Notes under the pieces: model-generated | What the model saw: the letters and a program-made list of their open reading frames with translations, nothing else | The model's database searches: none | What the model was told of the DNA's origin: nothing | Source: Labilibacter sediminis | GTDB lineage: Bacteria > Bacteroidota > Bacteroidia > Bacteroidales > Marinilabiliaceae | Assembly: GCF_005877885.1 (NCBI RefSeq) | Contig: NZ_VCHY01000015.1 | Coordinates: 1-64,000, forward strand | Reading direction: 5' to 3' | DNA: 64,000 nt | Shown: piece by piece, positions 1 to 64,000 of the stretch | Layout of the letters: every line of letters begins with the position of its first letter | Numbering within the stretch: position 1 is the stretch's first letter | Position numbers and translations under genes: made by a program

Positions 1-17
1 AAAAAGGAAGTAGGGTA

Positions 18-63
18 TGGGACAAAGTCCCATTCTTAAGAAATTCATGAAATGAATTTCTTA
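18..63. repeat. Two adjacent palindromes downstream of msrB
   Basis: A short hairpin (TGGGAC-AAA-GTCCCA, 18..32) is followed by a perfect 12-bp stem with a 3-nt loop (37..63, TAAGAAATTCAT / ATGAATTTCTTA). They lie just past the 3' end of the minus-strand msrB. No clear U-tract follows on the minus strand, so calling this a terminator would be inference. Confidence 0.6.
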
Positions 64-124
64 ACTAAACGACATTGATAATCCGGGTTAAAGAATTGTA
101 TTGCATAGCATAGGAACGTATAAG

Positions 125-592
125 CTAAGGTTTTTTAATTTCGGTTGAATCAGTTTTGTTTATCTCTTTAGTATTGGTAGGGGTAAATTGAAGAGAAATT
201 GAATTTACACAATGCCTGACATTTTTATTGGTAAAGCCTTCGCCATAAAAAACATGACCTAAATGTCCGTTGCAGTTATTGCATATAATTTCTGTCCGCA
301 TACCATCAGCATCCGGAACCTTTTTAACAGCTCCTTTAATTTCATCATCAAAACTTGGCCATCCGCAATGGGAGTCAAATTTGTCTTTTGATTGATATAA
401 AGGAGCATTACATTGTTTGCATATAAAAGTTCCCTTTTGTTTAAAGTTATTATAGATGCCGGTAAAAGGGATTTCGGTTCCTTTTTTAAGAATCACCCTT
501 TCTTCTTCAGGCGTTAATTTATTGTATTTGTTTTGAGCACCCATCGATATAGCAGAAAAAATGATTAGACATATGAATATTACAATACGCAT
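125..592 (-). CDS. msrB: Secreted peptide-methionine (R)-S-oxide reductase MsrB
   Basis: This 155-residue protein reduces methionine-R-sulfoxide in oxidised proteins. Residues 1-19 form a hydrophobic signal peptide ending near MGAQ, so it probably acts in the periplasm. The SelR core follows: zinc cysteines C58xxC61 and C104xxC107, the HCGWPSF motif (75-81), GHLGHVF (109-115), and the catalytic cysteine C128 in RHCVNS. The length is normal for a single-domain MsrB plus leader. The C-terminal 20 residues are polar and not part of the fold. It stands alone, with no msrA partner in view. The ATG start is kept because it gives a complete signal peptide. Confidence 0.95.
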   Translation of the reverse strand: MRIVIFICLIIFSAISMGAQNKYNKLTPEEERVILKKGTEIPFTGIYNNFKQKGTFICKQCNAPLYQSKDKFDSHCGWPSFDDEIKGAVKKVPDADGMRTEIICNNCNGHLGHVFYGEGFTNKNVRHCVNSISLQFTPTNTKEINKTDSTEIKKP

Positions 593-784
593 AAAACGAA
601 ATGATTTGTTAGTAGGGAAACGTGTGGTATCGGGCTTTTGTTTAAAAAGTACATTGTTAGATCCTTAAAACAACATAATGTCTTATGAAGCTGTTGCAGA
701 TAATTTATTTATAGTGTTCTGTTGTATTAATCAATAGGCATGGAATTTATCCTGTGTACAATACAGGTTAAGGTAAATAGGTTT

Positions 785-970
785 CAACCCGCTTTATGCA
801 TTAGAAAATCCCAGCCTGCCGGCTGGCAGGTATTACACATTGAAATCACTTCAAAACAAGACACTTTGTTGCTTCACTTCAACTCACCAGAGCGATGCTA
901 TACCTCGTTTCAGTAAAGCCTTGTTTTATTGTGCATTCAATGTTCATGACGAAGTTCTAATACATAATCC
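785..970. repeat. Dispersed 190-bp repeat, copy 1
   Basis: It runs from AACCCGCTTTATGCATTAG to CGAAGTTCTAATACATAATCC. Nearly the same sequence recurs at 48426..48610 and, more diverged, at 1235..1381. The copies differ in where a small GC-rich palindrome (CCTGCCGGCTGGCAGG) sits: near the left end here, and about 110 bp further right in the 48.4-kb copy. No frame encodes a recognisable protein. Confidence 0.85.
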
Positions 971-1234
971 ATCTAACTAATATTGTTTTGCCAAACAGGC
1001 TTTCTTTTTGCTTGATCAAAAAGAAACAAAAAAATCAAGTTCAATTCATCCTTCAGCCCACCTCCTTGTTGAATCTATTGCCGTCACACATCCCTTATTC
1101 ACCCGCATTCAACTGCGTCGCGCTATTACCGGCCCGGGCCAATTGAACCGGCCAACACTCATTTTTATCGAGATAGAACTAAAATACTTGAAATAGTTAG
1201 CTACTCGGTTTTACTTTTCAAAAAGTCTTAGGAA

Positions 1235-1381
1235 TTCGGGTTAAAACAAATCGTTCAACTCATTTGCTTCAATTCACCGTAGCAGTGCTATGCCTCGTTT
1301 CAGTAAGTGTTTGTTTTACCTGCCTACCGGACAGGCAGGTTGCTTTTTCAATGTTCATAACGAAGATCTAATGCATAATCC
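1235..1381. repeat. Dispersed 190-bp repeat, diverged partial copy 2
   Basis: It shares the blocks CAATTCACC...GCAGTGCTATGCCTC, GTTTCAGTAAG, CTTTTTCAATGTTCATAACG and AATGCATAATCC with the copies at 785..970 and 48426..48610. It carries its own palindrome, CCTGCCTACCGGACAGGCAGG without its last base, at about 1320..1339. The left end has decayed. Confidence 0.7.
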
Positions 1382-1674
1382 AGGTTCAAGTCTTTAGGTC
1401 TTATGTCTTTATACTTTTGTCTTACTACTGAATAGTTGTGGATAAACAAATATGCGTTTAGTTATAATGTTCTGTTATTAAGGAAAGATTAAGATTAGAC
1501 TGTTTCTAAATTGACAGGATTGTATTGGGGTAGAGAAGATGGTTTTTAAAACAGTATTAAGGTGTTTTATTTTACCATAGATAAAAGGATCCTTACCATT
1601 TGGAAGCTTCTTTTTAATGTCGTAAAAAACAAGTAAATATGCAATAGATATATATGAATTTATGGCTTAAAAAG

Positions 1675-1704
1675 TTGTAAAATACAGCGGTTTTTCTAAA
1701 TTTG
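1675..1704 (+). promoter_or_regulatory. Predicted Bacteroidota promoter of the etf operon
   Basis: TAAATTTG at 1697..1704 matches the Bacteroidota -7 box TAnnTTTG exactly. A TTG at 1675..1677 lies 19 bases upstream, where the -33 element is expected. The predicted transcript starts about 40 nt before the etfB ATG. Confidence 0.5.
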
Positions 1705-1751
1705 CTAGCCATTCTTTTGAAAAAATTATCACTCTTAAAATCAGTTAAAAT

Positions 1752-2699
1752 ATGGGATTTAAAATTATTGTCCTTGCCAAGCAGGTTCCCGACACCAGAA
1801 ATGTTGGAAAAGATGCGATGAAGGCAGATGGAACGGTAAACCGTGCCGCATTACCGGCTATCTTCAACCCTGAAGATTTAAATGCATTGGAGCAGGCTCT
1901 GCGGTTAAAAGATCGATATCCGGGATCGGAGGTGACTATTCTCACCATGGGACCGGGCAGGGCAGCCGATGTTATTCGCGAAGGATTGTATAGAGGAGCC
2001 GACAAGGGCTATTTGTTAACAGATAGAGCTTTTGCCGGCTCTGATACTTTAGCTACTTCATATGCCATTTCATGTGCCATCAAAAAAATAAAAGATTTTG
2101 ACCTTATAATAGCTGGTCGTCAGGCGATTGATGGAGATACCGCCCAGGTAGGACCTCAGGTGGCAGAAAAATTAAACCTTCCTCAGGTAACTTACGCTGA
2201 AGAAATTCTTTCAATGAAAGAAGGTATTGTTGCTGAAGATGATAAGTATGGTGTTCCACATGCCAAACTTGCTGAGGAACTGGATTTAAAAATTAATGGT
2301 ACACTTGAGATTAAGCGTCGATTAGAAAGAGGTGTTGAAACTGTGGTAACTCCTTTTCCTTGTGTGATTACCGTTAATGCTTCTGCACCTAATTGTCGTC
2401 CGCGAAACGCAAAAGCTGTGATGAAGTACAAGCATGCACGTACAGTTACCGAAATTCAGGATCAGAGTGAAGATTACTTAGACTTGACACTTGATCGTCC
2501 TTATCTTAAGATAGAGGAGTGGAGTGTGAGTGATATTGAAACAGATACCAAATGGTTAGGTCTGTCCGGTTCTCCAACCAAAGTAAAGAAAATTGAGAAT
2601 GTGGTGTTCCAGGCAAAGGAGTCAAAGCGTATCTCAAATGACGAAGCAGAATTGGAGGAGTTGATTGTGGAGTTAATCGATAACCATACTATAGGGTAA
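1752..2699 (+). CDS. etfB: Electron transfer flavoprotein beta subunit (FixA family)
   Basis: This 315-residue beta subunit of the EtfAB heterodimer takes electrons to or from an acyl-CoA dehydrogenase. The N-terminal KQVPDT and the motifs TDRAFAGSDT (90-99) and AGRQAIDGDTAQVGP (121-135) are very like the EtfB of clostridial Bcd-Etf complexes, which bifurcate electrons. That resemblance is from memory of the family; bifurcation here is inference. It is longer than the usual 250-260 residues because of an insertion around residues 155-190. It is the first gene of etfB-etfA-acd, 88 bp before etfA. Confidence 0.95.
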   Translation: MGFKIIVLAKQVPDTRNVGKDAMKADGTVNRAALPAIFNPEDLNALEQALRLKDRYPGSEVTILTMGPGRAADVIREGLYRGADKGYLLTDRAFAGSDTLATSYAISCAIKKIKDFDLIIAGRQAIDGDTAQVGPQVAEKLNLPQVTYAEEILSMKEGIVAEDDKYGVPHAKLAEELDLKINGTLEIKRRLERGVETVVTPFPCVITVNASAPNCRPRNAKAVMKYKHARTVTEIQDQSEDYLDLTLDRPYLKIEEWSVSDIETDTKWLGLSGSPTKVKKIENVVFQAKESKRISNDEAELEELIVELIDNHTIG

Positions 2700-2787
2700 T
2701 CCTTAGAAGGTTTCGATATCAGTTTTATTTAAAGATAAAAAAGGCCCTTTATGTCTTTTATCTTTTGTCTAAAAATCTAAAAAAGAA

Positions 2788-3807
2788 ATGGGTAACGTAT
2801 TTGTAATTTGCGAAATAGAAGAAGGCAAGGTTGCTGATGTAAGTCTTGAGTTGCTTACAAAAGGGCGATCGCTTGCCAACGACCTCAACTGCAAGCTCGA
2901 AGCAGTAGCATTGGGGCATCAAATAAAAGGAATTGAAAAACAAGTTTATCCTTACGGGGTAGATATATTACATGTTGGAGATGATGAAAGGTTAGAAGTG
3001 TATACTACCTTACCGTATACCAGCATTATTGTGGAGTTGTTTAAACAAGAAAAGCCGGAGATCTGCTTATTGGGAGCTTCCACCTTAGGACGTGACCTTG
3101 GACCTCGAGTATCTTCTGCACTACAAAGTGGTTTAACGGCCGATTGTACCTCTCTGGAAATAGGTGATCATACCGATAAAAAAGCAGGTAAGGATTATAA
3201 GAATTTACTATATCAGATAAGACCGGCTTTTGGAGGTAATATTGTAGCTACCATTATTAACCCGGATTGTCGTCCTCAGATGGCAACAGTTAGAGAGGGT
3301 GTAATGAAAATGGAAGTGTTATCTGAGACCCATAAGGGTAGGATAAAAAACATTGATGTCAATAAAGTACTTAAACCAGAGGATCTTTTGGTGAAAGTGA
3401 TTGAGCGTCATATGGAAAAATCAAAAGTAAATATTAAAAACTCATCTATCATCATAGCCGGTGGTTATGGAATGGGCTCCAAAGAAGGGTTTAATCAATT
3501 GTATCAGCTGGCAGATGTATTAAGTGCTGAGGTAGGTGCTTCAAGGGCTGCTGTTGATGCCGGTTTTGCCGAGCATGAACGTCAGATTGGGCAAACAGGC
3601 GTTACTGTACGTCCTAAGCTTTATATTGCTTGCGGTATCTCAGGGCAAATTCAGCATACTGCAGGTATGGAAGAATCCTCCATGGTCATTGCCGTCAACA
3701 ACGATTCTAATGCACCAATAAATAAAATTGCAGATTATGTAATTAATGGTGATGTGAATGATATCGTACCGAAATTGATTAAACTTTATAAGAAAAATAC
3801 TAAATAG
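2788..3807 (+). CDS. etfA: Electron transfer flavoprotein alpha subunit (FixB family)
   Basis: This 339-residue alpha subunit binds the exchangeable FAD. The N-terminal ETF domain (about 1-190) is followed by the FAD domain with GASRAAVDAG (250-259), GQTGVTVRPK (268-277) and ACGISGQIQH (281-290), all standard for EtfA. It lies between etfB (88 bp upstream) and the acyl-CoA dehydrogenase (107 bp downstream), so the three are probably one transcript from the promoter near 1.7 kb. Nothing is truncated. Confidence 0.95.
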   Translation: MGNVFVICEIEEGKVADVSLELLTKGRSLANDLNCKLEAVALGHQIKGIEKQVYPYGVDILHVGDDERLEVYTTLPYTSIIVELFKQEKPEICLLGASTLGRDLGPRVSSALQSGLTADCTSLEIGDHTDKKAGKDYKNLLYQIRPAFGGNIVATIINPDCRPQMATVREGVMKMEVLSETHKGRIKNIDVNKVLKPEDLLVKVIERHMEKSKVNIKNSSIIIAGGYGMGSKEGFNQLYQLADVLSAEVGASRAAVDAGFAEHERQIGQTGVTVRPKLYIACGISGQIQHTAGMEESSMVIAVNNDSNAPINKIADYVINGDVNDIVPKLIKLYKKNTK

Positions 3808-3913
3808 ATCATTAGGTAATAGATGAATAGGTAGAGAAAGATAAGGCTTTGAAGTTTATAAATCAGTCTTTAGTCTTGATACTTACATCTTGATACTATA
3901 AAAATATAAAGCA

Positions 3914-5620
3914 ATGGCTAATTTTTTTACAGATAACCCCGACTTAAAGTTCCATCTTACTCACCCTATGATGGAAAAGATAGTGGCATTAAAAGAACGT
4001 AATTTTACCGATAAGGATAAATTTGATTACGCTCCTATGGATTTTGAAGATGCCATGGATAGCTACGAAAAAGTCTTAGAGATTGTGGGTGAGATTTGTG
4101 GCGATATCGTAGCGCCTAATGCAGAGAGTGTGGATCAGGAAGGTCCTAAAATTGTTGATAATGAAGTAATATATGCCAAAGGAACACAGGAAAACCTTGA
4201 CGCCTTGGTCAATGCCGGATTAATGGGTATTACTCTTCCGCGCAAGTATGAGGGACTTAACTTTCCTATTGTGCCTTATATTATGGCTGCCGATATCGTT
4301 TCGAGAGCGGATGCCGGTTTTGTAAATATCTGGGGACTGCAGGATTGTGCAGAAACCATCAATGAATTTGCCGATGAGGATCAGAAATCTCGTTTCCTGC
4401 CTCGTATCTCCAATGGAGAAACGGCAGCCATGGATTTAACAGAGCCTGATGCGGGTTCCGATTTACAAGCTGTTCAGTTAAAAGCAACTTTCAACGAGGA
4501 AGATGGGAAGTGGTATTTGAATGGTGTTAAACGTTTTATCACCAATGGTGATGGTCATGTGTCGCTTGTGCTGGCGCGATCGGAAGAAGGAACGCAGGAT
4601 GGTAGAGGTTTATCTATGTTTATTTACGATAGAAACGAAAAGGCAGTGATTGTTCGTCGTATCGAAAATAAAATGGGTATCAAAGGATCGCCTACCTGTG
4701 AACTGGTATTTAAAAATGCACCTGCAGAATTGGTGGGTTCTCGTAAGATGGGACTCATCAAATATGTGATGGCTCTGATGAATGGTGCCCGATTAGGTAT
4801 TGGGGCACAGTCTATTGGTATTTGTGAGGCTGCTTATCGCGAAGGTCTTGAGTACGCTAAAGAACGTGAGCAGTTTGGTAAGCCTATCATTCAGTTTCCG
4901 GCAGTATATGAAATGCTATCTACCATGAAAGCTAAGCTTGATGCTTCGCGCACCTTGTTGTATGAAACATCGCGTATGGTGGATATATATAAAACCTATA
5001 TGCACATTAGCGAAGAGCGTAAGCTTGAGCCTGCAGAACGTAAGGAGATGAAGCGTTACCAAAAGATGGCCGATTTCTTTACACCGCTTCTAAAAGGCCT
5101 GACCAGTGAGTATAGTAACCAGTTGGCCTACGATTCATTACAGATTCATGGTGGATCAGGTTTTATGAAGGATTATCCTATTGAACGAATTTATCGTGAC
5201 GCCCGTATTACTTCTATTTACGAGGGTACTACTCAGTTACAGGTAGTGGCTGCCATCAGAGGGGTTACTACCGGCGGATATGTAGATAGAATCAGAGAAT
5301 ATGAGCTTATGGAGCTTCGTCCTGAATTACATGGGTATCGCCGTACTTTAATCGGCATGACAGAAGAGTATGTACATGCTGTTAAAACGGTAGTAGATGT
5401 GAAGGACAATGAGTATGTTGATTTCCACGCTCGTCGTTTAGTGGAGATGGCTGGTCATATTGTAATGGGCTACCTATTGTTATTAGACACCCAGCGTGAT
5501 GAACAGTTTAAAACCTCAACAGAGATTTATATAAATATGGGTAAGGCGGAAAATACTTCAAGAGCAGAGTTTATTCATAACTTTACTTTAGATGATATTG
5601 GTGCCTATAAGCATGTTTAG
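3914..5620 (+). CDS. Acyl-CoA dehydrogenase with C-terminal extension
   Basis: A 568-residue FAD-dependent acyl-CoA dehydrogenase, partner of the EtfAB encoded just upstream. The FAD/substrate motif LTEPDAGSDLQ is at 175-185. REQFGKPIIQFPAV marks the C-terminal helical domain. E437 in YEGTTQLQ sits where short- and medium-chain dehydrogenases have their catalytic base. Typical members are about 380 residues. This one has a longer N-terminus, an insertion around 360-390 and about 115 residues after the YEGTTQ motif, a long form I associate with Bacteroidota. Chain-length specificity cannot be read from the sequence. A strong terminator follows within 20 bp. Confidence 0.92.
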   Translation: MANFFTDNPDLKFHLTHPMMEKIVALKERNFTDKDKFDYAPMDFEDAMDSYEKVLEIVGEICGDIVAPNAESVDQEGPKIVDNEVIYAKGTQENLDALVNAGLMGITLPRKYEGLNFPIVPYIMAADIVSRADAGFVNIWGLQDCAETINEFADEDQKSRFLPRISNGETAAMDLTEPDAGSDLQAVQLKATFNEEDGKWYLNGVKRFITNGDGHVSLVLARSEEGTQDGRGLSMFIYDRNEKAVIVRRIENKMGIKGSPTCELVFKNAPAELVGSRKMGLIKYVMALMNGARLGIGAQSIGICEAAYREGLEYAKEREQFGKPIIQFPAVYEMLSTMKAKLDASRTLLYETSRMVDIYKTYMHISEERKLEPAERKEMKRYQKMADFFTPLLKGLTSEYSNQLAYDSLQIHGGSGFMKDYPIERIYRDARITSIYEGTTQLQVVAAIRGVTTGGYVDRIREYELMELRPELHGYRRTLIGMTEEYVHAVKTVVDVKDNEYVDFHARRLVEMAGHIVMGYLLLLDTQRDEQFKTSTEIYINMGKAENTSRAEFIHNFTLDDIGAYKHV

Positions 5621-5638
5621 TTAGAATGTTTTAAAGGT

Positions 5639-5674
5639 AAAACGGTCTTCAAATTTTGAGGACCGTTTTTTTTT
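5639..5674 (+). terminator. Intrinsic terminator of etfB-etfA-acd
   Basis: AAAACGGTC pairs with GACCGTTTT across a 13-nt loop and runs into about ten T residues. It lies 19 bp after the acyl-CoA dehydrogenase stop. Confidence 0.9.
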
Positions 5675-5689
5675 CGTATTGTCGATACG

Positions 5690-5785
5690 TTGATTTGTTA
5701 ATTTGACAATTTGACAATTTGTTAATGTGTAGTTTGATATTGACCGAATAAACAAATTAACAAATACACAAATAAACAGTTTTAG
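5690..5785. repeat. Octamer array with inverted arms
   Basis: The left arm reads in steps of eight: TTGATTTG, TTAATTTG, ACAATTTG, ACAATTTG, TTAATGTG. After about 18 bp the right arm is the complement: CAAATTAA, CAAATACA, CAAATAAA, CAG. The arms can pair in several registers. The same organisation recurs throughout the window. An eight-base period cannot preserve a reading frame when copy number changes, so the open frames here are not genes. Confidence 0.85.
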
Positions 5786-5799
5786 AGATTTTATTATGT

Positions 5800-6500
5800 C
5801 GTTGTGTCGTGAAATAGTAGTATGGAAGAAATTTGAATATAAGCAAGCAGTACATCAATTCTCCTCATTTTAAAGGAGGAGTCGCTCGACGTAGGAGAGT
5901 GGAGGTGGTTGTTATTTAAGGGTGCTGATATGTGAATTTGACAATTTGTTGATGTGAGAAAATATATTAGTCGATTAAACAAATTATCAAATAAACGAAT
6001 AAACAGGTTTTGAAGATTAGTGGTGTAGTTGTATCGAAGATTAGTGATGTCGCAAATCCTTACCGTGCTAATTGTCTATTTATCCCCAGCACTAAAGTAC
6101 TGGTCTTGGATGAGCTGTCCCTTCAGGACAGGGATTTATTTTTGGAACGATTCTTTATTAGCAATACGATAATTAGAACCGTTCCTTAGTTTTGTTTTTA
6201 TAGTTGTGTCGTGGTATCGGTATGTCGTTGTGTTGATTTGTCGATTTGTTAATGTGTTAAATCATAATAAACGATTAAACAAATTATCAAATAAACGAAT
6301 AAACAGGTTTTGAAGATTAGTGATGTCGGGTTGTCGTGATGCTAACTGATCACTGATCACTGATTACTGATTACTGATCACTGTTCATGCAAATCCTACC
6401 CCGTAGGGGTATCACATCAATAGCCCGGGGTAAACGCAGTGCCACCCCGGGTATGCAATTCAAATAAAACCGCCGCATAGTGATGCTTGTTTAAGATACG
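5800..6500. repeat. Composite repeat block A, upstream of the macroglobulin gene
   Basis: In order it contains: a CTCCTCATTTTAAAGGAGGAG hairpin followed by GTCGCTCGACG (5861..5908); an octamer inverted array (5931..6012); a 150-bp module starting CGCAAATCCTTACC (6051..6202); a second octamer array (6231..6310); a heptamer run of CTGATCA/CTGATTA units (about 6347..6388); and a GC-rich module with AATCCTACCCC, AGCCCGGGGTAAACGCAGTG and CGCATAG (6390..6484). The same modules in the same order lie at 12826..13500, about 7.0 kb away, on the other side of the 6-kb gene. Confidence 0.9.
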
Positions 6501-6544
6501 ATGTGAGTTTGCGGAGGAAATAGAAGATTGTTTAGTTCGATAGT

Positions 6545-6640
6545 TGTATCGGTGTGTCGATTTGTTAATGTGTTAATTTGACAATGTGCAGATTGATAAT
6601 GATTAAATAAACAAATTATCAAATACACAAATAAACAGAA
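6545..6640. repeat. Octamer array with inverted arms
   Basis: Left-arm octamers of the NNRATKTG type (TCGATTTG, TTAATGTG, TTAATTTG, ACAATGTG) are followed by the complementary right arm CAAATTAT, CAAATACA, CAAATAAA. It lies just before the macroglobulin gene. I see no clear promoter box between here and 6755. Confidence 0.8.
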
Positions 6641-6754
6641 TGTTGGAGGTTTTGTGATGTAATACTGTTGTATTTCTCAAAAAAAGTGAATTTATTTTAT
6701 GGAATAATATCATTTTAGCATCCTTCCTGTAAAAGATAACCTAAACATATTTTC

Positions 6755-9700
6755 ATGTTAAAAAGATTCATCACTTTTCTAGTGCTTTTGGGTAGCCTTG
6801 CACCCGTTATTATAGCCAGTGACTTACCACAGAGTCGCACCAATAGTTACTACAAGTATATTTATAAATTAACGCCTAAGGAAGCAAAGAGTATTTACCG
6901 TAAGGGATTGGCTGACGTGAATGAGAGTTATTTTCATTCCCTGACTGATTCTGTACCTAATGATTCTGTTTTTAATAGCAAATTGCCACAGGGTAATTAT
7001 TTATTGGTATGGGCACAACAAAATCAACTTAAGTTTGAGATGCGATCATATGCAGATATTGATGTGATGATTCATAATAATTATGCAGACCTCTTATTGA
7101 CAATATCAGACAGTGCCGGTATGGTGGTTAAAAATGCTAAGGTAAAGATTGACGGAACTTTGGTTAAATATAACGATGAAGTAGAAGCTTATAGGAGCGC
7201 TAAAAAAAATAAGAGGGGCTGGCTCGAAGTGACTTATAATGATTTTACAAGCTATCATTATCTCGGTAATAATGTAAAAAAAGGAGTTAAGTTCAGAAAG
7301 GTTGCATTTTCGGTGCCTGTAAAATATGTGTATATCCCGCTAAGGTTATTGGTGTTTTTGCCTTACGATGTCATCATGTCGGTATACAGATTGAGGCCGC
7401 AGGGTTTACCTTATTATGTGTACAAGCCTTTTAAGGATGCGTATAATTCAATATTTAGGTATGGATCTTATGGTTGGGTGAATGGCCTGGTTAATACGTG
7501 GGAGAATACCTTTTATAAGGACTATGAAGGGTATATGGTTTTCAGTCAGCCCAAGTACAAGCCCGATGATACGGTTCGGTTTAAAGCTTTTATTCTTAGG
7601 CCCAATGGAAAGCCAATTGCCCATCAGCCATTAGATGCGTTTATCCGGGTGGACAAAAAAAATGTAAAGCTTAAAGAAATTATTCCTGACAATCGAGGGG
7701 CATATGCCTGTGAATTTGTATTGCATGATTCATTGCAGCTTAAGTTGGATAAAAATTACCGCATTTCTTTAAAAAAGGGAGGGTGGAATACTGTTATTTC
7801 AAGGACGTTTAAATATGAAGATTATGAGTTAAATAGTGTTGATTATAAGATGAGGATAGATAAAAATACACAGCTGAAGGGCAAGCCTTTTTTTGTGTAC
7901 CTGAAGGGAGAGGATATGAACGGACTTAATGTTCCTGATGGCAGGGTAAAGCTTACCTTGAAATCAAGAAATAATTTTACAAATTTATATGTCAACAGGG
8001 CCTATATTCCGGATACTATCTTAACAATTGAAAAGCCACTTGATCCGCTTGGAGAAACAATTATAGAGATACCAGATTCTATCTTTCCGGAAATTGATTT
8101 TTCATATGACCTGAAGGCTGTTTTTTTAACGAGTGATAACGAACGAATTCAGAAACAAAAGCTGGTTCATTATTACCACAATAAAAAAGAGTTATCATTG
8201 AATTTACGCAATGATTCAGTTTGGTTTTCTTATAAAGAGCTGGATGTTGATAAACAAGTGAAGGCTGTTGTAGAGGGATATGATAAAAATGGAAATAAGT
8301 TAAGCAGTCAGCATATTGAACTGCCGCATGGACTTTTTGTAGATAAGCAGATTGCTGCTTATAAGGTAAAAACAGCAGGAGTTAGTCGAAATTTCAAATT
8401 AAGTGAGTATACGCCATCCCTCTCACTTTCATCTAACAGAAATCACAATAAGTTGGAACTGGCAGTGTCCAATCCGGGAGGTATTTATTTTAACTTCTTT
8501 GTATATAAAAAAGATAAGGAAATAATGCATGGATATACGCAACACCTCGATACTTTAATTCATATGGGAAGTGGAAAGGCATGTTCTGTATGCCTCAACT
8601 ATGAGTGGGCAGGTAAATCTTATCAACAATCTTATGATATACCGATTTATAAAAAGCAGCTTCATGTTGAATTGGATCAGCCTCAGGTAATTTATCCCGG
8701 ACAAACGGCAGATATTACGGTTAAGGTTACCGATTATAAAAACAGGCCAGTAAAAGGTGTGGATTTAACAGCTTATGGTTTAAGCAAAAAGTTTAAGTAT
8801 TCAGCTCCTATGCTTGATTATTATGGCAAGAGTATGAAAGCACGCACCATGTTTAATAATTATACGATGATGGGGGATATTCATTATGGTAAGTCATATC
8901 AAAAGTCTTTAGATTATACAAATTGGAATAGCATAATGAGTCTGGATACCATTACCTATTATCAGTTTACCAGACCCGATATTGGTGTTCACAAAGAAGA
9001 GATAAACACAAAGGATAATGTGACACAGTTTGCTCCATATGTATTTGTAAACGGAGTGCCACAACAGATTCACTTTATTTTTTTAGATTATAAGTTGTTG
9101 TACTCTTCATTATCCACTACAAAAGACCCTTTTAGTTTTTGGGCGGGCGCCGGATATCATAAACTCAGGTTAAGAACTACAAAGCAGGACATCACCATTG
9201 ATTCAGTATATTTTAGTTACGGTAAAAAGAATTTAATTTCGATAGACCCTACAAAAGACAATAAACAAGTTCTGATTAGTAAAAGAACATCTAAGTTAAC
9301 TTTAGAGGAAAAACGTTTAATCAGGACTCGTTTTGCCCGGTTTATCAATCCCAATACAAGTGGTTTGTATTATCTGCGGCAAGGTAATATTCGTTATTTA
9401 CTTCAAGATCAATCTTCAGTTGGAAATTATTATCGGAGCCACAGAAGTAATGGTGAGTTAATTGCCGGACCGTTTAATACATCTACAGTCAACTATATTG
9501 GAGTCAACAGGTATAGCACTGATTTTAAATTTGAACCATCATATTTATATACTGTTGATGAGCGACTTGTAAAGATGAAAACTTTTGATCGTTTTTGGCC
9601 TTTTTATCATTTAAGCGATAATCATATTCTTCAAAACTATACCGATCAGGTGCTTACTCAAAAAGAAATAGAAAGAAGAAGTAAGCAAGTGACGAGGCAA

Positions 9701-12700
9701 AGGATAAGTCAACATATTCAGTATAACAATCCTTATTCTACACAAAGAGGTAATGGAACTATTGCCTTTGAATTTAAGGGTAATAACAAGAGTTGTACAT
9801 CATTAAGTAATGTTATAATTTTTAAGGATGATGATCCTTTGTTTATGAGGATTTATCCTCCGGGAACCAGGCGAATTTACGACCTGAAGGCAGGTAATTA
9901 TCGCTTGTTCTTCTCTATGGATGATGGATCTTACTTTCAGGAGGAAGCTATTGAGGTAAAAGCAAATAATATTTGTGCCTGTAGGGTTGTGGAACCAGTT
10001 TTCTTACTAAAAGATGATACCTCTGAAAGAATAACCAGTCTGATTCAAAGCAAGTGGTTAAAAAAGGATGGTTATAGCAGTATAGCAACACAACGGTATT
10101 ATGCTGAAAAGGAAATAAGATCAACTTACCAAAGAAGTCAGCTAGATTATACCAACTCAAGAGTGATAGAAGGCAGGGTAGTGGATGAATCGGATGAAAT
10201 GGGACTTCCAGGAGTAAATGTGATGATTAAAGGTACAGATATTGGAACCATATCTGACATAGACGGATATTATTCTATTGAATTACCAGAGGGAGAGTGG
10301 GAGCTTCAATATTTTTTTATCGGGTTTAAGCCGGTATATGTTCCTGTTAGTTATTCCGAAGAAATTAATGTAGCCCTGGCTGCTGATGTTACAGGGCTGG
10401 ATGAGGTTGTTGTCGTGGGCTATGGAACAACCAGAAGTTCATCATTAACAGGTAGTGTAAGTACAGTTACATCTCAAGCTTTGCAAGGCAGAATGGCAGG
10501 TGTTAACGTTGTGCATTCCGGTGCTCCTGACATCAAAATAAGAGGGGTGAGTTCGTTACAGGAGAGTAATAAGCCTTTAATTATTGTAGACGGTGTGCCT
10601 GTGGATATTGATATGAGCAACATAGATAAATCACTGATTACAGAGATAAATATTTTAAAAGATGCTTCAGCAACGGCCATTTATGGATCGCGAGGTGCCA
10701 ATGGGGTTGTTATAATCAGTACTAAGAGTGGAAAAGGAATTCCCGGGGCTAAACAATTAAATGATATTGAAGTTCCATATCAGTCTATATCAACCCACAC
10801 TTTAAGAAGTAACTTTTCGGATATGGCATACTGGCAACCTAATTTAGTTACTGATAAAAATGGAGAGGCAAGCTTTACAACAACTTTCCCGGATGATATT
10901 ACGGCCTGGAAAACTTTTGCATTGGCAGTAGGTAAAAATAAAAGCACAGGACAGGTACAGGCTGAAGTGAAGGCATTTAAGCCGGTATCAGCACAATTAT
11001 ATACCCCTCGTTTTTTAACACAGGGGGATTCAATCACCATCATCGGAAAGTCAATTAATTATTTGGAAGACTCCATTGAAATAACTGGTCATTATCAGGT
11101 GGATTCAATTAAAGAAGATAACTGGTATAGTACAATCGGTCGAATAAAAGTTGATTCTTTATCGCTTCAGGCGGAGGGCACAGATACCTTATCTGTTACT
11201 TATTCTTTGGAACGAGACAATGGATATTTTGACGGAGAGAACCGCAAAGTACCTGTTGTTCCTGCTGGTGTATTGGAAACGCAGGGGCAGTTTTTTACGA
11301 TGAGTAGTGATACCTTGATTTCCTTTGTCATGCCAAAGAATGCAACCAATGGTTTATTGTATTTAGAATCTAATCCACTGAATATATTGCTGGATGAAAC
11401 CAGACACCTGCGAAAGTATAGTCATTTGTGCAACGAGCAGGCCTCATCCAAATTATTGGGTCTACTTAACGAAGAAAAGATATGTGCATATCTGGATAAG
11501 GAATTTAAATACAAAAAAGATGTGAATACTTTAATTCAGCGCCTGCAAAAAAGCACCAATGATAAAGGCGTTTGGGGATGGTGGTCCGGCTTAAATACCG
11601 AATGGTGGATCACAGCGCATGTTGTTGAAGCATTAGAAAGCGCCAGGCAGGCAGGCTATAAAGTCTCTTACGACAAAGAAAAGGTGAAGTATGTGCTATC
11701 CAATCAAATGTTTTTGGTAAATGATAAGATGAAAATGGATATTGTTCGTACCCTACAGGTTATGAAAGCAGAGGTGGATTATCCTTCCCTGATTAAAGAA
11801 ATATCCTCATATTCTCTAAAAAGAATAGATTCTCTTAAGCTGACATTGATAAAGCAAAAGGCTAATATGCCGGTAGATTTATCATTATTTATTCAAAGTA
11901 AGCAGGAAACCTTGTACGGAAATTATTATTGGGGTAAACCCTCATGGTCTCTTTTTTATGGCGAGATTCAGGAAACCTTATTGATGTATGAAATTTTAAA
12001 GAATGATGGCTCTTATAAGGAGTGGTTACCCAAAATACGTCAGTATTTTTATGAAAGAAGAAGCAATAACAAATGGAGAAATACCTATGAGTCAACTTTA
12101 ATAGTAAATCACCTGTTACCTGACTTACTATCTAAAAATAAAGGCGAGGAAAAATGCAAACTTCAGTTGGATTGTAACGGGGAGATGATTGATGTAGATA
12201 AGTTCCCATATTCAATGGAACTAAAACCTTCTGATCATGTAAGTCTTCATAAAAAAGGAGATCAGGTTGTTTTTGCCGGATGGCACAATAAATTTTTTAA
12301 TGATAAACCCAGGGCGAAAGAAGAGTACTTTAAATTACGTACCTACTTTAAGAGGCAGGGAGAAGAGATAAATAGTCTTACCGCAGGAGAAAAAGTTTCG
12401 CTGTTGGTGGATATCGATGTAAAGAAAAAATCGGATTATGTATTGCTTGAAATTCCCATACCTTCGGTTTGTTCCTATCATCAAAAATCTATGCGAAAAT
12501 ACAACGAAGCACACAGAGAGTATCATAAAGAAAAAGTTTGTATTTATTATAAATCCTTGAAAACAGGCAAACATCGTGTAGAAATAGAATTAGTACCACG
12601 ATATACAGGCCAGGTGATTTTAAATCCTGCGCGAATGGAGCATATGTATTTCCCGGTGTTTTATGGTAATAATGAAATGAAAGAAGTGGAGGTGGGGATG

Positions 12701-12703
12701 TAA
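6755..12703 (+). CDS. Alpha-2-macroglobulin family protein with inserted TonB-plug domain
   Basis: A 1982-residue exported protein. Residues 1-21 are a signal peptide. MG-type beta domains follow; the segment YMVFSQPKYKPDDTVRFKAF (about 268-287) is the MG2 signature, and QVIYPGQTADITVKV (about 645) begins another. A CarboxypepD_reg domain begins at VIEGRVVDESD (1137), with a SusC-like plug (about 1220-1328: EVVVVGYGTT, IRGVSSLQESNKPLIIVDGVP, SATAIYGSRGANGVVII), but no beta-barrel follows. Instead the A2M core resumes at DMAYWQPNLVTDKNGEASF (1356) and carries C1559-N-E-Q, matching the CxEQ thioester motif. The C-terminal ~120 residues resemble the receptor-binding domain. By family it may trap proteases covalently at the envelope; the role of the plug is unknown. 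Direct repeat blocks flank the gene. Confidence 0.9.
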   Translation: MLKRFITFLVLLGSLAPVIIASDLPQSRTNSYYKYIYKLTPKEAKSIYRKGLADVNESYFHSLTDSVPNDSVFNSKLPQGNYLLVWAQQNQLKFEMRSYADIDVMIHNNYADLLLTISDSAGMVVKNAKVKIDGTLVKYNDEVEAYRSAKKNKRGWLEVTYNDFTSYHYLGNNVKKGVKFRKVAFSVPVKYVYIPLRLLVFLPYDVIMSVYRLRPQGLPYYVYKPFKDAYNSIFRYGSYGWVNGLVNTWENTFYKDYEGYMVFSQPKYKPDDTVRFKAFILRPNGKPIAHQPLDAFIRVDKKNVKLKEIIPDNRGAYACEFVLHDSLQLKLDKNYRISLKKGGWNTVISRTFKYEDYELNSVDYKMRIDKNTQLKGKPFFVYLKGEDMNGLNVPDGRVKLTLKSRNNFTNLYVNRAYIPDTILTIEKPLDPLGETIIEIPDSIFPEIDFSYDLKAVFLTSDNERIQKQKLVHYYHNKKELSLNLRNDSVWFSYKELDVDKQVKAVVEGYDKNGNKLSSQHIELPHGLFVDKQIAAYKVKTAGVSRNFKLSEYTPSLSLSSNRNHNKLELAVSNPGGIYFNFFVYKKDKEIMHGYTQHLDTLIHMGSGKACSVCLNYEWAGKSYQQSYDIPIYKKQLHVELDQPQVIYPGQTADITVKVTDYKNRPVKGVDLTAYGLSKKFKYSAPMLDYYGKSMKARTMFNNYTMMGDIHYGKSYQKSLDYTNWNSIMSLDTITYYQFTRPDIGVHKEEINTKDNVTQFAPYVFVNGVPQQIHFIFLDYKLLYSSLSTTKDPFSFWAGAGYHKLRLRTTKQDITIDSVYFSYGKKNLISIDPTKDNKQVLISKRTSKLTLEEKRLIRTRFARFINPNTSGLYYLRQGNIRYLLQDQSSVGNYYRSHRSNGELIAGPFNTSTVNYIGVNRYSTDFKFEPSYLYTVDERLVKMKTFDRFWPFYHLSDNHILQNYTDQVLTQKEIERRSKQVTRQRISQHIQYNNPYSTQRGNGTIAFEFKGNNKSCTSLSNVIIFKDDDPLFMRIYPPGTRRIYDLKAGNYRLFFSMDDGSYFQEEAIEVKANNICACRVVEPVFLLKDDTSERITSLIQSKWLKKDGYSSIATQRYYAEKEIRSTYQRSQLDYTNSRVIEGRVVDESDEMGLPGVNVMIKGTDIGTISDIDGYYSIELPEGEWELQYFFIGFKPVYVPVSYSEEINVALAADVTGLDEVVVVGYGTTRSSSLTGSVSTVTSQALQGRMAGVNVVHSGAPDIKIRGVSSLQESNKPLIIVDGVPVDIDMSNIDKSLITEINILKDASATAIYGSRGANGVVIISTKSGKGIPGAKQLNDIEVPYQSISTHTLRSNFSDMAYWQPNLVTDKNGEASFTTTFPDDITAWKTFALAVGKNKSTGQVQAEVKAFKPVSAQLYTPRFLTQGDSITIIGKSINYLEDSIEITGHYQVDSIKEDNWYSTIGRIKVDSLSLQAEGTDTLSVTYSLERDNGYFDGENRKVPVVPAGVLETQGQFFTMSSDTLISFVMPKNATNGLLYLESNPLNILLDETRHLRKYSHLCNEQASSKLLGLLNEEKICAYLDKEFKYKKDVNTLIQRLQKSTNDKGVWGWWSGLNTEWWITAHVVEALESARQAGYKVSYDKEKVKYVLSNQMFLVNDKMKMDIVRTLQVMKAEVDYPSLIKEISSYSLKRIDSLKLTLIKQKANMPVDLSLFIQSKQETLYGNYYWGKPSWSLFYGEIQETLLMYEILKNDGSYKEWLPKIRQYFYERRSNNKWRNTYESTLIVNHLLPDLLSKNKGEEKCKLQLDCNGEMIDVDKFPYSMELKPSDHVSLHKKGDQVVFAGWHNKFFNDKPRAKEEYFKLRTYFKRQGEEINSLTAGEKVSLLVDIDVKKKSDYVLLEIPIPSVCSYHQKSMRKYNEAHREYHKEKVCIYYKSLKTGKHRVEIELVPRYTGQVILNPARMEHMYFPVFYGNNEMKEVEVGM

Positions 12704-12825
12704 ATCTGTTGATGTGTTGATTTGCCGATTTGTTAATGTGTTAATTTGATAATATGCTAATGTATTGATTTGTCGATTGATAATGATCGAATAAACAAAT
12801 TGACAAATGCGCAAATAAACAGTTT
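12704..12825. repeat. Octamer array directly after the macroglobulin gene
   Basis: The left arm has about nine octamers (TTGATGTG, TTGATTTG, CCGATTTG, TTAATGTG, TTAATTTG, ATAATATG, CTAATGTA, TTGATTTG, TCGATTGA). The right arm has three (CAAATTGA, CAAATGCG, CAAATAAA). This is one of the longest left arms in the window and starts within about 10 bp of the stop codon. Confidence 0.85.
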
Positions 12826-13500
12826 TCAGAAGATTAGTGGTGTAGTTGGCCGTGAAACATTAGCATGGAAGATAATTTTACATATGCAAGCTGTACATCA
12901 ACTCTCCTCATTTTCAAGGAGGAGTCGCTCGACGCAGGAGAGTGGAGGAGGTTGATATTGAAGGGTGCTGATTTGTTAATTTGACAATTTGTTGATGTGT
13001 AGAATGTAATGGACGATAAACAAATAAACATTTTTTAGAAGATTTGTTGTGGCATGATGTCGCAAATCTTTACTGAGCTAATTGTCTATTTATCCCCAGC
13101 ACTAAAGTACTGGTCTTGGTTGAGCTGTCCTTTCAGGACAGGGATTTATTATTGAAACATAGGGTCTTTATCTGCAAGAAAGTAATTAGAACTGTTCCTT
13201 AGTTTTGCTTTTATAGTTGTGTCGTGGTATCGTGATGTCGATTTGTTGATTTGTCGATTTGTTAATGTGTTAAATCATAATAAACGATTAAACAAATTAT
13301 CAAATAAACGAATAAACAGGTTTTGAAGATTAGTGATGTCGGGTTGTCGTGATGCTAACTGTCACTGATTACTGATTACTGATTACTGATCACTGTTCAT
13401 GCAAATCCTACCCCAGCGGGGTATCACATCAATAGCCCGGGGTAAACGCAGTGCCACCCTGGGTGCACCATGTAAATGAAACCGACGCATAGGGATGTTC
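12826..13500. repeat. Composite repeat block B, downstream of the macroglobulin gene
   Basis: It has the same module order as block A (5800..6500) and the same orientation: CTCCTCATTTT hairpin with GTCGCTCGACG (12904..12950), octamer array (12963..13030), 150-bp module from CGCAAATCTTTAC (13061..13216), octamer array (13229..13318), heptamer run (about 13361..13399) and the AATCCTACCCC / AGCCCGGGGTAAACGCAGTG module (13402..13495). Spacing to block A varies from 7010 to 7043 bp across the modules because of small indels. Confidence 0.9.
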
Positions 13501-13559
13501 AATCAGAGTATAATGTATCATTGCGGCGGAATTGTTAAAGGATGGTTTCGTTATTTCGT

Positions 13560-13835
13560 TGTGTCGAGAAACAGTAGTATGGAAGAATATTGTCATATAA
13601 CCAAGCTGCACATCAACTCTCCTCATTTTAAAGGAGGAGTCGCTCGACGCAGGAGAGTGGAGGTGGTTGATATTGAAGGGTATTGATTTGTTAATGTATT
13701 GATTTGTTAATGTGTCGATTTGTTGATTTGACAATTTGTTGATGTGTTAAATCAAAATAAACAAATAAACAGTTTTCAGAAGATTCGTGATTTCGTTGCT
13801 TATCGTTAACTGATCCCTGATTACTGTTCACTGCA
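13560..13835. repeat. Third partial copy of the composite block
   Basis: It contains another CTCCTCATTTTAAAGGAGGAG hairpin with GTCGCTCGACGCAGG (13619..13666), an octamer array with inverted right arm (13680..13768), and a short heptamer run of CTGATCC/CTGATTA type (about 13807..13832). It ends about 45 bp before the glycosyltransferase start. Confidence 0.8.
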
Positions 13836-13881
13836 AACTGTTCTATCAAAATAATTATCTTTATTGCCAAACAGCTTTTAT

Positions 13882-15099
13882 ATGAACGAAAAAAAGAAAA
13901 TCATAGCATTTATTGATTGGTATGTACCAGGGTATAAAGCAGGAGGGGGACAGCGTGCTTTTGCCAATATGGTGAGTTACCTGCGAGATACTTTTGATTT
14001 TTATGTGATTACCCGCAATACAGATTTCTTAGAAACAACACCATATGAAGGAGTAGAAAGTGAAAAGTGGTTGCAGCGAAACGATGGAGAGTATGTGTAT
14101 TATTGCCCGGAGGTAAAGGTTGGCAATACCTTATACAAGCAACTGATTGAAGAAGTAAAGCCAGATTATGCTTATATCAATGGAGTGTACTCCTGGAAGT
14201 TTTCGATTTTACCATTGGTAATACTGCGAAAAGTTGGCTTTAAGGGGAAGGCAGTGCTTGGGACCTATGGAATGCTGGCGCAAACAGCCATTAAGATTAA
14301 AAAAGGGAAGAAACAATTATTCTTAAAGCTGGCAAGATTAATAGGGCTATATAAAAATGTAATTTTTCATGCTACCAGTGAAAAGGAAATTGAAGATATT
14401 AAAGCAGCCTTTGGATCTAAAGCAAAGGTGCAGATGGCACCACACTTGCCGGTTAAGGAATTGCCAGATTTGCGACTTATTGATAAACAATCCGGAGATC
14501 TGAAATTGATTAGTATAGCACGTATATCGCCCGAGAAGAATACTTTGTTTGCTTTGCAATGCCTAAAAAAACTAGGAGAAGTTGAGGGGCAAATTGCTTT
14601 TGATCTTTATGGACCTATTTACGATAAACTTTATTGGGAGGAATGTCAGCAAGAGATTGCTCAACTACCAACGAATATAAAGGTGAACTACAAGGGTGTT
14701 GTAGATGGTAACCAAGTGCTTGATTTATTTACTGAGTACCATGCTTTATTTATGCCAAGCAGAGGTGAGAATTTTGGTTATGTGATATTGGAAAGTTTGA
14801 TGGCTTCACGACCGGTACTTATTAGTGATCAGACTCCATGGAGAGACTTGGAAAAGAAGATGTGCGGATGGGATATTTCATTAATCGAAAGTAATAGTAG
14901 AGGAGTAGAAGGTGTAGACAACGAGGAACAGCATGAAAAGCGATCAGTCAGCAATACATGGAGTGGTGCTCTAAAACTTTTGTTGGCAATGGAGCAGGAG
15001 CAATTTGATGGTTTATGCCAGGGGGCTAAAAAGAGGGCTGAGAATTTTATTAATGACCCGGAGTTGAAGGAGGGGAATGTAGAGCTGTTTAGGGATTAG
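13882..15099 (+). CDS. Glycosyltransferase family 4 (GT-B)
   Basis: This 405-residue retaining glycosyltransferase probably uses a nucleotide sugar in surface-glycan synthesis. The N-terminal Rossmann half has GYKAGGGQRAFANMV. The C-terminal half has ISIARISPEKN-like sequence (LISIARISPEKNTLFAL) and ENFGYVILE, the EX7E motif that binds the sugar nucleotide. I use the ATG at 13882; a TTG 18 bp upstream would add only six residues. It is the only plus-strand gene of the polysaccharide region, convergent with the rest and separated from them by a transposase. Donor and acceptor are unknown. Confidence 0.85.
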   Translation: MNEKKKIIAFIDWYVPGYKAGGGQRAFANMVSYLRDTFDFYVITRNTDFLETTPYEGVESEKWLQRNDGEYVYYCPEVKVGNTLYKQLIEEVKPDYAYINGVYSWKFSILPLVILRKVGFKGKAVLGTYGMLAQTAIKIKKGKKQLFLKLARLIGLYKNVIFHATSEKEIEDIKAAFGSKAKVQMAPHLPVKELPDLRLIDKQSGDLKLISIARISPEKNTLFALQCLKKLGEVEGQIAFDLYGPIYDKLYWEECQQEIAQLPTNIKVNYKGVVDGNQVLDLFTEYHALFMPSRGENFGYVILESLMASRPVLISDQTPWRDLEKKMCGWDISLIESNSRGVEGVDNEEQHEKRSVSNTWSGALKLLLAMEQEQFDGLCQGAKKRAENFINDPELKEGNVELFRD

Positions 15100-15254
15100 G
15101 AGTTTGTGTTTGTTGTTAGTTGTTTGCCATTGGTTGTTTGTAAGGAGTAAATCGTGATATAATTTGTAGTATAAATACTCATACACCTCAGCCTTAACTT
15201 AGGGTTTAGCACTTTATTTATTCATCACATTTTGTACCAAATGCCGGTTATCTA

Positions 15255-15968
15255 TTATTCATCAAACCACTTTCCTATATCTTCATTGTGGTTTACAGAT
15301 TGATGGCATTGTTTGAAATTTTCAGTGTCATCAAACCAAGCGATTAACTCATTTCTTTTTAATCTGGTTGGATCATTAGAGAGGCTGGTTAGGTAGCTGC
15401 TCCAAGGGTATTCTATAGAACTTGTACAGAACCCATGATGTATAGGATTATTATGAATGTATATTATAGCCTGCTTAAGGTATTCCTTAGAATCAATTAA
15501 TTTACGTTTGAATGGGCGTTCGAATAAGGCACCGTGACGGTTGTAGCGTTTGTTGTAATATTTTGCGTAGGCATTAAACAGGTGGGAGAAATGTCTGGTA
15601 GGGTTTGGTTTTTTACCATTCAACGCTGACAGGTCAGCGATGTTTTTTCTTTCATCCTTCAACGCTGACAGGTCTGCGACGCTGTCAGGTTTTGTTTCCC
15701 ATTTGTTTATTTCAAATGCGACAGGGTCAATAGACTTGTCGGTATTGGTTAATTTGTAAATGATATCATCCTTTATTTGTACCAATAAGTGAAAATGGTT
15801 TTTCATCAGTACGTAGGCATATGTGTCAGCTATTGGATCAATATATTTGGCATGTAATGAAAGAAAATGATTGTAGTCTTCATCAGTTTCAAATAAATTA
15901 CAGCTGTTAATGCCTCTGTTGTATATGTGATAATAATTTGCTGATATTATAGGTTCGGTTTGTTCCAT
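15255..15968 (-). CDS. REP-associated tyrosine transposase (RAYT, Y1_Tnp family)
   Basis: A 237-residue single-strand DNA transposase of the IS200/HUH type. YYHIYNRGIN (12-21) and the HUH pair H58-F-H60 in MKNHFHLLVQ are visible, and the usual EYLKQAIIYIHNNP helix lies near residue 165. Family members act on REP palindromes without left and right transposon ends. Residues 94-117 (PDSVADLSALK, then NIADLSALN) are translated REP sequence, an in-frame insertion of the element's own repeats. REPs also lie 14-270 bp upstream of the gene. Whether the enzyme is still active is unclear. Confidence 0.9.
   Translation of the reverse strand: MEQTEPIISANYYHIYNRGINSCNLFETDEDYNHFLSLHAKYIDPIADTYAYVLMKNHFHLLVQIKDDIIYKLTNTDKSIDPVAFEINKWETKPDSVADLSALKDERKNIADLSALNGKKPNPTRHFSHLFNAYAKYYNKRYNRHGALFERPFKRKLIDSKEYLKQAIIYIHNNPIHHGFCTSSIEYPWSSYLTSLSNDPTRLKRNELIAWFDDTENFKQCHQSVNHNEDIGKWFDE
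15620..15692. repeat. REP sequences inside the RAYT coding region
   Basis: A half unit (CAACGCTGACAGGTCAGCG, 15620..15639) and a full palindromic unit (AACGCTGACAGGTCTGCGACG plus CTGTCAGG, 15661..15689) lie in frame within the transposase gene. The stem is CTGACAG/CTGTCAG around a GTCTGCGACG-type core. Confidence 0.85.
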
Positions 15969-15981
15969 TTATAAAGGGATA

Positions 15982-16013
15982 AACCTGTCAGCGATAAATC
16001 CTGACAGCGTTGG
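15982..16013. repeat. REP palindrome just upstream of the RAYT gene
   Basis: AACCTGTCAGCG and CTGACAGCGTTGG form inverted halves 14 bp before the transposase start codon, in the position where its promoter or leader should be. Confidence 0.75.
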
Positions 16014-16138
16014 TTAATAGAAAAAGGTTGTAACGGGTTAAGGTTTTATTCTCCTTTAAATGTTGGTAAGATATACTTATTGGGTGATGATTATATTCTT
16101 ATAATGTTATAATAGATTAACGTTGATGGGTGGATGGA

Positions 16139-16239
16139 GTTGACAGGTTGGAGGTGTTTTCTCTTTTATCCTTCAACGCTGACAGGTCTCGTATTATTCC
16201 AATCCTTCAACGCTGACAGGTCTGCGACGCTGTCAGGTT
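16139..16239. repeat. REP cluster overlapping the glycosyltransferase 3' end
   Basis: Three units: a remnant (TTGACAGGTTGG, 16139..16150), a half unit (CTTCAACGCTGACAGGTCTC, 16171..16190) and a full unit (16204..16239). The full unit forms the last codons and TGA stop of the glycosyltransferase at 16207..17226. Confidence 0.85.
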
Positions 16240-17226
16240 CAGGTTGGTTATTTCTTCGTATAATTTCTCATACATACCGGCAATAACTTTAGGGTTGAAG
16301 CGTTTTGCATTTTCAAGTCCTTTTGTAATAAGGTTCTCCCGGAAGGCATGATCATCAATTACTTTTTGGATACCTCTCCGAATATCACTCACATTATAAG
16401 GGTCAACAAAACAAGCCCCTTCTCCTGCTACCTCTGGCATGGAAGATATATTGGAGGTGATGACCGGTCTCCCTGTGGCTTGAGCTTCTAATATGGGTAA
16501 ACCAAAGCCTTCATTGAGTGAACAAAAGCTCACCATATCACAATTGATATATTCTTTTTTTAATTCTTCATCAGATAATTGATAGCGGTTCTCGTATTCA
16601 ACTTGCGATCGTTGTAAGCTAGTAAGTTGCTCTGGCGTTAGCTTACCAATAATATGCAGTCTGCAAGGTATATTTTGTATGGCAGTAATCAGTCTGTTCA
16701 GGTTTTTATTGGGTGTTGTGCCAATGTGCAGGATGATTGGTTTACTTGTGTTAAACTCTTTTTGATGAGGGGTATATTGTGCTGAAATAATGTTGGGTAT
16801 TACTCTTATCTTTTCGGTTGGGCAATGCGTAAGTTCAACTAGCTTTTGCCTGGTGACTTCGGATATAACCGTAATCATTGCTGATTTTTTTACCGGTAAA
16901 GTGACCCAGAAATATTTAAGGAGGGCTCTTTTTATTCCCCTGCTGTTTTTTAAAAAGGTGAAATCATGATAGGTATTGATCGTTTTTTCTTTGCTTAGAA
17001 AAGGGGTAATAAAATGAATGTCACCGGTAATATGATTGATGGTACCCTGGTTTTTACGAGCAACCAGACCACTCTTTACACGAGAAATTACACCAATGCT
17101 GTAATAAGGCAAAGTAAAGGTTGTGTGACTTATCTCGGGAGAGAAATGCTCAATAATCGTATCAAAAAGCTTTTCAATGCTAAAATGAAAATCGTAAGGC
17201 TTGCGCTGGAAGAAGGTGACTTTCAA
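16207..17226 (-). CDS. Glycosyltransferase family 4 with REP-encoded C-terminus
   Basis: A 339-residue GT-B enzyme, distal gene of the polysaccharide operon. TVISEVTRQKLVE and ILHIGTTPNKNLNRL mark the mid-region. EGFGLPILE gives the EX7E motif, followed by ATGRPVITSN. The last nine residues, LTASQTCQR, and the stop are read from a REP palindrome, so the original C-terminus has been replaced or extended. The catalytic core is intact. It starts 6 bp after the stop of the upstream acyltransferase, so it is probably cotranscribed. Sugar specificity is unknown. Confidence 0.88.
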   Translation of the reverse strand: MKVTFFQRKPYDFHFSIEKLFDTIIEHFSPEISHTTFTLPYYSIGVISRVKSGLVARKNQGTINHITGDIHFITPFLSKEKTINTYHDFTFLKNSRGIKRALLKYFWVTLPVKKSAMITVISEVTRQKLVELTHCPTEKIRVIPNIISAQYTPHQKEFNTSKPIILHIGTTPNKNLNRLITAIQNIPCRLHIIGKLTPEQLTSLQRSQVEYENRYQLSDEELKKEYINCDMVSFCSLNEGFGLPILEAQATGRPVITSNISSMPEVAGEGACFVDPYNVSDIRRGIQKVIDDHAFRENLITKGLENAKRFNPKVIAGMYEKLYEEITNLNLTASQTCQR

Positions 17227-17232
17227 AGTTTG

Positions 17233-18351
17233 TTATTTTTTAAGTTTATACCAGTTAGGATTCATAAAAGGTTTTTCTACGAGTAAAAAGGTAAAAGCAC
17301 TCAGAAACCAAATAGAAGTAAATAGAATAAGAACACTTACTACTAATAAGCAATAAGAGCCTGTTTGTTTGAAGAGTGCAACAATAGGAATGCCGCCAAC
17401 GGCAATGATTTGAAAATGAATGAGGTACATAGAGTACGACATGGTACCTGTTTTGCTTAGAAAGTTGAAACTAAATAATTTGTTCCAGAAGGGATTTTGA
17501 AGAGCCAGTAAGAGGATTAAACATGCGGCAAAGGGAATGGAGAATACACCTATAGCCTGATGTGGAGACTGGGTTGTGATTATTAATAAAGACGTAGTAC
17601 CAAGAATGAATGAAATAAGATTTTTCTGTTTTAGCAATTCCGGTTTAGTTAAATATAAATCGAGGCATAATAAACCAGCTAAAAAGTAATGGTAGTAATT
17701 TAACAAAGAAAGGTATGGCAATTGATTAAACCCAGCATGAAAAAAGGAGCCACTAAGTATACCAATAACTAATAATATCCTACGGTAAACAGCGGGCAAT
17801 TTAAAAAGGATGGCCATAGCTGGCAGGATAAGGTAGAACTGAAACTCTATTTCCAACGACCAGGCCACATAGTTTATAAAACTACCGGCTTGTAAAACGA
17901 TATTGTGAAGGTATAGGTTGCTAAGCGTAAAGCTTTGTATGAGGGTACTTAGCTCATATTTGTTTTTTAAAAAATATAGGAACCCAAAGCAAAGTATAAC
18001 AATAAAGTAGGTAGGCTGCAGACGGGTTATCCTGCGGATAAAGTACTTCTTTAGCTTGACTTTTTTGCCACCATAAAGGTGATGTTTAGCAAACGGGAGT
18101 CCTAATATAAAAGCACTGATGGCGAAAAATAAAGGTACGCCGTTATCGCCGTTTTTCATTATATTTGAAAACCATTCCGGAAAAGTCAATAATACCTCAG
18201 GTAAGTGAGTTTTGAAAAACCCAAAACTATGGAAATAAATAACCATAAATATGGCTAATGCCCTTAAGCCATCTAACTCATTAAGCACCTTACCGGATGA
18301 GGTCTTGCGGGTAAGGAATTTTTTATTGTTCTTATAATATGTTAGGATCAT
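17233..18351 (-). CDS. Acyltransferase 3 family membrane protein (OafA/YrhL-like)
   Basis: This 372-residue integral membrane protein has about ten hydrophobic segments. The N-terminal LDGLRALAIFMVIYFHS carries the family signature and the conserved histidine. Such enzymes transfer acetyl or other acyl groups to surface sugars, which fits its position in the glycan locus. It lies 3 bp after the Wzy-like gene. The acyl donor and target sugar cannot be inferred from sequence. Confidence 0.88.
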   Translation of the reverse strand: MILTYYKNNKKFLTRKTSSGKVLNELDGLRALAIFMVIYFHSFGFFKTHLPEVLLTFPEWFSNIMKNGDNGVPLFFAISAFILGLPFAKHHLYGGKKVKLKKYFIRRITRLQPTYFIVILCFGFLYFLKNKYELSTLIQSFTLSNLYLHNIVLQAGSFINYVAWSLEIEFQFYLILPAMAILFKLPAVYRRILLVIGILSGSFFHAGFNQLPYLSLLNYYHYFLAGLLCLDLYLTKPELLKQKNLISFILGTTSLLIITTQSPHQAIGVFSIPFAACLILLLALQNPFWNKLFSFNFLSKTGTMSYSMYLIHFQIIAVGGIPIVALFKQTGSYCLLVVSVLILFTSIWFLSAFTFLLVEKPFMNPNWYKLKK

Positions 18352-18354
18352 AGA

Positions 18355-19698
18355 TTACATGATGATACCATACTTTCTTTTAACAAACCAAAAGATAGCA
18401 TATTGCAGAATAAAGGCTTTGATGAGATAGTTGAGAACCACTATTAAACTGGTTTCTGCTTTCACTACTTGTAGAAACAACAAAGGAAGCCATAATAAAA
18501 AAGTAGGATAATACCTGTTTATATACTCACATTTGCTGATAAACCAGGCAATAAAAAGCCCCCAAACCAACATAAAGACAATACCTCCTCTGGGCCCGTA
18601 ATTGATATATCCTTCTCCGGCCAGACTAATATCCATTGACGAACTACTTTGCAGATCAAGACCGGTATACTTCTCAAAATTTTCTTTACCCCCAGCAACT
18701 TTTTTGTGTGGTGCTAAAAAACGTGGAAGTATAGTGGCTTCAATTGCGTCCCAAATAGTTGAACCATTGGCATAGTTAATTTCCTTAGGTACCTGACTCA
18801 TGATTTTAGAGATGATCCATCCCTGATTCATTCGGGTTGTCATTTCTTCTGATTGGGAGCTGCTGAAGATGCTGCCAGAAGTAACATTTTTAAAGGCTAA
18901 ATTAAAAAACAGTTCTATTTTATTACCGGAGTATCCCTGGTACCAAACTAATTGGCGATATTCGTTTTTTACAGATTGAAGTGTTAATACCATGACTAAT
19001 CCAATACTTACGACCCATATTTTGCGCGTTAAATTGAATTTAAGTTCATAAGCTACAAAGGTAAAAATAAGAACTCCCCATAATAAAAAGGCATGGAACA
19101 TGCCCCGAGCGGCTGACTCTAAAAAAGCAAATATCAGCATACCCCAAAATACTTTCCAGCGGTTTTCATTGGTAGAAAATAAAAGCAAGATAACCCCAAT
19201 ATATTTGGCTTGCGCCACCAGGTAGACCACAAAACCTAAAGCGCCCGGTATGATAAAGGAGAAGAAGGGTAATATGAAGCCACTACCAATTAATATATAC
19301 GGAAGTTTTGGATGATTATGAATTAACAAGGTTGCATTTTCTTTTAACCGAAATAAAGAAGTTTTGTAGTGAATTAAATTTAACCCAATATAGAGTCCTA
19401 TTAACGTAGGGGTCAAATAGGACATGTATACCTCCTCGGTCACATACATTTTAAACAGGTAGTGATGGCTGGTTTTCTGAAACTCAATAAAGGGGCCAAT
19501 TACCCACTGAATAGCTGCAAACAACAACATGGCTTCCTTTATCAAAAGTGTTTTGCCAATATTGTTGATGAAGTCGATAAAAATAATAATGGCCATACAG
19601 AAGCCAACCAATGACCAATAATTAATGTTGGTAATTAGCTGTACAATAACGGCCAGAATAAAGGCTGTTATTATTTTAATAATCAATGATTGTTGCAA
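18355..19698 (-). CDS. Polytopic membrane protein, probable polysaccharide polymerase (Wzy-like)
   Basis: This 447-residue protein has about a dozen hydrophobic segments and one longer soluble loop around residues 260-370. The stretch SLAGEGYINYGPRGGIVFML near the C-terminus resembles the loop/TM junction of oligosaccharide-repeat polymerases. Sequence in this family is poorly conserved, so the call rests on topology and context. It overlaps the next upstream gene by 16 bp, indicating translational coupling. A ligase role is an alternative. Confidence 0.65.
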   Translation of the reverse strand: MQQSLIIKIITAFILAVIVQLITNINYWSLVGFCMAIIIFIDFINNIGKTLLIKEAMLLFAAIQWVIGPFIEFQKTSHHYLFKMYVTEEVYMSYLTPTLIGLYIGLNLIHYKTSLFRLKENATLLIHNHPKLPYILIGSGFILPFFSFIIPGALGFVVYLVAQAKYIGVILLLFSTNENRWKVFWGMLIFAFLESAARGMFHAFLLWGVLIFTFVAYELKFNLTRKIWVVSIGLVMVLTLQSVKNEYRQLVWYQGYSGNKIELFFNLAFKNVTSGSIFSSSQSEEMTTRMNQGWIISKIMSQVPKEINYANGSTIWDAIEATILPRFLAPHKKVAGGKENFEKYTGLDLQSSSSMDISLAGEGYINYGPRGGIVFMLVWGLFIAWFISKCEYINRYYPTFLLWLPLLFLQVVKAETSLIVVLNYLIKAFILQYAIFWFVKRKYGIIM

Positions 19699-20744
19699 GT
19701 CTCTACTTTATTAACCTTGTAACAGGTGTTTATTATTTCATGAATTCGATTGTCGAAAGTATAGCCCTGACTGATGCATCTCTCATAACCTCTTTTTCGA
19801 ATCAGTTCTCTTTCTTTGTCGTCCTGAAGGTAGTAATTTACTTTATGAAGTAATTCTTTATCATCACTAAAGAATTCGGCTTCCTGTCCTTCTTCAAATA
19901 AGCCGCTGTGTTCGTCTGTCCGCTCGGCCAGCATGAAACCTTTGCAGGCCGGTATTTCAATGCTACGCGATGTTTGGCGGTCGCGGTTTAATTTGCGCAG
20001 AAAATTAAGGCAGATTTTCGCAGCGGAGAAGGCCGATGCATAATCATCACCATATAAATGGGTATTGTGAAATACGAGATTCGAATGTGTATCAGTCATG
20101 GCTTTTGCCCAGCCATAAATATGAACTGTTATACCATTCTCTGCCAGATATAACAAGGAATTATATCGTTCAGCCTCATAGGTGCCAATAAACAGTACAT
20201 CATGTTTTAATTGTTCTGGCGGATTAACAATTGGGTAGTGAATACCCGGGTCGTATGCTTTATTCTGAAATAACAGTTTTTTTACCCCTAAGGAAGGTAA
20301 TTCGTCCGGGTTACAATTATAAGATTTTTGTGACACAACCAAATCATAATGTTTGGCTGCCTGATTAAACCAATAGGAGCGGTTGTGTTTGCCCCACATA
20401 TCATCATTGGACCAAAACACGGTTTTTACTCCTTGTTGTTTTATCCATTTAATGGTTGACGCTTTAATATTAATGCCTTTAACAAAGAACACCATATCGG
20501 GTTTAAAACTTAGCACCGTTTGCTTCGTTCGCTGATTAATGGAGCAGGGATCATTGGTCAGGCGTAATTTGGTCAATACTTTATCCTTAAGGTTACGCTG
20601 ATAACCCTCATTAAAGGTGAAAATCACCTTAACTTCTTTTGTTAATTTTTTAAAAGAAGCCAGTGTTTTAATACGATTATCCGGCAATGGGTGGCTATAG
20701 TATACCATCAACACTTTTAACGAATCAGGAATCATAGCTATCAA
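19683..20744 (-). CDS. Glycosyltransferase, CgeB-like GT-B protein
   Basis: A 353-residue protein. The C-terminal half has the pattern of the glycosyl_trans_1_2 (CgeB) domain: CLNFLRKLNRDRQTSRSIEI, PACKGFMLAERTDEHSGLF, then EAEFFSDDKELL. The N-terminal half has a weak Rossmann fold (LKVLMVYYSHPLPDN). It overlaps the gene upstream by 20 bp and the one downstream by 16 bp. Donor sugar unknown. Confidence 0.8.
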   Translation of the reverse strand: MIAMIPDSLKVLMVYYSHPLPDNRIKTLASFKKLTKEVKVIFTFNEGYQRNLKDKVLTKLRLTNDPCSINQRTKQTVLSFKPDMVFFVKGINIKASTIKWIKQQGVKTVFWSNDDMWGKHNRSYWFNQAAKHYDLVVSQKSYNCNPDELPSLGVKKLLFQNKAYDPGIHYPIVNPPEQLKHDVLFIGTYEAERYNSLLYLAENGITVHIYGWAKAMTDTHSNLVFHNTHLYGDDYASAFSAAKICLNFLRKLNRDRQTSRSIEIPACKGFMLAERTDEHSGLFEEGQEAEFFSDDKELLHKVNYYLQDDKERELIRKRGYERCISQGYTFDNRIHEIINTCYKVNKVETCNNH

Positions 20745-21918
20745 TTTTAATTCCGGCTGCCTGGCATATACCTTTTATTACTTGTTTGTATGAATAATTG
20801 GCAACTATTTCTGATGAGCGATACCCCCACTTATTTAATTCGTTTTTTTTATTATGCATCAGCTCCAGATATCCAGTCAGTGCTTTTTCATCACCAGTAG
20901 GATAAACAAAGCCGTTCTTACCTTCATCAATCAGGTCGTGCGCACTACCGGGTAAATCAGACGCAATAAGGGGTAAATGGAAATTCATGGCCTCATTGCT
21001 GACTAATCCCCAGGTTTCGTCCATGCCCGAAGGCAAGACAAACAAATCGGCAGCCACATAATATTTAGCCAATTCCGATTGATTTTTAAATCCGGTTATT
21101 GTTACATTGGTCAGTCCATTTTCAACACAGTACTGTGCAATATCTTTTCTTAATTCACCGTCGCCGAGGAAAATTAAATGGCAGTCTGATTTATCCAATA
21201 AATGAAAAGCCTTTAATAAATCCATTGGTCGTTTTTTCTCTATTAACTTGCCGGAGGTTAAAACGATAAAGGTTTGATCATGATCAACGAGTTGCTGACG
21301 TATTTCAGTACGTTGATTTCTTAATTCGTTGTATTCAGCCTGAAAACGTAGGTTGTCGACACAGTAGGGAGTGAAAAACAGTTTCTCTTCAGTTACACCC
21401 ATATGCAGATAGAAGGCTTTGTTTTGTTGCCCGATAAAGAGAAACTTATCAATGCGTGGAAAGATAATGTGCTTTAACACAAATTGTTTAAAGCGACTAA
21501 AACGACTAGTTTTTAATTGCTCCTGGTTAAGCGGTGTTTCTAATCGCAACCAAACGGGAATGCCCAATACAAAGGCGCTAAAAATAGCCAAGACGTAGGA
21601 GAAGTAGGCCCATCCGTGAATTAGTATGGCATCCGGCTTGTCTTTACGCAAGGCATTAAAAATCCCGGGATTAACCATGCCCATAAATTTAAAAGGATTT
21701 TTATGGAGGGAAAAGTTCTTGAAAAACCGACTTTGATAGCCCTCCAATAAGGGGATATCCCATTTTACTTTTGTGCCAAACTCCTTATCAACAATGCCTT
21801 TAATGGAGTGATCGGAACAATAATAAACGGTAAGATCCAGCTCTTTTTCTTTGGCCAGTTCTTTATATAGAGGGGTAAAGTACTGTATGGGGTGACTATT
21901 GAGTATTGTTAATTTCAT
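20725..21918 (-). CDS. Glycosyltransferase family 4
   Basis: A 397-residue GT-B glycosyltransferase. MKLTILNSHPIQYFTPLYKEL opens the N-terminal domain (positions 1-21). VLTSGKLIEKKRPMDLLKAF and ETWGLVSNE (EX7E), then ASDLPGSAHDLI, mark the nucleotide-sugar domain. No signal or membrane segment is needed for its cytoplasmic-face role. It overlaps the CgeB-like gene by 20 bp. Confidence 0.88.
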   Translation of the reverse strand: MKLTILNSHPIQYFTPLYKELAKEKELDLTVYYCSDHSIKGIVDKEFGTKVKWDIPLLEGYQSRFFKNFSLHKNPFKFMGMVNPGIFNALRKDKPDAILIHGWAYFSYVLAIFSAFVLGIPVWLRLETPLNQEQLKTSRFSRFKQFVLKHIIFPRIDKFLFIGQQNKAFYLHMGVTEEKLFFTPYCVDNLRFQAEYNELRNQRTEIRQQLVDHDQTFIVLTSGKLIEKKRPMDLLKAFHLLDKSDCHLIFLGDGELRKDIAQYCVENGLTNVTITGFKNQSELAKYYVAADLFVLPSGMDETWGLVSNEAMNFHLPLIASDLPGSAHDLIDEGKNGFVYPTGDEKALTGYLELMHNKKNELNKWGYRSSEIVANYSYKQVIKGICQAAGIKIDSYDS

Positions 21919-21931
21919 TATTGTAAAATAA

Positions 21932-22816
21932 CTATTTATTCAATAATAATGCGTATGGTATTTGGAATAAGGTTCGAATGCTTAGCTTAATACCGACGCT
22001 CTTTGGTACTAAACTATATAGCTTTAGAAACTCCATTAAATTGGTATTTCGAAAATGGTATAGCAGCATTGATACCATCATACCTTGCAGAGCCCTGTCA
22101 TTCTTTATTTTTCTATTCTTTCGAGCTTTTATGCATTCCAACAGATAAGTAGAAGTTCGATTAGAAGTTTGTGTAATTGAACCATCCCTGATAAACCGCA
22201 AGGCTGTTACTTTTTTAGAATACGCCATTAAAGGGGAATGGATACCTATTTTATACCAGTAACAACTATCTTCACCATAACCACAGGAGAGCGGAAAACC
22301 ACCCACTGATATGGCCAGCTCAGATGCAATGATGACACTGGAGGTCCAGACAAACTGATAACCATATTCTATGAAATTGATAATTTCAGTTTTTACCTCA
22401 TTTTGAATGATCTGTGTTGGATTATTGGTGTATTTTTGAACTTGATGATTTGAAATAAACCAATTGATATTACTGTTTGCACTAAAGAAATCATATGCCT
22501 GCTGCAAATGATCCGAATACCAATGATCATCAGCATCTAGAAAAGCAATATATTTACCTTTTGCAAATGCTAATCCTTTATTACGGGCTGAAGATACTCC
22601 TCCATTGGCTTGCGAAATTAAACGAATACGTTTATCATCAAAGCCAGATACATGTTCGGCACTTTTATCGGTGGATCCATCATCAATGATCAATACTTCA
22701 TAATGCTCAAAGGACTGTGATAAAACAGCATTGATGGTTTGCTTTATGTACAATTCAGCATTATACATGGGTATAATAACGCTGAAAAAAGGTGATTTAC
22801 TTTGTTTTTTTAACAT
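21932..22816 (-). CDS. Glycosyltransferase family 2
   Basis: A 294-residue GT-A enzyme. FFSVIIPMYNAELYIKQTI opens the fold, VLIIDDGSTDKS follows, and FLDADDHW is the metal-binding DxD. The gene overlaps the GT11-like gene upstream by 7 bp. Probably adds one sugar to the lipid-linked repeat; specificity unknown. Confidence 0.9.
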   Translation of the reverse strand: MLKKQSKSPFFSVIIPMYNAELYIKQTINAVLSQSFEHYEVLIIDDGSTDKSAEHVSGFDDKRIRLISQANGGVSSARNKGLAFAKGKYIAFLDADDHWYSDHLQQAYDFFSANSNINWFISNHQVQKYTNNPTQIIQNEVKTEIINFIEYGYQFVWTSSVIIASELAISVGGFPLSCGYGEDSCYWYKIGIHSPLMAYSKKVTALRFIRDGSITQTSNRTSTYLLECIKARKNRKIKNDRALQGMMVSMLLYHFRNTNLMEFLKLYSLVPKSVGIKLSIRTLFQIPYALLLNK

Positions 22817-23736
22817 TCTAATTTCTGAATATTATTTATTAACAAGTGGTCATTATTCAAATCACCATTTTTATTGACAAGATAACCTTCAAACTGATTT
22901 TTATTAATAACTCCATTTCTAATCTTAATATTAGTTTTAGGATGGTGAATAATGATTCCCTTATGTAGTGCGCATGCCCAATAACTAAATGAACTTCCTT
23001 GCGAAGTCAATAAGATCTTAGATTTTGACATTAAAAGAATATCACCTAAGTCACTGCCTGAACAAGTCAAATTTACATTATTCATATCCAATAGTTCTTT
23101 TAATTCTGATGATTTGCCGTCAGAAAAAATGTTGACTATTAAATCTTTACCGGATAATTCCCTTATTGTAGTTATGCACTGTTTAAAATAGGATAAAGGC
23201 GTTCTAACTACCCAAGAGTTATTATATTCTTCATCAGTTTTTACCTGCCTGAAATCTCCCATTCTAATATGTATAGCTATAATAGGAGTATCACTTCTTG
23301 AAATAATATCCTGTGTTTTTGTACTAAGGATGGAGTTAATACCTTCCCTGACTTCGTTGATATTACTGCTTATTGTATTAAACCACAACTTGGTGTCTGG
23401 AAGTTTGTCAAAGGTATAAAGTGAATTATAGCGTTGAAGTTGATTTGAATTAGTTACCCAGTTGTTAATGTTGACTTTATTGCGCCTAAATAGTACCTGA
23501 TATAAAATACATTTTATACTATTTAGTAACGAATCATTATTTATGTCATTGAAATAGAGTCGTTTATTTTTCTCTCCTCTTAAAAAGGGTCCAATATGAA
23601 TTGATTGCCAATTGGAAGTATATAATGGGAGTTTATTTTTTTTTGCAAATAAATAAGCATTGGCCCATACCAATAATTTATTTCCCAATCCCGCACGAGG
23701 TAGTTTTGCCCAAACGGCAGATTTAACTTTAAACAT
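22810..23736 (-). CDS. GT11-like (alpha-1,2-fucosyltransferase-like) protein
   Basis: A 308-residue protein. LPRAGLGNKLLVWANAYLFA resembles the GGLGNQMFQYA start of GT11 enzymes. IAIHIRMGDFR corresponds to the HxRRGDY motif that binds GDP-fucose. LLTSQGSSFSYWACAL matches the terminal SxxSWWSA region. It is more divergent than the GT11 gene at 31.4 kb, with M replacing the second arginine. The fold is probable; fucose as donor is inference. It overlaps its neighbours by 7-8 bp. Confidence 0.72.
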   Translation of the reverse strand: MFKVKSAVWAKLPRAGLGNKLLVWANAYLFAKKNKLPLYTSNWQSIHIGPFLRGEKNKRLYFNDINNDSLLNSIKCILYQVLFRRNKVNINNWVTNSNQLQRYNSLYTFDKLPDTKLWFNTISSNINEVREGINSILSTKTQDIISRSDTPIIAIHIRMGDFRQVKTDEEYNNSWVVRTPLSYFKQCITTIRELSGKDLIVNIFSDGKSSELKELLDMNNVNLTCSGSDLGDILLMSKSKILLTSQGSSFSYWACALHKGIIIHHPKTNIKIRNGVINKNQFEGYLVNKNGDLNNDHLLINNIQKLEC

Positions 23737-24679
23737 TTATTAATGAATTAATACGTATTGCATTTTTGAAACCAATAATACTGGCCAACTTTTTAAAACG
23801 GTGACCACCCACAGGCCACATTTTACCTATGTCTAATTGGAAAAATAAAGATTCAGCTTTTTTTGCTAATTGGGGAAATTCAAGGTGATGTTGATAGATG
23901 AAATTTAAATAATTATTGCCTAAGGCTTTTTTGACGTTGATATCGTTGATATAGGTTGAGCAATTTTGTTGGTATAACTCATAAGAGTATAGAAGTGATT
24001 CAACTTTTTTATCACTTTTTTTACGTTGACTAATGCTGTTTACATTACCCGAGCGGTAATAAATTTTAGCTTCATCACAATATTTAATTTCAGAAGCTTG
24101 CATCAATACCCGGCTAAAATACTCACCATCCTGATTAATGCTTAAGGATTCATTCCAAGGTTCAGCTAAGTCAATTAAATGACGAGGTGTTAACCACACA
24201 GATGTTTGTGCCATGCCTCTTCCATTCCAGCAATCGATTAACCAATTAATAGGGGAGGGGTAATCTTTATTGATGGCTTGTTCTTCCCATTTTACGTCAT
24301 TTATCGTTTGATAAAAACGCCCCCATTGGCCTGAACAAATGATATTATTACCATATTTCTCAAACAATTTCATTTGTTGCTTAATCTTATCCGGGGCCAA
24401 TAGGTCATCGGCATCCAGGTATTGGATATAATCACCTGTTGATTTTTTAAAAGCCAGATTACGTGCTGCGCATGCTCCTTTGTTTGTTTGTTGGTAAACT
24501 TTTACTTTTTCTGATTCAAACCCTTTGGCAATTGCATAACTTGTATCAGTTGAACCATCATCAACAATAATGATTTCAATATTTTTCCAGGTTTGGTTAA
24601 GAGCAGACAAAACTGTCTCTTTTAAGAAGTGTTCTGCATTGCATAAAGGAATTAAGATTGAAATCAGTGGATTTGTCAT
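23729..24679 (-). CDS. Glycosyltransferase family 2
   Basis: A 316-residue GT-A enzyme with LISILIPLCNAEHFLKETV, IEIIIVDDGSTDTS, NKGACAARNLAF and the DxD motif in YLDADDLL. The ATG start gives a complete fold and lies 14 bp after the stop of the upstream GT4. It overlaps the GT11-like gene downstream by 8 bp. Confidence 0.9.
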   Translation of the reverse strand: MTNPLISILIPLCNAEHFLKETVLSALNQTWKNIEIIIVDDGSTDTSYAIAKGFESEKVKVYQQTNKGACAARNLAFKKSTGDYIQYLDADDLLAPDKIKQQMKLFEKYGNNIICSGQWGRFYQTINDVKWEEQAINKDYPSPINWLIDCWNGRGMAQTSVWLTPRHLIDLAEPWNESLSINQDGEYFSRVLMQASEIKYCDEAKIYYRSGNVNSISQRKKSDKKVESLLYSYELYQQNCSTYINDINVKKALGNNYLNFIYQHHLEFPQLAKKAESLFFQLDIGKMWPVGGHRFKKLASIIGFKNAIRINSLINV

Positions 24680-24692
24680 AAAGTGAAGTGTC

Positions 24693-25904
24693 TTACTTTT
24701 TATTTATGAATAAGTCATTTTTTACAGATGCAAAATTATCAATTACAAACTGTTGGCCTTTGTTCGCCATTGTTGTAATTAATGAAGGCGTATTGAGCAA
24801 ATTGGATAAAACTTCTAATAATTGTGTAAGGTTATCTTTATCTGTTTCGGGAAGTAAATATCCGGTTTCATTATCGTTAATTGCTTCTCCAGTACCCCCA
24901 TGTTTTCCACCTATAACAACATTATGCAAATATGAGGCTTCGATAAAACTGATGCCAAATCCTTCAAAGTCTGTGTTGTCCTGACTGTTGTTAGGCATTA
25001 AAAAGATAGAGGAAGCATTTAAAAGAGAGAACTTCTCTTGCTCTGAAACAAAACCAATCAGTTTTATAAATGATTCTGCTCTATGATTTTTAATTAATTG
25101 ATTTAGATAGTCAAATTCAGATCCTTTGCCAGCAATAATATAGCTGACGTAGGGATAAGCTATTTTCAATTTAACAATAGTATTAATAGCCTTATCAATT
25201 CCTTTTCGTTTTACTAACCTTGAAACAGTTGTAATTAATATATTTTCAGGAGATATATTATACTTGTTATAAACATCAACTATAGGAGTAAGGTATAAAT
25301 TGCTTATAGCTTTCGCGTTGATAACCGGATGATGTATATCAAAAGGTTTATTAGGTAGATGATATTGATTAAAGTATAAATCTTTTGTGGCGTATGAGTT
25401 GAAGATGAGTGATTTAGATTTTTTGCAGACTTTGGTGAAAAAGTTTTGGGTAAGATCATAATTCTGAATAATATCCAACCCGTGTAACATTAATTTAAAA
25501 TCCATCCTAAGGAAGGACATTGCGAATGTATATATTTCTTGCTTATATCCATAACAAGAAGTTACTATGACTTTTGGGTTGTACTTTATTTTTAATGCTA
25601 TAAGTTCAAGTATGGCAATCAAGAAAATCCTTGAATAATGGATAAAAGTTATTGTTTTACTAATCAATCGTATTTTTTCAAGTCTCTTTTTGATTGTGGC
25701 TCTTTTTATATCATGAATTGAAGAGCGTTTGGTATATGGACTAAATATCCCATAATCACTTTGAGTTTTGCTAAATGTGATGATTTTTTTTATTTCTCCT
25801 TCCTCTATTAAACACTCTGCAATGCGCTGTGCAAATTCAGAAACTCCTCCATCCTGAGGATAGAATTCAGGGGCAAATAATAATATATTTTGCTTTTTCT
25901 TCAT
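24693..25904 (-). CDS. Glycosyltransferase family 4
   Basis: A 403-residue GT-B enzyme. LFAPEFYPQDGGVSEFAQRI is the donor-side N-terminal loop. ITTVSRLVKRKGIDKAI and FEGFGISFIEA (EX7E) followed by GGKHGGTGEAI mark the C-terminal domain. Overall it resembles PimB/WcaL-type mannosyl- or hexosyl-transferases, but the sugar is not determined. Confidence 0.9.
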   Translation of the reverse strand: MKKKQNILLFAPEFYPQDGGVSEFAQRIAECLIEEGEIKKIITFSKTQSDYGIFSPYTKRSSIHDIKRATIKKRLEKIRLISKTITFIHYSRIFLIAILELIALKIKYNPKVIVTSCYGYKQEIYTFAMSFLRMDFKLMLHGLDIIQNYDLTQNFFTKVCKKSKSLIFNSYATKDLYFNQYHLPNKPFDIHHPVINAKAISNLYLTPIVDVYNKYNISPENILITTVSRLVKRKGIDKAINTIVKLKIAYPYVSYIIAGKGSEFDYLNQLIKNHRAESFIKLIGFVSEQEKFSLLNASSIFLMPNNSQDNTDFEGFGISFIEASYLHNVVIGGKHGGTGEAINDNETGYLLPETDKDNLTQLLEVLSNLLNTPSLITTMANKGQQFVIDNFASVKNDLFINKK

Positions 25905-25923
25905 ACCTAATAGCCAGCCTCAG

Positions 25924-27018
25924 TTAATTATAAGTTTTTGGTTGATTTACTAATAGATCGACACTATGATATTCTGCATTTAATAAAATACTATTGTCGC
26001 TTTTGCAATGATTAATGATATCAGAAGCAATTGCTTGTGTCGTAAGATGTTTTTGATAATAATTAATCACGTTATTTCTCATCCTCATAATTTCATCTGG
26101 AGAAAGCGACTCTATATCTTCTATAATTGTTTGTAATTCGGATAACAAGTTGAACTTTATACAGTTTTTGTTGTGTTCTAATGGAGGAGACATTAGGTGA
26201 TTAAATTGTAAAATCGGAATACATCCGCAGGCCATAGCTTCAATAACGTTGTGTGAGAGGGGCATAGTTACACCGGGTAGCGCAAGAAAGAAGTTAGTAC
26301 GGGTAAGGATATCTAAAAAATGATCAATGGGGATTTTAAATGTATTAATCTCGTTGATCAGAACACTTTGGGGTTTATAAGTATTATGAAAATCGTTAAG
26401 GTTTTGTGGGTAAAAAGTTTTTATCGAATTTGAAGATTTTAAAAAATTTATGACCTTGCTTCGGGAAATTACATTAAAATGATTCATAAGAACCGGATTG
26501 TCATAATGTTCCTCTGATGCGTTACCCGCAAAGAGTATTGGAATATTTCGGACTTCTTTTATATTTTCCAGGCTTATGTTTTGATAATATCGATTAATAT
26601 ACATTAAAGGATGCATTCCAATAGGAACTGAATAAACAGTACTGGTTTTATTATAGCTGAAGTAGTCCGGATCAAGAAAAACTCCTTTTTGAACGGAACT
26701 ATCAGTTGTTAAAACAAGCTGATGTCTACTGTTAGGTTTACATAGGGTCAGACTAACATTGGGCAGGTCAAATATTTTCTTTGAGTATGGATCTAGATCC
26801 CGTAGCATGTAGGAACTGCATTTTATATTAACATTACATCCATATTCTGAGAAATAAAAAACAAGATTAGTCAAATATCTATGATATGGATTCTTGTTAA
26901 TGAAAACGTATATTGAATCTGATAGTTTTCGTTTAGAGTAATTGTTTTGTGCAGCTTTTAGAATTAACTGAAGAAAAAAGATTATATATTTTGTGTATCC
27001 TTTAAGTTGACTAAGCAT
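25924..27018 (-). CDS. Probable glycosyltransferase, exostosin-like
   Basis: A 364-residue protein I recognise only weakly. FFLALPGVTMPLSHNVIEA followed by MACGCIPIL looks like the nucleotide-sugar segment of exostosin-type or GT-B enzymes, where the EA(M/I)xxGCIPV pattern contacts the donor. The N-terminal 25 residues are hydrophobic and basic and may associate with the membrane. It lies between two GT4 genes with 5-20 bp gaps, which supports a sugar-transfer role. No catalytic residue can be assigned with confidence. Confidence 0.6.
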   Translation of the reverse strand: MLSQLKGYTKYIIFFLQLILKAAQNNYSKRKLSDSIYVFINKNPYHRYLTNLVFYFSEYGCNVNIKCSSYMLRDLDPYSKKIFDLPNVSLTLCKPNSRHQLVLTTDSSVQKGVFLDPDYFSYNKTSTVYSVPIGMHPLMYINRYYQNISLENIKEVRNIPILFAGNASEEHYDNPVLMNHFNVISRSKVINFLKSSNSIKTFYPQNLNDFHNTYKPQSVLINEINTFKIPIDHFLDILTRTNFFLALPGVTMPLSHNVIEAMACGCIPILQFNHLMSPPLEHNKNCIKFNLLSELQTIIEDIESLSPDEIMRMRNNVINYYQKHLTTQAIASDIINHCKSDNSILLNAEYHSVDLLVNQPKTYN

Positions 27019-27023
27019 TTAAA

Positions 27024-28214
27024 TTAAATTAATACCAGTTTGTTATTAAGTTCATTTGCAATCAGGCTCCAGTCAAATTCGTTTTTAACAAATATTCGCG
27101 CAGCATCACGTTGTTCAAGTAAAACTTCCTTATTGCTAAGTAGTTCAATAATGTTTAGTTTAAAGGTTTCTGGTTTATCGGAGATCAAGATACTATTTTC
27201 AGGGTATTTTACACCTTCTGCACCTTTACTTGTTGAAACAACAGGAAGACCATATGCCATACTTTCCAATATTTTTAATCGGGTACCACTTCCAACGGTT
27301 AGAGGAACAATCGACAATCTGGCAGATTTATATTCATTATATAGGTTATCAACCCTACCTAAAAATAGGATTTGGCTATCATTTTTGTATTTCTTAAAAT
27401 AATCATCATCATGTCCAGATCCTATTACCTTAAGTTTGATATTGTCTATTTGACTTTTAAGTTCTTCCCAAATATGTTCCAGAAACCATAAAAGACCAGT
27501 TCGGTTAGCCACTGTATTTAAAGCGCCGCAAAACAATATTGTATTGTTGTCAGACAATTCTTTTATATATGGTTTACCAGAAATATCTACGCCATTTGGG
27601 ACAACGAAACCCTTAATTTTGTTTTTATTGATGTCTTCAAGTATTTGTTTGTCTTTTTCGCTGCATGCCAAAAAAGTATCAACCATATTATGCAGATTGT
27701 ATTCAATTTTCATTGCGTTTTCAATAACCTGCTTGCTTTTACCTTCCTCTTCATTTAGCAAATGATCAATATTATGCGCATCCAAAATATACTTTGCGTT
27801 TGGCTGATATATTTTTAGGGTTGAAAGAAGACTTAATGATCCAATATGTTCGAAAATTATAATTTCATATCTATTTTGTTTGGAAATATTTTTTACCACG
27901 TGATGAAATTCAAGCAATAGTTTATCAGCTGGTCCTTTCAAACTCTTTTTTAACCACCTATATCGTAAGGATGTTTCGAATTTTTGTGGTAACAAACCAA
28001 ACACCCCTTTCTTTAACTTAAAAGAGTCTACATTGTAGAAGTTAATGTTAGGGTTAGAGTAACCATTTTTGAAAATAATGGATTGATGTTGATATACAAG
28101 AACATCGATTTGGTTATTTTGACTTAATTTGTCCATTAGGTGAAAACAACGTAATTGACCTCCATTTTGAGGCGGGTATAGCTGTTGGTATGGTATAACA
28201 TGAAGTATCTTCAT
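27024..28214 (-). CDS. Glycosyltransferase family 4
   Basis: A 396-residue GT-B enzyme. MKILHVIPYQQLYPPQNGGQ opens the N-terminal domain. NTILFCGALNTVANRTGLLW and LTVGSGTRLKILESMAYGLP mark the C-terminal domain; the last part is the shortened E-rich motif typical of the WsaF/GT4_PimA-like branch (TRLKILE). The gaps to its neighbours are 5 and 7 bp, so it is translated within the same operon. Confidence 0.88.
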   Translation of the reverse strand: MKILHVIPYQQLYPPQNGGQLRCFHLMDKLSQNNQIDVLVYQHQSIIFKNGYSNPNINFYNVDSFKLKKGVFGLLPQKFETSLRYRWLKKSLKGPADKLLLEFHHVVKNISKQNRYEIIIFEHIGSLSLLSTLKIYQPNAKYILDAHNIDHLLNEEEGKSKQVIENAMKIEYNLHNMVDTFLACSEKDKQILEDINKNKIKGFVVPNGVDISGKPYIKELSDNNTILFCGALNTVANRTGLLWFLEHIWEELKSQIDNIKLKVIGSGHDDDYFKKYKNDSQILFLGRVDNLYNEYKSARLSIVPLTVGSGTRLKILESMAYGLPVVSTSKGAEGVKYPENSILISDKPETFKLNIIELLSNKEVLLEQRDAARIFVKNEFDWSLIANELNNKLVLI

Positions 28215-28221
28215 AGAATCG

Positions 28222-29460
28222 CTAACAAATATTTTGGGCAGACTTATGTTTTACATTTCTAAGCTCATTGGAAATAACTACTTTAGTTGTTAAACGTTTA
28301 CGGATACATTGGTCAATAAATAACAGTAGTTGTTCTTCGTCTAAGGCGTCTTCGGGAGATATTAAATCGTTATTTTTCAATTGAAAATGATTAAATAATC
28401 CTTCAAATTTACCTTGATACACAAGGCAACCGATTGGAGTTCCTTGTCCTAAACAGGCAATAGACAAATGCATGCGAGCAGTGACTACCAAATCTAAGTA
28501 TTCAACCATGCCTTTCATATCTGATGCCATAAATGCCTTGTCGATAAGATAAAGGTTATCAGGAAGTTGATTTTTGAGCTGTTGGAATAATTCAGATAAC
28601 AGTTTTAAATCGTTATTGTATTCTCTGAAATCGTGTGGGATAAGAATAAACGATATTTTTTGTTCATACTTACTGTATATTTCAGGCAATGCTTTAGCAA
28701 ATGATTGCTTAAGTTCTTCTGTTTTTGAAGGGTGATCAAATAGTTGTGGATTAACATTAATACCTATTACAAGTTGATTGTCTTCTTTCTGTTTTTTAAT
28801 CCATTGTGCAGCAGAAGTTATATGGTCTGCCTTAAATGTAGGTTCAAGAAGAAATGCCATATCTGCAGTTAAGATAGTTTGTTTATTGGGGATTAACTCT
28901 TTGAAGCGTTTTAGAGAAACATCATCCCTTAAGCAATAACGAACGGAGGAGTGCATATTTCCTAGGTTTCTGATAACTTCCGGACGTTGCCAGGCATTGA
29001 TGCTAAAACCTACAAGTGTTGTTTTTAAACCGGCATACGCTGCATGGTTTGTGATATTAATTAACCCATTTGTTAACCAACTCGCATAACAACCATCCAT
29101 CATATCGGTACCCATACAATAAAAATGTGTATACTTTGTAAAAATCGTAATAAATTTTATATGATCATTCCATCCTCCACTTTTAAAATATTTGGGAATA
29201 CTATGCCATTCGTCTATGTGTGTTAGATAGTTCCATTCTTTTTTTTCACCAAAATGGATTAAGGTTGTGGAATAACCTTTTTCTTTTAATTGATAACTGA
29301 TGGAATCTATAACAGCTTCATCCCCTATACTTCCTTCCCATGAAGGGGCAAGTATCATTGCTCTTAATTGTTTGTTGGTTCGATGTAAAGATATTTTGTT
29401 CCAAACTCTAGATATGTTAAGTATCAGGTTGAATACAATTTTCCTAAGAAAAGTCTTCAT
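28222..29460 (-). CDS. Polysaccharide pyruvyl transferase family protein
   Basis: A 412-residue protein of the CsaB/WcaK family (PS_pyruv_trans). Members transfer a pyruvyl group from phosphoenolpyruvate to a sugar, forming an acidic ketal. WEGSIGDEAVIDSISYQLKE is the N-terminal GT-B-like loop, MGTDMMDGCYASWL the mid-region, and VTARMHLSIACLGQGTPIGC the conserved C-terminal motif with the R-x-H pair. The N-terminal ~35 residues are basic and amphipathic and precede the domain. It adds negative charge, as the sulfotransferases in the same cluster would. Confidence 0.85.
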   Translation of the reverse strand: MKTFLRKIVFNLILNISRVWNKISLHRTNKQLRAMILAPSWEGSIGDEAVIDSISYQLKEKGYSTTLIHFGEKKEWNYLTHIDEWHSIPKYFKSGGWNDHIKFITIFTKYTHFYCMGTDMMDGCYASWLTNGLINITNHAAYAGLKTTLVGFSINAWQRPEVIRNLGNMHSSVRYCLRDDVSLKRFKELIPNKQTILTADMAFLLEPTFKADHITSAAQWIKKQKEDNQLVIGINVNPQLFDHPSKTEELKQSFAKALPEIYSKYEQKISFILIPHDFREYNNDLKLLSELFQQLKNQLPDNLYLIDKAFMASDMKGMVEYLDLVVTARMHLSIACLGQGTPIGCLVYQGKFEGLFNHFQLKNNDLISPEDALDEEQLLLFIDQCIRKRLTTKVVISNELRNVKHKSAQNIC

Positions 29461-29468
29461 AGATTTAA

Positions 29469-30374
29469 TTATATTTTTTTTTTGAGTTTTAATACAACAT
29501 TATTGATTAAGGTTTTAATCAGTTGTTTTTTGCCAAGGTGTTTTAATTCAAGAAAATAAGTTAATAACTTTATACTTTTGTTTTTATCAAGATTCGCCCA
29601 AAATCTTATCTTGCCAATTCGTTCAATGATGGCACTTTTATACCTCTTCTCATCTTTTAATAACTTTGGATAATTTCTATGGATGGCCTTTATTTGCAGG
29701 TCAAAAGCCATGAGTTGAAAGTATAATACCTTTGTGTAATCTTTGGTTGAGTTGTTACTGTGCCACCTAATATGTACATCGTTTTGTTGTACATGCTTAA
29801 AAGTATAACTTTCTAATGCTATTCTAAAATGAAATTCTAAATCTTCTGCACTTTTAAGGTCTGTATTATAATAACCAACGTTATTGACAATGTTTTTAGG
29901 GAATAGAATACTAGAGCAAGAACCTATTAAGGCGTTTTTTGCCAAAAAATCAAATGGATGATAGGGAGGGAGTATATATTTTTTTTCTTTAGATATTTGA
30001 CCCTTTGAATTGATATAGTCACAATGTGATGATATTACTTCATCTCCACACTCAATTAATTGAACCTGATTCCAGAGTTTATCAGGACTCCAATAATCGT
30101 CAGAATCCAGCAATGCAATATAGTTACCTTTAGCTTTTTTTATACCGGAATTTCTGGCAACAGAAGGACCCGCATTTTCCTGAGAATATAAATGTAGGTT
30201 GTTAAACTTTTCTTTTAAAGTCTGCAGTACATTAATAGAATTGTCAGTAGAGCCATCGTCAATTACTAAACACTCAATAGGTTGATGAGACTGTTGGAAA
30301 ACAGATTCAATACATTGAGTTAGGTAAGCTGCGTTATTGTAATTAGGTATTATTACCGATATATTAACTTCCAT
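29469..30374 (-). CDS. Glycosyltransferase family 2
   Basis: A 301-residue GT-A enzyme: ISVIIPNYNNAAYLTQCIES, CLVIDDGSTDNS, AGPSVARNSGI and the DxD motif in LLDSDDYW. Its ATG overlaps the stop of the upstream GT2 in a TAATG junction, a sign of translational coupling. Confidence 0.9.
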   Translation of the reverse strand: MEVNISVIIPNYNNAAYLTQCIESVFQQSHQPIECLVIDDGSTDNSINVLQTLKEKFNNLHLYSQENAGPSVARNSGIKKAKGNYIALLDSDDYWSPDKLWNQVQLIECGDEVISSHCDYINSKGQISKEKKYILPPYHPFDFLAKNALIGSCSSILFPKNIVNNVGYYNTDLKSAEDLEFHFRIALESYTFKHVQQNDVHIRWHSNNSTKDYTKVLYFQLMAFDLQIKAIHRNYPKLLKDEKRYKSAIIERIGKIRFWANLDKNKSIKLLTYFLELKHLGKKQLIKTLINNVVLKLKKKI

Positions 30375-31408
30375 TAGTGCTGTATTGATTTGTAATGGAT
30401 TACTGATTTTATAATTATACTTAAGCTTTGTTTGGCAGGTAAATATTGAAATAGAAAATAAGGAGCCTTAAATAATTCTAGAATATTATAGAACGAATAA
30501 TTTTCTCTGATAAAGTAAATTAAAGTGTTTTGTCGTAAAATATCCTTAATTTTTTTTTTAAACAGCTTGCTATTGAAGTGATTTGTTTCGTATATTTTAG
30601 TAATAACATTGTTGAGCAACCTAAAGTCTTTATATTCTTTTACTCCTCTTGTTCTCATGAAATTAAAATAAACCTCTTGTTCGTTGGGCGTTAGTTTTAT
30701 TCCCAGTTCTTTGATAATTTGATACCTAACTAGATTCGAATATTTAATTTGTAACCCACCTTTTACTTTACTAATTTGACTATCTGAGACCCTGTATCTT
30801 AATAGTACTTGTTGGATGTTGTATCCTTTACCTCTTTTTAATATCCTCTGCCAAAGTTCGTAATCCTGGGTGGTTTTAAATTCTGTATTGTATTGGGTGT
30901 TTATTATGTTACGAAACATCACAGATGGGTGTGCAAAAGGACAATTAAATAAATGTTCAATTAATATGTCTTCATGCTTTTCGGGATAATTCTTGGTCTT
31001 AGAATAACCCAAATCGCTAAATTGTTCTATTGAAGAACCACAGATGCTAATCTCAGGATCTTGCTCTAAAATAGCTACTTGTTTTTTTAGTCTTTCTGGT
31101 AGCGCTATATCATCAGAATCCATTCGCGCAATGTATTTCCCTTTTGCAAAATTTAAGGCTTTGTTTAGCGACTTAGTAAGACCCAAATTTTCATTGTTTA
31201 TAGTAAGTTTGATTCTGGAATCTGTATACGAATTGATAATGCTATTAGAATTGTCTGTAGAACAATCATCAATAATAACAAATTCAAAGTTCTTGTACGA
31301 TTGCTGCAGGATACTATTAATGGATTCTTCAAGATAGTGTTCTGCATTAAAAACCGACATAATTACTGACACCAATGGCAATTCTTTTAAGTTTATAGGC
31401 GAATCCAT
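30374..31408 (-). CDS. Glycosyltransferase family 2
   Basis: A 344-residue GT-A enzyme from the ATG at 31408. A start 111 bp further upstream is open, but it would overlap the fucosyltransferase by 127 bp and add residues with no GT2 character; the chosen start overlaps by 16 bp and begins just before LPLVSVIMSVFNAEHYLEES. VIIDDCSTDNS, LTKSLNKALNFAKGKYIARM and the metal motif DSDD are present, plus CPFAHPSVMFR typical of the WcaA/rhamnosyl branch. Confidence 0.88.
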   Translation of the reverse strand: MDSPINLKELPLVSVIMSVFNAEHYLEESINSILQQSYKNFEFVIIDDCSTDNSNSIINSYTDSRIKLTINNENLGLTKSLNKALNFAKGKYIARMDSDDIALPERLKKQVAILEQDPEISICGSSIEQFSDLGYSKTKNYPEKHEDILIEHLFNCPFAHPSVMFRNIINTQYNTEFKTTQDYELWQRILKRGKGYNIQQVLLRYRVSDSQISKVKGGLQIKYSNLVRYQIIKELGIKLTPNEQEVYFNFMRTRGVKEYKDFRLLNNVITKIYETNHFNSKLFKKKIKDILRQNTLIYFIRENYSFYNILELFKAPYFLFQYLPAKQSLSIIIKSVIHYKSIQH

Positions 31409-32280
31409 GTATGAGGTATTAAGTCTTCCGTTTGCTTGTTTTTTTCTTCTATCGCAAACCATTTGAGTGGTGCTATAACGATTTTGCTGGGAGATGTATT
31501 TAGCCAGGCACTCCACCAACTATAACTGCTATTTGCTATAATGTTATGATTACATTGGCTCATTAGGAACATATCTTCATAACCCAAAGTGTTATTAATA
31601 TCAATTAGTTTAAATCTATCTGCAATGTTAAAGTGTTCTCTTACCCATTGGTGATCGTCAGAAAAAACGAATAGTTTAAACGAAGGGACTATACTTTTTA
31701 AATAGTTTATTGCTTTAATGTAATATCCGAGCTCTAGTACGCCGTATTTTTTATTAATAGCACTTTTACTTGCATAATCTCCTCTTCGTATATGAATAGA
31801 TACTGAAGTATTTGACCTAATTTCTTCAACAAGTAATTCAAGCTGTTTTGTTGGTTTTGGAAACGAAAATTGTGCTAGTATTTCTTTTCTATACTTTATA
31901 AAGTAATTTTCGCTTTGCCAGTAACCATCTAAATATATAAAGTTTGATTTGTTACAATCTTTAATATACTCTTGTGACGATTTTAATGTGAGTGGGCGGT
32001 AGTATTTTCTGTATAAAAAGTTTTTTAATCGTTGAAAAATTCCATTGCTTTGACCAATAAAACATGCAAGGTCTTGTTTGTTTGCTTTTGAGTTTATAAT
32101 ATTTGAAAATGCATTCAAACCATAGTTTCTAGGTGTGAACCGTTCACTTTCGGATAGGTTTTGTTGAAATAAGTTTAAATCTAATTTTAAAATTTTGTTT
32201 TTTGATAAGGCTAAGGCATAGCCACATGCATACTGAAACATCTGGTTGCCTAAACCGCCACTTATTTTTACAATCAACAT
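31393..32280 (-). CDS. Alpha-1,2-fucosyltransferase family GT11
   Basis: A 295-residue GT11 enzyme of the WbsJ/FutC type. ISGGLGNQMFQYACGYALAL (6-25), HIRRGDY (GDP-fucose site), FSDDHQWV and IANSSYSWWSAWLN are all present and in the usual order and spacing. It would transfer L-fucose in alpha-1,2 linkage to a growing glycan. No GDP-fucose synthesis genes (gmd, fcl) or fkp are in the window, so the donor must be made from elsewhere. Confidence 0.92.
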   Translation of the reverse strand: MLIVKISGGLGNQMFQYACGYALALSKNKILKLDLNLFQQNLSESERFTPRNYGLNAFSNIINSKANKQDLACFIGQSNGIFQRLKNFLYRKYYRPLTLKSSQEYIKDCNKSNFIYLDGYWQSENYFIKYRKEILAQFSFPKPTKQLELLVEEIRSNTSVSIHIRRGDYASKSAINKKYGVLELGYYIKAINYLKSIVPSFKLFVFSDDHQWVREHFNIADRFKLIDINNTLGYEDMFLMSQCNHNIIANSSYSWWSAWLNTSPSKIVIAPLKWFAIEEKNKQTEDLIPHTWIRL

Positions 32281-32290
32281 AATGTATAGT

Positions 32291-33160
32291 CTATATAATT
32301 ATATACTTTTGCCAAAAATCGGATTCTCTTTTATCCCAAGCATGACAGCCAAATGGTAATTTTTTGCTATTTGTTTCATAACATATTGAGGGATAGAGTT
32401 CAAAGGCGAACTTTAATCCTTCTGAATGACAAGGGATAAGCATGTTTTTATACAGCTTTGGAGCATATTTACTCCAAAATACATCTTCGTAAATAATAAA
32501 TAGTTTGGTTAAGAATATAGAATCCTTTAAAAGAGGATAATACAACCATAAAGATGCTTTTCTCAGTTTTTTAATCTTTCCAAAGTTAAAATAGCGGAAT
32601 GGAAATGTTTTGTAATCAGGTATTATTAAATTAGTAAACCCTCTATATATTATATTGTCTTTTAACAAACTACATTTTAATCGTTTGTGAAGTTTGGTGT
32701 TAAGCACCTCCAACATAGTTGAAGTTTTTCTTAAGGAAAATCCACCATTTCCAACTCCACTTAATAAGCTGTTTCCTTTTTTTGATATCCATGGTGCCCC
32801 AATATAGTCATAGCCTTTATCGCACCAGTATTTCAATTCATCTCTAAAAACCCAAGCATCAAGTTGATAGATTAAAATATATTCATTTTCCTTAAACCGT
32901 TTATAAAACTTTGGCGATACTAATAGCTTATTATATCCTTTTATCGATGTGAAATATCCTTTGTTGAAAAATTCAAACTTAACATTAACCGATAAATACT
33001 TATTAACCAATTTGTTATATTCCCTTTTGTCGAGCCCTTCTGGTGCAAAAAAAATTATTGGATAGTGACCTAATATTTTTAAGCATTGTTCTAATGAGGC
33101 TTGCTCATTTATTGTTAATTTAGGTTTATATATTGGGATTATAATACTTACAGTAGTCAT
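32291..33160 (-). CDS. DUF5672 family protein
   Basis: A 289-residue protein. QLDAWVFRDELKYWCDKGYD, YIGAPWI and SGVGNGGFSLRK are the features I associate with DUF5672, which occurs in glycan loci and looks like a GT-A fold with the DxD replaced by LDAW. Function is unproven, a sugar-transfer role is inference. It lies 10 bp before the fucosyltransferase. Confidence 0.75.
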   Translation of the reverse strand: MTTVSIIIPIYKPKLTINEQASLEQCLKILGHYPIIFFAPEGLDKREYNKLVNKYLSVNVKFEFFNKGYFTSIKGYNKLLVSPKFYKRFKENEYILIYQLDAWVFRDELKYWCDKGYDYIGAPWISKKGNSLLSGVGNGGFSLRKTSTMLEVLNTKLHKRLKCSLLKDNIIYRGFTNLIIPDYKTFPFRYFNFGKIKKLRKASLWLYYPLLKDSIFLTKLFIIYEDVFWSKYAPKLYKNMLIPCHSEGLKFAFELYPSICYETNSKKLPFGCHAWDKRESDFWQKYIII

Positions 33161-33259
33161 TCTAAAAAAAACACAATTGTTAAACAGAAATAGTCTAATA
33201 AAATAAAAGAATCATAAATGTTAAGGGTGGGGAATTTTATGATTTTAAAATGATATTTG

Positions 33260-33873
33260 TTAATTAATTATTTGTAATTGTAAGACTTCAATTGTTTTGC
33301 GATTAAAAACATATTTGCATTTTTTATTTGCTTTTATATATGATGGTTTCAAAATTGTATTAAGATTAACTTTATTGTTCAATTGAAACCCCCATTCTTC
33401 TACCTTTTCTAGCATATTGTTATCCTCTGCATCCACTTTGTTGAAACAAAATTTACTTCTAATATTGCTATCTACAAGTTTGTTAATATATGATAGATGG
33501 TTATAATATGTCACAAGCGCATTTGAATATACTTCTCGCAATCTAGCTTTTTCTCTCTTAAGTTCAATAAATCTATATATTAATAATCTTAGCCAACCTA
33601 ATCTACTACTATGTTTTATTTGTTCAATTTTAGGCTTGAGACTTCTAATAATTAGCGAATTAATTACTTCGTTATAGTCTCTAATGACTAATAGTATTTT
33701 AGCATTGGTAATAAGTTTAAATATTCTTTTAGGTATAAGCATGTGCTAGGTTCTTTTCATCCCCATTGTGTGCTTAATTTGTTTTTTTCTTCAACAAGTT
33801 CTCGTATTCTATTTGCGTCATACTCACTCGGTTTAAAATACTCAATATTTTCAAATAGATTATATGCAATACC
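33260..33873 (-). pseudogene. Broken sulfotransferase-like gene, paralogue of 34049..34840
   Basis: Translation from 33873 reads FENIEYFKPSEYDANRIREL, then QWG-stop-KEPSTCLYLKEYL, then with a frame change NAKILLVIRDYNEVINSL. The intact neighbour has FENIESFKP, QWGWKEPRTCLFIDEYL and NAVILLIIRDYNAVINSL. So a TGG codon has become TGA at 33757..33759, and one base has been lost near 33706. The N-terminal ~75 residues with the 5'-phosphosulfate loop are missing altogether. The remaining 160-residue open frame (33260..33742) is a fragment, not a functional gene. Confidence 0.85.
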
Positions 33874-34040
33874 TATTTAGTTTTCAAAGTTTATTACAAT
33901 TGAGTATAAATCATGGGGACTTGCATCATCACCAATGTACAGAGTGAAATTTTATTGGAGTGTCTTGCAATAGATGCAAGATTTTCTTTAATGAATTCTT
34001 GTTTGCAAGCAGGGATGACTATTGCTAAAGAAGATTTCAT
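33874..34040 (-). pseudogene. N-terminal remnant of a GT2 glycosyltransferase with frameshift
   Basis: It starts with ATG at 34040, nine bases after the stop of the sulfotransferase upstream. It reads SLAIVIPACKQEFIKENLAS, then after a one-base shift near 33950 continues FTLYIGDDASPHDLYSIVIN. This is the start of a GT2 domain (VIPxxK...L.IGDDASP). The fragment stops at TAA where the sulfotransferase remnant begins, so about 55 residues of a 250-300 residue gene survive. Confidence 0.8.
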
Positions 34041-34048
34041 GCTAGAAA

Positions 34049-34840
34049 TTATAAGGATAGTAGTCGTGCTTGTAATTCTTCAATGCTTTGCCTGTCTGTT
34101 ACATATTTGCATTTGTTTTTTGCATTTATATAATTATTTTTAATGATACTTGACAACTTAATTTTATTATTAAGTTGAAATCCCAAGCTTTCAATATCAT
34201 TTGTGATTTTGTTCTCGTTTATTAAAATATCTTCAAATTTTAGGTGGATTATATTAGGTGAATTGAGTTTAAGCAATTTAGTATAGTAATGCTTTAGTGC
34301 TAACGAGTATCTATTGCCAAGCTTTCTCTTTTCTTTTTTGCCTTTTGTTACTTTGTATTTTAAAAGTCGAAGTTTACCTAAACGCCCACTATTTAATAAT
34401 GATTGTTCGATGGAGTTGACATCTCTATTTATTAAGGAATTTATTACAGCATTATAATCTCTAATAATAAGCAAAATAACTGCATTAGGTATTAATTTTA
34501 AATATTCATCAATAAATAGACATGTTCTAGGCTCTTTCCAACCCCATTGTTTATATAACGTGTTTTTTTTGTTTACTAAATCTGCAATTTTATTAACCTC
34601 TTCACATGTAGGTTTAAAGCTTTCTATATTTTCAAAACCTCCATAAGGAATATTGTGATTACGAAATATTTCTTCATGCAAATCATGAAAATCCATATCT
34701 TCAAAATGCCCATCCTTATTGGAAAAGTGAGCAGGCATTAAGTTATCTCCAATATTTAATCCACACTTCTGGAGCCATTGGGCTGTAAGCGAAGTCCCAG
34801 AACGGTGCATGCCCAGTATTATTAAAACATTATTTTCCAT
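34049..34840 (-). CDS. Sulfotransferase family protein
   Basis: A 263-residue cytoplasmic protein with the 5'-phosphosulfate-binding loop ILGMHRSGTSLTAQWL (8-23), a NKDGHFED segment, QWGWKEPRTCLFIDEYL and the 3'-phosphate region ILLIIRDYNAVINSL. Proteins of this group transfer sulfate from PAPS or share that fold. Its start overlaps the stop of nothing downstream but forms a TAATG junction with the next gene upstream. A broken paralogue lies immediately downstream, so the locus once had two. Confidence 0.82.
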   Translation of the reverse strand: MENNVLIILGMHRSGTSLTAQWLQKCGLNIGDNLMPAHFSNKDGHFEDMDFHDLHEEIFRNHNIPYGGFENIESFKPTCEEVNKIADLVNKKNTLYKQWGWKEPRTCLFIDEYLKLIPNAVILLIIRDYNAVINSLINRDVNSIEQSLLNSGRLGKLRLLKYKVTKGKKEKRKLGNRYSLALKHYYTKLLKLNSPNIIHLKFEDILINENKITNDIESLGFQLNNKIKLSSIIKNNYINAKNKCKYVTDRQSIEELQARLLSL

Positions 34841-35625
34841 TAATAAATTTTGTAACCCAATAATTCTTTAAGTTCATTATTAGAATTAATAAATATTGAT
34901 TTTAATTCCTTGCTAAATTCCTCTTTTTTGTAAGTTCCTTTATTATGAATTTTAATATTAGGTAATTCAAAGGCGGGTATCTTTAAGAAGTTACATACGT
35001 TTAAGTATTCTTCTTGAGTATTGCTATAAAAGTTTTCACTTTTGAGTATTAAAACCTGTTCATTAGGAAAGAGTTCATAGATCTCCTTTATTTGTTTTAC
35101 ATAGTAGCCTCTACTTATATATGAGTAGGTTTGGTGAGGAAAACTATAGTACTTAGGGTTTTCAAGCAACTTTTGATGTTCTTCTAGTACTATACTTTCT
35201 TGTTTAATTGCTTGTTCAAATGGTCTGATTTTTTCATTACCTCTACGTAATTCCATATGATAATGGGAAAAAGCCCTGGATAATGGCTCCCTGAGCATAA
35301 CAATTATTTTAACATTTGGAAAATCCTGTTTTATTCTTTTAAGAGATTGTGGATGGTAAATATAGTAAGGGCTTGATTCTCCTGTAATCTTTCCTTTTGC
35401 TTTCCATTTGAAAGGAAAGTGTTTAGCATACCAATTTTTACCTTTATGATAATTGTAGTCAAAATAATGGACCTCTTTGGTGCAAGCAGGGGCAATATCC
35501 GGATGTTCGGTTAAGTAGTTATATAAAGAAGTGGTACCTCCTTTTTGAACTCCAACTATAATAAAATCAGGACTTTTCCTTAATAGGGATTGAAGTGGCC
35601 TGATAAGTTTATTAATTAATTTCAT
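34840..35625 (-). CDS. Sulfotransferase domain protein (heparan-sulfate type)
   Basis: A 261-residue PAPS-dependent sulfotransferase. FIIVGVQKGGTTSLYNYLTE (21-40) is the 5'-PSB loop. TKEVHYFD, GESSPYYIYHP and VMLREPLSRAFSHYHMEL (3'-phosphate binding) follow, as in bacterial and animal carbohydrate sulfotransferases. I take the ATG at 35625, which overlaps the wzt stop as ATGA; a start 12 bp upstream is possible. With cysC at 39.8 kb it points to sulfation of the exported glycan. Confidence 0.9.
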   Translation of the reverse strand: MKLINKLIRPLQSLLRKSPDFIIVGVQKGGTTSLYNYLTEHPDIAPACTKEVHYFDYNYHKGKNWYAKHFPFKWKAKGKITGESSPYYIYHPQSLKRIKQDFPNVKIIVMLREPLSRAFSHYHMELRRGNEKIRPFEQAIKQESIVLEEHQKLLENPKYYSFPHQTYSYISRGYYVKQIKEIYELFPNEQVLILKSENFYSNTQEEYLNVCNFLKIPAFELPNIKIHNKGTYKKEEFSKELKSIFINSNNELKELLGYKIY

Positions 35626-36902
35626 TGAATCTCCCAATTATATTTCACTAACATACCTTCTTTCAACGCTTGGACATTTCCTGTATTAAAAAAATCACCA
35701 TCATCAACCTTAAACTCAAACGCAAACTCAATATCATCTTGTATGGTATCGTTAGCACGGCATCTTATGTTGGTATAATAGTTTCCTCTGATTAATGGGA
35801 AATTAGGTATTTTGCATGTAACAGTTTGGTCACCATTTATTTTGTCAAATGGGGCAGAGGAAAATAAGTTGTTACATAAAAATTTAAGGTTGTTTTTTTC
35901 ATCGAAAAATTGTAATCTGAAATTCACTTTTTCTAATTCATATTTACCTTCTAATTGAAACTCAAACGTAATATCTTCTCCAGATAACACAGAATCAACA
36001 ACCTCGTTAGTGTTGGTTCGTTTAATGGAATAGTCTTTAAAACGGATTAATCCTTTTCCCCCTCGGTCATTTCTGTCTATTAACTTTAATTGACTGTTTT
36101 CCCTGCCATCTTTTAAGTATTGTGTTATGCACGGAGATATTTCATTTTCATAGGTTTTGAGTCCATTGGAAAGAATAATTCCTTTTGAACAAAGTTTTTG
36201 CACACTCGCCATATTATGACTCACAAACAACACCGTTCGTCCTTGATTTTGGCTCACATCCTGCATCTTACCAATAGCTTTTTTCTGGAACTCGGCATCA
36301 CCCACGGCCAGTACTTCATCAACTACCAGTATTTCTGGCTCCAGGTGAGCGGCAATGGCAAAGCCCAGGCGTACGGTCATACCACTACTATAACGTTTCG
36401 TTGGGGTATCGAGGTACTTGGCCACACCGGCAAACTCTACAATTTCGTCCAGCTTGCGGTCAATCTCCCATTTGCGCATACCCATAATGGTACCGTTCAT
36501 ATAAATATTTTCACGGCCTGTCATCTCGGGATGGAAGCCTGTGCCTACTTCCAATAGAGATGCCAGACGGCCTTTTACCTTAATGTTGCCGGTGGTGGGA
36601 GATGTGACTCTTGATAGAAGTTTTAATAAAGTACTTTTCCCAGCTCCATTTTTACCGATGATACCTAACACTTCGCCTTCCTTTACCTCGAGGTTGATAT
36701 CTCGGAGGGCAGCTACCAGTTCGCCTTTCTCGGCTTTTTGTGTGCGGTCGTTCACATGGCCTACCTTGGCGTAAGGGTCGTCCTGTCCAAGGATATTCAT
36801 GCGTACGAAACGGTTAAGGTCGTGGGAGAGGGTACCTGTACCTACTTCACCTAGGCGGTATATCTTTGAGAGATTCTCTATTTTTATAACAGTCTTCGAC
36901 AT
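35622..36902 (-). CDS. wzt: Polysaccharide ABC transporter ATP-binding protein with C-terminal glycan-binding domain
   Basis: A 426-residue Wzt-like ATPase. Walker A GKNGAGKS (83-90), signature YSSGM (171-175) and Walker B ILVVDEV (191-197) are intact. An insertion at residues 35-62 before the main beta-sheet is common in Bacteroidota homologues. Residues ~250-426 form a beta-rich Wzt_C-type domain, which in O9a-type systems recognises the chain end before export. Its membrane partner at 37523..38368 is separated from it by an inserted GxxExxY gene. Confidence 0.92.
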   Translation of the reverse strand: MSKTVIKIENLSKIYRLGEVGTGTLSHDLNRFVRMNILGQDDPYAKVGHVNDRTQKAEKGELVAALRDINLEVKEGEVLGIIGKNGAGKSTLLKLLSRVTSPTTGNIKVKGRLASLLEVGTGFHPEMTGRENIYMNGTIMGMRKWEIDRKLDEIVEFAGVAKYLDTPTKRYSSGMTVRLGFAIAAHLEPEILVVDEVLAVGDAEFQKKAIGKMQDVSQNQGRTVLFVSHNMASVQKLCSKGIILSNGLKTYENEISPCITQYLKDGRENSQLKLIDRNDRGGKGLIRFKDYSIKRTNTNEVVDSVLSGEDITFEFQLEGKYELEKVNFRLQFFDEKNNLKFLCNNLFSSAPFDKINGDQTVTCKIPNFPLIRGNYYTNIRCRANDTIQDDIEFAFEFKVDDGDFFNTGNVQALKEGMLVKYNWEIQ

Positions 36903-37061
36903 ATATGCTGTGTCAACGAAATTTTTAATTAATAGTTACTGCTTCGCAGTTATTTCTGTCATCGAATTATTACGAATTATCTCTAATTAACTGCTTACGC
37001 AGTTTTTAATAAATAAAATAATTCGCGCTAATTTGCTAATTGTAAATCAGCGAAGCTAAAA
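36903..37061. repeat. Short AT-rich repeats between wzt and the GxxExxY gene
   Basis: The gap holds ACTGCTTCGCAGT and ACTGCTTACGCAGT palindromes plus fragments such as TACGAATTAT and AATAATTCGCGC. Similar ACGAATTA-type words and the ACTGCTTCGCAGT palindrome recur at 37455..37522, 38369..38430 and 39010..39115, so the GxxExxY gene is framed by them. Confidence 0.6.
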
Positions 37062-37454
37062 TTAGATGACCAGATTGTTAATAATACGTTTGTATTGCAA
37101 GCTTGGTTTGCCAAAATTAATAAGAATTCCAAGCTTTTTATTAGTTGCTTTAAGGTAATTGATTAATTGAGATTCATGCTCTTTTGTCAAGTCACCCAAA
37201 GCTTTTAATTCTATTATAATATCATTGTAGCAGATGAAGTCAGCCTTATAATACTTATCGAGTTTATCACCTTTGTAGTAAATATGTATCAAGCTTTCTT
37301 TCTGGAAAGGTATATCTTGGATACTAAACTCCTTAGCCAAAGCCTCTTGGTATACTGGTTCAAGAAATCCATTCTTCAATTCATTATGAACCTCCATTGC
37401 TGCTCCTATGATTTTATACGCTTCATCCTTATATAATACTCCTTCTACCATCAA
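37062..37454 (-). CDS. GxxExxY protein (PD-(D/E)XK nuclease-like)
   Basis: A 130-residue protein with HNELKNGFLEPVYQEAL, whose G-F-L-E-P-V-Y segment is the family-naming motif, and the nuclease-like pair D...IIELKAL (residues ~93-105 region, ADFICYNDIIIELKALGDL). Such genes are widespread in Bacteroidota and often sit as a single insert in unrelated operons. Function is not established. Here it separates wzt from wzm. The strand matches the operon, so transcription can continue through it. Confidence 0.88.
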   Translation of the reverse strand: MMVEGVLYKDEAYKIIGAAMEVHNELKNGFLEPVYQEALAKEFSIQDIPFQKESLIHIYYKGDKLDKYYKADFICYNDIIIELKALGDLTKEHESQLINYLKATNKKLGILINFGKPSLQYKRIINNLVI

Positions 37455-37522
37455 TTAAATAATTCGTGAGAATCTGTGTCAATTAGATGATTCATTCGTG
37501 ATAATTAGCGCAAATTCGCTGA

Positions 37523-38368
37523 CTAGACGGTATCAATAAAGTTACGTTCTGTTTTATGGAAGATAATGATGCCTAAAAATAATATGGTACTGGCTACTCC
37601 TGCGCTATAGGCTAAGCTCGCCCAGCTAAAATGTCCTGCTCCTAAAAAGGCATATTTAAAACCTTCCAGGATTGGGGTAAAAGGATTGAGCATTAATATA
37701 TCTTTCATGGTACCCGGTTCAATGGTACTTACCGGATAAATTACCGGTGAGGCATACATCAATAGTTGTACGCCAAAAGCCAACAGAAAGGTTAAGTCGC
37801 GGTATTTAGTCGTCCATGAAGTAAAGATAATACCTGTTCCTAAGCCAAACATGGCCATTAGCAATATATAAACCGGCAATAAGGCAATACTCCAGTTAGG
37901 GTTTACAGCACCATCTTGCGTAAACAGGTAATACAGGTAAACAGCCATAAAAAAGGCAAACTGAATACCAAACTTAATCAGGCCACTGGTTACCTTAGCA
38001 AAGGGCATAATCAAGCGAGGGAAGTATACCTTACCAAATATATTGGCGTTTTCTGTAAATGTTTTGGCCGTGGTGTTAAAGCTTTCTGAGAAATAGCCCC
38101 AGATAGTGATACCAGCCAGATAAAAAAGGATTTGAGGTACACCGTCCGTACTGATCTTGGCTATGCGTCCAAAAACCACCATGTATATGAGGGTCGTCAT
38201 TATGGGTTGCACAATAAACCAGATAGGACCCAGTATGGTCTGCTTATACACGGTAATGATATCTCGTTTTACGAACATTTTTAGTAAGTCGCGGTAAGCC
38301 CATATCTCCTTAAAGTTAATATCGAATGCGTGCCTTTTGGGGCGTATGATTAAGTCGTAGTCTTTCAT
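37523..38368 (-). CDS. wzm: Polysaccharide ABC transporter permease
   Basis: A 281-residue ABC-2 type permease with six hydrophobic segments. WAYRDLLKMFVKRDIITVYK is the amphipathic N-terminal interface helix, LGPIWFIVQPIMTTLIYMV the first membrane segment, and YRDLTFLLAFGVQLLMYASP the conserved C-terminal half. With Wzt it moves the completed lipid-linked glycan across the inner membrane. Separated from wzt by the GxxExxY gene. Confidence 0.93.
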   Translation of the reverse strand: MKDYDLIIRPKRHAFDINFKEIWAYRDLLKMFVKRDIITVYKQTILGPIWFIVQPIMTTLIYMVVFGRIAKISTDGVPQILFYLAGITIWGYFSESFNTTAKTFTENANIFGKVYFPRLIMPFAKVTSGLIKFGIQFAFFMAVYLYYLFTQDGAVNPNWSIALLPVYILLMAMFGLGTGIIFTSWTTKYRDLTFLLAFGVQLLMYASPVIYPVSTIEPGTMKDILMLNPFTPILEGFKYAFLGAGHFSWASLAYSAGVASTILFLGIIIFHKTERNFIDTV

Positions 38369-38445
38369 TTATTTGTCCACTAATTTCGCGAATTAACACG
38401 AATTAAATAATTAAAGTTTTCAGCTTAAGGCTGTCAGCCTTGCTA

Positions 38446-39009
38446 TTATTTATCGAATTTAAAGTCCGGTATTTCAGTTTTACAAACAGGCTTTAATATT
38501 TTATCTTTTTCAGAGAGTATAATATCCTTACCAGGTAACTGCCAATCAATATTTAAGTCTTTATCATTCCAGGCGATGCCACTGTCATAATCTGGAGCGT
38601 ATTTGTTATCTACCATGTAGCTGAAGATGGCAAACTCACTTAAAACGACAAAACCATGGGCAAAACCACGAGGCACATAAAGTTGGTGTTTATTCTCTCC
38701 AGATAACTCAAAACATTGATGTTGCCCGTATGTAGGAGAGTCCTTGCGCAGGTCAACCACAACATCCAGCACCTTACCTTCTATGCAGCGTACCAATTTT
38801 GCCTGGGAGTAGGGTGGTTTTTGATAGTGTAAACCGCGTAAGACACCATAGGATGATTTAGATTCATTCACCTGGATGAAATTTACCTCTCCGATATGTT
38901 CTTTGAATTTATCGTGGTTATAGGCTTCTAAGAAATAACCCCGTCGGTCGCCAAAGATATTGGGCTCAATAAGGATTAAATCTTCTATTTCGGTTTTTAT
39001 GAATTTCAT
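38446..39009 (-). CDS. rfbC: dTDP-4-dehydrorhamnose 3,5-epimerase family protein
   Basis: A 187-residue cupin of the RmlC family from the ATG at 39009. An upstream ATG at 39045 would add 12 residues with no homology. The active-site LRGLHYQ (57-63, H61 as base), the VLDVVVDLRKDSPTYG strand and YVPRGFAHGFVVLSE are intact. It converts dTDP-4-keto-6-deoxy-glucose to the rhamno form, but no rfbA, rfbB or rfbD lie in the window, so dTDP-sugar supply comes from elsewhere or the substrate is different. Confidence 0.92.
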   Translation of the reverse strand: MKFIKTEIEDLILIEPNIFGDRRGYFLEAYNHDKFKEHIGEVNFIQVNESKSSYGVLRGLHYQKPPYSQAKLVRCIEGKVLDVVVDLRKDSPTYGQHQCFELSGENKHQLYVPRGFAHGFVVLSEFAIFSYMVDNKYAPDYDSGIAWNDKDLNIDWQLPGKDIILSEKDKILKPVCKTEIPDFKFDK

Positions 39010-39115
39010 TTGGTTAGTTGCTGCGCAACTCTTTTTTCTGTCCACGAATTACACGGATTTCACTAATTATTACTGCTTCGCAGTTTTTAAATTCGTGTTA
39101 TTGGTGTAATTAGTG
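39010..39115. repeat. Short repeats upstream of rfbC
   Basis: The region holds the GTTGCTGCGCAAC palindrome, TCCACGAATTACACGGATTTC, which is cut one base short of its full repeat here, and another ACTGCTTCGCAGT palindrome. These belong to the same short family seen around the GxxExxY gene. Confidence 0.55.
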
Positions 39116-39219
39116 GATGATTATTTTTTGTTTCTTCAAATTAATCTATCGACATCATTGTTTTATCGAAGATTCGTTTTTTTCGTTGTGTCGTGGTGTT
39201 GAAGGTTGGTGTTCTTTTA

Positions 39220-39767
39220 CTAATTGTTTATTTGTTGAAATATATACTTTCAAATCGACAAATCAGCAGATCGACAAATCAACATATTTCAGAGGCTTGT
39301 TTATTCGTTTATTTGACGATTTGTTTATCTGTTCATTTGTTTATTCGATTACTTCATTTTACAATTCAGCAAATCCACAAATTAACACATCGATACATTC
39401 ACAAATCAACAAATTTCAGAAGCTTGTTTATTCGTTTATTTGACGATTTGTTTAACTGTTCATTTGTTTATTCGATTACTTCATTTTACAAATCAGCAAA
39501 TCAACAAATTAACACATCGACACATTCACAAATCAACATATTTCAGAAGCTTGTTCATCTGTTTATTTGTTGAAATATATACTTTCAAATCGACAAATCC
39601 GCAGATCGACAAATCAACATATTTCAGAGGCTTGTTTATTCGTTTATTTGACGATTTGTTTATCTGTTCATTTGTTTATTCGATTACTTCATTTTACAAT
39701 TCAGCAAATTCACAAATTAACACATCGACACATTCACAAATTACCAAATCAACAGCAGCTTCGCTGC
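39220..39767. repeat. Expanded octamer repeats between rfbC and cysC
   Basis: About 540 bp consist almost wholly of octamer runs: right arms such as CAGCAAAT, CCACAAAT, TAACACAT, CGATACAT, TCACAAAT, CAACAAAT alternate with left arms such as GTTTATTC, GTTTATTT, GACGATTT. A segment from TTTGTTGAAATATATAC at 39231 recurs at 39566, a 335-bp step. Inside are tandem units of about 130 bp bounded by TTTCAGAGGC or TTTCAGAAGC. Open frames here give the same low-complexity peptide in several frames and are not genes. Confidence 0.88.
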
Positions 39768-40358
39768 TTACCATCTCACCGCTGCTTTTACATACTCATA
39801 GGCTTTTTGCACCCCTTCTTCAATATTTAGTTGATCTGTATCGATAATGATATCAGCTTTTTCAGGTTTATCGAAGGGGGCATCCAGTCCGGTAAAGTTT
39901 TTAATTTCTCCGGCCAGTGCTTTTTTGTACAGTCCCTTGGGATCGCGTTTGGTGCATGTTTCGAAACTGGTATCCATAAATACCTCTATAAAATTATCTT
40001 CACCAATGATGTCTTTGGCCATCTGGCGTATTTCGTTGGTGGGGGAGATAAAGGCATTGATGGTGATGATGCCGCAGTTGATAAACAGTTTATTGATTTC
40101 TGCTATGCGGCGTATATTTTCGTTACGGTCTTCGGCTGTAAATCCCAGGTTGTTGTTGATGCCGGTACGTATATTGTCGCCATCGAGCACCTGTGTCAGG
40201 TAACCTTTCTCTGCCAGCTTGCGCTCCAGTCCGTGTGCCAATGTACTTTTTCCCGAGCCCGACAATCCAGTGATCCAGATTACCTTTGCTTTTTGCTTCA
40301 GGTACTGCTCCTTGTCGTCGCGCGTGAGGTATATGTTTGTAGGGTGTATGTTGTTCAT
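39768..40358 (-). CDS. cysC: Adenylyl-sulfate kinase
   Basis: A 196-residue APS kinase. Walker A is GLSGSGKST (31-39). VLDGDNIRTGINNNLGFTAE (APS binding), EDRNENIRRIAEI, FISPTNEIRQMA and FTGLDAPFDKPEKADIIIDT are all standard. It phosphorylates APS to PAPS, the donor for the two sulfotransferases at 34.0-35.6 kb. No sulfurylase (cysDN) is in the window. It sits between two blocks of expanded octamer repeats, so the operon either reads through them or is interrupted there. Confidence 0.95.
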   Translation of the reverse strand: MNNIHPTNIYLTRDDKEQYLKQKAKVIWITGLSGSGKSTLAHGLERKLAEKGYLTQVLDGDNIRTGINNNLGFTAEDRNENIRRIAEINKLFINCGIITINAFISPTNEIRQMAKDIIGEDNFIEVFMDTSFETCTKRDPKGLYKKALAGEIKNFTGLDAPFDKPEKADIIIDTDQLNIEEGVQKAYEYVKAAVRW

Positions 40359-40409
40359 GATTTTAAGGTATCAAGTCGTAAGTGTAAAGACGATATGCGG
40401 CTTGGTGTT

Positions 40410-41047
40410 TTTATTGTTTATTTGTTGAATCGTTTATTTGTCTATTTGTTTAAGTGTATTTTATATAGTTCAAATCAACACATTGACACATTAGCAAATC
40501 AACATATTTCAGAGGCTTGTTTATTCGTTTATTTGACGATTTGTTTAACTGTTCATTTGTTGATTCGATCAATTTATTTTACAAATCAACACATTGACAA
40601 ATTATCAAATCGACATACCGACATCACTTGTTTGTTTTTTCAAAGATTCGTTGCGTCGTTGTATCGAAGATTGTTGTTGCTTAATTGTTTATTTGTCTAT
40701 TTGTTGTTTAAGTGTATTTTATATAGTTCAAATCAACACATTGACACATTAGCAAATTAACAAATTTCAGAGGCTTGTTTATTCGTTTATTTGACGATTT
40801 GTTTAACTGTTCATTTGTTGATTCGATCAATTTATTTTACAAATCAACACATTGACAAATTATCAAATCGACATACCGACATCACTTGTTTGTTTTTTCA
40901 AAGATTCGTTGCGTCGTTGTATCGAAGATTGTTGTTGCTTAATCGTTTATTTGTCTATTTGTTGTTTAAGTGTATTTTGCATAGTTCAAATTAACACATT
41001 AACACATTAGCAAATCAACAAATTAGCACATTAACACATTAACAAAC
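40410..41047. repeat. 258-bp tandem repeat, about 2.3 copies
   Basis: TAAGTGTATTTTATATAG occurs at 40451 and 40709, and the variant TAAGTGTATTTTGCATAG at 40967, an exact 258-bp step both times. Each unit has octamer right arms (CAACACAT, TGACACAT, TAGCAAAT), TTTCAGAGGCTTG, left arms (GTTTATTC, GTTTATTT, GACGATTT, GTTTAACT), a second right arm and a GTTGCGTCGTTGTATCGAAG tail. The two full units are almost identical, implying recent duplication. Confidence 0.92.
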
Positions 41048-42463
41048 TTACAAATAAGTCTTCTTACAAAAGTCAACTTTGCTTAGCTCACTAAATAACT
41101 CTTTCTCGGTGAATCCTTCTGCTAAATCCGGAAAGAGCATGTTGGATGCATAGATAAAGGCATCCAGTAACAACAAATCTTCCTTGGTTACTAGGTAGGC
41201 AAATAAGGCTGAATGGAATGATTGGTATTCGAGCGAGTGTATTTGTTTTCTGTTACCGAATAGCTTCGATAGAGAAGATTTGTTGATAAGCTTTTCTGTA
41301 ATGATCTGACATTTTTTATCTTCCAGAGCTAAGATCTGATCATTTTCGAGCTGTAGCATCAGGTAGTTAGGATATATAGACAGGTATTGATCGATTTGTC
41401 TGGCTATCTTTTTTAATTCAACCTTGTTGATATGCATTTCAACGATGTGCATATAGCTGTAAAAAGGTACATCAGGATGATTATTTGCCAGTTTTTTTAG
41501 TTTGTAACTTTTTAAGTCTTCATCAAAATCCAAACTGTCAAGTATTTCCTCAATCTTTTCGTCGTGCTGATTAGATTGTGTACCACTTAAGGCAGAAGGG
41601 ATGCTTTCGTCATTGATGTCTACATCCAGAAAATTGATAAATAAGTTTCGGGCTGCCTCAATTTTTTCCAGACCATGGTAATTGTAAAACAGCCTTTTGC
41701 TTAGGTATAATAATTCCACCGGATCGTCGGGGGAAGTGTGTTTTTCATAGTCCGCCAGTTCTTTAAAGCGCTTAAGGTCTTCAACTCTTTCTATCAGCGG
41801 CTGCTCATATATATATTCCTCAATGGGCGCATCTTCCTGGTATTCTTCCGCATCATCTTCGAACTCGCTTTGTGCTTCCTGTGTGAGTTCATCATAATCG
41901 GTATAAAAGAAACCATCCGGACCAACCGTACTCATTAGATGGTTGTAAGCTCTTTGTGCTTCTTCCTTATTGTCGGCCCCGGCAATGATGACAGGTTTAT
42001 TATCTGAGCCACACTCTATCTCCATTAACTCAATGTCATCGTTATCTTCTTCAAGAATATATTGTGCCCGTTGATAAAACTCTTTGTTGCCCTTAAAACC
42101 ATAATCGTCAGCAAACTCCAGTCCTGCGAATATGATGTTGTGCGCCAGGGTGTAGTCAATCTTTTCAAAGGACTCTTCAGGGAAATATTCTTTTTTAAAA
42201 TCCTCGTACTCCTCCGGTAAATTGTTGAAAATGCAATCAGCCTCTTTAACACCTAAACAATAAAGATCAACTAAAAATACACCACCTGTTACGTTCCCGT
42301 TTTTGTGCTTTCTGCTGACTAAAATGCTACACATCATCGACTCTTTCCATGAGCTGTTGATGATACATTCATATATAGGCAGTTTTCGCGCCTGTGTTTT
42401 AATGTATTTTTCGGGTGATAATGGTTTGTTGGAGCTTTGTTTATTTTGGTGTTTTTTAGTCAT
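41048..42463 (-). CDS. Hypothetical acidic protein
   Basis: A 471-residue cytoplasmic protein that I cannot place in a named family. There is no signal peptide or membrane segment. LPIYECIINSSWKESMMCSI and GGVFLVDLYCLGVKEADCIF near the N-terminus look like a conserved domain that I have seen in unannotated Bacteroidota proteins. Residues ~200-330 are very acidic (EFEDDAEEYQEDAPIEEY) and probably helical. It lies in the polysaccharide transcript between two repeat-rich gaps, but nothing suggests a sugar-related activity. Confidence 0.75.
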   Translation of the reverse strand: MTKKHQNKQSSNKPLSPEKYIKTQARKLPIYECIINSSWKESMMCSILVSRKHKNGNVTGGVFLVDLYCLGVKEADCIFNNLPEEYEDFKKEYFPEESFEKIDYTLAHNIIFAGLEFADDYGFKGNKEFYQRAQYILEEDNDDIELMEIECGSDNKPVIIAGADNKEEAQRAYNHLMSTVGPDGFFYTDYDELTQEAQSEFEDDAEEYQEDAPIEEYIYEQPLIERVEDLKRFKELADYEKHTSPDDPVELLYLSKRLFYNYHGLEKIEAARNLFINFLDVDINDESIPSALSGTQSNQHDEKIEEILDSLDFDEDLKSYKLKKLANNHPDVPFYSYMHIVEMHINKVELKKIARQIDQYLSIYPNYLMLQLENDQILALEDKKCQIITEKLINKSSLSKLFGNRKQIHSLEYQSFHSALFAYLVTKEDLLLLDAFIYASNMLFPDLAEGFTEKELFSELSKVDFCKKTYL

Positions 42464-42701
42464 TTATTTGTTGTTTCGAAGATTGGTTTTGTTGTTTGTT
42501 TATTTGCCTATTTGTTTATTTGCCTATTTGTTTATTCGTTTATTTGTAGAGTTTGCTTCTCAAATCGACAAATTAACAATTCAATATTTCAAAATTATCG
42601 AAGATTGGTTTTTTGTTGGTACTTGATGTCGATTTGTTTATCTGTTTATTTGTCGATTTGTGTAATGTATCCTTTAAGAACAACTTTTATTGATGAATAA
42701 T
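42464..42701. repeat. Octamer-rich gap
   Basis: Left-arm octamers (GTTTATTT, GCCTATTT, GTTTATTC) run from about 42495 to 42550, followed by a short right arm (CAAATCGA, CAAATTAA, CAATTCAA) at about 42561..42585, and another left-arm run at 42627..42660. No coding signal. Confidence 0.75.
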
Positions 42702-43064
42702 TTATTTTTCCAATAGCCTTTTGTGGAATGCATTGATTTTATTTGATAACTCTGTTATTTCTTTTCTAAGTTCTATAAGAACATTGTTGTTAATAAAACC
42801 CAGGTCGTTGGATAAAATAAGCTGGTTAATAACCTCCAGAAGGCTGGAGAAAGCCATTTCTATAAATCTAGCTTTGTCTTTATTTGAATGCCTTCCGTTT
42901 CCTTCTGCTATATTTGAAGAAATAGAAACAGCAGCTCTTCGTAGTTGAGATGTCAGACCAAATTTTTCTTCTTCCGGGAAATGTTGTGTTATTGAGTATA
43001 TGTTTTTTACCAGTTGGCGTGACAGTTGCCAGATCTCAAGTTTTTCAAAATTGTATTGATACAT
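42702..43064 (-). CDS. Four-helix-bundle protein (23S rRNA intervening-sequence family)
   Basis: A 120-residue all-helical protein. [40 protein letters not shown] and [14 protein letters not shown] are the family pattern. Members are found both inside 23S rRNA insertions and, as here, as single genes scattered through Bacteroidota chromosomes, often in polysaccharide loci. Function is unknown. It lies 236 bp after upxY on the same strand. Confidence 0.9.
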
Positions 43065-43300
43065 TAGTCAGGTTGGGTTAATGATTTTATTAAGAAATTT
43101 CAGAAAAAGAGAGATGTAAACAAGCTCATCAATTTAACAAATCATCAAATAAACAAATCGTCATTTTTAAAGGAAAAACCTACCTTTTTTTCACGGCTTC
43201 GCCTCCCTCAGTCCCATATGATATAGGCTAAGTGAGTGCTCATAATATGTCAATTCTGACCTAATCAGATAGTTAAGTCAGTTATGTGTTTTTTGGTTAT

Positions 43301-43807
43301 TTATTTCTCTATCGTTGCTTCGTTCAAATCTACCACCAATGTATAACCAATGTTTGAAATATTTAAGTAAAGTTTTTTTGTCCCCTGAATGGTATTTACT
43401 ACTCCCTTTATACCCTTTAAAGGGCCAGAGGTTACAGTAATTTCCTCTCCTTTTTTAATATTTCCGGCTTCCACGCTAAAAGCAATTTTGTTTTCGATTG
43501 TTTTTTGCATGGCAACTATTTCATTTTCAGGAATAACAACAGCTGCGCCCTTGTGTGTTACATAGGCAACCACTCCTACAACATCAAAAACCCATTTATA
43601 TTGCTCAGGTGTAATTTTTATGAATACATAAGAACTAATGGCAGGAACCTCAACCCATTTTTTGCGGTCGCTCCATTGGCGGAGTTCGCGTTTTATGGGT
43701 AGGTAATTGTGGATCCCTTTTTTACTGAGAGCCTCTGCAACTTTTTTTTCGGCTCGGGATTTGGTATATATAGCATGCCAGACATGCTTAGTTGTGTCTT
43801 CCTTCAA
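43301..43807 (-). CDS. upxY: UpxY-type (NusG-like) transcription antiterminator
   Basis: A 168-residue NusG paralogue. The NGN domain (residues ~8-110) has HVWHAIYTKSRAEKKVAEAL, NYLPIKRELRQWSDRKKW and ISSYVFIKITPEQY; the KOW domain (~115-165) has VTSGPLKGIKGVV. UpxY proteins are encoded first in Bacteroides capsule operons and allow RNA polymerase to read through the leader and operon. It is first here too. The best frame starts with TTG at 43807: no in-frame ATG lies upstream before the predicted promoter. No upxZ partner follows. Confidence 0.92.
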   Translation of the reverse strand: MKEDTTKHVWHAIYTKSRAEKKVAEALSKKGIHNYLPIKRELRQWSDRKKWVEVPAISSYVFIKITPEQYKWVFDVVGVVAYVTHKGAAVVIPENEIVAMQKTIENKIAFSVEAGNIKKGEEITVTSGPLKGIKGVVNTIQGTKKLYLNISNIGYTLVVDLNEATIEK

Positions 43808-43829
43808 AATCTTCCATTTTTTGGATACG

Positions 43830-43837
43830 CAAATTTA
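43830..43837 (-). promoter_or_regulatory. Predicted promoter of the polysaccharide locus
   Basis: On the minus strand TAAATTTG matches the -7 box TAnnTTTG. It lies 23 bp before the TTG start of upxY, giving a very short leader. A good -33 box is not evident. The assignment supports the TTG start because an upstream start would fall on the promoter. Confidence 0.4.
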
Positions 43838-43925
43838 TAATTTTTTTCTTATGAATGGTATTGTTTGGTATGAAAAAGGTGACTCGTCGCAATTGTTCGA
43901 AAAGGGGTTTTTCTTTCGGGATTAT

Positions 43926-44775
43926 TGAAGATTAGTTGTGTTGTTTTATTGTGGTTTCGTGATGTTGCGGATGTGTTAATTTGTGGAATCGTTGATTTGA
44001 GAAAATATATTAAACGATTAAACAAATTGACAAATAAACAAATAAACAATTTTTGAAGGTTAGTGATGTTGTTATTTTGTGATGTTGCGGATTTGTTGAT
44101 TTGTCGAATCGTTGATTTGAGAAAATATATTAATCGATTAAGCAAATTGACAGATCAACAAATAAACAGTTTTTGAAGATTAGTGATGTCGTTATTTTGT
44201 GATGTTGCGGATTTGTTGATTTGTCGAATCGTTGATTTGAGAAAATATATTAATCGATTAAACAAATTGACAGATCAACAAATAAACAGTTTTTGAAGGT
44301 TAGTGATGTTGTTATTTTGTGATGTTGCGGATTTGTTGATTTGTCGAATCGTTGATTTGAGAAAATATATTAAACGATTAAACAAATTGACAAATAAACA
44401 AATAAACAGTTTTTGAAGATTAGTGATGTCGTTATTTTGTGATGTTGCGGATTTGTTGATTTGTCGAATCGTTGATTTGAGAAAATATATTAATCGATTA
44501 AACAAATTGACAGATCAACAAATAAACAGTTTTTGAAGGTTAGTGATGTTGTTATTTTGTGATGTTGCGGATTTGTTGATTTGTCGAATCGTTGATTTGA
44601 GAAAATATATTAAACGATTAAACAAATTGACAAATAAACAAATAAACAGTTTTTGAAGATTTGTGATGTTGTTATTTTGTGATGTTGCGGATTTGTTGAT
44701 TTGTCGATGTGTTAATTTTATGAATTGCAATAAACGATTAAGCAAATTGACAAATAAACAAATAAACAGTTTTTA
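43926..44775. repeat. 120-bp tandem repeat array with exact period
   Basis: About seven units in perfect register: the word TTGTCGAATCGTTGATTTGA (or TTGTGGAATCG in the first) begins at 43981, 44101, 44221, 44341, 44461 and 44581, with a diverged unit at 44701. Two unit types differ in the right arm (TAAACGATTAAACAAATTG with CAAATAAACA, versus TAATCGATTAAACAAATTG with CAGATCAACA) and in the tail (GAAGGTTAGTGATGTTG versus GAAGATTAGTGATGTCG). From 44221 to 44700 they alternate, giving a 240-bp higher-order unit. Each unit holds octamer arms. Confidence 0.95.
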
Positions 44776-44790
44776 GAGTTTTCGTTGTGT

Positions 44791-44941
44791 CGCAAATCCT
44801 TACCGGGCTAATTATCTATTTATCCCGGCACTAAAGAGCAGGTCTTGGTTGAGCTGTCCCTTCAGGACAGGGGTTTATTGTCGGAACGGCTCATTATCAG
44901 CAATACGATAATTAGAACCGTTCCTTAGTTTTGTTTTTATT
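44791..44941. repeat. 150-bp dispersed module, third copy
   Basis: It starts CGCAAATCCTTACCGGGC and contains GAGCTGTCCCTTCAGGACAG (internal palindrome CTGTCC..GGACAG), ATACGATAATTAGAACCG and TTCCTTAGTTTTG. It corresponds to 6051..6202 and 13061..13216. Here it stands directly after the 120-bp array rather than inside the longer composite block. Confidence 0.85.
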
Positions 44942-45191
44942 ACCATTCAACAAATCAGCAAATCGACATATTAACAAATCGACATCGCGACACCAGCTTA
45001 TTTCGACATTACAGATAAGTAGTGTCGTGTTATCGAAGATACGTTTTGTCGAATATTTAAAGTTTCTTTCCAGGTAACATCTTTCTTACAAATCCTCAAA
45101 TTAACAAATGAACAATTTAACAACGAATACACCTGCTCCAAAACATTAATTTTATAGGAGGGTTATTATATATATAGGTGAGTTTCTTTGT
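44942..45191. other. Gap before the fumarase gene with octamers and a shared leader word
   Basis: Octamer right arms (CAACAAAT, CAGCAAAT, CGACATAT) lie at 44947..44985. At 45061..45095 lies AGTTTCTTTCCAGGTAACAT followed by CTTTCTTACAAATCCTC, a word that recurs in altered form at 47364, 48826, 49010 and 50692, each time upstream of a plus- or minus-strand gene. Nothing codes. Confidence 0.6.
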
Positions 45192-45199
45192 TATCTTTG
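45192..45199 (+). promoter_or_regulatory. Predicted promoter of the fumarase gene
   Basis: TATCTTTG is an exact TAnnTTTG -7 box. It lies 84 bp before the ATG. The -33 region is AT-rich without a clear TTTG. Confidence 0.4.
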
Positions 45200-45282
45200 G
45201 GGCTTCAAAAAAAAGAGATTGTAATGGTCTCAAAGGAATTATCTTTTGTATTAAATTATAACTATAAAATATTTAGGTAGTC

Positions 45283-46890
45283 ATGTCTGAATTTACTTAT
45301 CAAAAACCATTTCCTATCAAGGAAGATACTACAGAATATCGTTTAATCACTACAGATTATGTGAAGACTATTGATGTTGATGGTCGTAAGGTGCTTAAGG
45401 TTGATCCTAAGGGATTGGAGCTTTTAGCCAAAGAGGCTATTGCTGATGTTTCTTTTTATCTTCGTCCGGCTCATCTGCAAAAACTTTCCAACATTCTTGA
45501 AGATAAAGAAGCTTCGGATAATGATAAGTTTGTAGCTCATACTATGTTGATGAATCAGGTTGTGGCTGCTGAGGGTGAGTTACCAACATGTCAGGATACA
45601 GGTACTGCCATTGTGGTGGCCAAAAAAGGAGAAGATGTGTATACCGGAGCTTGTGATGCGGAGTATTTATCCAAAGGTATTTACGAAACTTATAAGGATA
45701 GAAACCTTCGTTATTCGCAGGTGGTTCCTCAAACTATGTTTCAGGAAAAAAATACAGGAAATAACCTCCCGGCTCAGATTGATATTTACGCAGAGCAGGG
45801 TAATAAATATGAATTTCTTTTCTTAACCAAAGGAGGAGGTTCGGGTAATAAGACCTTTTTATATCAACAAACCAAGAGCTTACTGACAGAAGAGAACTTA
45901 ACTAAGTTTGTTCAGGAGAAGATTAAAGACCTGGGAACTTCGGCTTGTCCACCATATCACCTGGCCTTGGTAATTGGAGGTACATCTGCTGAAGCGACTT
46001 TGGCTACAGTGAAAAAGGCATCAGCCGGATATTTAGATCATTTACCAACAGAAGGTAATGATGGAGGTCAGGCATTCAGAGATCTTGAATGGGAAGAGAA
46101 GGTGCTAAAGATCTGTCAGGAGAGTCAGATTGGGGCGCAGTTTGGAGGTAAGTACTTTGTTCACGATGTGCGTGTTATTCGTTTACCTCGTCATGCAGCT
46201 TCTTGTCCCGTAGGTTTAGGAGTTAGTTGTAGTGCTGATCGTAATGTAAAGGCTAAAATTACCGAAGAAGGAATTTTTGTAGAGCAATTGGAAAAGAATC
46301 CATCAAAATATGCTCCGGAAAGAGCCCCTGAGTTGGAGCCTGCTGTTGATATTGATTTGGATCAACCTATGGAGGAAATATTGAAAGTGTTGACCCATCA
46401 CCCAATTAAAACACGATTGAACCTCTCGGGTACCTTGATTGTAGCTCGCGATATTGCTCATGCCAATATTAAAAAGATGTTGGATGAAGGAGCTGAGATG
46501 CCAGAATACTTGAAGAATCACCCTGTATATTACGCTGGTCCGGCAAAAACACCACAAGGGATGCCTTCAGGAAGCTTTGGGCCAACAACGGCTGGCCGTA
46601 TGGACCCTTATGTGGACTTGTTTCAGAGCAAAGGTGGTTCAATGATTATGGTGGCAAAGGGAAACCGTACTGCAGATGTTACTCATGCATGTAAAAAACA
46701 TGGAGGGTTCTACTTGGGATCTATTGGTGGTCCTGCTGCTATCCTGGCAAAGACAAATATTAAGTCGGTTGAAGTGGTTGATTTTCCGGAGTTAGGAATG
46801 GAAGCCGTACGTAAAATACGTGTGGAAAATTTCCCTGCTTTCATTATTGTGGATGATAAAGGGAGTGACTTTTTTGCTGATATGAAGTAA
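45283..46890 (+). CDS. fumA: Class I (iron-sulfur) fumarate hydratase
   Basis: A 535-residue oxygen-sensitive fumarase of the FumA/FumB type, interconverting fumarate and malate in the TCA or reductive branch. The N-terminal domain holds the [4Fe-4S] cysteine C103 in [10 protein letters not shown] and further conserved cysteines in [10 protein letters not shown] and [13 protein letters not shown]. The C-terminal domain has [44 protein letters not shown] and [10 protein letters not shown]. Full length, with no frame break. It is a single-gene unit with its own promoter. Confidence 0.95.
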
Positions 46891-47160
46891 GGTATTTGTT
46901 GAATCGCAAATTTGTCGATTTGTTTATTTGTTTTGAATAATGCCTAAATTGGTTGTTACAAAGAAAAGATAAGTAAGCAAGTAGTCCAGTGTGAAGAGTG
47001 TTAAATAAACGAATTAAAGTTTTTGAAGATATTTTTCTTTATACAAGGCAAGATTTACAAGCATAGCCGTAGCTACGGCGAAAAAGCTTAACGAAGTAGA
47101 AAGGAAAATAGGTCGAAAAATTAGTTCGGGGATTTAGGAGTCTTTACACTAGAGATATAG
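46891..47160. other. Intergenic region after fumarase
   Basis: A short octamer run (GTCGATTT, GTTTATTT) at 46913..46932 has no right arm close by. At 47047..47135 lies a palindrome GCCGTAGCTACGGC inside AGATTTACAAGCATA...GAAAAAGCTTAACGAAGTAG, which resembles a short dispersed element I have seen after genes in Bacteroidota. No gene. Confidence 0.5.
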
Positions 47161-47205
47161 AAAACGGATTTTTGTAAGTGATATGCTTATGGAGATCCGT
47201 TTTTT
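47161..47205 (+). terminator. Possible terminator
   Basis: AAAACGGAT pairs with ATCCGTTTT across a ~25-nt loop and continues into T residues. It lies 270 bp after the fumarase stop, so it would end a long 3' untranslated region. Confidence 0.5.
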
Positions 47206-47410
47206 GTTTTGTTGTTGAATCGTTTATTTTTTAAACTATCACATCAACACATTTACAAATTAACAAATCGACAGATTAACAAATTAGCACATCCACAAAT
47301 TAACACATCGACATCACCAGAAAGTTGTGTTGTTTATCAGAGATTCGTTGTGTCGAAGATCAAAGCTTCTTTCATGGTAACATCATTCTCGCAAACTAAT
47401 AACCTAACGA
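47206..47410. repeat. Octamer arms and shared leader word
   Basis: A right-arm run (CATCAACA, CATTTACA, AATTAACA, AATCGACA, GATTAACA, AATTAGCA, CATCCACA, AATTAACA, CATCGACA) covers 47231..47312 in clean steps of eight. The word CAAAGCTTCTTTCATGGTAAC with CATCATTCTCGCAAA, cut one base short here, follows at 47361..47396. This is the region past the 3' end of the minus-strand SDR gene. Confidence 0.7.
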
Positions 47411-48250
47411 TTAATGTGTATGTGAAGCAATAACTTCCGCCTCCACTGTTTTTTGATTTTGGGGATTAACAAGGTTAGATCTGTTGGAGGCTAAATAGTA
47501 ATAATATCTTTTAGGCATAATGTTTAGGATATGGTATATGCATTGGTTAACGAATCCTGGAATGCAGATAATACGCTTGCGTCCAAGTGATTTTAGGCTC
47601 TTGTTAACCACCTGATCCACTGATCTCCATAGAATTTTCCTCGCCAGCCAACTTTTTGCCTCCCCAAGGCCTTGTCGACTATGGAATTCAGTTTGAGTAA
47701 AACCGGGACATAGAACCTGCACTTTTATGTTTTTGCCTGCTAAGTCGATGTGTAGGCTTTCAGAGAAACTAACAAGGAATGCCTTTGATGCTGAGTAGTA
47801 GTAGCTATTGGATGCAGGCAGAAAAGCGGATAATGAAGATACATTGATGATTGCACCTTCTTGGTTTAAGATCATTTTAGGCACTACGTGGTGTATGAGT
47901 TTAGATGTAGCTGTAATATGTACTTTCAGCATTTTTTGTTGTTCCTCAATGCTATTTTCAAAGAAGTTTTTGTTTTGACCAAAACCGGCATTGTTAATGA
48001 GTAGGTCTATCTGGTCTTCATAATCAATGGTTTCCAATAGCAATTTAATGTCCTCATCACAGGTGAAGTCGGCAGGAATAGCGATTACATTGACATGATA
48101 TTTTTGCGTGATTTCTTTTTTAAGCTTATTGAGTCTTGCGATACGTCTTCCTGTAATGATTAAATTCCAGCCTTTTTTAGCTAAAGAATTAACATAGCCG
48201 GTTCCAATTCCGCTGGTAGCTCCTGTAATTATGGCTTTGGGTGCTTTCAT
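47411..48250 (-). CDS. Short-chain dehydrogenase/reductase (SDR)
   Basis: A 279-residue NAD(P)-dependent classical SDR. The cofactor motif TGATSGIGTGY (9-19), NNAGFGQ, catalytic S in INVSSLSAF and the YYYSASKAF motif (Y-x-x-x-K) are intact. RRIAR after the second strand suggests NADP preference, by inference. The C-terminal tail is hydrophobic and basic, like DltE/YqjQ-type members. Substrate unknown. It is a single gene with repeat-rich DNA on both sides. Confidence 0.92.
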   Translation of the reverse strand: MKAPKAIITGATSGIGTGYVNSLAKKGWNLIITGRRIARLNKLKKEITQKYHVNVIAIPADFTCDEDIKLLLETIDYEDQIDLLINNAGFGQNKNFFENSIEEQQKMLKVHITATSKLIHHVVPKMILNQEGAIINVSSLSAFLPASNSYYYSASKAFLVSFSESLHIDLAGKNIKVQVLCPGFTQTEFHSRQGLGEAKSWLARKILWRSVDQVVNKSLKSLGRKRIICIPGFVNQCIYHILNIMPKRYYYYLASNRSNLVNPQNQKTVEAEVIASHTH

Positions 48251-49124
48251 GAGTTCTTCTTATAGATCTAATTTAGTCTTCAAATAATAGGTTTGGCTCT
48301 ATATTTTGACATCCGCATTCAGAGTGTTGATAGAGATCGATTATGTATATGTCAATTTTTTTATTTGTAGCTTCTTATGCGTCTAAAAGACAAGTGATTT
48401 ATTAAATGGTTGTCTATGTGTTGTTTTAACCCGCTTTATGCATTAGAAAATCTATTACACATTGAAATCACTTCAAAACAAGACACTTTGTTGCTTCACT
48501 TCAACTCACCAGAACGATGCTATGCCTCATTTCAGTAAAGCCTTGTTTTACCAGCTTGCCGGCTGGCAGGTCGTGCTTTCAATGTTCATGACGAAGTTCT
48601 AATACATAATGCGGGTTTAATGTATAAGAAATACTGTGTTTCGGATTGTTCAGTCAAGAATTAAGTTTTTCTTTATAGTTTTAAACTGACGGGCTAATGT
48701 CGTAAAATTGAAATGGTGACTGAGTTTAAAATGTGCTCAAACGGTTTAATTGACGTTTCAAAGAAGATTATACAGGGTTAAAGGTGTTTTTGTGGTATCG
48801 AAGAATCGCTGTATTGAAGATCAAAGTTTCTTTCTTGGAAACATCATTCCCATAAATCCACAAATAATCAAATGACCAAATCGATATTATTGAATCCCTG
48901 TGTCGAGAAATAATTTTCCATCGACATCACTTTATATAGATACCCCAACATCACGGGTAAGTAGTGTTATGTTGTCGAAGGTTTGTTGTTTCGAAGTGTA
49001 ATTTTTTTCGTTGAAGCTCAATTCTCATAAACCCACAAATCCTCACAAAATAAAATTCTCAATAAAAAAAACTAATCGGGATAGGGGTAAAAAATAGGTG
49101 CGGTGTCTTTAAGTTATAAGCAAG
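48251..49124. other. Long intergenic gap with repeats
   Basis: This 870-bp gap between divergent genes contains the third copy of the 190-bp dispersed repeat (48426..48610), two copies of the leader word (CAAAGTTTCTTTCTTGGAAAC near 48822, which loses its last base here, and TTTTTCGTTGAAGCTCAATTC near 49007), and decayed octamer DNA (48855..48880). I see no gene and no clear promoter box for either neighbour. Confidence 0.6.
48426..48610. repeat. Dispersed 190-bp repeat, copy 3
   Basis: Near identity to 785..970 over AACCCGCTTTATGCATTAG, CACATTGAAATCACTTC, GACACTTTGTTGCTTCACTT, CAATGTTCATGACGAAGTTC and TAATACATAATG. The GC-rich palindrome (TGCCGGCTGGCAGG) lies after the TTGTTTTACC block, as in copy 2, whereas copy 1 has it near the left end. 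Confidence 0.85.
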
Positions 49125-50465
49125 ATGTTAAACTTTATAACCATAGCCATGAAAAAATATGATATCAACCGCAGACTTGTTATAATGCTAACTACTATTA
49201 TGATTTTAATGGTAGGTATTATTCCACGCCCTCTAACCGCAGCCAGCTTTTATGAGGTAGAAGAAGAAATTTTACCTGACACCCTTAATTCTGTGCAATA
49301 CAGGGGTAAGGTAATTGATAAGGACTCGAGGCAGCCATTGGTGTTTGCTACATTAACAGTAGAAGGAACCAATATTGCAACAGTATCGAATTCGGAAGGA
49401 CATTTTTTATTAAAGGTTCCTAAAGATATGCAACTGAATACCAAGGTTAATGTCTCATATCTGGGGTATAAGGGAAAATCTGTTCGTCTGGCTTCTCTTA
49501 GCCCAAATAAAAATAAGATAGAGCTTGAGGTGTTGACAATATCTCTATCTGAAATTAGCGTAGCACCTAAAGACGCTCATCAGATTATACGAGAGGTGAT
49601 TAGTAAGAAAAGAGAAAATTATATGCAGGAGCCTTTGCGTATGACCACTTTTTACAGAGAAACGATTAAACGGAGAAGGAGTTATGTGTCGTTGGCAGAG
49701 GCAGTGATTGATGTGCATAAACAACCATATTCGAGCTACAGGCCAGATAGATTAAAACTATTTAAAGCCCGTAAGGATGCTGATTATAGTAAGATGGATA
49801 CGGTAACATTTAAATTGCAGGGAGGTCCATATTCCACTCTAATGCTCGATATCATGAAAGATCCTTATGCTATTTTAGATGTAAATGAGATTGACTATTA
49901 TGATTTTACCATAGATAATATCACGAAAGTGGATAACAGAATTATATATGTTATAAGTTTTGTACAGAAAGAGTATATCGATGATCCATTGTTTTATGGT
50001 AAGTTGTATGTAGATGTTGAGTCGATGGCGATTACCAGTGCTAATTACAGTATTAACATTGAAGATAAAAATAAAGCGTCGGCAATGTTTATTAAGCGGA
50101 AACCAGCCGGAGCTACTGTTTATCCTACTGAAGCCAGCTATTTGGTTAATTATCGTAAGCAAGACGGGAAATGGATGTATGGCTATTCCAGAGGTCAGGT
50201 TACTTTTAAAATTAACTGGAAGAAAAAACTATTTAATACAACCTATACATCAACCATTGAGATGGCTGTAACCGATTGGAAAACATCAAAAGAAAGACCG
50301 TTTAGAGCCAATGAAAAAATGAAGCAAAATATAATTTTGCAAGATCAGGTTGAAGGTTTTGTTGATCCACAGTTTTGGGGTGATTACAATGTTATTGAAC
50401 CGGAAGCATCTATTGAATCAGTGATTAAGAAAATTCAAAAAAGATTAAAAAAACGAGGTGAGTAA
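49125..50465 (+). CDS. Exported CarboxypepD_reg domain protein
   Basis: A 446-residue exported protein. A second ATG at 49149 gives a more typical signal peptide (MKKYDINRRLVIMLTTIMIL), so the true start may be there. A CarboxypepD_reg-like domain covers ~55-140 (GKVIDKDSRQPLVFATLTVE, VSYLGYKG). The rest (~150-446) is like proteins I know as carboxypeptidase-like regulatory domain proteins, with TTFYRETIKRRRSYVSLAEA and a beta-rich remainder. No barrel is seen. Role unknown, probably in the outer membrane or periplasm. Confidence 0.8.
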   Translation: MLNFITIAMKKYDINRRLVIMLTTIMILMVGIIPRPLTAASFYEVEEEILPDTLNSVQYRGKVIDKDSRQPLVFATLTVEGTNIATVSNSEGHFLLKVPKDMQLNTKVNVSYLGYKGKSVRLASLSPNKNKIELEVLTISLSEISVAPKDAHQIIREVISKKRENYMQEPLRMTTFYRETIKRRRSYVSLAEAVIDVHKQPYSSYRPDRLKLFKARKDADYSKMDTVTFKLQGGPYSTLMLDIMKDPYAILDVNEIDYYDFTIDNITKVDNRIIYVISFVQKEYIDDPLFYGKLYVDVESMAITSANYSINIEDKNKASAMFIKRKPAGATVYPTEASYLVNYRKQDGKWMYGYSRGQVTFKINWKKKLFNTTYTSTIEMAVTDWKTSKERPFRANEKMKQNIILQDQVEGFVDPQFWGDYNVIEPEASIESVIKKIQKRLKKRGE

Positions 50466-50511
50466 AAAAAATATAGATCCCATCACAGTATTTTTAGGGG
50501 AACTCATCTGT

Positions 50512-50543
50512 AAAGCGGCTTTTTAACGAGAGTCGCTTTTTTT
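50512..50543 (+). terminator. Intrinsic terminator
   Basis: AAAGCGGCT pairs with AGTCGCTTT across a ~10-nt loop and continues into seven T residues, 46 bp after the stop of the CarboxypepD_reg gene. Confidence 0.75.
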
Positions 50544-50549
50544 GTTCTG

Positions 50550-50760
50550 TTGTTGAATTGTTTATTTGACGATTTGTTTATTTGTATTTTACGAATTACA
50601 TAGCAAATTAACAAATCAACACATTCACAAATTAACACATCTACAAATTAACATTGCCAAATAAGTAGTGTCGTGGTTTCTAAGTAAAATACTTCTTTCA
50701 TTGAAGCTCTTATTCTTACAAATTCACAAATAATTAAATCAACATATAAACATGCCAACA
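50550..50760. repeat. Octamer array upstream of the methyltransferase gene
   Basis: A left arm (GTTTATTT, GACGATTT, GTTTATTT) at 50557..50580 and a right arm (CAAATTAA, CAAATCAA, CACATTCA, CAAATTAA, CACATCTA, CAAATTAA) at 50604..50651, again in exact steps of eight. The leader word TACTTCTTTCATTGAAGC with TCTTATTCTTACAAATTC follows at 50690..50724. Confidence 0.85.
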
Positions 50761-50859
50761 TCAAAAAAAACTATTGTAAAAACAGTGATTTTAGTATAAC
50801 TTCGCTGCCTCAAAGGCGATAACGATTCGCCAATAGTTATTCATTAAAGATTTACTACA

Positions 50860-52011
50860 TTGAAACTGATTGCGAAAACATTTCACGGGCTGGAAAAGGT
50901 ACTGGCTGAGGAGTTAAAGAATTTAGGAGCTCAGAATATAAAAGAGGTAAACAGAGCGGTTGAATTTGAAGGGGACAAAGAAATTTTATATAAATCCAAT
51001 TTAAGTTTACGTACTGCAATCAGAATTCTAAAACCGATACATCAATTTACAGCATCCAATGATCAGGAGTTATATGATGGTGTAATGAAATTTGACTGGT
51101 CGTCGATAATGACCAATGAAGAAACACTGGCCATTGATCCTGTGGTTTATTCCGAACATTTTACTCATTCTCAATATGTAGCCTTAAAAACTAAAGATGC
51201 TATTGTTGATCAGTTTCGTAATAATACCGGGAAAAGGCCATCGGTAGATATAGAGAATCCTAGTGTGCGACTGGTCATTCATATTGCAAAAGAAAAAGCA
51301 ACTATTTCAATGGATAGTTCGGGAGATTCGCTACATAAAAGAGGTTACAGAGTGGGTAACCACAAAGCACCATTGAATGAGGTGTTGGCAGCAGGTATGA
51401 TTCTCCTATCGGGATGGAATAAAAAAATGCCATTGATTGATCCGATGTGTGGATCAGGTACCATATTAATGGAGGCTGTAATGTATGCTCGTAATTATCC
51501 GCCGGGACTTCATAAAAAGTCATTTGGTTTTATGGGATGGAAAGATTATGATGCTGAATTGTGGAATAAGGTAGTTGAAGAAGCTAAAGATAAGATTGAG
51601 CATCCTCGTTTAAGAATATTTGGTAGTGATATTTCGGTTAAAGCCATTGATATAGCACGCGAATCAGCATTGCAACTGCGATTTAACAGAGATATTACTT
51701 TCTCAGTATCTTCATTCGAAAAACTGGAGCCTCATTATCCTAAGGGGATGATTATTGTAAATCCTCCTTATGGTGAGCGATTAATGAAAGATAAGGATGT
51801 GGTGGATTTTTATCGTATGATTGGAAACCAGTTGAAACAAACCTTTATTGGTTATGATGCGTGGGTAATTACTTCACATAAAGAAGCTTTAAAAAATGTT
51901 GGTTTAAAAGCTATTGAAAAGCTGAAGTTATTTAATGGAGCCTTGGAGTGTGGATTTCATAAGTTTAATATCTACGATGGTACCATGAAGAAAATTATTA
52001 AGTTTAGATAG
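50860..52011 (+). CDS. THUMP-domain class I SAM-dependent RNA methyltransferase (RlmL/RlmK-N-like)
   Basis: A 383-residue enzyme that probably methylates N2 of a guanine in rRNA. The THUMP-containing N-terminal half begins LIAKTFHGLEKVLAEEL (3-19), which is the family start. The methyltransferase half has MCGSGTILMEAVMYARNYPP (SAM binding), FGSDISVKAIDIARE and the catalytic NPPYGERL. Translation must begin at TTG (50860): the first in-frame ATG is about 73 codons downstream, past conserved sequence. It ends 20 bp before a strong terminator. Confidence 0.92.
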   Translation: MKLIAKTFHGLEKVLAEELKNLGAQNIKEVNRAVEFEGDKEILYKSNLSLRTAIRILKPIHQFTASNDQELYDGVMKFDWSSIMTNEETLAIDPVVYSEHFTHSQYVALKTKDAIVDQFRNNTGKRPSVDIENPSVRLVIHIAKEKATISMDSSGDSLHKRGYRVGNHKAPLNEVLAAGMILLSGWNKKMPLIDPMCGSGTILMEAVMYARNYPPGLHKKSFGFMGWKDYDAELWNKVVEEAKDKIEHPRLRIFGSDISVKAIDIARESALQLRFNRDITFSVSSFEKLEPHYPKGMIIVNPPYGERLMKDKDVVDFYRMIGNQLKQTFIGYDAWVITSHKEALKNVGLKAIEKLKLFNGALECGFHKFNIYDGTMKKIIKFR

Positions 52012-52030
52012 TATATAAAAAGGTATAAAA

Positions 52031-52070
52031 CAAAAGCGGTAAGTTTATTTAAACTTTACCGCTTTTTTTT
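52031..52070. terminator. Bidirectional terminator between convergent genes
   Basis: AAAGCGGTAAGTTT pairs with AAACTTTACCGCTTT (one bulge) and ends in eight T residues on the plus strand and CTTTTGTTTT on the minus strand. It separates the methyltransferase from serB. Confidence 0.88.
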
Positions 52071-52113
52071 ATTAACTGTATTTTTTAACTTTCAACTAGG
52101 AACTTTCAACTAT

Positions 52114-53337
52114 CTACTTATTAATCTCTCTGTCTCTAAATCCCAGCATGTATAAAATAGCATCTAACCCAATAGTAGAAATTGAATTATCGGCACCTGC
52201 TTTTACTTTGGGTTTTGCATGAAAGGCAATGCCTAAACCGGCCAGCTGTAGCATAGGTAAGTCGTTAGATCCGTCACCTACAGCTATTACCTGATCAAGG
52301 TGAATATCTTCTTTAAAGGCTAAAAGCTTTAATAATTCAGCTTTGCGGTTGCCATCAACAATATCACCTACATGCTTACCGGTAAGTTTTCCTTTTTTTA
52401 CTTCCAGCTCATTAGAGAACACGTAATCAACACCAAGCTTGGCCTTAAGGTAGTTGCCGAAGTAATTAAAACCACCTGAAAGAATGGCTGTTTTGTAGCC
52501 ATATTTATTTAATGTTTTCATTAAACGCTCAGCACCTTCTGTAATAGGGAGGTTTTCAGCCACTTCCTTCATTACACTTTCGCTTAAGCCTTTTAATAAA
52601 GAAACTCTCTGTATAAAGCTTTCATTAAAATCTATCTCACCGCGCATGGCTGCTTCGGTTATTTTTCTAACTTTTTCTCCAACTCCGGCTCTGTCAGCAA
52701 GTTCATCAATCACCTCTGTTTGAATTAAAGTAGAGTCCATGTCAAAACATACTAAACGACGGTTTCTACGGAAAATATTGTCTTCCTGAAAAGCAATGTC
52801 AACACCAATTTTACCTGACAACTCCATAAAGTCGCTTTTCATGATCTCGGCGTCAATCGGTGTGCCTCTAACCGAAAATTCCACAACGGCCTTGTTTTGT
52901 GTAGGTTCACCTTTTAGGTCAATTCTACCTGATAAACGGGTAATTGTGTCAATATTTAATTGTTGCGAAGAGATTACTCTGGTAACTTTAGCCAAATGCT
53001 CTGCGGTCATTTTGCGAGCCAGTAAAGTAATGATATATCTTTCTTTTCCCTGATGGCTTACCCATTCAGCATAACGATCTTCAGAGATAGGGGTGAATTT
53101 AATTTTAACACCAATCTCATACGATTTAAACAGTAAATCTTTAAGTATAGGTGCCGACTCATAAGCTTGTGGAACTTCAAACAGAATTCCTAAACCTAAA
53201 TCATCGTGTATTACCGCCTGACCAATGTCGAGGATCTGTACATTATAATGAGATAAAATTTCAGTTAAAGAGGAGGTTAGTCCGGGTTTATCTTCTCCCG
53301 AAATATTTACAAGAATAATTTCTCTATTACTAGTCAT
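52114..53337 (-). CDS. serB: Phosphoserine phosphatase with N-terminal ACT domains
   Basis: A 407-residue enzyme for the last step of serine synthesis. Two ACT-like regulatory domains (~5-85, ~98-185) precede the HAD core. The nucleophile and acid are D199 and D201 in CFDMDST, motif II is AILSGGF, and motif III/IV is VIAVGDGSNDLPML. I use the ATG at 53337 (MTSNREI): an ATG 27 bp upstream would be almost on the predicted promoter. The length matches other Bacteroidota SerB proteins. Confidence 0.95.
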   Translation of the reverse strand: MTSNREIILVNISGEDKPGLTSSLTEILSHYNVQILDIGQAVIHDDLGLGILFEVPQAYESAPILKDLLFKSYEIGVKIKFTPISEDRYAEWVSHQGKERYIITLLARKMTAEHLAKVTRVISSQQLNIDTITRLSGRIDLKGEPTQNKAVVEFSVRGTPIDAEIMKSDFMELSGKIGVDIAFQEDNIFRRNRRLVCFDMDSTLIQTEVIDELADRAGVGEKVRKITEAAMRGEIDFNESFIQRVSLLKGLSESVMKEVAENLPITEGAERLMKTLNKYGYKTAILSGGFNYFGNYLKAKLGVDYVFSNELEVKKGKLTGKHVGDIVDGNRKAELLKLLAFKEDIHLDQVIAVGDGSNDLPMLQLAGLGIAFHAKPKVKAGADNSISTIGLDAILYMLGFRDREINK

Positions 53338-53361
53338 GTTTAAAATGGTATTTTCAATAAG

Positions 53362-53369
53362 CAAAAATA
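53362..53369 (-). promoter_or_regulatory. Predicted serB promoter
   Basis: TATTTTTG on the minus strand fits TAnnTTTG and lies 25 bp before the serB ATG at 53337. No convincing -33 box. It argues against the alternative serB start at 53364. Confidence 0.35.
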
Positions 53370-53514
53370 GTAAATCATTGATACACCTTAATTCAGGAGG
53401 TGTAAAATAATGACTAATTTCATGTTTTTTAACATTGATATGGCGGATTGGGGTGTTTTTCTGATGAAAACCCTAAAATACAGATCAAATTAAAAATCTA
53501 AAATATTGTATTTA

Positions 53515-53727
53515 TTACATACGTTTAATCTTATGCAACAGGTATTCCAATCCGTTAAGTTTAATCTCGTATAAAGTAGATAACAGCATGCCAAGCTTTC
53601 CTTCTGGAAAACCCTTTTGTTGATACCACGATAAATAAAATTCGGGGAGATCACATAAAACTGTTCCTTTGTATTTGCCACAAGGCATTCGCATGGAAAC
53701 AAGTTCAAGAAGTATATTTTTATCCAT
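53515..53727 (-). CDS. DUF3820 family protein
   Basis: A 70-residue protein. MRMPCGKYKGTVLCDLPEFY and LSWYQQKGFPEGKLG match DUF3820, a small family often called putative quorum-sensing-regulated factor, whose function is not known. It stands alone on the minus strand, 178 bp upstream of serB, and ends in a lysine-arginine-rich tail. The open frame at 53490..53708 in another phase is a shadow. Confidence 0.88.
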   Translation of the reverse strand: MDKNILLELVSMRMPCGKYKGTVLCDLPEFYLSWYQQKGFPEGKLGMLLSTLYEIKLNGLEYLLHKIKRM

Positions 53728-53859
53728 TCATTAAATTTTGTGTAAAGGTAGTTTTAATTTATTTGATTATTTTACCATTATAGATAAGGTGTGTTTTTTA
53801 TTTTTATTGGGAGGCGTGGAAAAGGTTTTTGTTCCTTATTCTTTTGACTTAACGGAATT

Positions 53860-53970
53860 CTTAAAAAAAGTAAAACCTCCATGCCGTTAATAACATGGAG
53901 GTTCCGATTCCAAAGGATAGTTGCAATCCTGCAATTATATCTTGAGTAACTTTTATTTTCAGTAGGGAAT
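53860..53970 (-). ncRNA. Candidate orphan small RNA
   Basis: On the minus strand a TATATTTG box (53974..53981) fits the Bacteroidota -7 consensus. About 65 nt later comes a perfect 10-bp stem (AACCTCCATG / CATGGAGGTT, plus-strand positions 53874..53883 and 53894..53903) followed by TTTTACTTTTTTT, a terminator-like tail. No gene on this strand lies upstream to need such a terminator. A transcript of about 105 nt is predicted. I do not recognise it as a known RNA family. Confidence 0.4.
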
Positions 53971-54095
53971 AAACAAATATACAAAACATAAATTGGAATA
54001 CGTACAGTTTGTGTGGTGAATTTTAAAAATTTATTATTTGTAGGTAAAACCTTATGATGGTGTTGGATGTTAGAGGAATAATAAAATGAATTTTT

Positions 54096-54404
54096 ATGAC
54101 ACCAACCCAATTGTTTGAAATGATTCAGCAAAAAACAGATTTGTTTTTAGTCGATGTGCGCGAATCATTTGAAGTAAATATTTGCAGAATTGAAGATTCT
54201 GTTCATGTGCCATTACAGAGCATTCCTGAATATGTAGATCAGTTTCCTAATAATAAAAATGTAGTTGTAATATGTCATCACGGAGTTAGAAGTAATGCGG
54301 CTGTCAGTTTTTTAAAACAAAAGGGATTGAGTCGGGTTTATAATCTGGACGGAGGAATAGACAGGTGGGCACTGGAGGTGGATAAGCAAATGGTAAGGTA
54401 TTAA
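54096..54404 (+). CDS. Single-domain rhodanese (sulfurtransferase)
   Basis: A 102-residue cytoplasmic rhodanese. LFLVDVRESFEVNICRIEDS opens the domain and the active-site loop is CHHGVRS with the catalytic cysteine, followed by YNLDGGIDRW. It carries sulfane sulfur as a persulfide; the acceptor is unknown. The next gene starts 36 bp later on the same strand, so the two may be cotranscribed. Confidence 0.92.
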   Translation: MTPTQLFEMIQQKTDLFLVDVRESFEVNICRIEDSVHVPLQSIPEYVDQFPNNKNVVVICHHGVRSNAAVSFLKQKGLSRVYNLDGGIDRWALEVDKQMVRY

Positions 54405-54440
54405 TCTTTATTCGACACTATTTAAAATCGTTAACAACAA

Positions 54441-56453
54441 ATGACAAATACATATACAAATGCACTAATTGGTGAAACAAGTCCTTATTTATTAATGCAT
54501 GCACATAATCCTGTTAATTGGTACCCCTGGGGTGATAGTGCTTTAAATAAGGCAAAGGAAAATAATAAGCTATTGGTGATTTCGGTGGGCTATGCTGCTT
54601 GTCACTGGTGTCACGTTATGGAGCATGAAAGTTTTAGCAGTGAAGATGTAGCCGGCTTGATGAATGAAAATTTTGTATCCATAAAAATTGACAGGGAAGA
54701 AAGACCAGATTTGGACCACGTATTTATGGATGTGGCGCATTTAACAACCGGGAAAGGTGGATGGCCGTTAAATATTATTGCCTTGCCTGATGGCAGGCCT
54801 GTTTTTGCTGGTACATACTTTCAAAAAAGGCAATGGATAAACCTGTTAAGAGAGATACATATTATTCATAGGAGTCAGCCAGCCAAGCTAAATGAGTTGG
54901 CAGAACAAATAAAACAGGGTGTTGAACGCATGGATTTTGTGGGACTGGTAAAAGATTCTGTTTTATTTACGGATGTAGAGATGTATCGGATAATTGAGCG
55001 GTGGAAAACTAACCTGGATCCGGTGTGGGGAGGTAACAACCAGGCACCAAAGTTTCCAATGCCTGTTGAATATAACTTTCTGTTGTCTTACTTCCAGAAG
55101 AATAAGCAAAGTGATATTATTAAGTATATTGATACCTCGCTAACCCGAATGGCGTGGGGTGGTATTTATGATCACTTGGGAGGAGGTTTTGCTCGTTACT
55201 CGGTTGATAAGTTATGGAAGATACCCCATTTTGAGAAAATGCTGTATGATCAGGGTCAGTTAATAGAAGTTTATGCCAAAGCTTATCAGTTAACCAAAAA
55301 TCCTCTTTACAAAAAGGTTGTTGAAGAAACGGTAGCCTTTGTTAACAGGGAACTTAAATCTGCAGAAGGCGGTTATTATGCATCGTTGGATGCTGATAGT
55401 GAAGGAGAAGAGGGGAAGTTTTATATATGGACTAAACAGGAAATTGAGAAGGTGTTAAAGGAAAAAGCTGATCTTTTTTGTCAGTTTTTTAATATCTTCT
55501 CCAAAGGGAACTGGGAAGAAGGTAAAAATGTATTGTTTCAGACCGAGCCTGTTGCATCATTTGCTGAGAAACATGGTTTGGATGAGAATCAGCTGAACGA
55601 TTATTTAAGCGATTGTAAACAAAAGTTGTTTGAAGAAAGGGCTATGCGTGAACGGCCTTTGTTGGATGATAAGATTTTAACATCCTGGAATGCCATTATG
55701 ATTAAAGGATTAGTGCAGGCTTATCAGGCTTTGGGTGATTCGGGTTACTTAGCTGATGCTATTGAAGCTTCAGTATTTATTGAAGAAAAAGCCCTTAGAG
55801 AAGATGGCGGATTATGGCGAAGTTTAAAGGGAGAGTCGGGATCAATCAATGGTTTTTTAGATGATTATGCCTTGTTGATAGATGTCTGGATAGATTTATA
55901 TCAGGTAACTTTTGAGGAAAAATGGTTATTAAAAGCCAGTGAATTATGTGAATATGTGAGCGCGCATTTCTTTAATGATGACAATCAGTTGTTTTACTAC
56001 ACTTCTGTAAGTGATGCTCCTCTTTTGGTTCGAAAAACAGAACTTTCAGACAATGTTATACCTGCCTCTAATTCCGTAATGGCTATCAATATTTATCGAT
56101 TGAGTAAGTATTTTGTAAATAAGGAGGCTTATCATACCGCATTTCAGATGCTTAAGAATTTGTCGGGGCGAATTGATGAACAAGGAAAGTACTATGCCAA
56201 TTGGCAACGATTAAAGTTGTTTTTTATCTATCAAAATTATGAATTGGTAATATGTGGTGAAGGTAAGGAAGAGGCAGCAAAGCAATTTTTAGCTGATTTT
56301 AATCCTTATGTTTTTGTAGCTTCAGAGAGTCGTAATATTCCAATATCTGTAAATAAGGAAAGTTCCGGTTTAAAGTATTTTCTGTGTCAAAATAATACTT
56401 GTAATTTACCTATGGATACAAAGTTAGAGGTATTGGAAAAGATTCAGGAGTAG
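54441..56453 (+). CDS. YyaL/DUF255 family thioredoxin-fold protein
   Basis: A 670-residue protein conserved from bacteria to man (spermatogenesis-associated protein 20 type). A thioredoxin-fold N-terminal domain (~1-165) has [39 protein letters not shown] with C54-H-W-C57, and [11 protein letters not shown]. An (alpha/alpha)6 barrel like that of N-acylglucosamine epimerases follows (~180-600), with [17 protein letters not shown] and KMLYDQGQL. Function is not established. No signal peptide. Confidence 0.92.
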
Positions 56454-56614
56454 TATTGTGACAATAAAAATAAAGGGTGACTTATCAATTAAAAATAAAT
56501 TATGAGATTTTTAGACTAAGATGTTTTAATGTTTAATTTGGTTTTTTATTTTTGAAAAGCTTAATTATGTAGGGTAGGGGTGTGTCGCGATATTGAGCAG
56601 ATAAATTTTAATCA
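56454..56614. promoter_or_regulatory. Upstream region of the outer-membrane protein gene with a -7-like box
   Basis: TATTTTTG at 56547..56554 fits TAnnTTTG and lies 60 bp before the ATG. The TTTG at 56537..56540 is too close to be its -33 element, so the call is weak. The rest of the gap shows nothing. Confidence 0.35.
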
Positions 56615-59083
56615 TTGATGAAAAATCGTTTACTTTTAATTTTATTTTTATTGCCATTTTTTCTGATTTCACTTAGTGCTAAGGAGCTTGCCGTAGCAGG
56701 AGGAGTTATCAAGGGAAGAATAGTAGATGCTTCAACAAAAGTAGCTCTTGAATATGTTACCATAGCTGTTTATAATGCTGCGAATAATGAATTATCGGGT
56801 GGCGCAATTACTGAAGCCAATGGCTTCTTTAAGATTCATCAGTTAGCGCAGGGGGAGTATTATCTTGATATTAGTTTTATAGGTTACAAGACTCAACGAC
56901 TAGAGGATTTAATCATTAAAGGAAAAAATCATCACCTAAATTTGGGTGATATTTTTATAGGCGAAAGCTCCGAAAAAATTGATGAGGTAGAAGTTGTGGC
57001 TGAAAGAGCTGCTATTGATTTTAAGCTGGATAAAAAGGTTGTTAATGTTAGTAAGCAGTATACGGCTATCTCAGGATCAGCAGTTGATATTTTGGAAAAT
57101 GTTCCTTCTGTAACAGTAGATATTGAAGGGAATGTTTTCTTGCGGGGAAGTTCAGGTTTTACTGTTCTTATTGATGGTGTTCCTTCTATACTCGAACCTT
57201 CTGAGGCGTTGCAGCAAATGCCGGCTACATCAATCGAAAATATTGAAATTATCACCAATCCGTCCGCCAAATATAATCCTGATGGAACGGCAGGTATTAT
57301 CAATATCATTACCAAAAAGAAATACGCAAACGGATTTAACGGAGTTAGCAACCTCAACTTTGGTACGAATGCTATTGGCGGAGATTTTTTATTTAATCTG
57401 CAACGTAAAAAGCTTAGTTATTTTCTGGGTACCGATTATAATTATCGTAATTACTCTGGCGATAAAAATGGATATAGAACTTCGTATAAAAATGATAATA
57501 CCTATTTTGTGGAGTACGATGGGGGTATGGATAGGATTTTTGACAGACTCAATGTTAGAGGAGGTTTAGAGTGGCGGCTGGATTCAACAAATACCTTTAA
57601 TTTTGATATGAATGTGGGAAATAGAAACTACAACAGTGATTATGATTTGTTTTATCAGGAGTGGAATAGTTTTGAAACCCAAAAGAACAAGTATTTCAGT
57701 ATAGAAAATGGTTATCGTGGGGGGCAAATGCTTTCTGCAAATGCTGTTTACAATCATAAGTTTCCAACTGAAGGCGAAGAACTGAAAGCTTCCCTGTCTT
57801 ATAGATATAGAAATGGAAATGAGAAGAATGAGAATTTTTTATATGATACAGCGGGTAATAAAACACAAGGCAGGGAAGGAATAGAAAAGGGACCTGCCAA
57901 AACCTGGCAAAGCAACCTGGATTATATAAAAAATGTGGGGCTATCCGGAAAAATTGAACTGGGATATCAGAGTATCTTTAGCAGAAGCGAAGATATAACC
58001 AGCTTGGGGATTGATGAGGATGGCAGTGGTGAGTATGTTCAAGATCCTTTATTTCATAATGAAACCCAATATATTGAAGATATTCATGCCCTTTATGCTG
58101 TGTATGGAAACCAGATGACTAAGTTTGGTTATCAATTAGGATTAAGGGGAGAGTATACATACAGAGAAGTTGAGTTGGTGAATACAGGTGCTCAAAATCT
58201 GAATGATTTAAGTAAATCTGTAATAGATAGATTTGACTATTTCCCTTCGGTGCATTTGTCGTACAAGCTGCCTAAGGATCATGAGTTAATGGCTAGTTAT
58301 TCACGGCGTATTGAGCGAACGCGAAGTTATTACCTGGAGCCATTTTATACCTGGATGGATGCCTATAATATAAGGAAGGGTAACCCTGATTTATTGCCGG
58401 AATACATTGATTCGTATGAAATAAATTATTTAAAAAAGTTTGAGAAGGCATTTATATCGTTTGAAACTTATTACAGGATCACCAACAATAAAGTGGAGTG
58501 GATTAGAAGTGTGTATGAGAATAGCACGAATGAGAATAATGTTATTCAGCGAATGCCCGAAAATGTAGGAAAGGATTACTCTTTAGGTATGGATGCCACT
58601 TTCAGTTTTGACTTAATTAGGTGGTGGAGAATAGATTTGTCAGGAAGTTTGTATAATTACAGAGTAATGGGTGAAAGATATGGTCAGGATTTTAATGAGG
58701 AGAACCTTACCTGGAATACGCGTTTTAACAATACCTATAAAATAAATAAAACTACACAACTACAAGCTTACTGGCGATACTACAGTAAGCGTGTTACTTC
58801 TCAGGGTTTTTATGAACCGGTTTATACCCTGGATTTGGCCTTGCGAAAGGACTTTATGGATAAAAAGTTAACCGGAGTGGTGCAGTTACGAGATGTTTTT
58901 GCAACCAATAATCGCGAAACAACCAATGAAGGTCCTGATTTTAAAGACTATTATTATCAACGCTATCATACACCTATTCTTACCTTTACGTTTACCTATC
59001 GATTTAACAATTATAAGCCTGATAGAAAAAGAAGATCAGGTAATAACGGAGTCAGTTTTGGGGAAGAGGGAGATGTGGAATAA
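56615..59083 (+). CDS. TonB-dependent receptor-like outer-membrane beta-barrel protein
   Basis: An 822-residue outer-membrane protein. The signal peptide is residues 1-22. A CarboxypepD_reg domain (~30-110: GGVIKGRIVDASTKVALEYV) is followed by a plug (~130-235: VVNVSKQYTAISGSAVDILE, VPSVTVDIEGNVFLRG, AKYNPDGTAGIINIITKKK) and a barrel ending in an aromatic-rich strand (TFTFTYRFNNYKP). This order is the OMP_b-brl_3 group, found in Bacteroidota and usually not tied to a SusD partner. None is present. Ligand unknown. Confidence 0.9.
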   Translation: MMKNRLLLILFLLPFFLISLSAKELAVAGGVIKGRIVDASTKVALEYVTIAVYNAANNELSGGAITEANGFFKIHQLAQGEYYLDISFIGYKTQRLEDLIIKGKNHHLNLGDIFIGESSEKIDEVEVVAERAAIDFKLDKKVVNVSKQYTAISGSAVDILENVPSVTVDIEGNVFLRGSSGFTVLIDGVPSILEPSEALQQMPATSIENIEIITNPSAKYNPDGTAGIINIITKKKYANGFNGVSNLNFGTNAIGGDFLFNLQRKKLSYFLGTDYNYRNYSGDKNGYRTSYKNDNTYFVEYDGGMDRIFDRLNVRGGLEWRLDSTNTFNFDMNVGNRNYNSDYDLFYQEWNSFETQKNKYFSIENGYRGGQMLSANAVYNHKFPTEGEELKASLSYRYRNGNEKNENFLYDTAGNKTQGREGIEKGPAKTWQSNLDYIKNVGLSGKIELGYQSIFSRSEDITSLGIDEDGSGEYVQDPLFHNETQYIEDIHALYAVYGNQMTKFGYQLGLRGEYTYREVELVNTGAQNLNDLSKSVIDRFDYFPSVHLSYKLPKDHELMASYSRRIERTRSYYLEPFYTWMDAYNIRKGNPDLLPEYIDSYEINYLKKFEKAFISFETYYRITNNKVEWIRSVYENSTNENNVIQRMPENVGKDYSLGMDATFSFDLIRWWRIDLSGSLYNYRVMGERYGQDFNEENLTWNTRFNNTYKINKTTQLQAYWRYYSKRVTSQGFYEPVYTLDLALRKDFMDKKLTGVVQLRDVFATNNRETTNEGPDFKDYYYQRYHTPILTFTFTYRFNNYKPDRKRRSGNNGVSFGEEGDVE

Positions 59084-59199
59084 TGACTTCATCTGGTAAG
59101 TAATTCTATTCTTAAGTTCATAGTTAATATTTTACCATTGACTCCAATAAATTGTTGGTTCAATCTTTATTATGAGCATATGCCAATAAATTAACTTTT

Positions 59200-59235
59200 T
59201 TTGCGCTTTTGTTTGAAAGGCATTTGTTAGCTTTG
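59200..59235 (+). promoter_or_regulatory. Predicted promoter of the MATE gene
   Basis: TAGCTTTG (59228..59235) fits the -7 box. TTTG occurs at 59208..59211 and 59212..59215, 12-16 bp upstream, a little short of the usual spacing. The ATG is 38 bp downstream of the -7 box. Confidence 0.4.
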
Positions 59236-59273
59236 CAAAGTTTTTTACCCAGAATCAAATATTCATTAATTAT

Positions 59274-60644
59274 ATGCATCAACAGCAGGGAAAAGTTAAA
59301 GAGCTTGAATTCGAGCGAATTCCTAGGTTAATGTGGAAGTATTTTCTTCCTGCATTTACAGGTGTTATCATTAACTCTCTTTATAATATTGTTGATAGGA
59401 TTTTTATAGGACAAGGAGTTGGCGCTTCGGCATTAGCCGGATTGAGTGCCATTTTTCCTATCATGATTATTATGATGGCTTTTGGTATGCTGGTAGGAGT
59501 TGGTGCCGGAGTACGTATTTCAATTAATCTGGGTAAAAAGGATTTTAACAGAGCAGAAAAAGTGTTGGGAAACGCTGTTGTTTTAATGGTGATTGTTTCT
59601 TTTATCATTACTGTTATAGGGTATTCGATTAGTACTCCATTGTTGCATTTTTTTGGTGTCGATGATCAAACGTATCAATATGCTCAGGAATACCTTCATA
59701 TAATATTGGGTGGTACCGTATTTAATATATTAGGCTATGCAACCAATAACCTGATTCGCTCAGAGGGTAGTGCTCGCGTTGCCATGATGTCGATGCTGAT
59801 AAGTGCCGGTTTAAATATTGTACTTGATTATCTGTTTATTATTCAGTGGGGTATGGGGGTGCAGGGAGCAGCTTATGCAACTGTGTTATCGCAGGTAGCA
59901 CTTACATTATGGGTGTTGGCACATTTTAGAAGCAGGCGTTCGGTGATTAAACTTCGTTTTAAAAATATGAAGCTGAAAGGCGATATTGTTTGGTATATAT
60001 TAACCATTGGCTTTGCTCCGTTTAGCATGCAGCTGGCTTCAAGTGCAGTGTTTGGATTGTTTAATATACAGTTGGTAAAGTACGGGAGTGATATAGCGAT
60101 AGGTGCCATGGGAGTGATAATTAGCATTACGATGCTTCTAATTATGACTATTATCTCCATAAATATGGCCATGCAGCCCATTATTGGTTTTAACTATGGA
60201 GCCCGAATATATACCAGGGTAAAGCAAACTCTGGTTATTGCTATGGTTGCAGCTACAATAGTGTCGGTATTAGGTTTTTTAATAGGACAACTATTCCCGG
60301 GGCAAATCATCAGAATGTTTAATAACGATAGTGCTGAATTATTGGAAATCGGAACTGTTGGGCTAAGGACTTTTTTATTGGCATTGCCCATTGTAGGTTT
60401 TCAAATTATTATAGGAAATTATTATCAGTCAACCGGTAAGGCCGGATTGGCTACTTTGCTTTCATTGTTACGGCAGGTGATAATTTTAATACCATTATTA
60501 TTACTCTTGCCAAAGCATTTGGGTTTGGATGGTGTTTGGCTTTCTGCACCAATTTCAGATACCTTGTCGGCCTTTGTTGTCGTATTTTTTATGGTGTGGG
60601 AACTCAGAAAAATAAACAAAGCCATTCAAGCTTCTAAGGTCTAG
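59274..60644 (+). CDS. MATE family efflux transporter
   Basis: A 456-residue membrane protein with twelve hydrophobic segments in two similar halves. PRLMWKYFLPAFTGVIINSL and NIVDRIFIGQGVGASALAGL begin the first half; MAMQPIIGFNYGARIYTRVK and NYYQSTGKAGLATLLSLLRQ belong to the second. Antiports drugs or metabolites out against Na+ or H+. The downstream thioesterase starts 13 bp after its stop. Confidence 0.93.
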   Translation: MHQQQGKVKELEFERIPRLMWKYFLPAFTGVIINSLYNIVDRIFIGQGVGASALAGLSAIFPIMIIMMAFGMLVGVGAGVRISINLGKKDFNRAEKVLGNAVVLMVIVSFIITVIGYSISTPLLHFFGVDDQTYQYAQEYLHIILGGTVFNILGYATNNLIRSEGSARVAMMSMLISAGLNIVLDYLFIIQWGMGVQGAAYATVLSQVALTLWVLAHFRSRRSVIKLRFKNMKLKGDIVWYILTIGFAPFSMQLASSAVFGLFNIQLVKYGSDIAIGAMGVIISITMLLIMTIISINMAMQPIIGFNYGARIYTRVKQTLVIAMVAATIVSVLGFLIGQLFPGQIIRMFNNDSAELLEIGTVGLRTFLLALPIVGFQIIIGNYYQSTGKAGLATLLSLLRQVIILIPLLLLLPKHLGLDGVWLSAPISDTLSAFVVVFFMVWELRKINKAIQASKV

Positions 60645-60657
60645 AAAAAATAGAATT

Positions 60658-61095
60658 ATGATTAAAGATTATTTTCAAATACGACCTCGTTACGATGAGG
60701 TAGATCAAATGGGTTATGTATATCATGCTAACCATGTAAGTTATTGTCATCAGGCTCGTACTGAGTTGTTGCGTAAGTTTAAAATTAACGATAATGAACT
60801 TGAGGTAAAGGGTTTGATGTTGCCTGTAATTTCGTTTAACATCAAATATAAAACACCGGCCAAATACGATGAATTGTTGACCATTAAAACGGTTTTAAAA
60901 GGTATGCCTAAGGTTCGTATGACTTTTTCTTTTGAAATTAGAAATGAGCAGCAGCAATTGGTGAGTCATGGGGACTCGGAGGTTGTTTTTGTAGATAAAG
61001 AAACGCGAAAGCCAATGATGGCACCAGATTTTGTACTTGAGGCACTCGACGGTGTATCTGTTTTAGAAACTGTACCAGAACCTAATGTCAATTAG
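60658..61095 (+). CDS. Acyl-CoA thioesterase, hot-dog fold (YbgC/FadM family)
   Basis: A 145-residue single hot-dog-fold enzyme. RPRYDEVDQMGYVYHANHVS carries the catalytic aspartate-type residue, here E14 and D16 around EVDQMG, where relatives have D-x-x-x-x-G-H/V. LPVISFNIKYKTPAKYDELL is the second conserved strand. Hydrolyses an acyl-CoA; substrate unknown. It lies 13 bp after the MATE gene and is probably cotranscribed with it. Confidence 0.9.
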   Translation: MIKDYFQIRPRYDEVDQMGYVYHANHVSYCHQARTELLRKFKINDNELEVKGLMLPVISFNIKYKTPAKYDELLTIKTVLKGMPKVRMTFSFEIRNEQQQLVSHGDSEVVFVDKETRKPMMAPDFVLEALDGVSVLETVPEPNVN

Positions 61096-61116
61096 CTGCT
61101 AAAATTCTAAGGAGAT

Positions 61117-61160
61117 AAAAAAATAGCAATGTATATTTTATTTACACTGCTATTTTTTTT
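61117..61160. terminator. Bidirectional terminator between convergent genes
   Basis: AAAAAATAGCAATGTA pairs with TACACTGCTATTTTTT with one mismatch, and T-runs flank it on both strands. It separates the thioesterase from the rhodanese operon. Confidence 0.85.
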
Positions 61161-61178
61161 TAACCTAAGTTTATTCGA

Positions 61179-62021
61179 TTATTTAACTACGGTATTTGAA
61201 ACAACCCAATCGTTATAAGCACCATCATAAACTTTTACATTTGTATATCCCATACGTGTAGTTAAAATGGCGTAAAGTAAACCTGCTCTGGTGCTGGTTT
61301 GACAATAAAGAATTACTTCTTTGTCCGGGGTAACTCCTTTTGAGCTAAATAGTTTTTGGAGTTCGTCAGATGATTTAATTAAACCTTTATCATCTCGCAT
61401 TAAGTCTGAGTTAATGTTTACAGCTCCCTTAATATGTCCTTTGCTTTTAGGATCAGTTCCGTTGTAATAACTGTTTTTTCTGGCATCTACTAAAACCACA
61501 TTGTTCTGCTTTATTTTACTTTTAACGTCGGACTGGCTAAGGCAGGCACTGCGGTTTAACGAAGCAGTAACCGTTGTTTTTTTTGTAATTTTTGGAGTAC
61601 GAGTAACCGGTTTTCGAGCTGCTTTCCAGGCATCCAGATTTCCATCCAGAAGTTTTACATCCTGAGCCCCCATCATTTTAAAAATCCAGTACATTCTTCC
61701 TGCACTGCTTCCCTTGTTGCAATATATGATGATTTCTTTTTTGAGATTAATGCCATGAGCCCCCAATATTTTAGCTACTTCCGTATCAGATAACAAAATA
61801 CCCTCAATGGGAGTTTTGCTTGAAAGTTCTTCTACAGGTAAGCTGATGGCATTTCGTATGTGAACTTTTTTGTAATCTACCGATTTGCGTGCATCAATAA
61901 CAATGCAATTGGGGTTATTTAATTTTGATGATAACTCTTTAACAGTGATAAAGTCGCCCTGGGCCAGAGTGCTGAAAGCACAAAATATGGTCAGGTATAC
62001 AGTTAAATATACTTGTTTCAT
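61179..62021 (-). CDS. Exported tandem-rhodanese sulfurtransferase
   Basis: A 280-residue protein with a signal peptide (1-20, FSTLAQ) and two rhodanese domains: ~22-135 with loop CNKGSSAGR, and ~155-278 with loop CQTSTRAG. Both keep a cysteine, unlike classical rhodaneses in which only the C-terminal domain is active. It is probably periplasmic. The porin gene lies 12 bp upstream on the same strand and another rhodanese precedes that one, so the three form an operon. Sulfur donor and acceptor are unknown. Confidence 0.92.
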   Translation of the reverse strand: MKQVYLTVYLTIFCAFSTLAQGDFITVKELSSKLNNPNCIVIDARKSVDYKKVHIRNAISLPVEELSSKTPIEGILLSDTEVAKILGAHGINLKKEIIIYCNKGSSAGRMYWIFKMMGAQDVKLLDGNLDAWKAARKPVTRTPKITKKTTVTASLNRSACLSQSDVKSKIKQNNVVLVDARKNSYYNGTDPKSKGHIKGAVNINSDLMRDDKGLIKSSDELQKLFSSKGVTPDKEVILYCQTSTRAGLLYAILTTRMGYTNVKVYDGAYNDWVVSNTVVK

Positions 62022-62033
62022 ATTGTATCAGTT

Positions 62034-63065
62034 TTAGAATTTTACTTGTAATTGAACCAATAAAGCATCATTGTCCATCTCACCGGCTTTTTCTGACTTA
62101 TATTGATAGTTGAGTTGTAAACGAGTCTGGTCATTAAAGAAGTAGTTTAAGCCAAATGTGGTAATGTATTCTTCATCATTATCTGTGGCTTTGTCTTTGT
62201 CAAACATTTCGAACTTTATTACAGGTTGCCATTGATAATTATACATATACATCCCTTGCATCCAATAGCCTCCTCGTTCATCTCCCATGACTACAGGATC
62301 TGCGCCACATCCACCACCTGCAACATCACTAACTGCTCCTTTGTCGTTAATGTATTCACCTTGCACTAAAAAGTTTCCTTTGGATATTTCCACTTCAGCA
62401 GCCCATGACTGCCTATCAGTATCATCATCATTAGTTCTAGGGTATCCATTTCTGAAACTACCGCCTATCTGTAACCATTCAAGAGGTTTTATTGTTAAGC
62501 GTCCCATAAGATCTTTTTTACTATTGTTATCTTTAAGTCCCAGGCCGGATCCATTCATAATTGCTACATAATATTTAAATAATGTTTCATTGTTTCCGCC
62601 AAAAAACATCAATCCTATATCGCGCTGTGGGCTCACTAATTGGTCAGATACTTTGGAACGTTCTATGGTATGCAATCCAGAACAGGCTGTGCTGACCTCA
62701 AGACCGAATGGTTGTTTAAATGATCCTACCGATATTTTTGCCCAATCATATCGCCTGTAGGATATGAATGCGTCAAGTAAAAATGGATCTCCATTCTCGG
62801 ATTCTTGAATGAAAGGACTAAGCTCCATCATCACATAGTAATGGAAATCGTAGGGTATACTTCCGGTAACTCCTAAACGTGCTCTTTTGAATTTTAAGGT
62901 ATTTGTTGTAGGGTCAGTGAAATGGTATTCATATTGAGGTTGAATAAAACCAATTAATTTAGGTCCTTCATCAGAGCTTTCTTCACTAGATTCTTCGCAA
63001 CCCTGAGAAAAGGATGGACCAGATAATAGCGCCAAAGCAGCAAGTATAAATAGGTATATTTTCAT
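62034..63065 (-). CDS. Outer-membrane porin, OprP/phosphate-selective porin-like
   Basis: A 343-residue beta-barrel protein. The signal peptide ends near FSQ-GC. The mature N-terminus is unusually acidic (CEESSEESSDEGP). LIGFIQPQYEYHF, KFKRARLGVTGSIPYDFHYY and VGSFKQPFGLE are typical of the OprO/P-type family in Bacteroidota, and the chain ends in the aromatic strand ALLVQLQVKF. A Cys followed by acidic residues resembles a lipoprotein export signal, though the lipobox is poor. It lies between two rhodanese genes. Confidence 0.85.
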   Translation of the reverse strand: MKIYLFILAALALLSGPSFSQGCEESSEESSDEGPKLIGFIQPQYEYHFTDPTTNTLKFKRARLGVTGSIPYDFHYYVMMELSPFIQESENGDPFLLDAFISYRRYDWAKISVGSFKQPFGLEVSTACSGLHTIERSKVSDQLVSPQRDIGLMFFGGNNETLFKYYVAIMNGSGLGLKDNNSKKDLMGRLTIKPLEWLQIGGSFRNGYPRTNDDDTDRQSWAAEVEISKGNFLVQGEYINDKGAVSDVAGGGCGADPVVMGDERGGYWMQGMYMYNYQWQPVIKFEMFDKDKATDNDEEYITTFGLNYFFNDQTRLQLNYQYKSEKAGEMDNDALLVQLQVKF

Positions 63066-63084
63066 AACTGAGTTTTAAGATTGA

Positions 63085-63114
63085 CAACCGAGTCATTGTA
63101 AAAAGACTCGGTTG
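63085..63114 (-). terminator. Hairpin between rhodanese and porin genes
   Basis: CAACCGAGTC and GACTCGGTTG form a perfect 10-bp stem with a 10-nt loop in the 68-bp intercistronic gap. No U-tract follows on the minus strand, so it is more likely an RNA-processing or attenuation structure than a full terminator. Confidence 0.6.
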
Positions 63115-63133
63115 ATAATATTTCGTATATTCA

Positions 63134-64000
63134 TTATTGAACCGTAGGATAATTGTGAGGATTAGAATCTCCCCCCCACTGATTTGCAATATCATTCCAA
63201 CGAGTATGTGAATTATATACACCATTAACACCGTTTTTCATACTTACAGCATCATATCCTAATACTCTTAGATATGCCGTGATAATAGCTGAAGTTTGAC
63301 CGGTATAACAATAGGTAACAACCGTTTCTTCCGGGTTTAAATATTTTATTTCATCATTGCTAATTGTAAGTGGCTTAATTCGATAAGCGTTATTAAAATG
63401 ACCAAAACCGGTATAATCGTTTTCCGGAAAAAAATTATTAATATGGTAATCCTCAGGTTTTGTGAGTACATCAGTCCCTTTTACACCTTTAAATTTTCCA
63501 GCAACTACTGCTTCTACTCGTTCTTTCAAAATAGCTAATCCATCTGTAGAAGTTGAGCTGATAGAAGGATGATTAAACACCATGTTGTTAGGAGCTGCAT
63601 CTGTTATCCAATTAAGATTACTTTTTGCTTCATTTCCAATTCCATTGTTCCATCCACTAGGATGATTAGCAAAAGTTTCGTTCCAGCTACTCATTCCCCA
63701 TTTAAGTGCTTTGGCTGTTGAATGACCGTATAAACGTAATAATGAAGTTGCGTAGCATGCTGATTGACCAGAATAACATACCACTAAAATTGGTTTTGTA
63801 GCATTATCGGCTTCTGTTAATATATTAGTGAAAGGAACATTCTCTGCTCCTGTAATATGGCCTGAAGCGAAGTCGTCAGATGAACGTATATCCATAATAT
63901 AAAACTTCGCGGCCCAGTCAGCAATTTCAGCTTCAGAAGCCGGGGCCTTTGTTGCAAAGAAAGTACTTGGGGATGCAGTTTTATCTCCAATAATATTCCC
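63134..64000 (-). CDS. Rhodanese-domain protein, 5' end outside the window
   Basis: The frame is open to the right edge, so at least 288 residues are present and the start is missing. The ATG at 63895 is internal: AKFYIMDIRSSDDF continues the domain upstream of it. The first rhodanese domain has VVCYSGQSACYATSLLRLYG with its loop cysteine; the second has VVTYCYTGQTSAIITAYLRV and ends YDAVSMKNGVNGVYNSHTRW. It resembles the exported rhodaneses of Bacteroidota. First visible gene of the rhodanese-porin-rhodanese unit. Confidence 0.88.
   Translation of the reverse strand, partial: GNIIGDKTASPSTFFATKAPASEAEIADWAAKFYIMDIRSSDDFASGHITGAENVPFTNILTEADNATKPILVVCYSGQSACYATSLLRLYGHSTAKALKWGMSSWNETFANHPSGWNNGIGNEAKSNLNWITDAAPNNMVFNHPSISSTSTDGLAILKERVEAVVAGKFKGVKGTDVLTKPEDYHINNFFPENDYTGFGHFNNAYRIKPLTISNDEIKYLNPEETVVTYCYTGQTSAIITAYLRVLGYDAVSMKNGVNGVYNSHTRWNDIANQWGGDSNPHNYPTVQ

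What the first reader, a model, noticed from the sequence alone, without database searches (positions are those of the whole stretch)
5690..5785. A window-wide family of octamer-periodic inverted arrays
Seen directly: at least 15 intergenic places carry left arms built of 8-bp steps NNRATKTG (for example TTGATTTG, ACAATTTG, TTAATGTG) and right arms that are their complement, CAMATHNN. Examples are 5690..5785, 5931..6012, 6231..6310, 6545..6640, 12704..12825, 12963..13030, 13229..13318, 13680..13768, 39220..39767, 40410..41047, 42495..42660, 43926..44775, 47231..47312 and 50550..50651. The number of octamers differs from copy to copy, and arms can pair in any register that is a multiple of eight. 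An 8-bp step is neither helical (10.5) nor codon-compatible, so neither DNA bending nor protein coding explains it. Inference: a slipping, cruciform- or RNA-hairpin-forming element, possibly bound by a protein that recognises the octamer, or spread as a mini-element. I know no named class with this design.
Basis: partly seen in the sequence, partly recalled or inferred. Interest (0 to 1): 0.75.

Follow-up and report, generated by a model that had tools for sequence, protein, structure and literature searches.

The report
Octamer hairpins akin to S23 cassettes
Odd eight-base repeat hairpins between the genes of this bacterium look like gene-less copies of a widespread small cassette, in which a little gene of unknown function (S23) sits between two facing arrays of 7-9-base repeats; if so, an orphan gene family and a class of orphan repeats belong together.

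Summary
The arrays are real: three RATKTG at an 8-bp step occur 50 times in the window, all intergenic (0.005 expected), lag-8 autocorrelation z 17.8. Copies are partly duplicates of one another. New is a gene link. The four-helix-bundle S23/IVP gene at 42702-43064 lies between the same octamer arms. In relatives S23 genes lie between facing arrays of 7-, 8- or 9-bp units: own arms beat the 95th percentile of swapped arms in 82 of 116 loci and 50 of 77 named-genome loci; control ORFs 1 of 58 above 11.5. Units differ between loci, but both arms share the unit and change together in orthologous loci (p about 5e-5). One site (mutA/mutB) holds an S23 gene, a GxxExxY nuclease gene, a gene-less hairpin or nothing in different genomes. 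Against an RNA stem: no G.U excess, no sense/antisense difference, unmatched unit order, one-sided arrays elsewhere in the genome, and sense orientation hardly beyond that of ordinary operon genes.

The parts
42702..43064 (-). S23/IVP four-helix-bundle gene (PF05635, TIGR02436), cargo of the one S23-bearing octamer element in the window
   Evidence: Pfam E 1.6e-38, NCBIfam TIGR02436 E 2.5e-36, PDB 2gsc E 1.4e-21
43136..43164 (-). 5' arm of the S23 element (octamers, RATTTG type on the minus strand)
   Evidence: pairs with 42626-42654 in the RNA fold of 42620-43170, z -2.57
42626..42654 (-). 3' arm of the S23 element (CAAAT type)
42495..42580 (.). gene-less octamer hairpin directly downstream of the S23 element
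   Evidence: fold z -3.84 on the minus strand
5690..5785 (.). gene-less octamer hairpin
   Evidence: fold z -2.57; alignment A3
5931..6012 (.). gene-less octamer hairpin
   Evidence: fold z -1.44; A3
6231..6310 (.). gene-less octamer hairpin
   Evidence: fold z -3.08; A3
6545..6640 (.). gene-less octamer hairpin
   Evidence: fold z -1.13; A3
12704..12825 (.). gene-less octamer hairpin
   Evidence: fold z -3.11; lies in the duplicated intergenic block
12963..13032 (.). octamer array with a short right arm, not a good hairpin
   Evidence: fold z 0.16
13229..13318 (.). gene-less octamer hairpin, near copy of 6231-6310
   Evidence: fold z -1.64; A3
13680..13775 (.). octamer array with a short right arm
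   Evidence: fold z -0.76
39220..39767 (.). tandem octamer hairpins between 38446-39045 and 39768-40358
   Evidence: chains; 127-bp period at 39274-39569; fold of 39655-39760 z -1.05
40410..41047 (.). tandem octamer hairpins, 258-bp period
   Evidence: fold of 40930-41047 z 0.02
43955..44774 (.). one 120-bp octamer hairpin repeated 6.8 times
   Evidence: fold of 44083-44170 z -4.46
47220..47314 (.). octamer array, best inverted match about 290 nt away
   Evidence: fold z -1.10
50535..50657 (.). octamer array with inverted match 54 nt away
   Evidence: fold of 50550-50651 z -1.95
37062..37454 (-). GxxExxY / PD-(D/E)XK_3 gene, the second cargo type seen in such places (arms weak here)
   Evidence: PF13366 E 2.8e-39, TIGR04256 E 1.7e-43; arm score 13.5

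Best explanation
The octamer-periodic inverted arrays are the gene-less form of a widespread class of small stem-loop cassettes that lie between genes, mostly inside operons. A complete cassette has a left arm of 7-, 8- or 9-bp degenerate direct repeats, a small S23/IVP gene and a right arm with the same unit inverted; GxxExxY nuclease genes have facing arms too, rarely periodic by my measure. Shown: the arms, their shared unit and period, the cargo, and different cargo or none at one site in different genomes. Inferred mechanism: in the operon transcript the arms pair and hold the cargo in a loop, as in the 23S rRNA intervening sequences (IVS) that carry the same gene; a double-strand RNase such as RNase III then cuts the stem, so that the insertion is removed from the message and tolerated. 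Because the arms are periodic they can pair in many registers and lose or gain units freely. How cassettes move is not shown; in this window the gene-less copies multiplied locally, partly by tandem and segmental duplication.
For: Own arms versus swapped arms: 15.99 against 8.66, 82 of 116 above the 95th percentile of swaps and 52 of 116 above the 99th; named genomes 16.35 against 8.80, 50 of 77 above the 95th; one locus per neighbourhood 16.20 against 8.50, 77 of 104; control ORFs in the same loci 1 of 58 above 11.5. The inverted score beats the direct score in 86 of 116 and 65 of 77 loci. Periodic flanks: 64 of 116 upstream and 69 of 116 downstream against 4 of 227 distant controls; where both are periodic the period agrees in 41 of 46. 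Units change in both arms together in orthologous loci. One site holds S23, GxxExxY, gene-less hairpin or nothing. The window's own S23 gene sits in the loop of an octamer stem. IVS in rRNA carries this gene in a stem cut by RNase III (PMC4990558, passages). Orientation: S23 sense to two same-strand neighbours in 161, antisense in 2, against 159 and 18 for ordinary gene triples.
Against: Arm mismatches show no G.U excess (249 G.U-type against 288 A.C-type), and RNA duplex energy does not favour the sense strand (98 against 94): nothing singles out RNA. Unit order is not matched between arms (7 of 105 at p 0.05 or lower). In the same genome the arrays on C284, C111, C342 and C1 have no inverted match above 11.5 within 600 nt, and the pair on C351 reaches only 12. 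34 of 116 and 27 of 77 loci do not exceed the 95th percentile of swaps. Direct similarity of the two flanks is also raised: 29 of 116 and 17 of 77 above the 95th percentile of swapped direct scores. The inward strand is G-rich in 97 of 109 elements, which a plain stem does not require. Sense orientation is common to ordinary genes, and 3 of 12 plasmid S23 genes lie antisense between same-strand neighbours (L164, L166, L171). 7 of 26 window ORFs without S23 also score above 11.5, since octamer hairpins lie round most of them. No cleavage data exist here.
Confidence: 0.4

Rival explanations
1. DNA-level origin and upkeep: direct arrays grow by replication slippage, and the two facing arms are homogenised by template switching between inverted repeats (quasi-palindrome correction, recalled). 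The cargo gene is a passenger and no RNA function is needed.
For: No strand-specific signal; unmatched unit order; one-sided arrays exist; both arms change together; direct similarity of flanks in part of the loci.
Against: Does not explain why such arms flank S23 and GxxExxY genes but not control ORFs of the same loci, or the inward G-rich polarity. Template switching over a 350-nt loop should be rarer than over a short one (recalled).
Confidence: 0.28
2. Protein-binding arrays: the ring-shaped S23 protein (homopentamer of four-helix bundles, PMC4990558, passage) binds one repeat unit per subunit, RNA or DNA wrapping round the ring as in TRAP (recalled), for self-regulation or packaging of the element.
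For: Some columns of the unit are fixed while others vary: 37 of 105 arrays of six or more units differ from uniform noise at p below 0.05. Weak similarity of the window protein to the DGR accessory protein Avd (E 5.9e-6, 26.6 bits, cut-off 80), which binds nucleic acid (recalled).
Against: Orthologous S23 genes at mutA/mutB go with different units; some of the column effect looks like a 14-bp super-period; GxxExxY cassettes have facing arms too.
Confidence: 0.14
3. Arrays written by a templated repeat-adding reverse transcriptase at broken ends, telomerase-like, then joined head to head.
For: Inward strands are G-rich in 97 of 109; both arms share the unit but not the order of variants; a bacterial RT that writes tandem-repeat DNA is reported (DRT10, PMC12632851, abstract and outline seen).
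Against: The two RTs classified in this genome, of six RVT_1 places, are of group II intron type; the others were not classified; no template RNA was sought; S23 cassettes at mutA/mutB are shared across genera, so many arrays need not be new.
Confidence: 0.05
4. Ordinary repeats: transposon ends, MITEs, terminators or attenuators with chance periodicity.
For: Homologous multi-copy hairpins with a conserved tail.
Against: No Rfam family reached its gathering score in the window, the best weak match in 5600-14000 being E 0.059; period and cargo link far above controls. Target-site duplications were not tested.
Confidence: 0.08

Closest known systems
23S rRNA intervening sequences (IVS) with S23/IVP ORF
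   Same: Same gene family in the loop of a stem made by complementary flanks; sporadic distribution; insertion tolerated in a transcribed locus (PMC4990558, passages)
   Different: These lie between protein genes, not in rRNA helices; arms are 7-9-bp periodic arrays; cargo may be absent or another gene
Cyanobacterial STRR and TAACTGA heptamer repeats
   Same: Short intergenic direct repeats in Cyanobacteria and Bacteroidetes, indels mostly in 7-nt steps between two strains, scattered distribution (PMC4679880, abstract and section 10 read)
   Different: Described as direct repeats, many upstream of start codons, with one inverted pair reported; the main text has none of S23, intervening, helix bundle or GxxExxY (find)
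Diversity-generating retroelement Avd
   Same: Weak sequence similarity of the S23 protein to Avd
   Different: Below both curated cut-offs; no DGR reverse transcriptase identified, template and variable repeats not sought
REP/MITE mini-elements
   Same: Small, gene-less, multi-copy, intergenic hairpins
   Different: Unit-periodic arms of variable length; the unit differs between loci; cargo gene in complete members
DRT10 tandem-repeat cDNA synthesis
   Same: Short tandem repeats made in bacteria (abstract)
   Different: Only an analogy; no such RT identified here

Membership tests
23S rRNA IVS | S23/IVP ORF inside the element | tested here: met
   Met for the element at 42626-43164; not met by the gene-less copies
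23S rRNA IVS | Complementary termini that form a stem round the ORF | tested here: met
   82 of 116 and 50 of 77 loci, not all
23S rRNA IVS | Insertion in a 23S rRNA helix | tested here: not met
   Window element lies between nusG-like 43301-43807 and ORF 41048-42463; no rRNA in the window at Rfam gathering scores
23S rRNA IVS | Excision by RNase III | not testable with these tools
   Needs RNA data
Cyanobacterial STRR heptamers | Tandem 7-bp units in intergenic DNA | tested here: inconclusive
   Window unit is 8 bp; heptamer arms lie round S23 genes in several cyanobacterial plasmids, e.g. L166, L170, L171; STRR definition recalled
MITE | Terminal inverted repeats with target-site duplication of a parent transposase | not tested
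   Target duplications were not measured and no parent transposase was sought
Diversity-generating retroelement | DGR reverse transcriptase with TR/VR pair | tested here: inconclusive
   Two of six RVT_1 places in the genome are group II type; the others were not classified; TR/VR not sought
DGR Avd | Score above the curated Avd cut-off | tested here: not met
   26.6 bits against 80; bAvd 24.5 against 40

The most novel reading that the evidence does not exclude
S23/IVP genes, GxxExxY nuclease genes and many orphan heptamer/octamer repeats of Bacteroidota and Cyanobacteria are one class of mobile cassette, whose facing arrays are written or rewritten on both sides from one template by a repeat-adding enzyme, so that a cassette keeps matching arms while its unit drifts; the S23 protein would be the RNA-binding part of that machine.
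Probability: 0.07. Interest if true: 0.93.

Novelty: new variant of a known kind. Interest (0 to 1): 0.72.

Why it matters
It joins three things that I did not find joined in the searches made: the S23/IVP proteins of unknown function that are common in Bacteroidota and Cyanobacteria, the GxxExxY nuclease genes, and the short-period repeats known between cyanobacterial genes (recalled, and PMC4679880). If right, orphan genes and orphan repeats are parts of one element, and the old question of what IVS and S23 do becomes testable: cut mapping in operons, binding of S23 to its own array, and array change between strains.

Tried and rejected
Rfam: nothing at gathering score in the window, only weak matches at E 0.059 or worse in 5600-14000. 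Selection on an exact RNA stem: tested by G.U against A.C mismatches, sense against antisense energy and unit-order shuffles, none positive. An early idea that the gene-less hairpins lie in sense orientation was dropped: an inverted array reads the same on both strands. Sense orientation of S23 genes as strong evidence was dropped after the control (ordinary triples 159 sense, 18 antisense) and the plasmid loci (8 sense to both neighbours, 3 antisense, 1 without downstream gene); this took the confidence of the best explanation from 0.42 to 0.40. Phage records: no S23 match. That the contig is foreign to the genome was not tested. Direct repeats beside some S23 genes (L014, L107, L113, L117, L138; direct alignment scores 49.5 to 74.5) were not followed.

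Full report
Observation. In the 11,426 intergenic bases the match rate at lag 8 is 0.375 against 0.285 for Markov-1 sequence (z 17.8), with further peaks at 16, 24 and 32; coding DNA has none at lag 8. Three RATKTG at an 8-bp step occur 50 times, all outside my ORF mask; 200 Markov sequences gave a mean of 0.005. In the whole genome (6.36 Mb, 372 contigs) the pattern occurs 68 times, 50 of them in this window, with 0 for the pattern read backwards. 14 of 41 genomes searched (own included) have it, with genome-specific variants such as GATGTGCT in G002; the backward control is 0 in most, but 38 in G009 and 2 in G037. The window is a hot spot: 30 intergenic periodic arrays here, 5 in 400 kb of control DNA, 1 periodic stretch in the rest of the contig.

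Limits of the observation. Copies are not independent. Intergenic 5621-6755 and 12704-13864 share 812 aligned bases at 83%; 43955-44774 is one 120-bp hairpin 6.8 times over. 21 of 30 arrays have an inverted match within 700 nt, not always their own partner. Of 14 places folded, 5 have z of -2.5 or lower and 9 do not. Thirteen plus-strand copies align with a conserved right arm and tail and a left arm of variable unit number, so these are one homologous family.

The gene link. At 42702-43064 (minus strand) lies an S23/IVP four-helix-bundle gene, and the fold of 42620-43170 puts the whole ORF in the loop of a stem made by octamer arms (43136-43164 with 42626-42654; z -2.57). Reading the S23 loci of the genome (9 loci, 10 places) showed facing short-period arrays round many of them, each with its own unit; 7 of the 9 score above 11.5.

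Test in relatives. PF05635 has 148 places in 33 of 41 genomes. I examined 118 loci, which cover 119 of the 148 places; the other 29, among them weak or partial matches, were left out. For 116 with both flanks, 180 nt upstream against the reverse complement of 180 nt downstream scored 15.99 on average, against 8.66 when downstream flanks were swapped between loci; 82 of 116 exceed the 95th percentile of swaps, 52 of 116 the 99th. ORFs of the same loci away from the S23 gene: mean 8.31, 1 of 58 above 11.5, none above 15; but 7 of 26 window ORFs without S23 exceed 11.5, because octamer hairpins lie round most of them. Direct similarity of the two flanks is raised too, though less: median 9.5 against 14.5 for inverted, 29 of 116 above the 95th percentile of swapped direct scores; inverted exceeds direct in 86 of 116. 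Both flanks show autocorrelation peaks at 7, 8 and multiples; periodic flanks are 64 and 69 of 116, against 4 of 227 stretches 500-800 nt away and 4 of 234 shuffled flanks; where both are periodic the period agrees in 41 of 46 (7 with 7: 26; 8 with 8: 12; 9 with 9: 3).

Independent material. Most titles are Bacteroidota; loci titled Chlorobiota (L184), SAR324 (L191), Nitrospirae (L241) and Clostridia (L248) score 16.5 to 27.5, while Treponema (L207) and Oscillospiraceae (L233) show nothing. One locus per gene neighbourhood: 77 of 104 above the 95th percentile. Of 12 plasmid loci read (11 cyanobacterial, 1 Riemerella; 12 of 28 records), 8 exceed the 95th percentile of swaps (12.2), 1 has direct instead of inverted arrays (L173) and 3 show no arms by this score (L164, L167, L175).

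Arms change together. S23 genes at the same place in different species (mutA/mutB, pyrF, ruvA, hisF and an ABC-transporter gene) have different units, and the two arms of a species tend to share its unit, for example AAAGTAT in L009 and CAAGTAT in L049. Within such sets own arms score above cross-species arms (26 loci in 5 sets; near-duplicates L050 and L082 left out; none of 20,000 permutations reached the observed sum, p 5e-5); own is the best of its row in 12 of 26 and above the row median in 23 of 26, pyrF being weakest with 2 of 4. Among 109 elements with paired arms the inward-pointing strand has more G than C in 97, fewer in 9, equal in 3.

Orientation. With neighbours typed on both sides in 179 of 198 loci, 161 S23 genes point the same way as both neighbours, 2 against both, 8 and 8 are mixed; one per neighbourhood 77 against 2. 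Ordinary gene triples with same-strand outer genes in the 400-kb control give 159 sense and 18 antisense, 37 and 5 for middle genes up to 600 bp, so most of this is what operon genes do. In the 12 plasmid loci 8 are sense to both neighbours and 3 antisense (L164, L166, L171). GxxExxY genes: 22 sense and 2 antisense of 26 typed.

GxxExxY genes. 29 loci were taken (the best of most genomes and all three of the own genome, out of 112 places; three further fetched loci not used). In 28 with both flanks own arms score 16.25 against 9.06 swapped, 18 of 28 above the 95th percentile; only 3 of 28 flanks on each side are periodic by my threshold, none on both.

Filled, exchanged and empty sites. At mutA/mutB I read 13 of the 21 loci: S23 gene in 7 genomes, GxxExxY gene or its remains in 3 (G015 full length; G007 one piece, G013 two pieces), hairpin without gene in 2 (G004 fold z -3.6; G011 z only -1.0), and no insert in 1 (G014). 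At ruvA (13 of 23 read) 4 genomes have S23, G005 a gene-less hairpin (z -3.6), G001 nothing; the other 7 I did not classify. At pyrF (13 of 23 read) 4 have S23 and G007 shows right-arm-like heptads without the gene; the other 8 show no S23 gene in the 260 nt printed. The sorting by eye is mine.

Mechanism. The anatomy matches the IVS of 23S rRNA, where the same gene lies in a stem cut by RNase III (PMC4990558, passages). I infer the same at the level of operon messages. The data do not single out RNA: no G.U excess (249 against 288), no sense advantage (98 against 94), unit order unmatched (7 of 105). Own arms form stronger RNA duplexes than swapped arms (-53.0 against -37.3 kcal/mol; 75 of 193 below the 5th percentile of swaps), but swapped arms are strong too. 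Octamer arrays on C284, C111, C342 and C1 of the same genome have no inverted match above 11.5. A DNA-level history by slippage and template switching remains the main rival. The G-rich inward strand is explained by neither and is the reason why I keep a repeat-adding enzyme as the boldest reading.

Literature. Eight searches of the held library listed no paper that, by title and abstract start, joins S23 or GxxExxY genes with short-period arrays; I opened four papers in part. MacGregor 2015 (PMC4679880) describes TAACTGA heptamers in Beggiatoaceae, Cyanobacteria and Bacteroidetes as possible translational signals; its main text has none of S23, intervening, helix bundle or GxxExxY. PMC8700078 only lists four-helix-bundle genes (passages). 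Most subscription papers are not held, among them, as far as I know, the original STRR work, which I recall only.

Noticed in passing
6388-6480 and 13400-13492: REP-like G+C-rich repeat (CCCCGTAGGGG ... CCCGGG) in two copies, 87% alike; a similar sequence lies before pyrF in relative G002 (L285).
   Followed up: partly
6050-6200, 13060-13213, 44790-44939: A further 150-bp repeat in three copies (87-90% to the first), interleaved with the octamer hairpins.
   Followed up: partly
5868-5912, 12911-12954, 13626-13669: A 45-bp repeat in three copies (93-98% to the first).
   Followed up: no
6345-6387 and 13358-13395: Heptamer arrays (ACTGATC/ACTGATT), like the TAACTGA type of the literature; no inverted match above 8.
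   Followed up: no
L165, L170, L173: S23 genes sit inside CRISPR operons of cyanobacterial plasmids: between cas10 and cmr3, and twice between cas6 and cas4.
   Followed up: partly
L014, L107, L113, L117, L138: Flanks of some S23 genes carry long direct repeats (direct alignment scores 49.5 to 74.5).
   Followed up: no
L372:1533-1736 (G000 C284): A one-sided octamer array of about 200 bp with no inverted match above 9.5 within 600 nt.
   Followed up: partly
L115 upstream flank: Arm carrying GGGTTTAGGGTTTAGG, the unit of plant-type telomere repeats (recalled).
   Followed up: no
6755-12703: A 1982-aa ORF between the two duplicated repeat-rich intergenic blocks; not examined.
   Followed up: no
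41048-42463 and 15255-15968: Two ORFs without any Pfam match at E 0.001.
   Followed up: no
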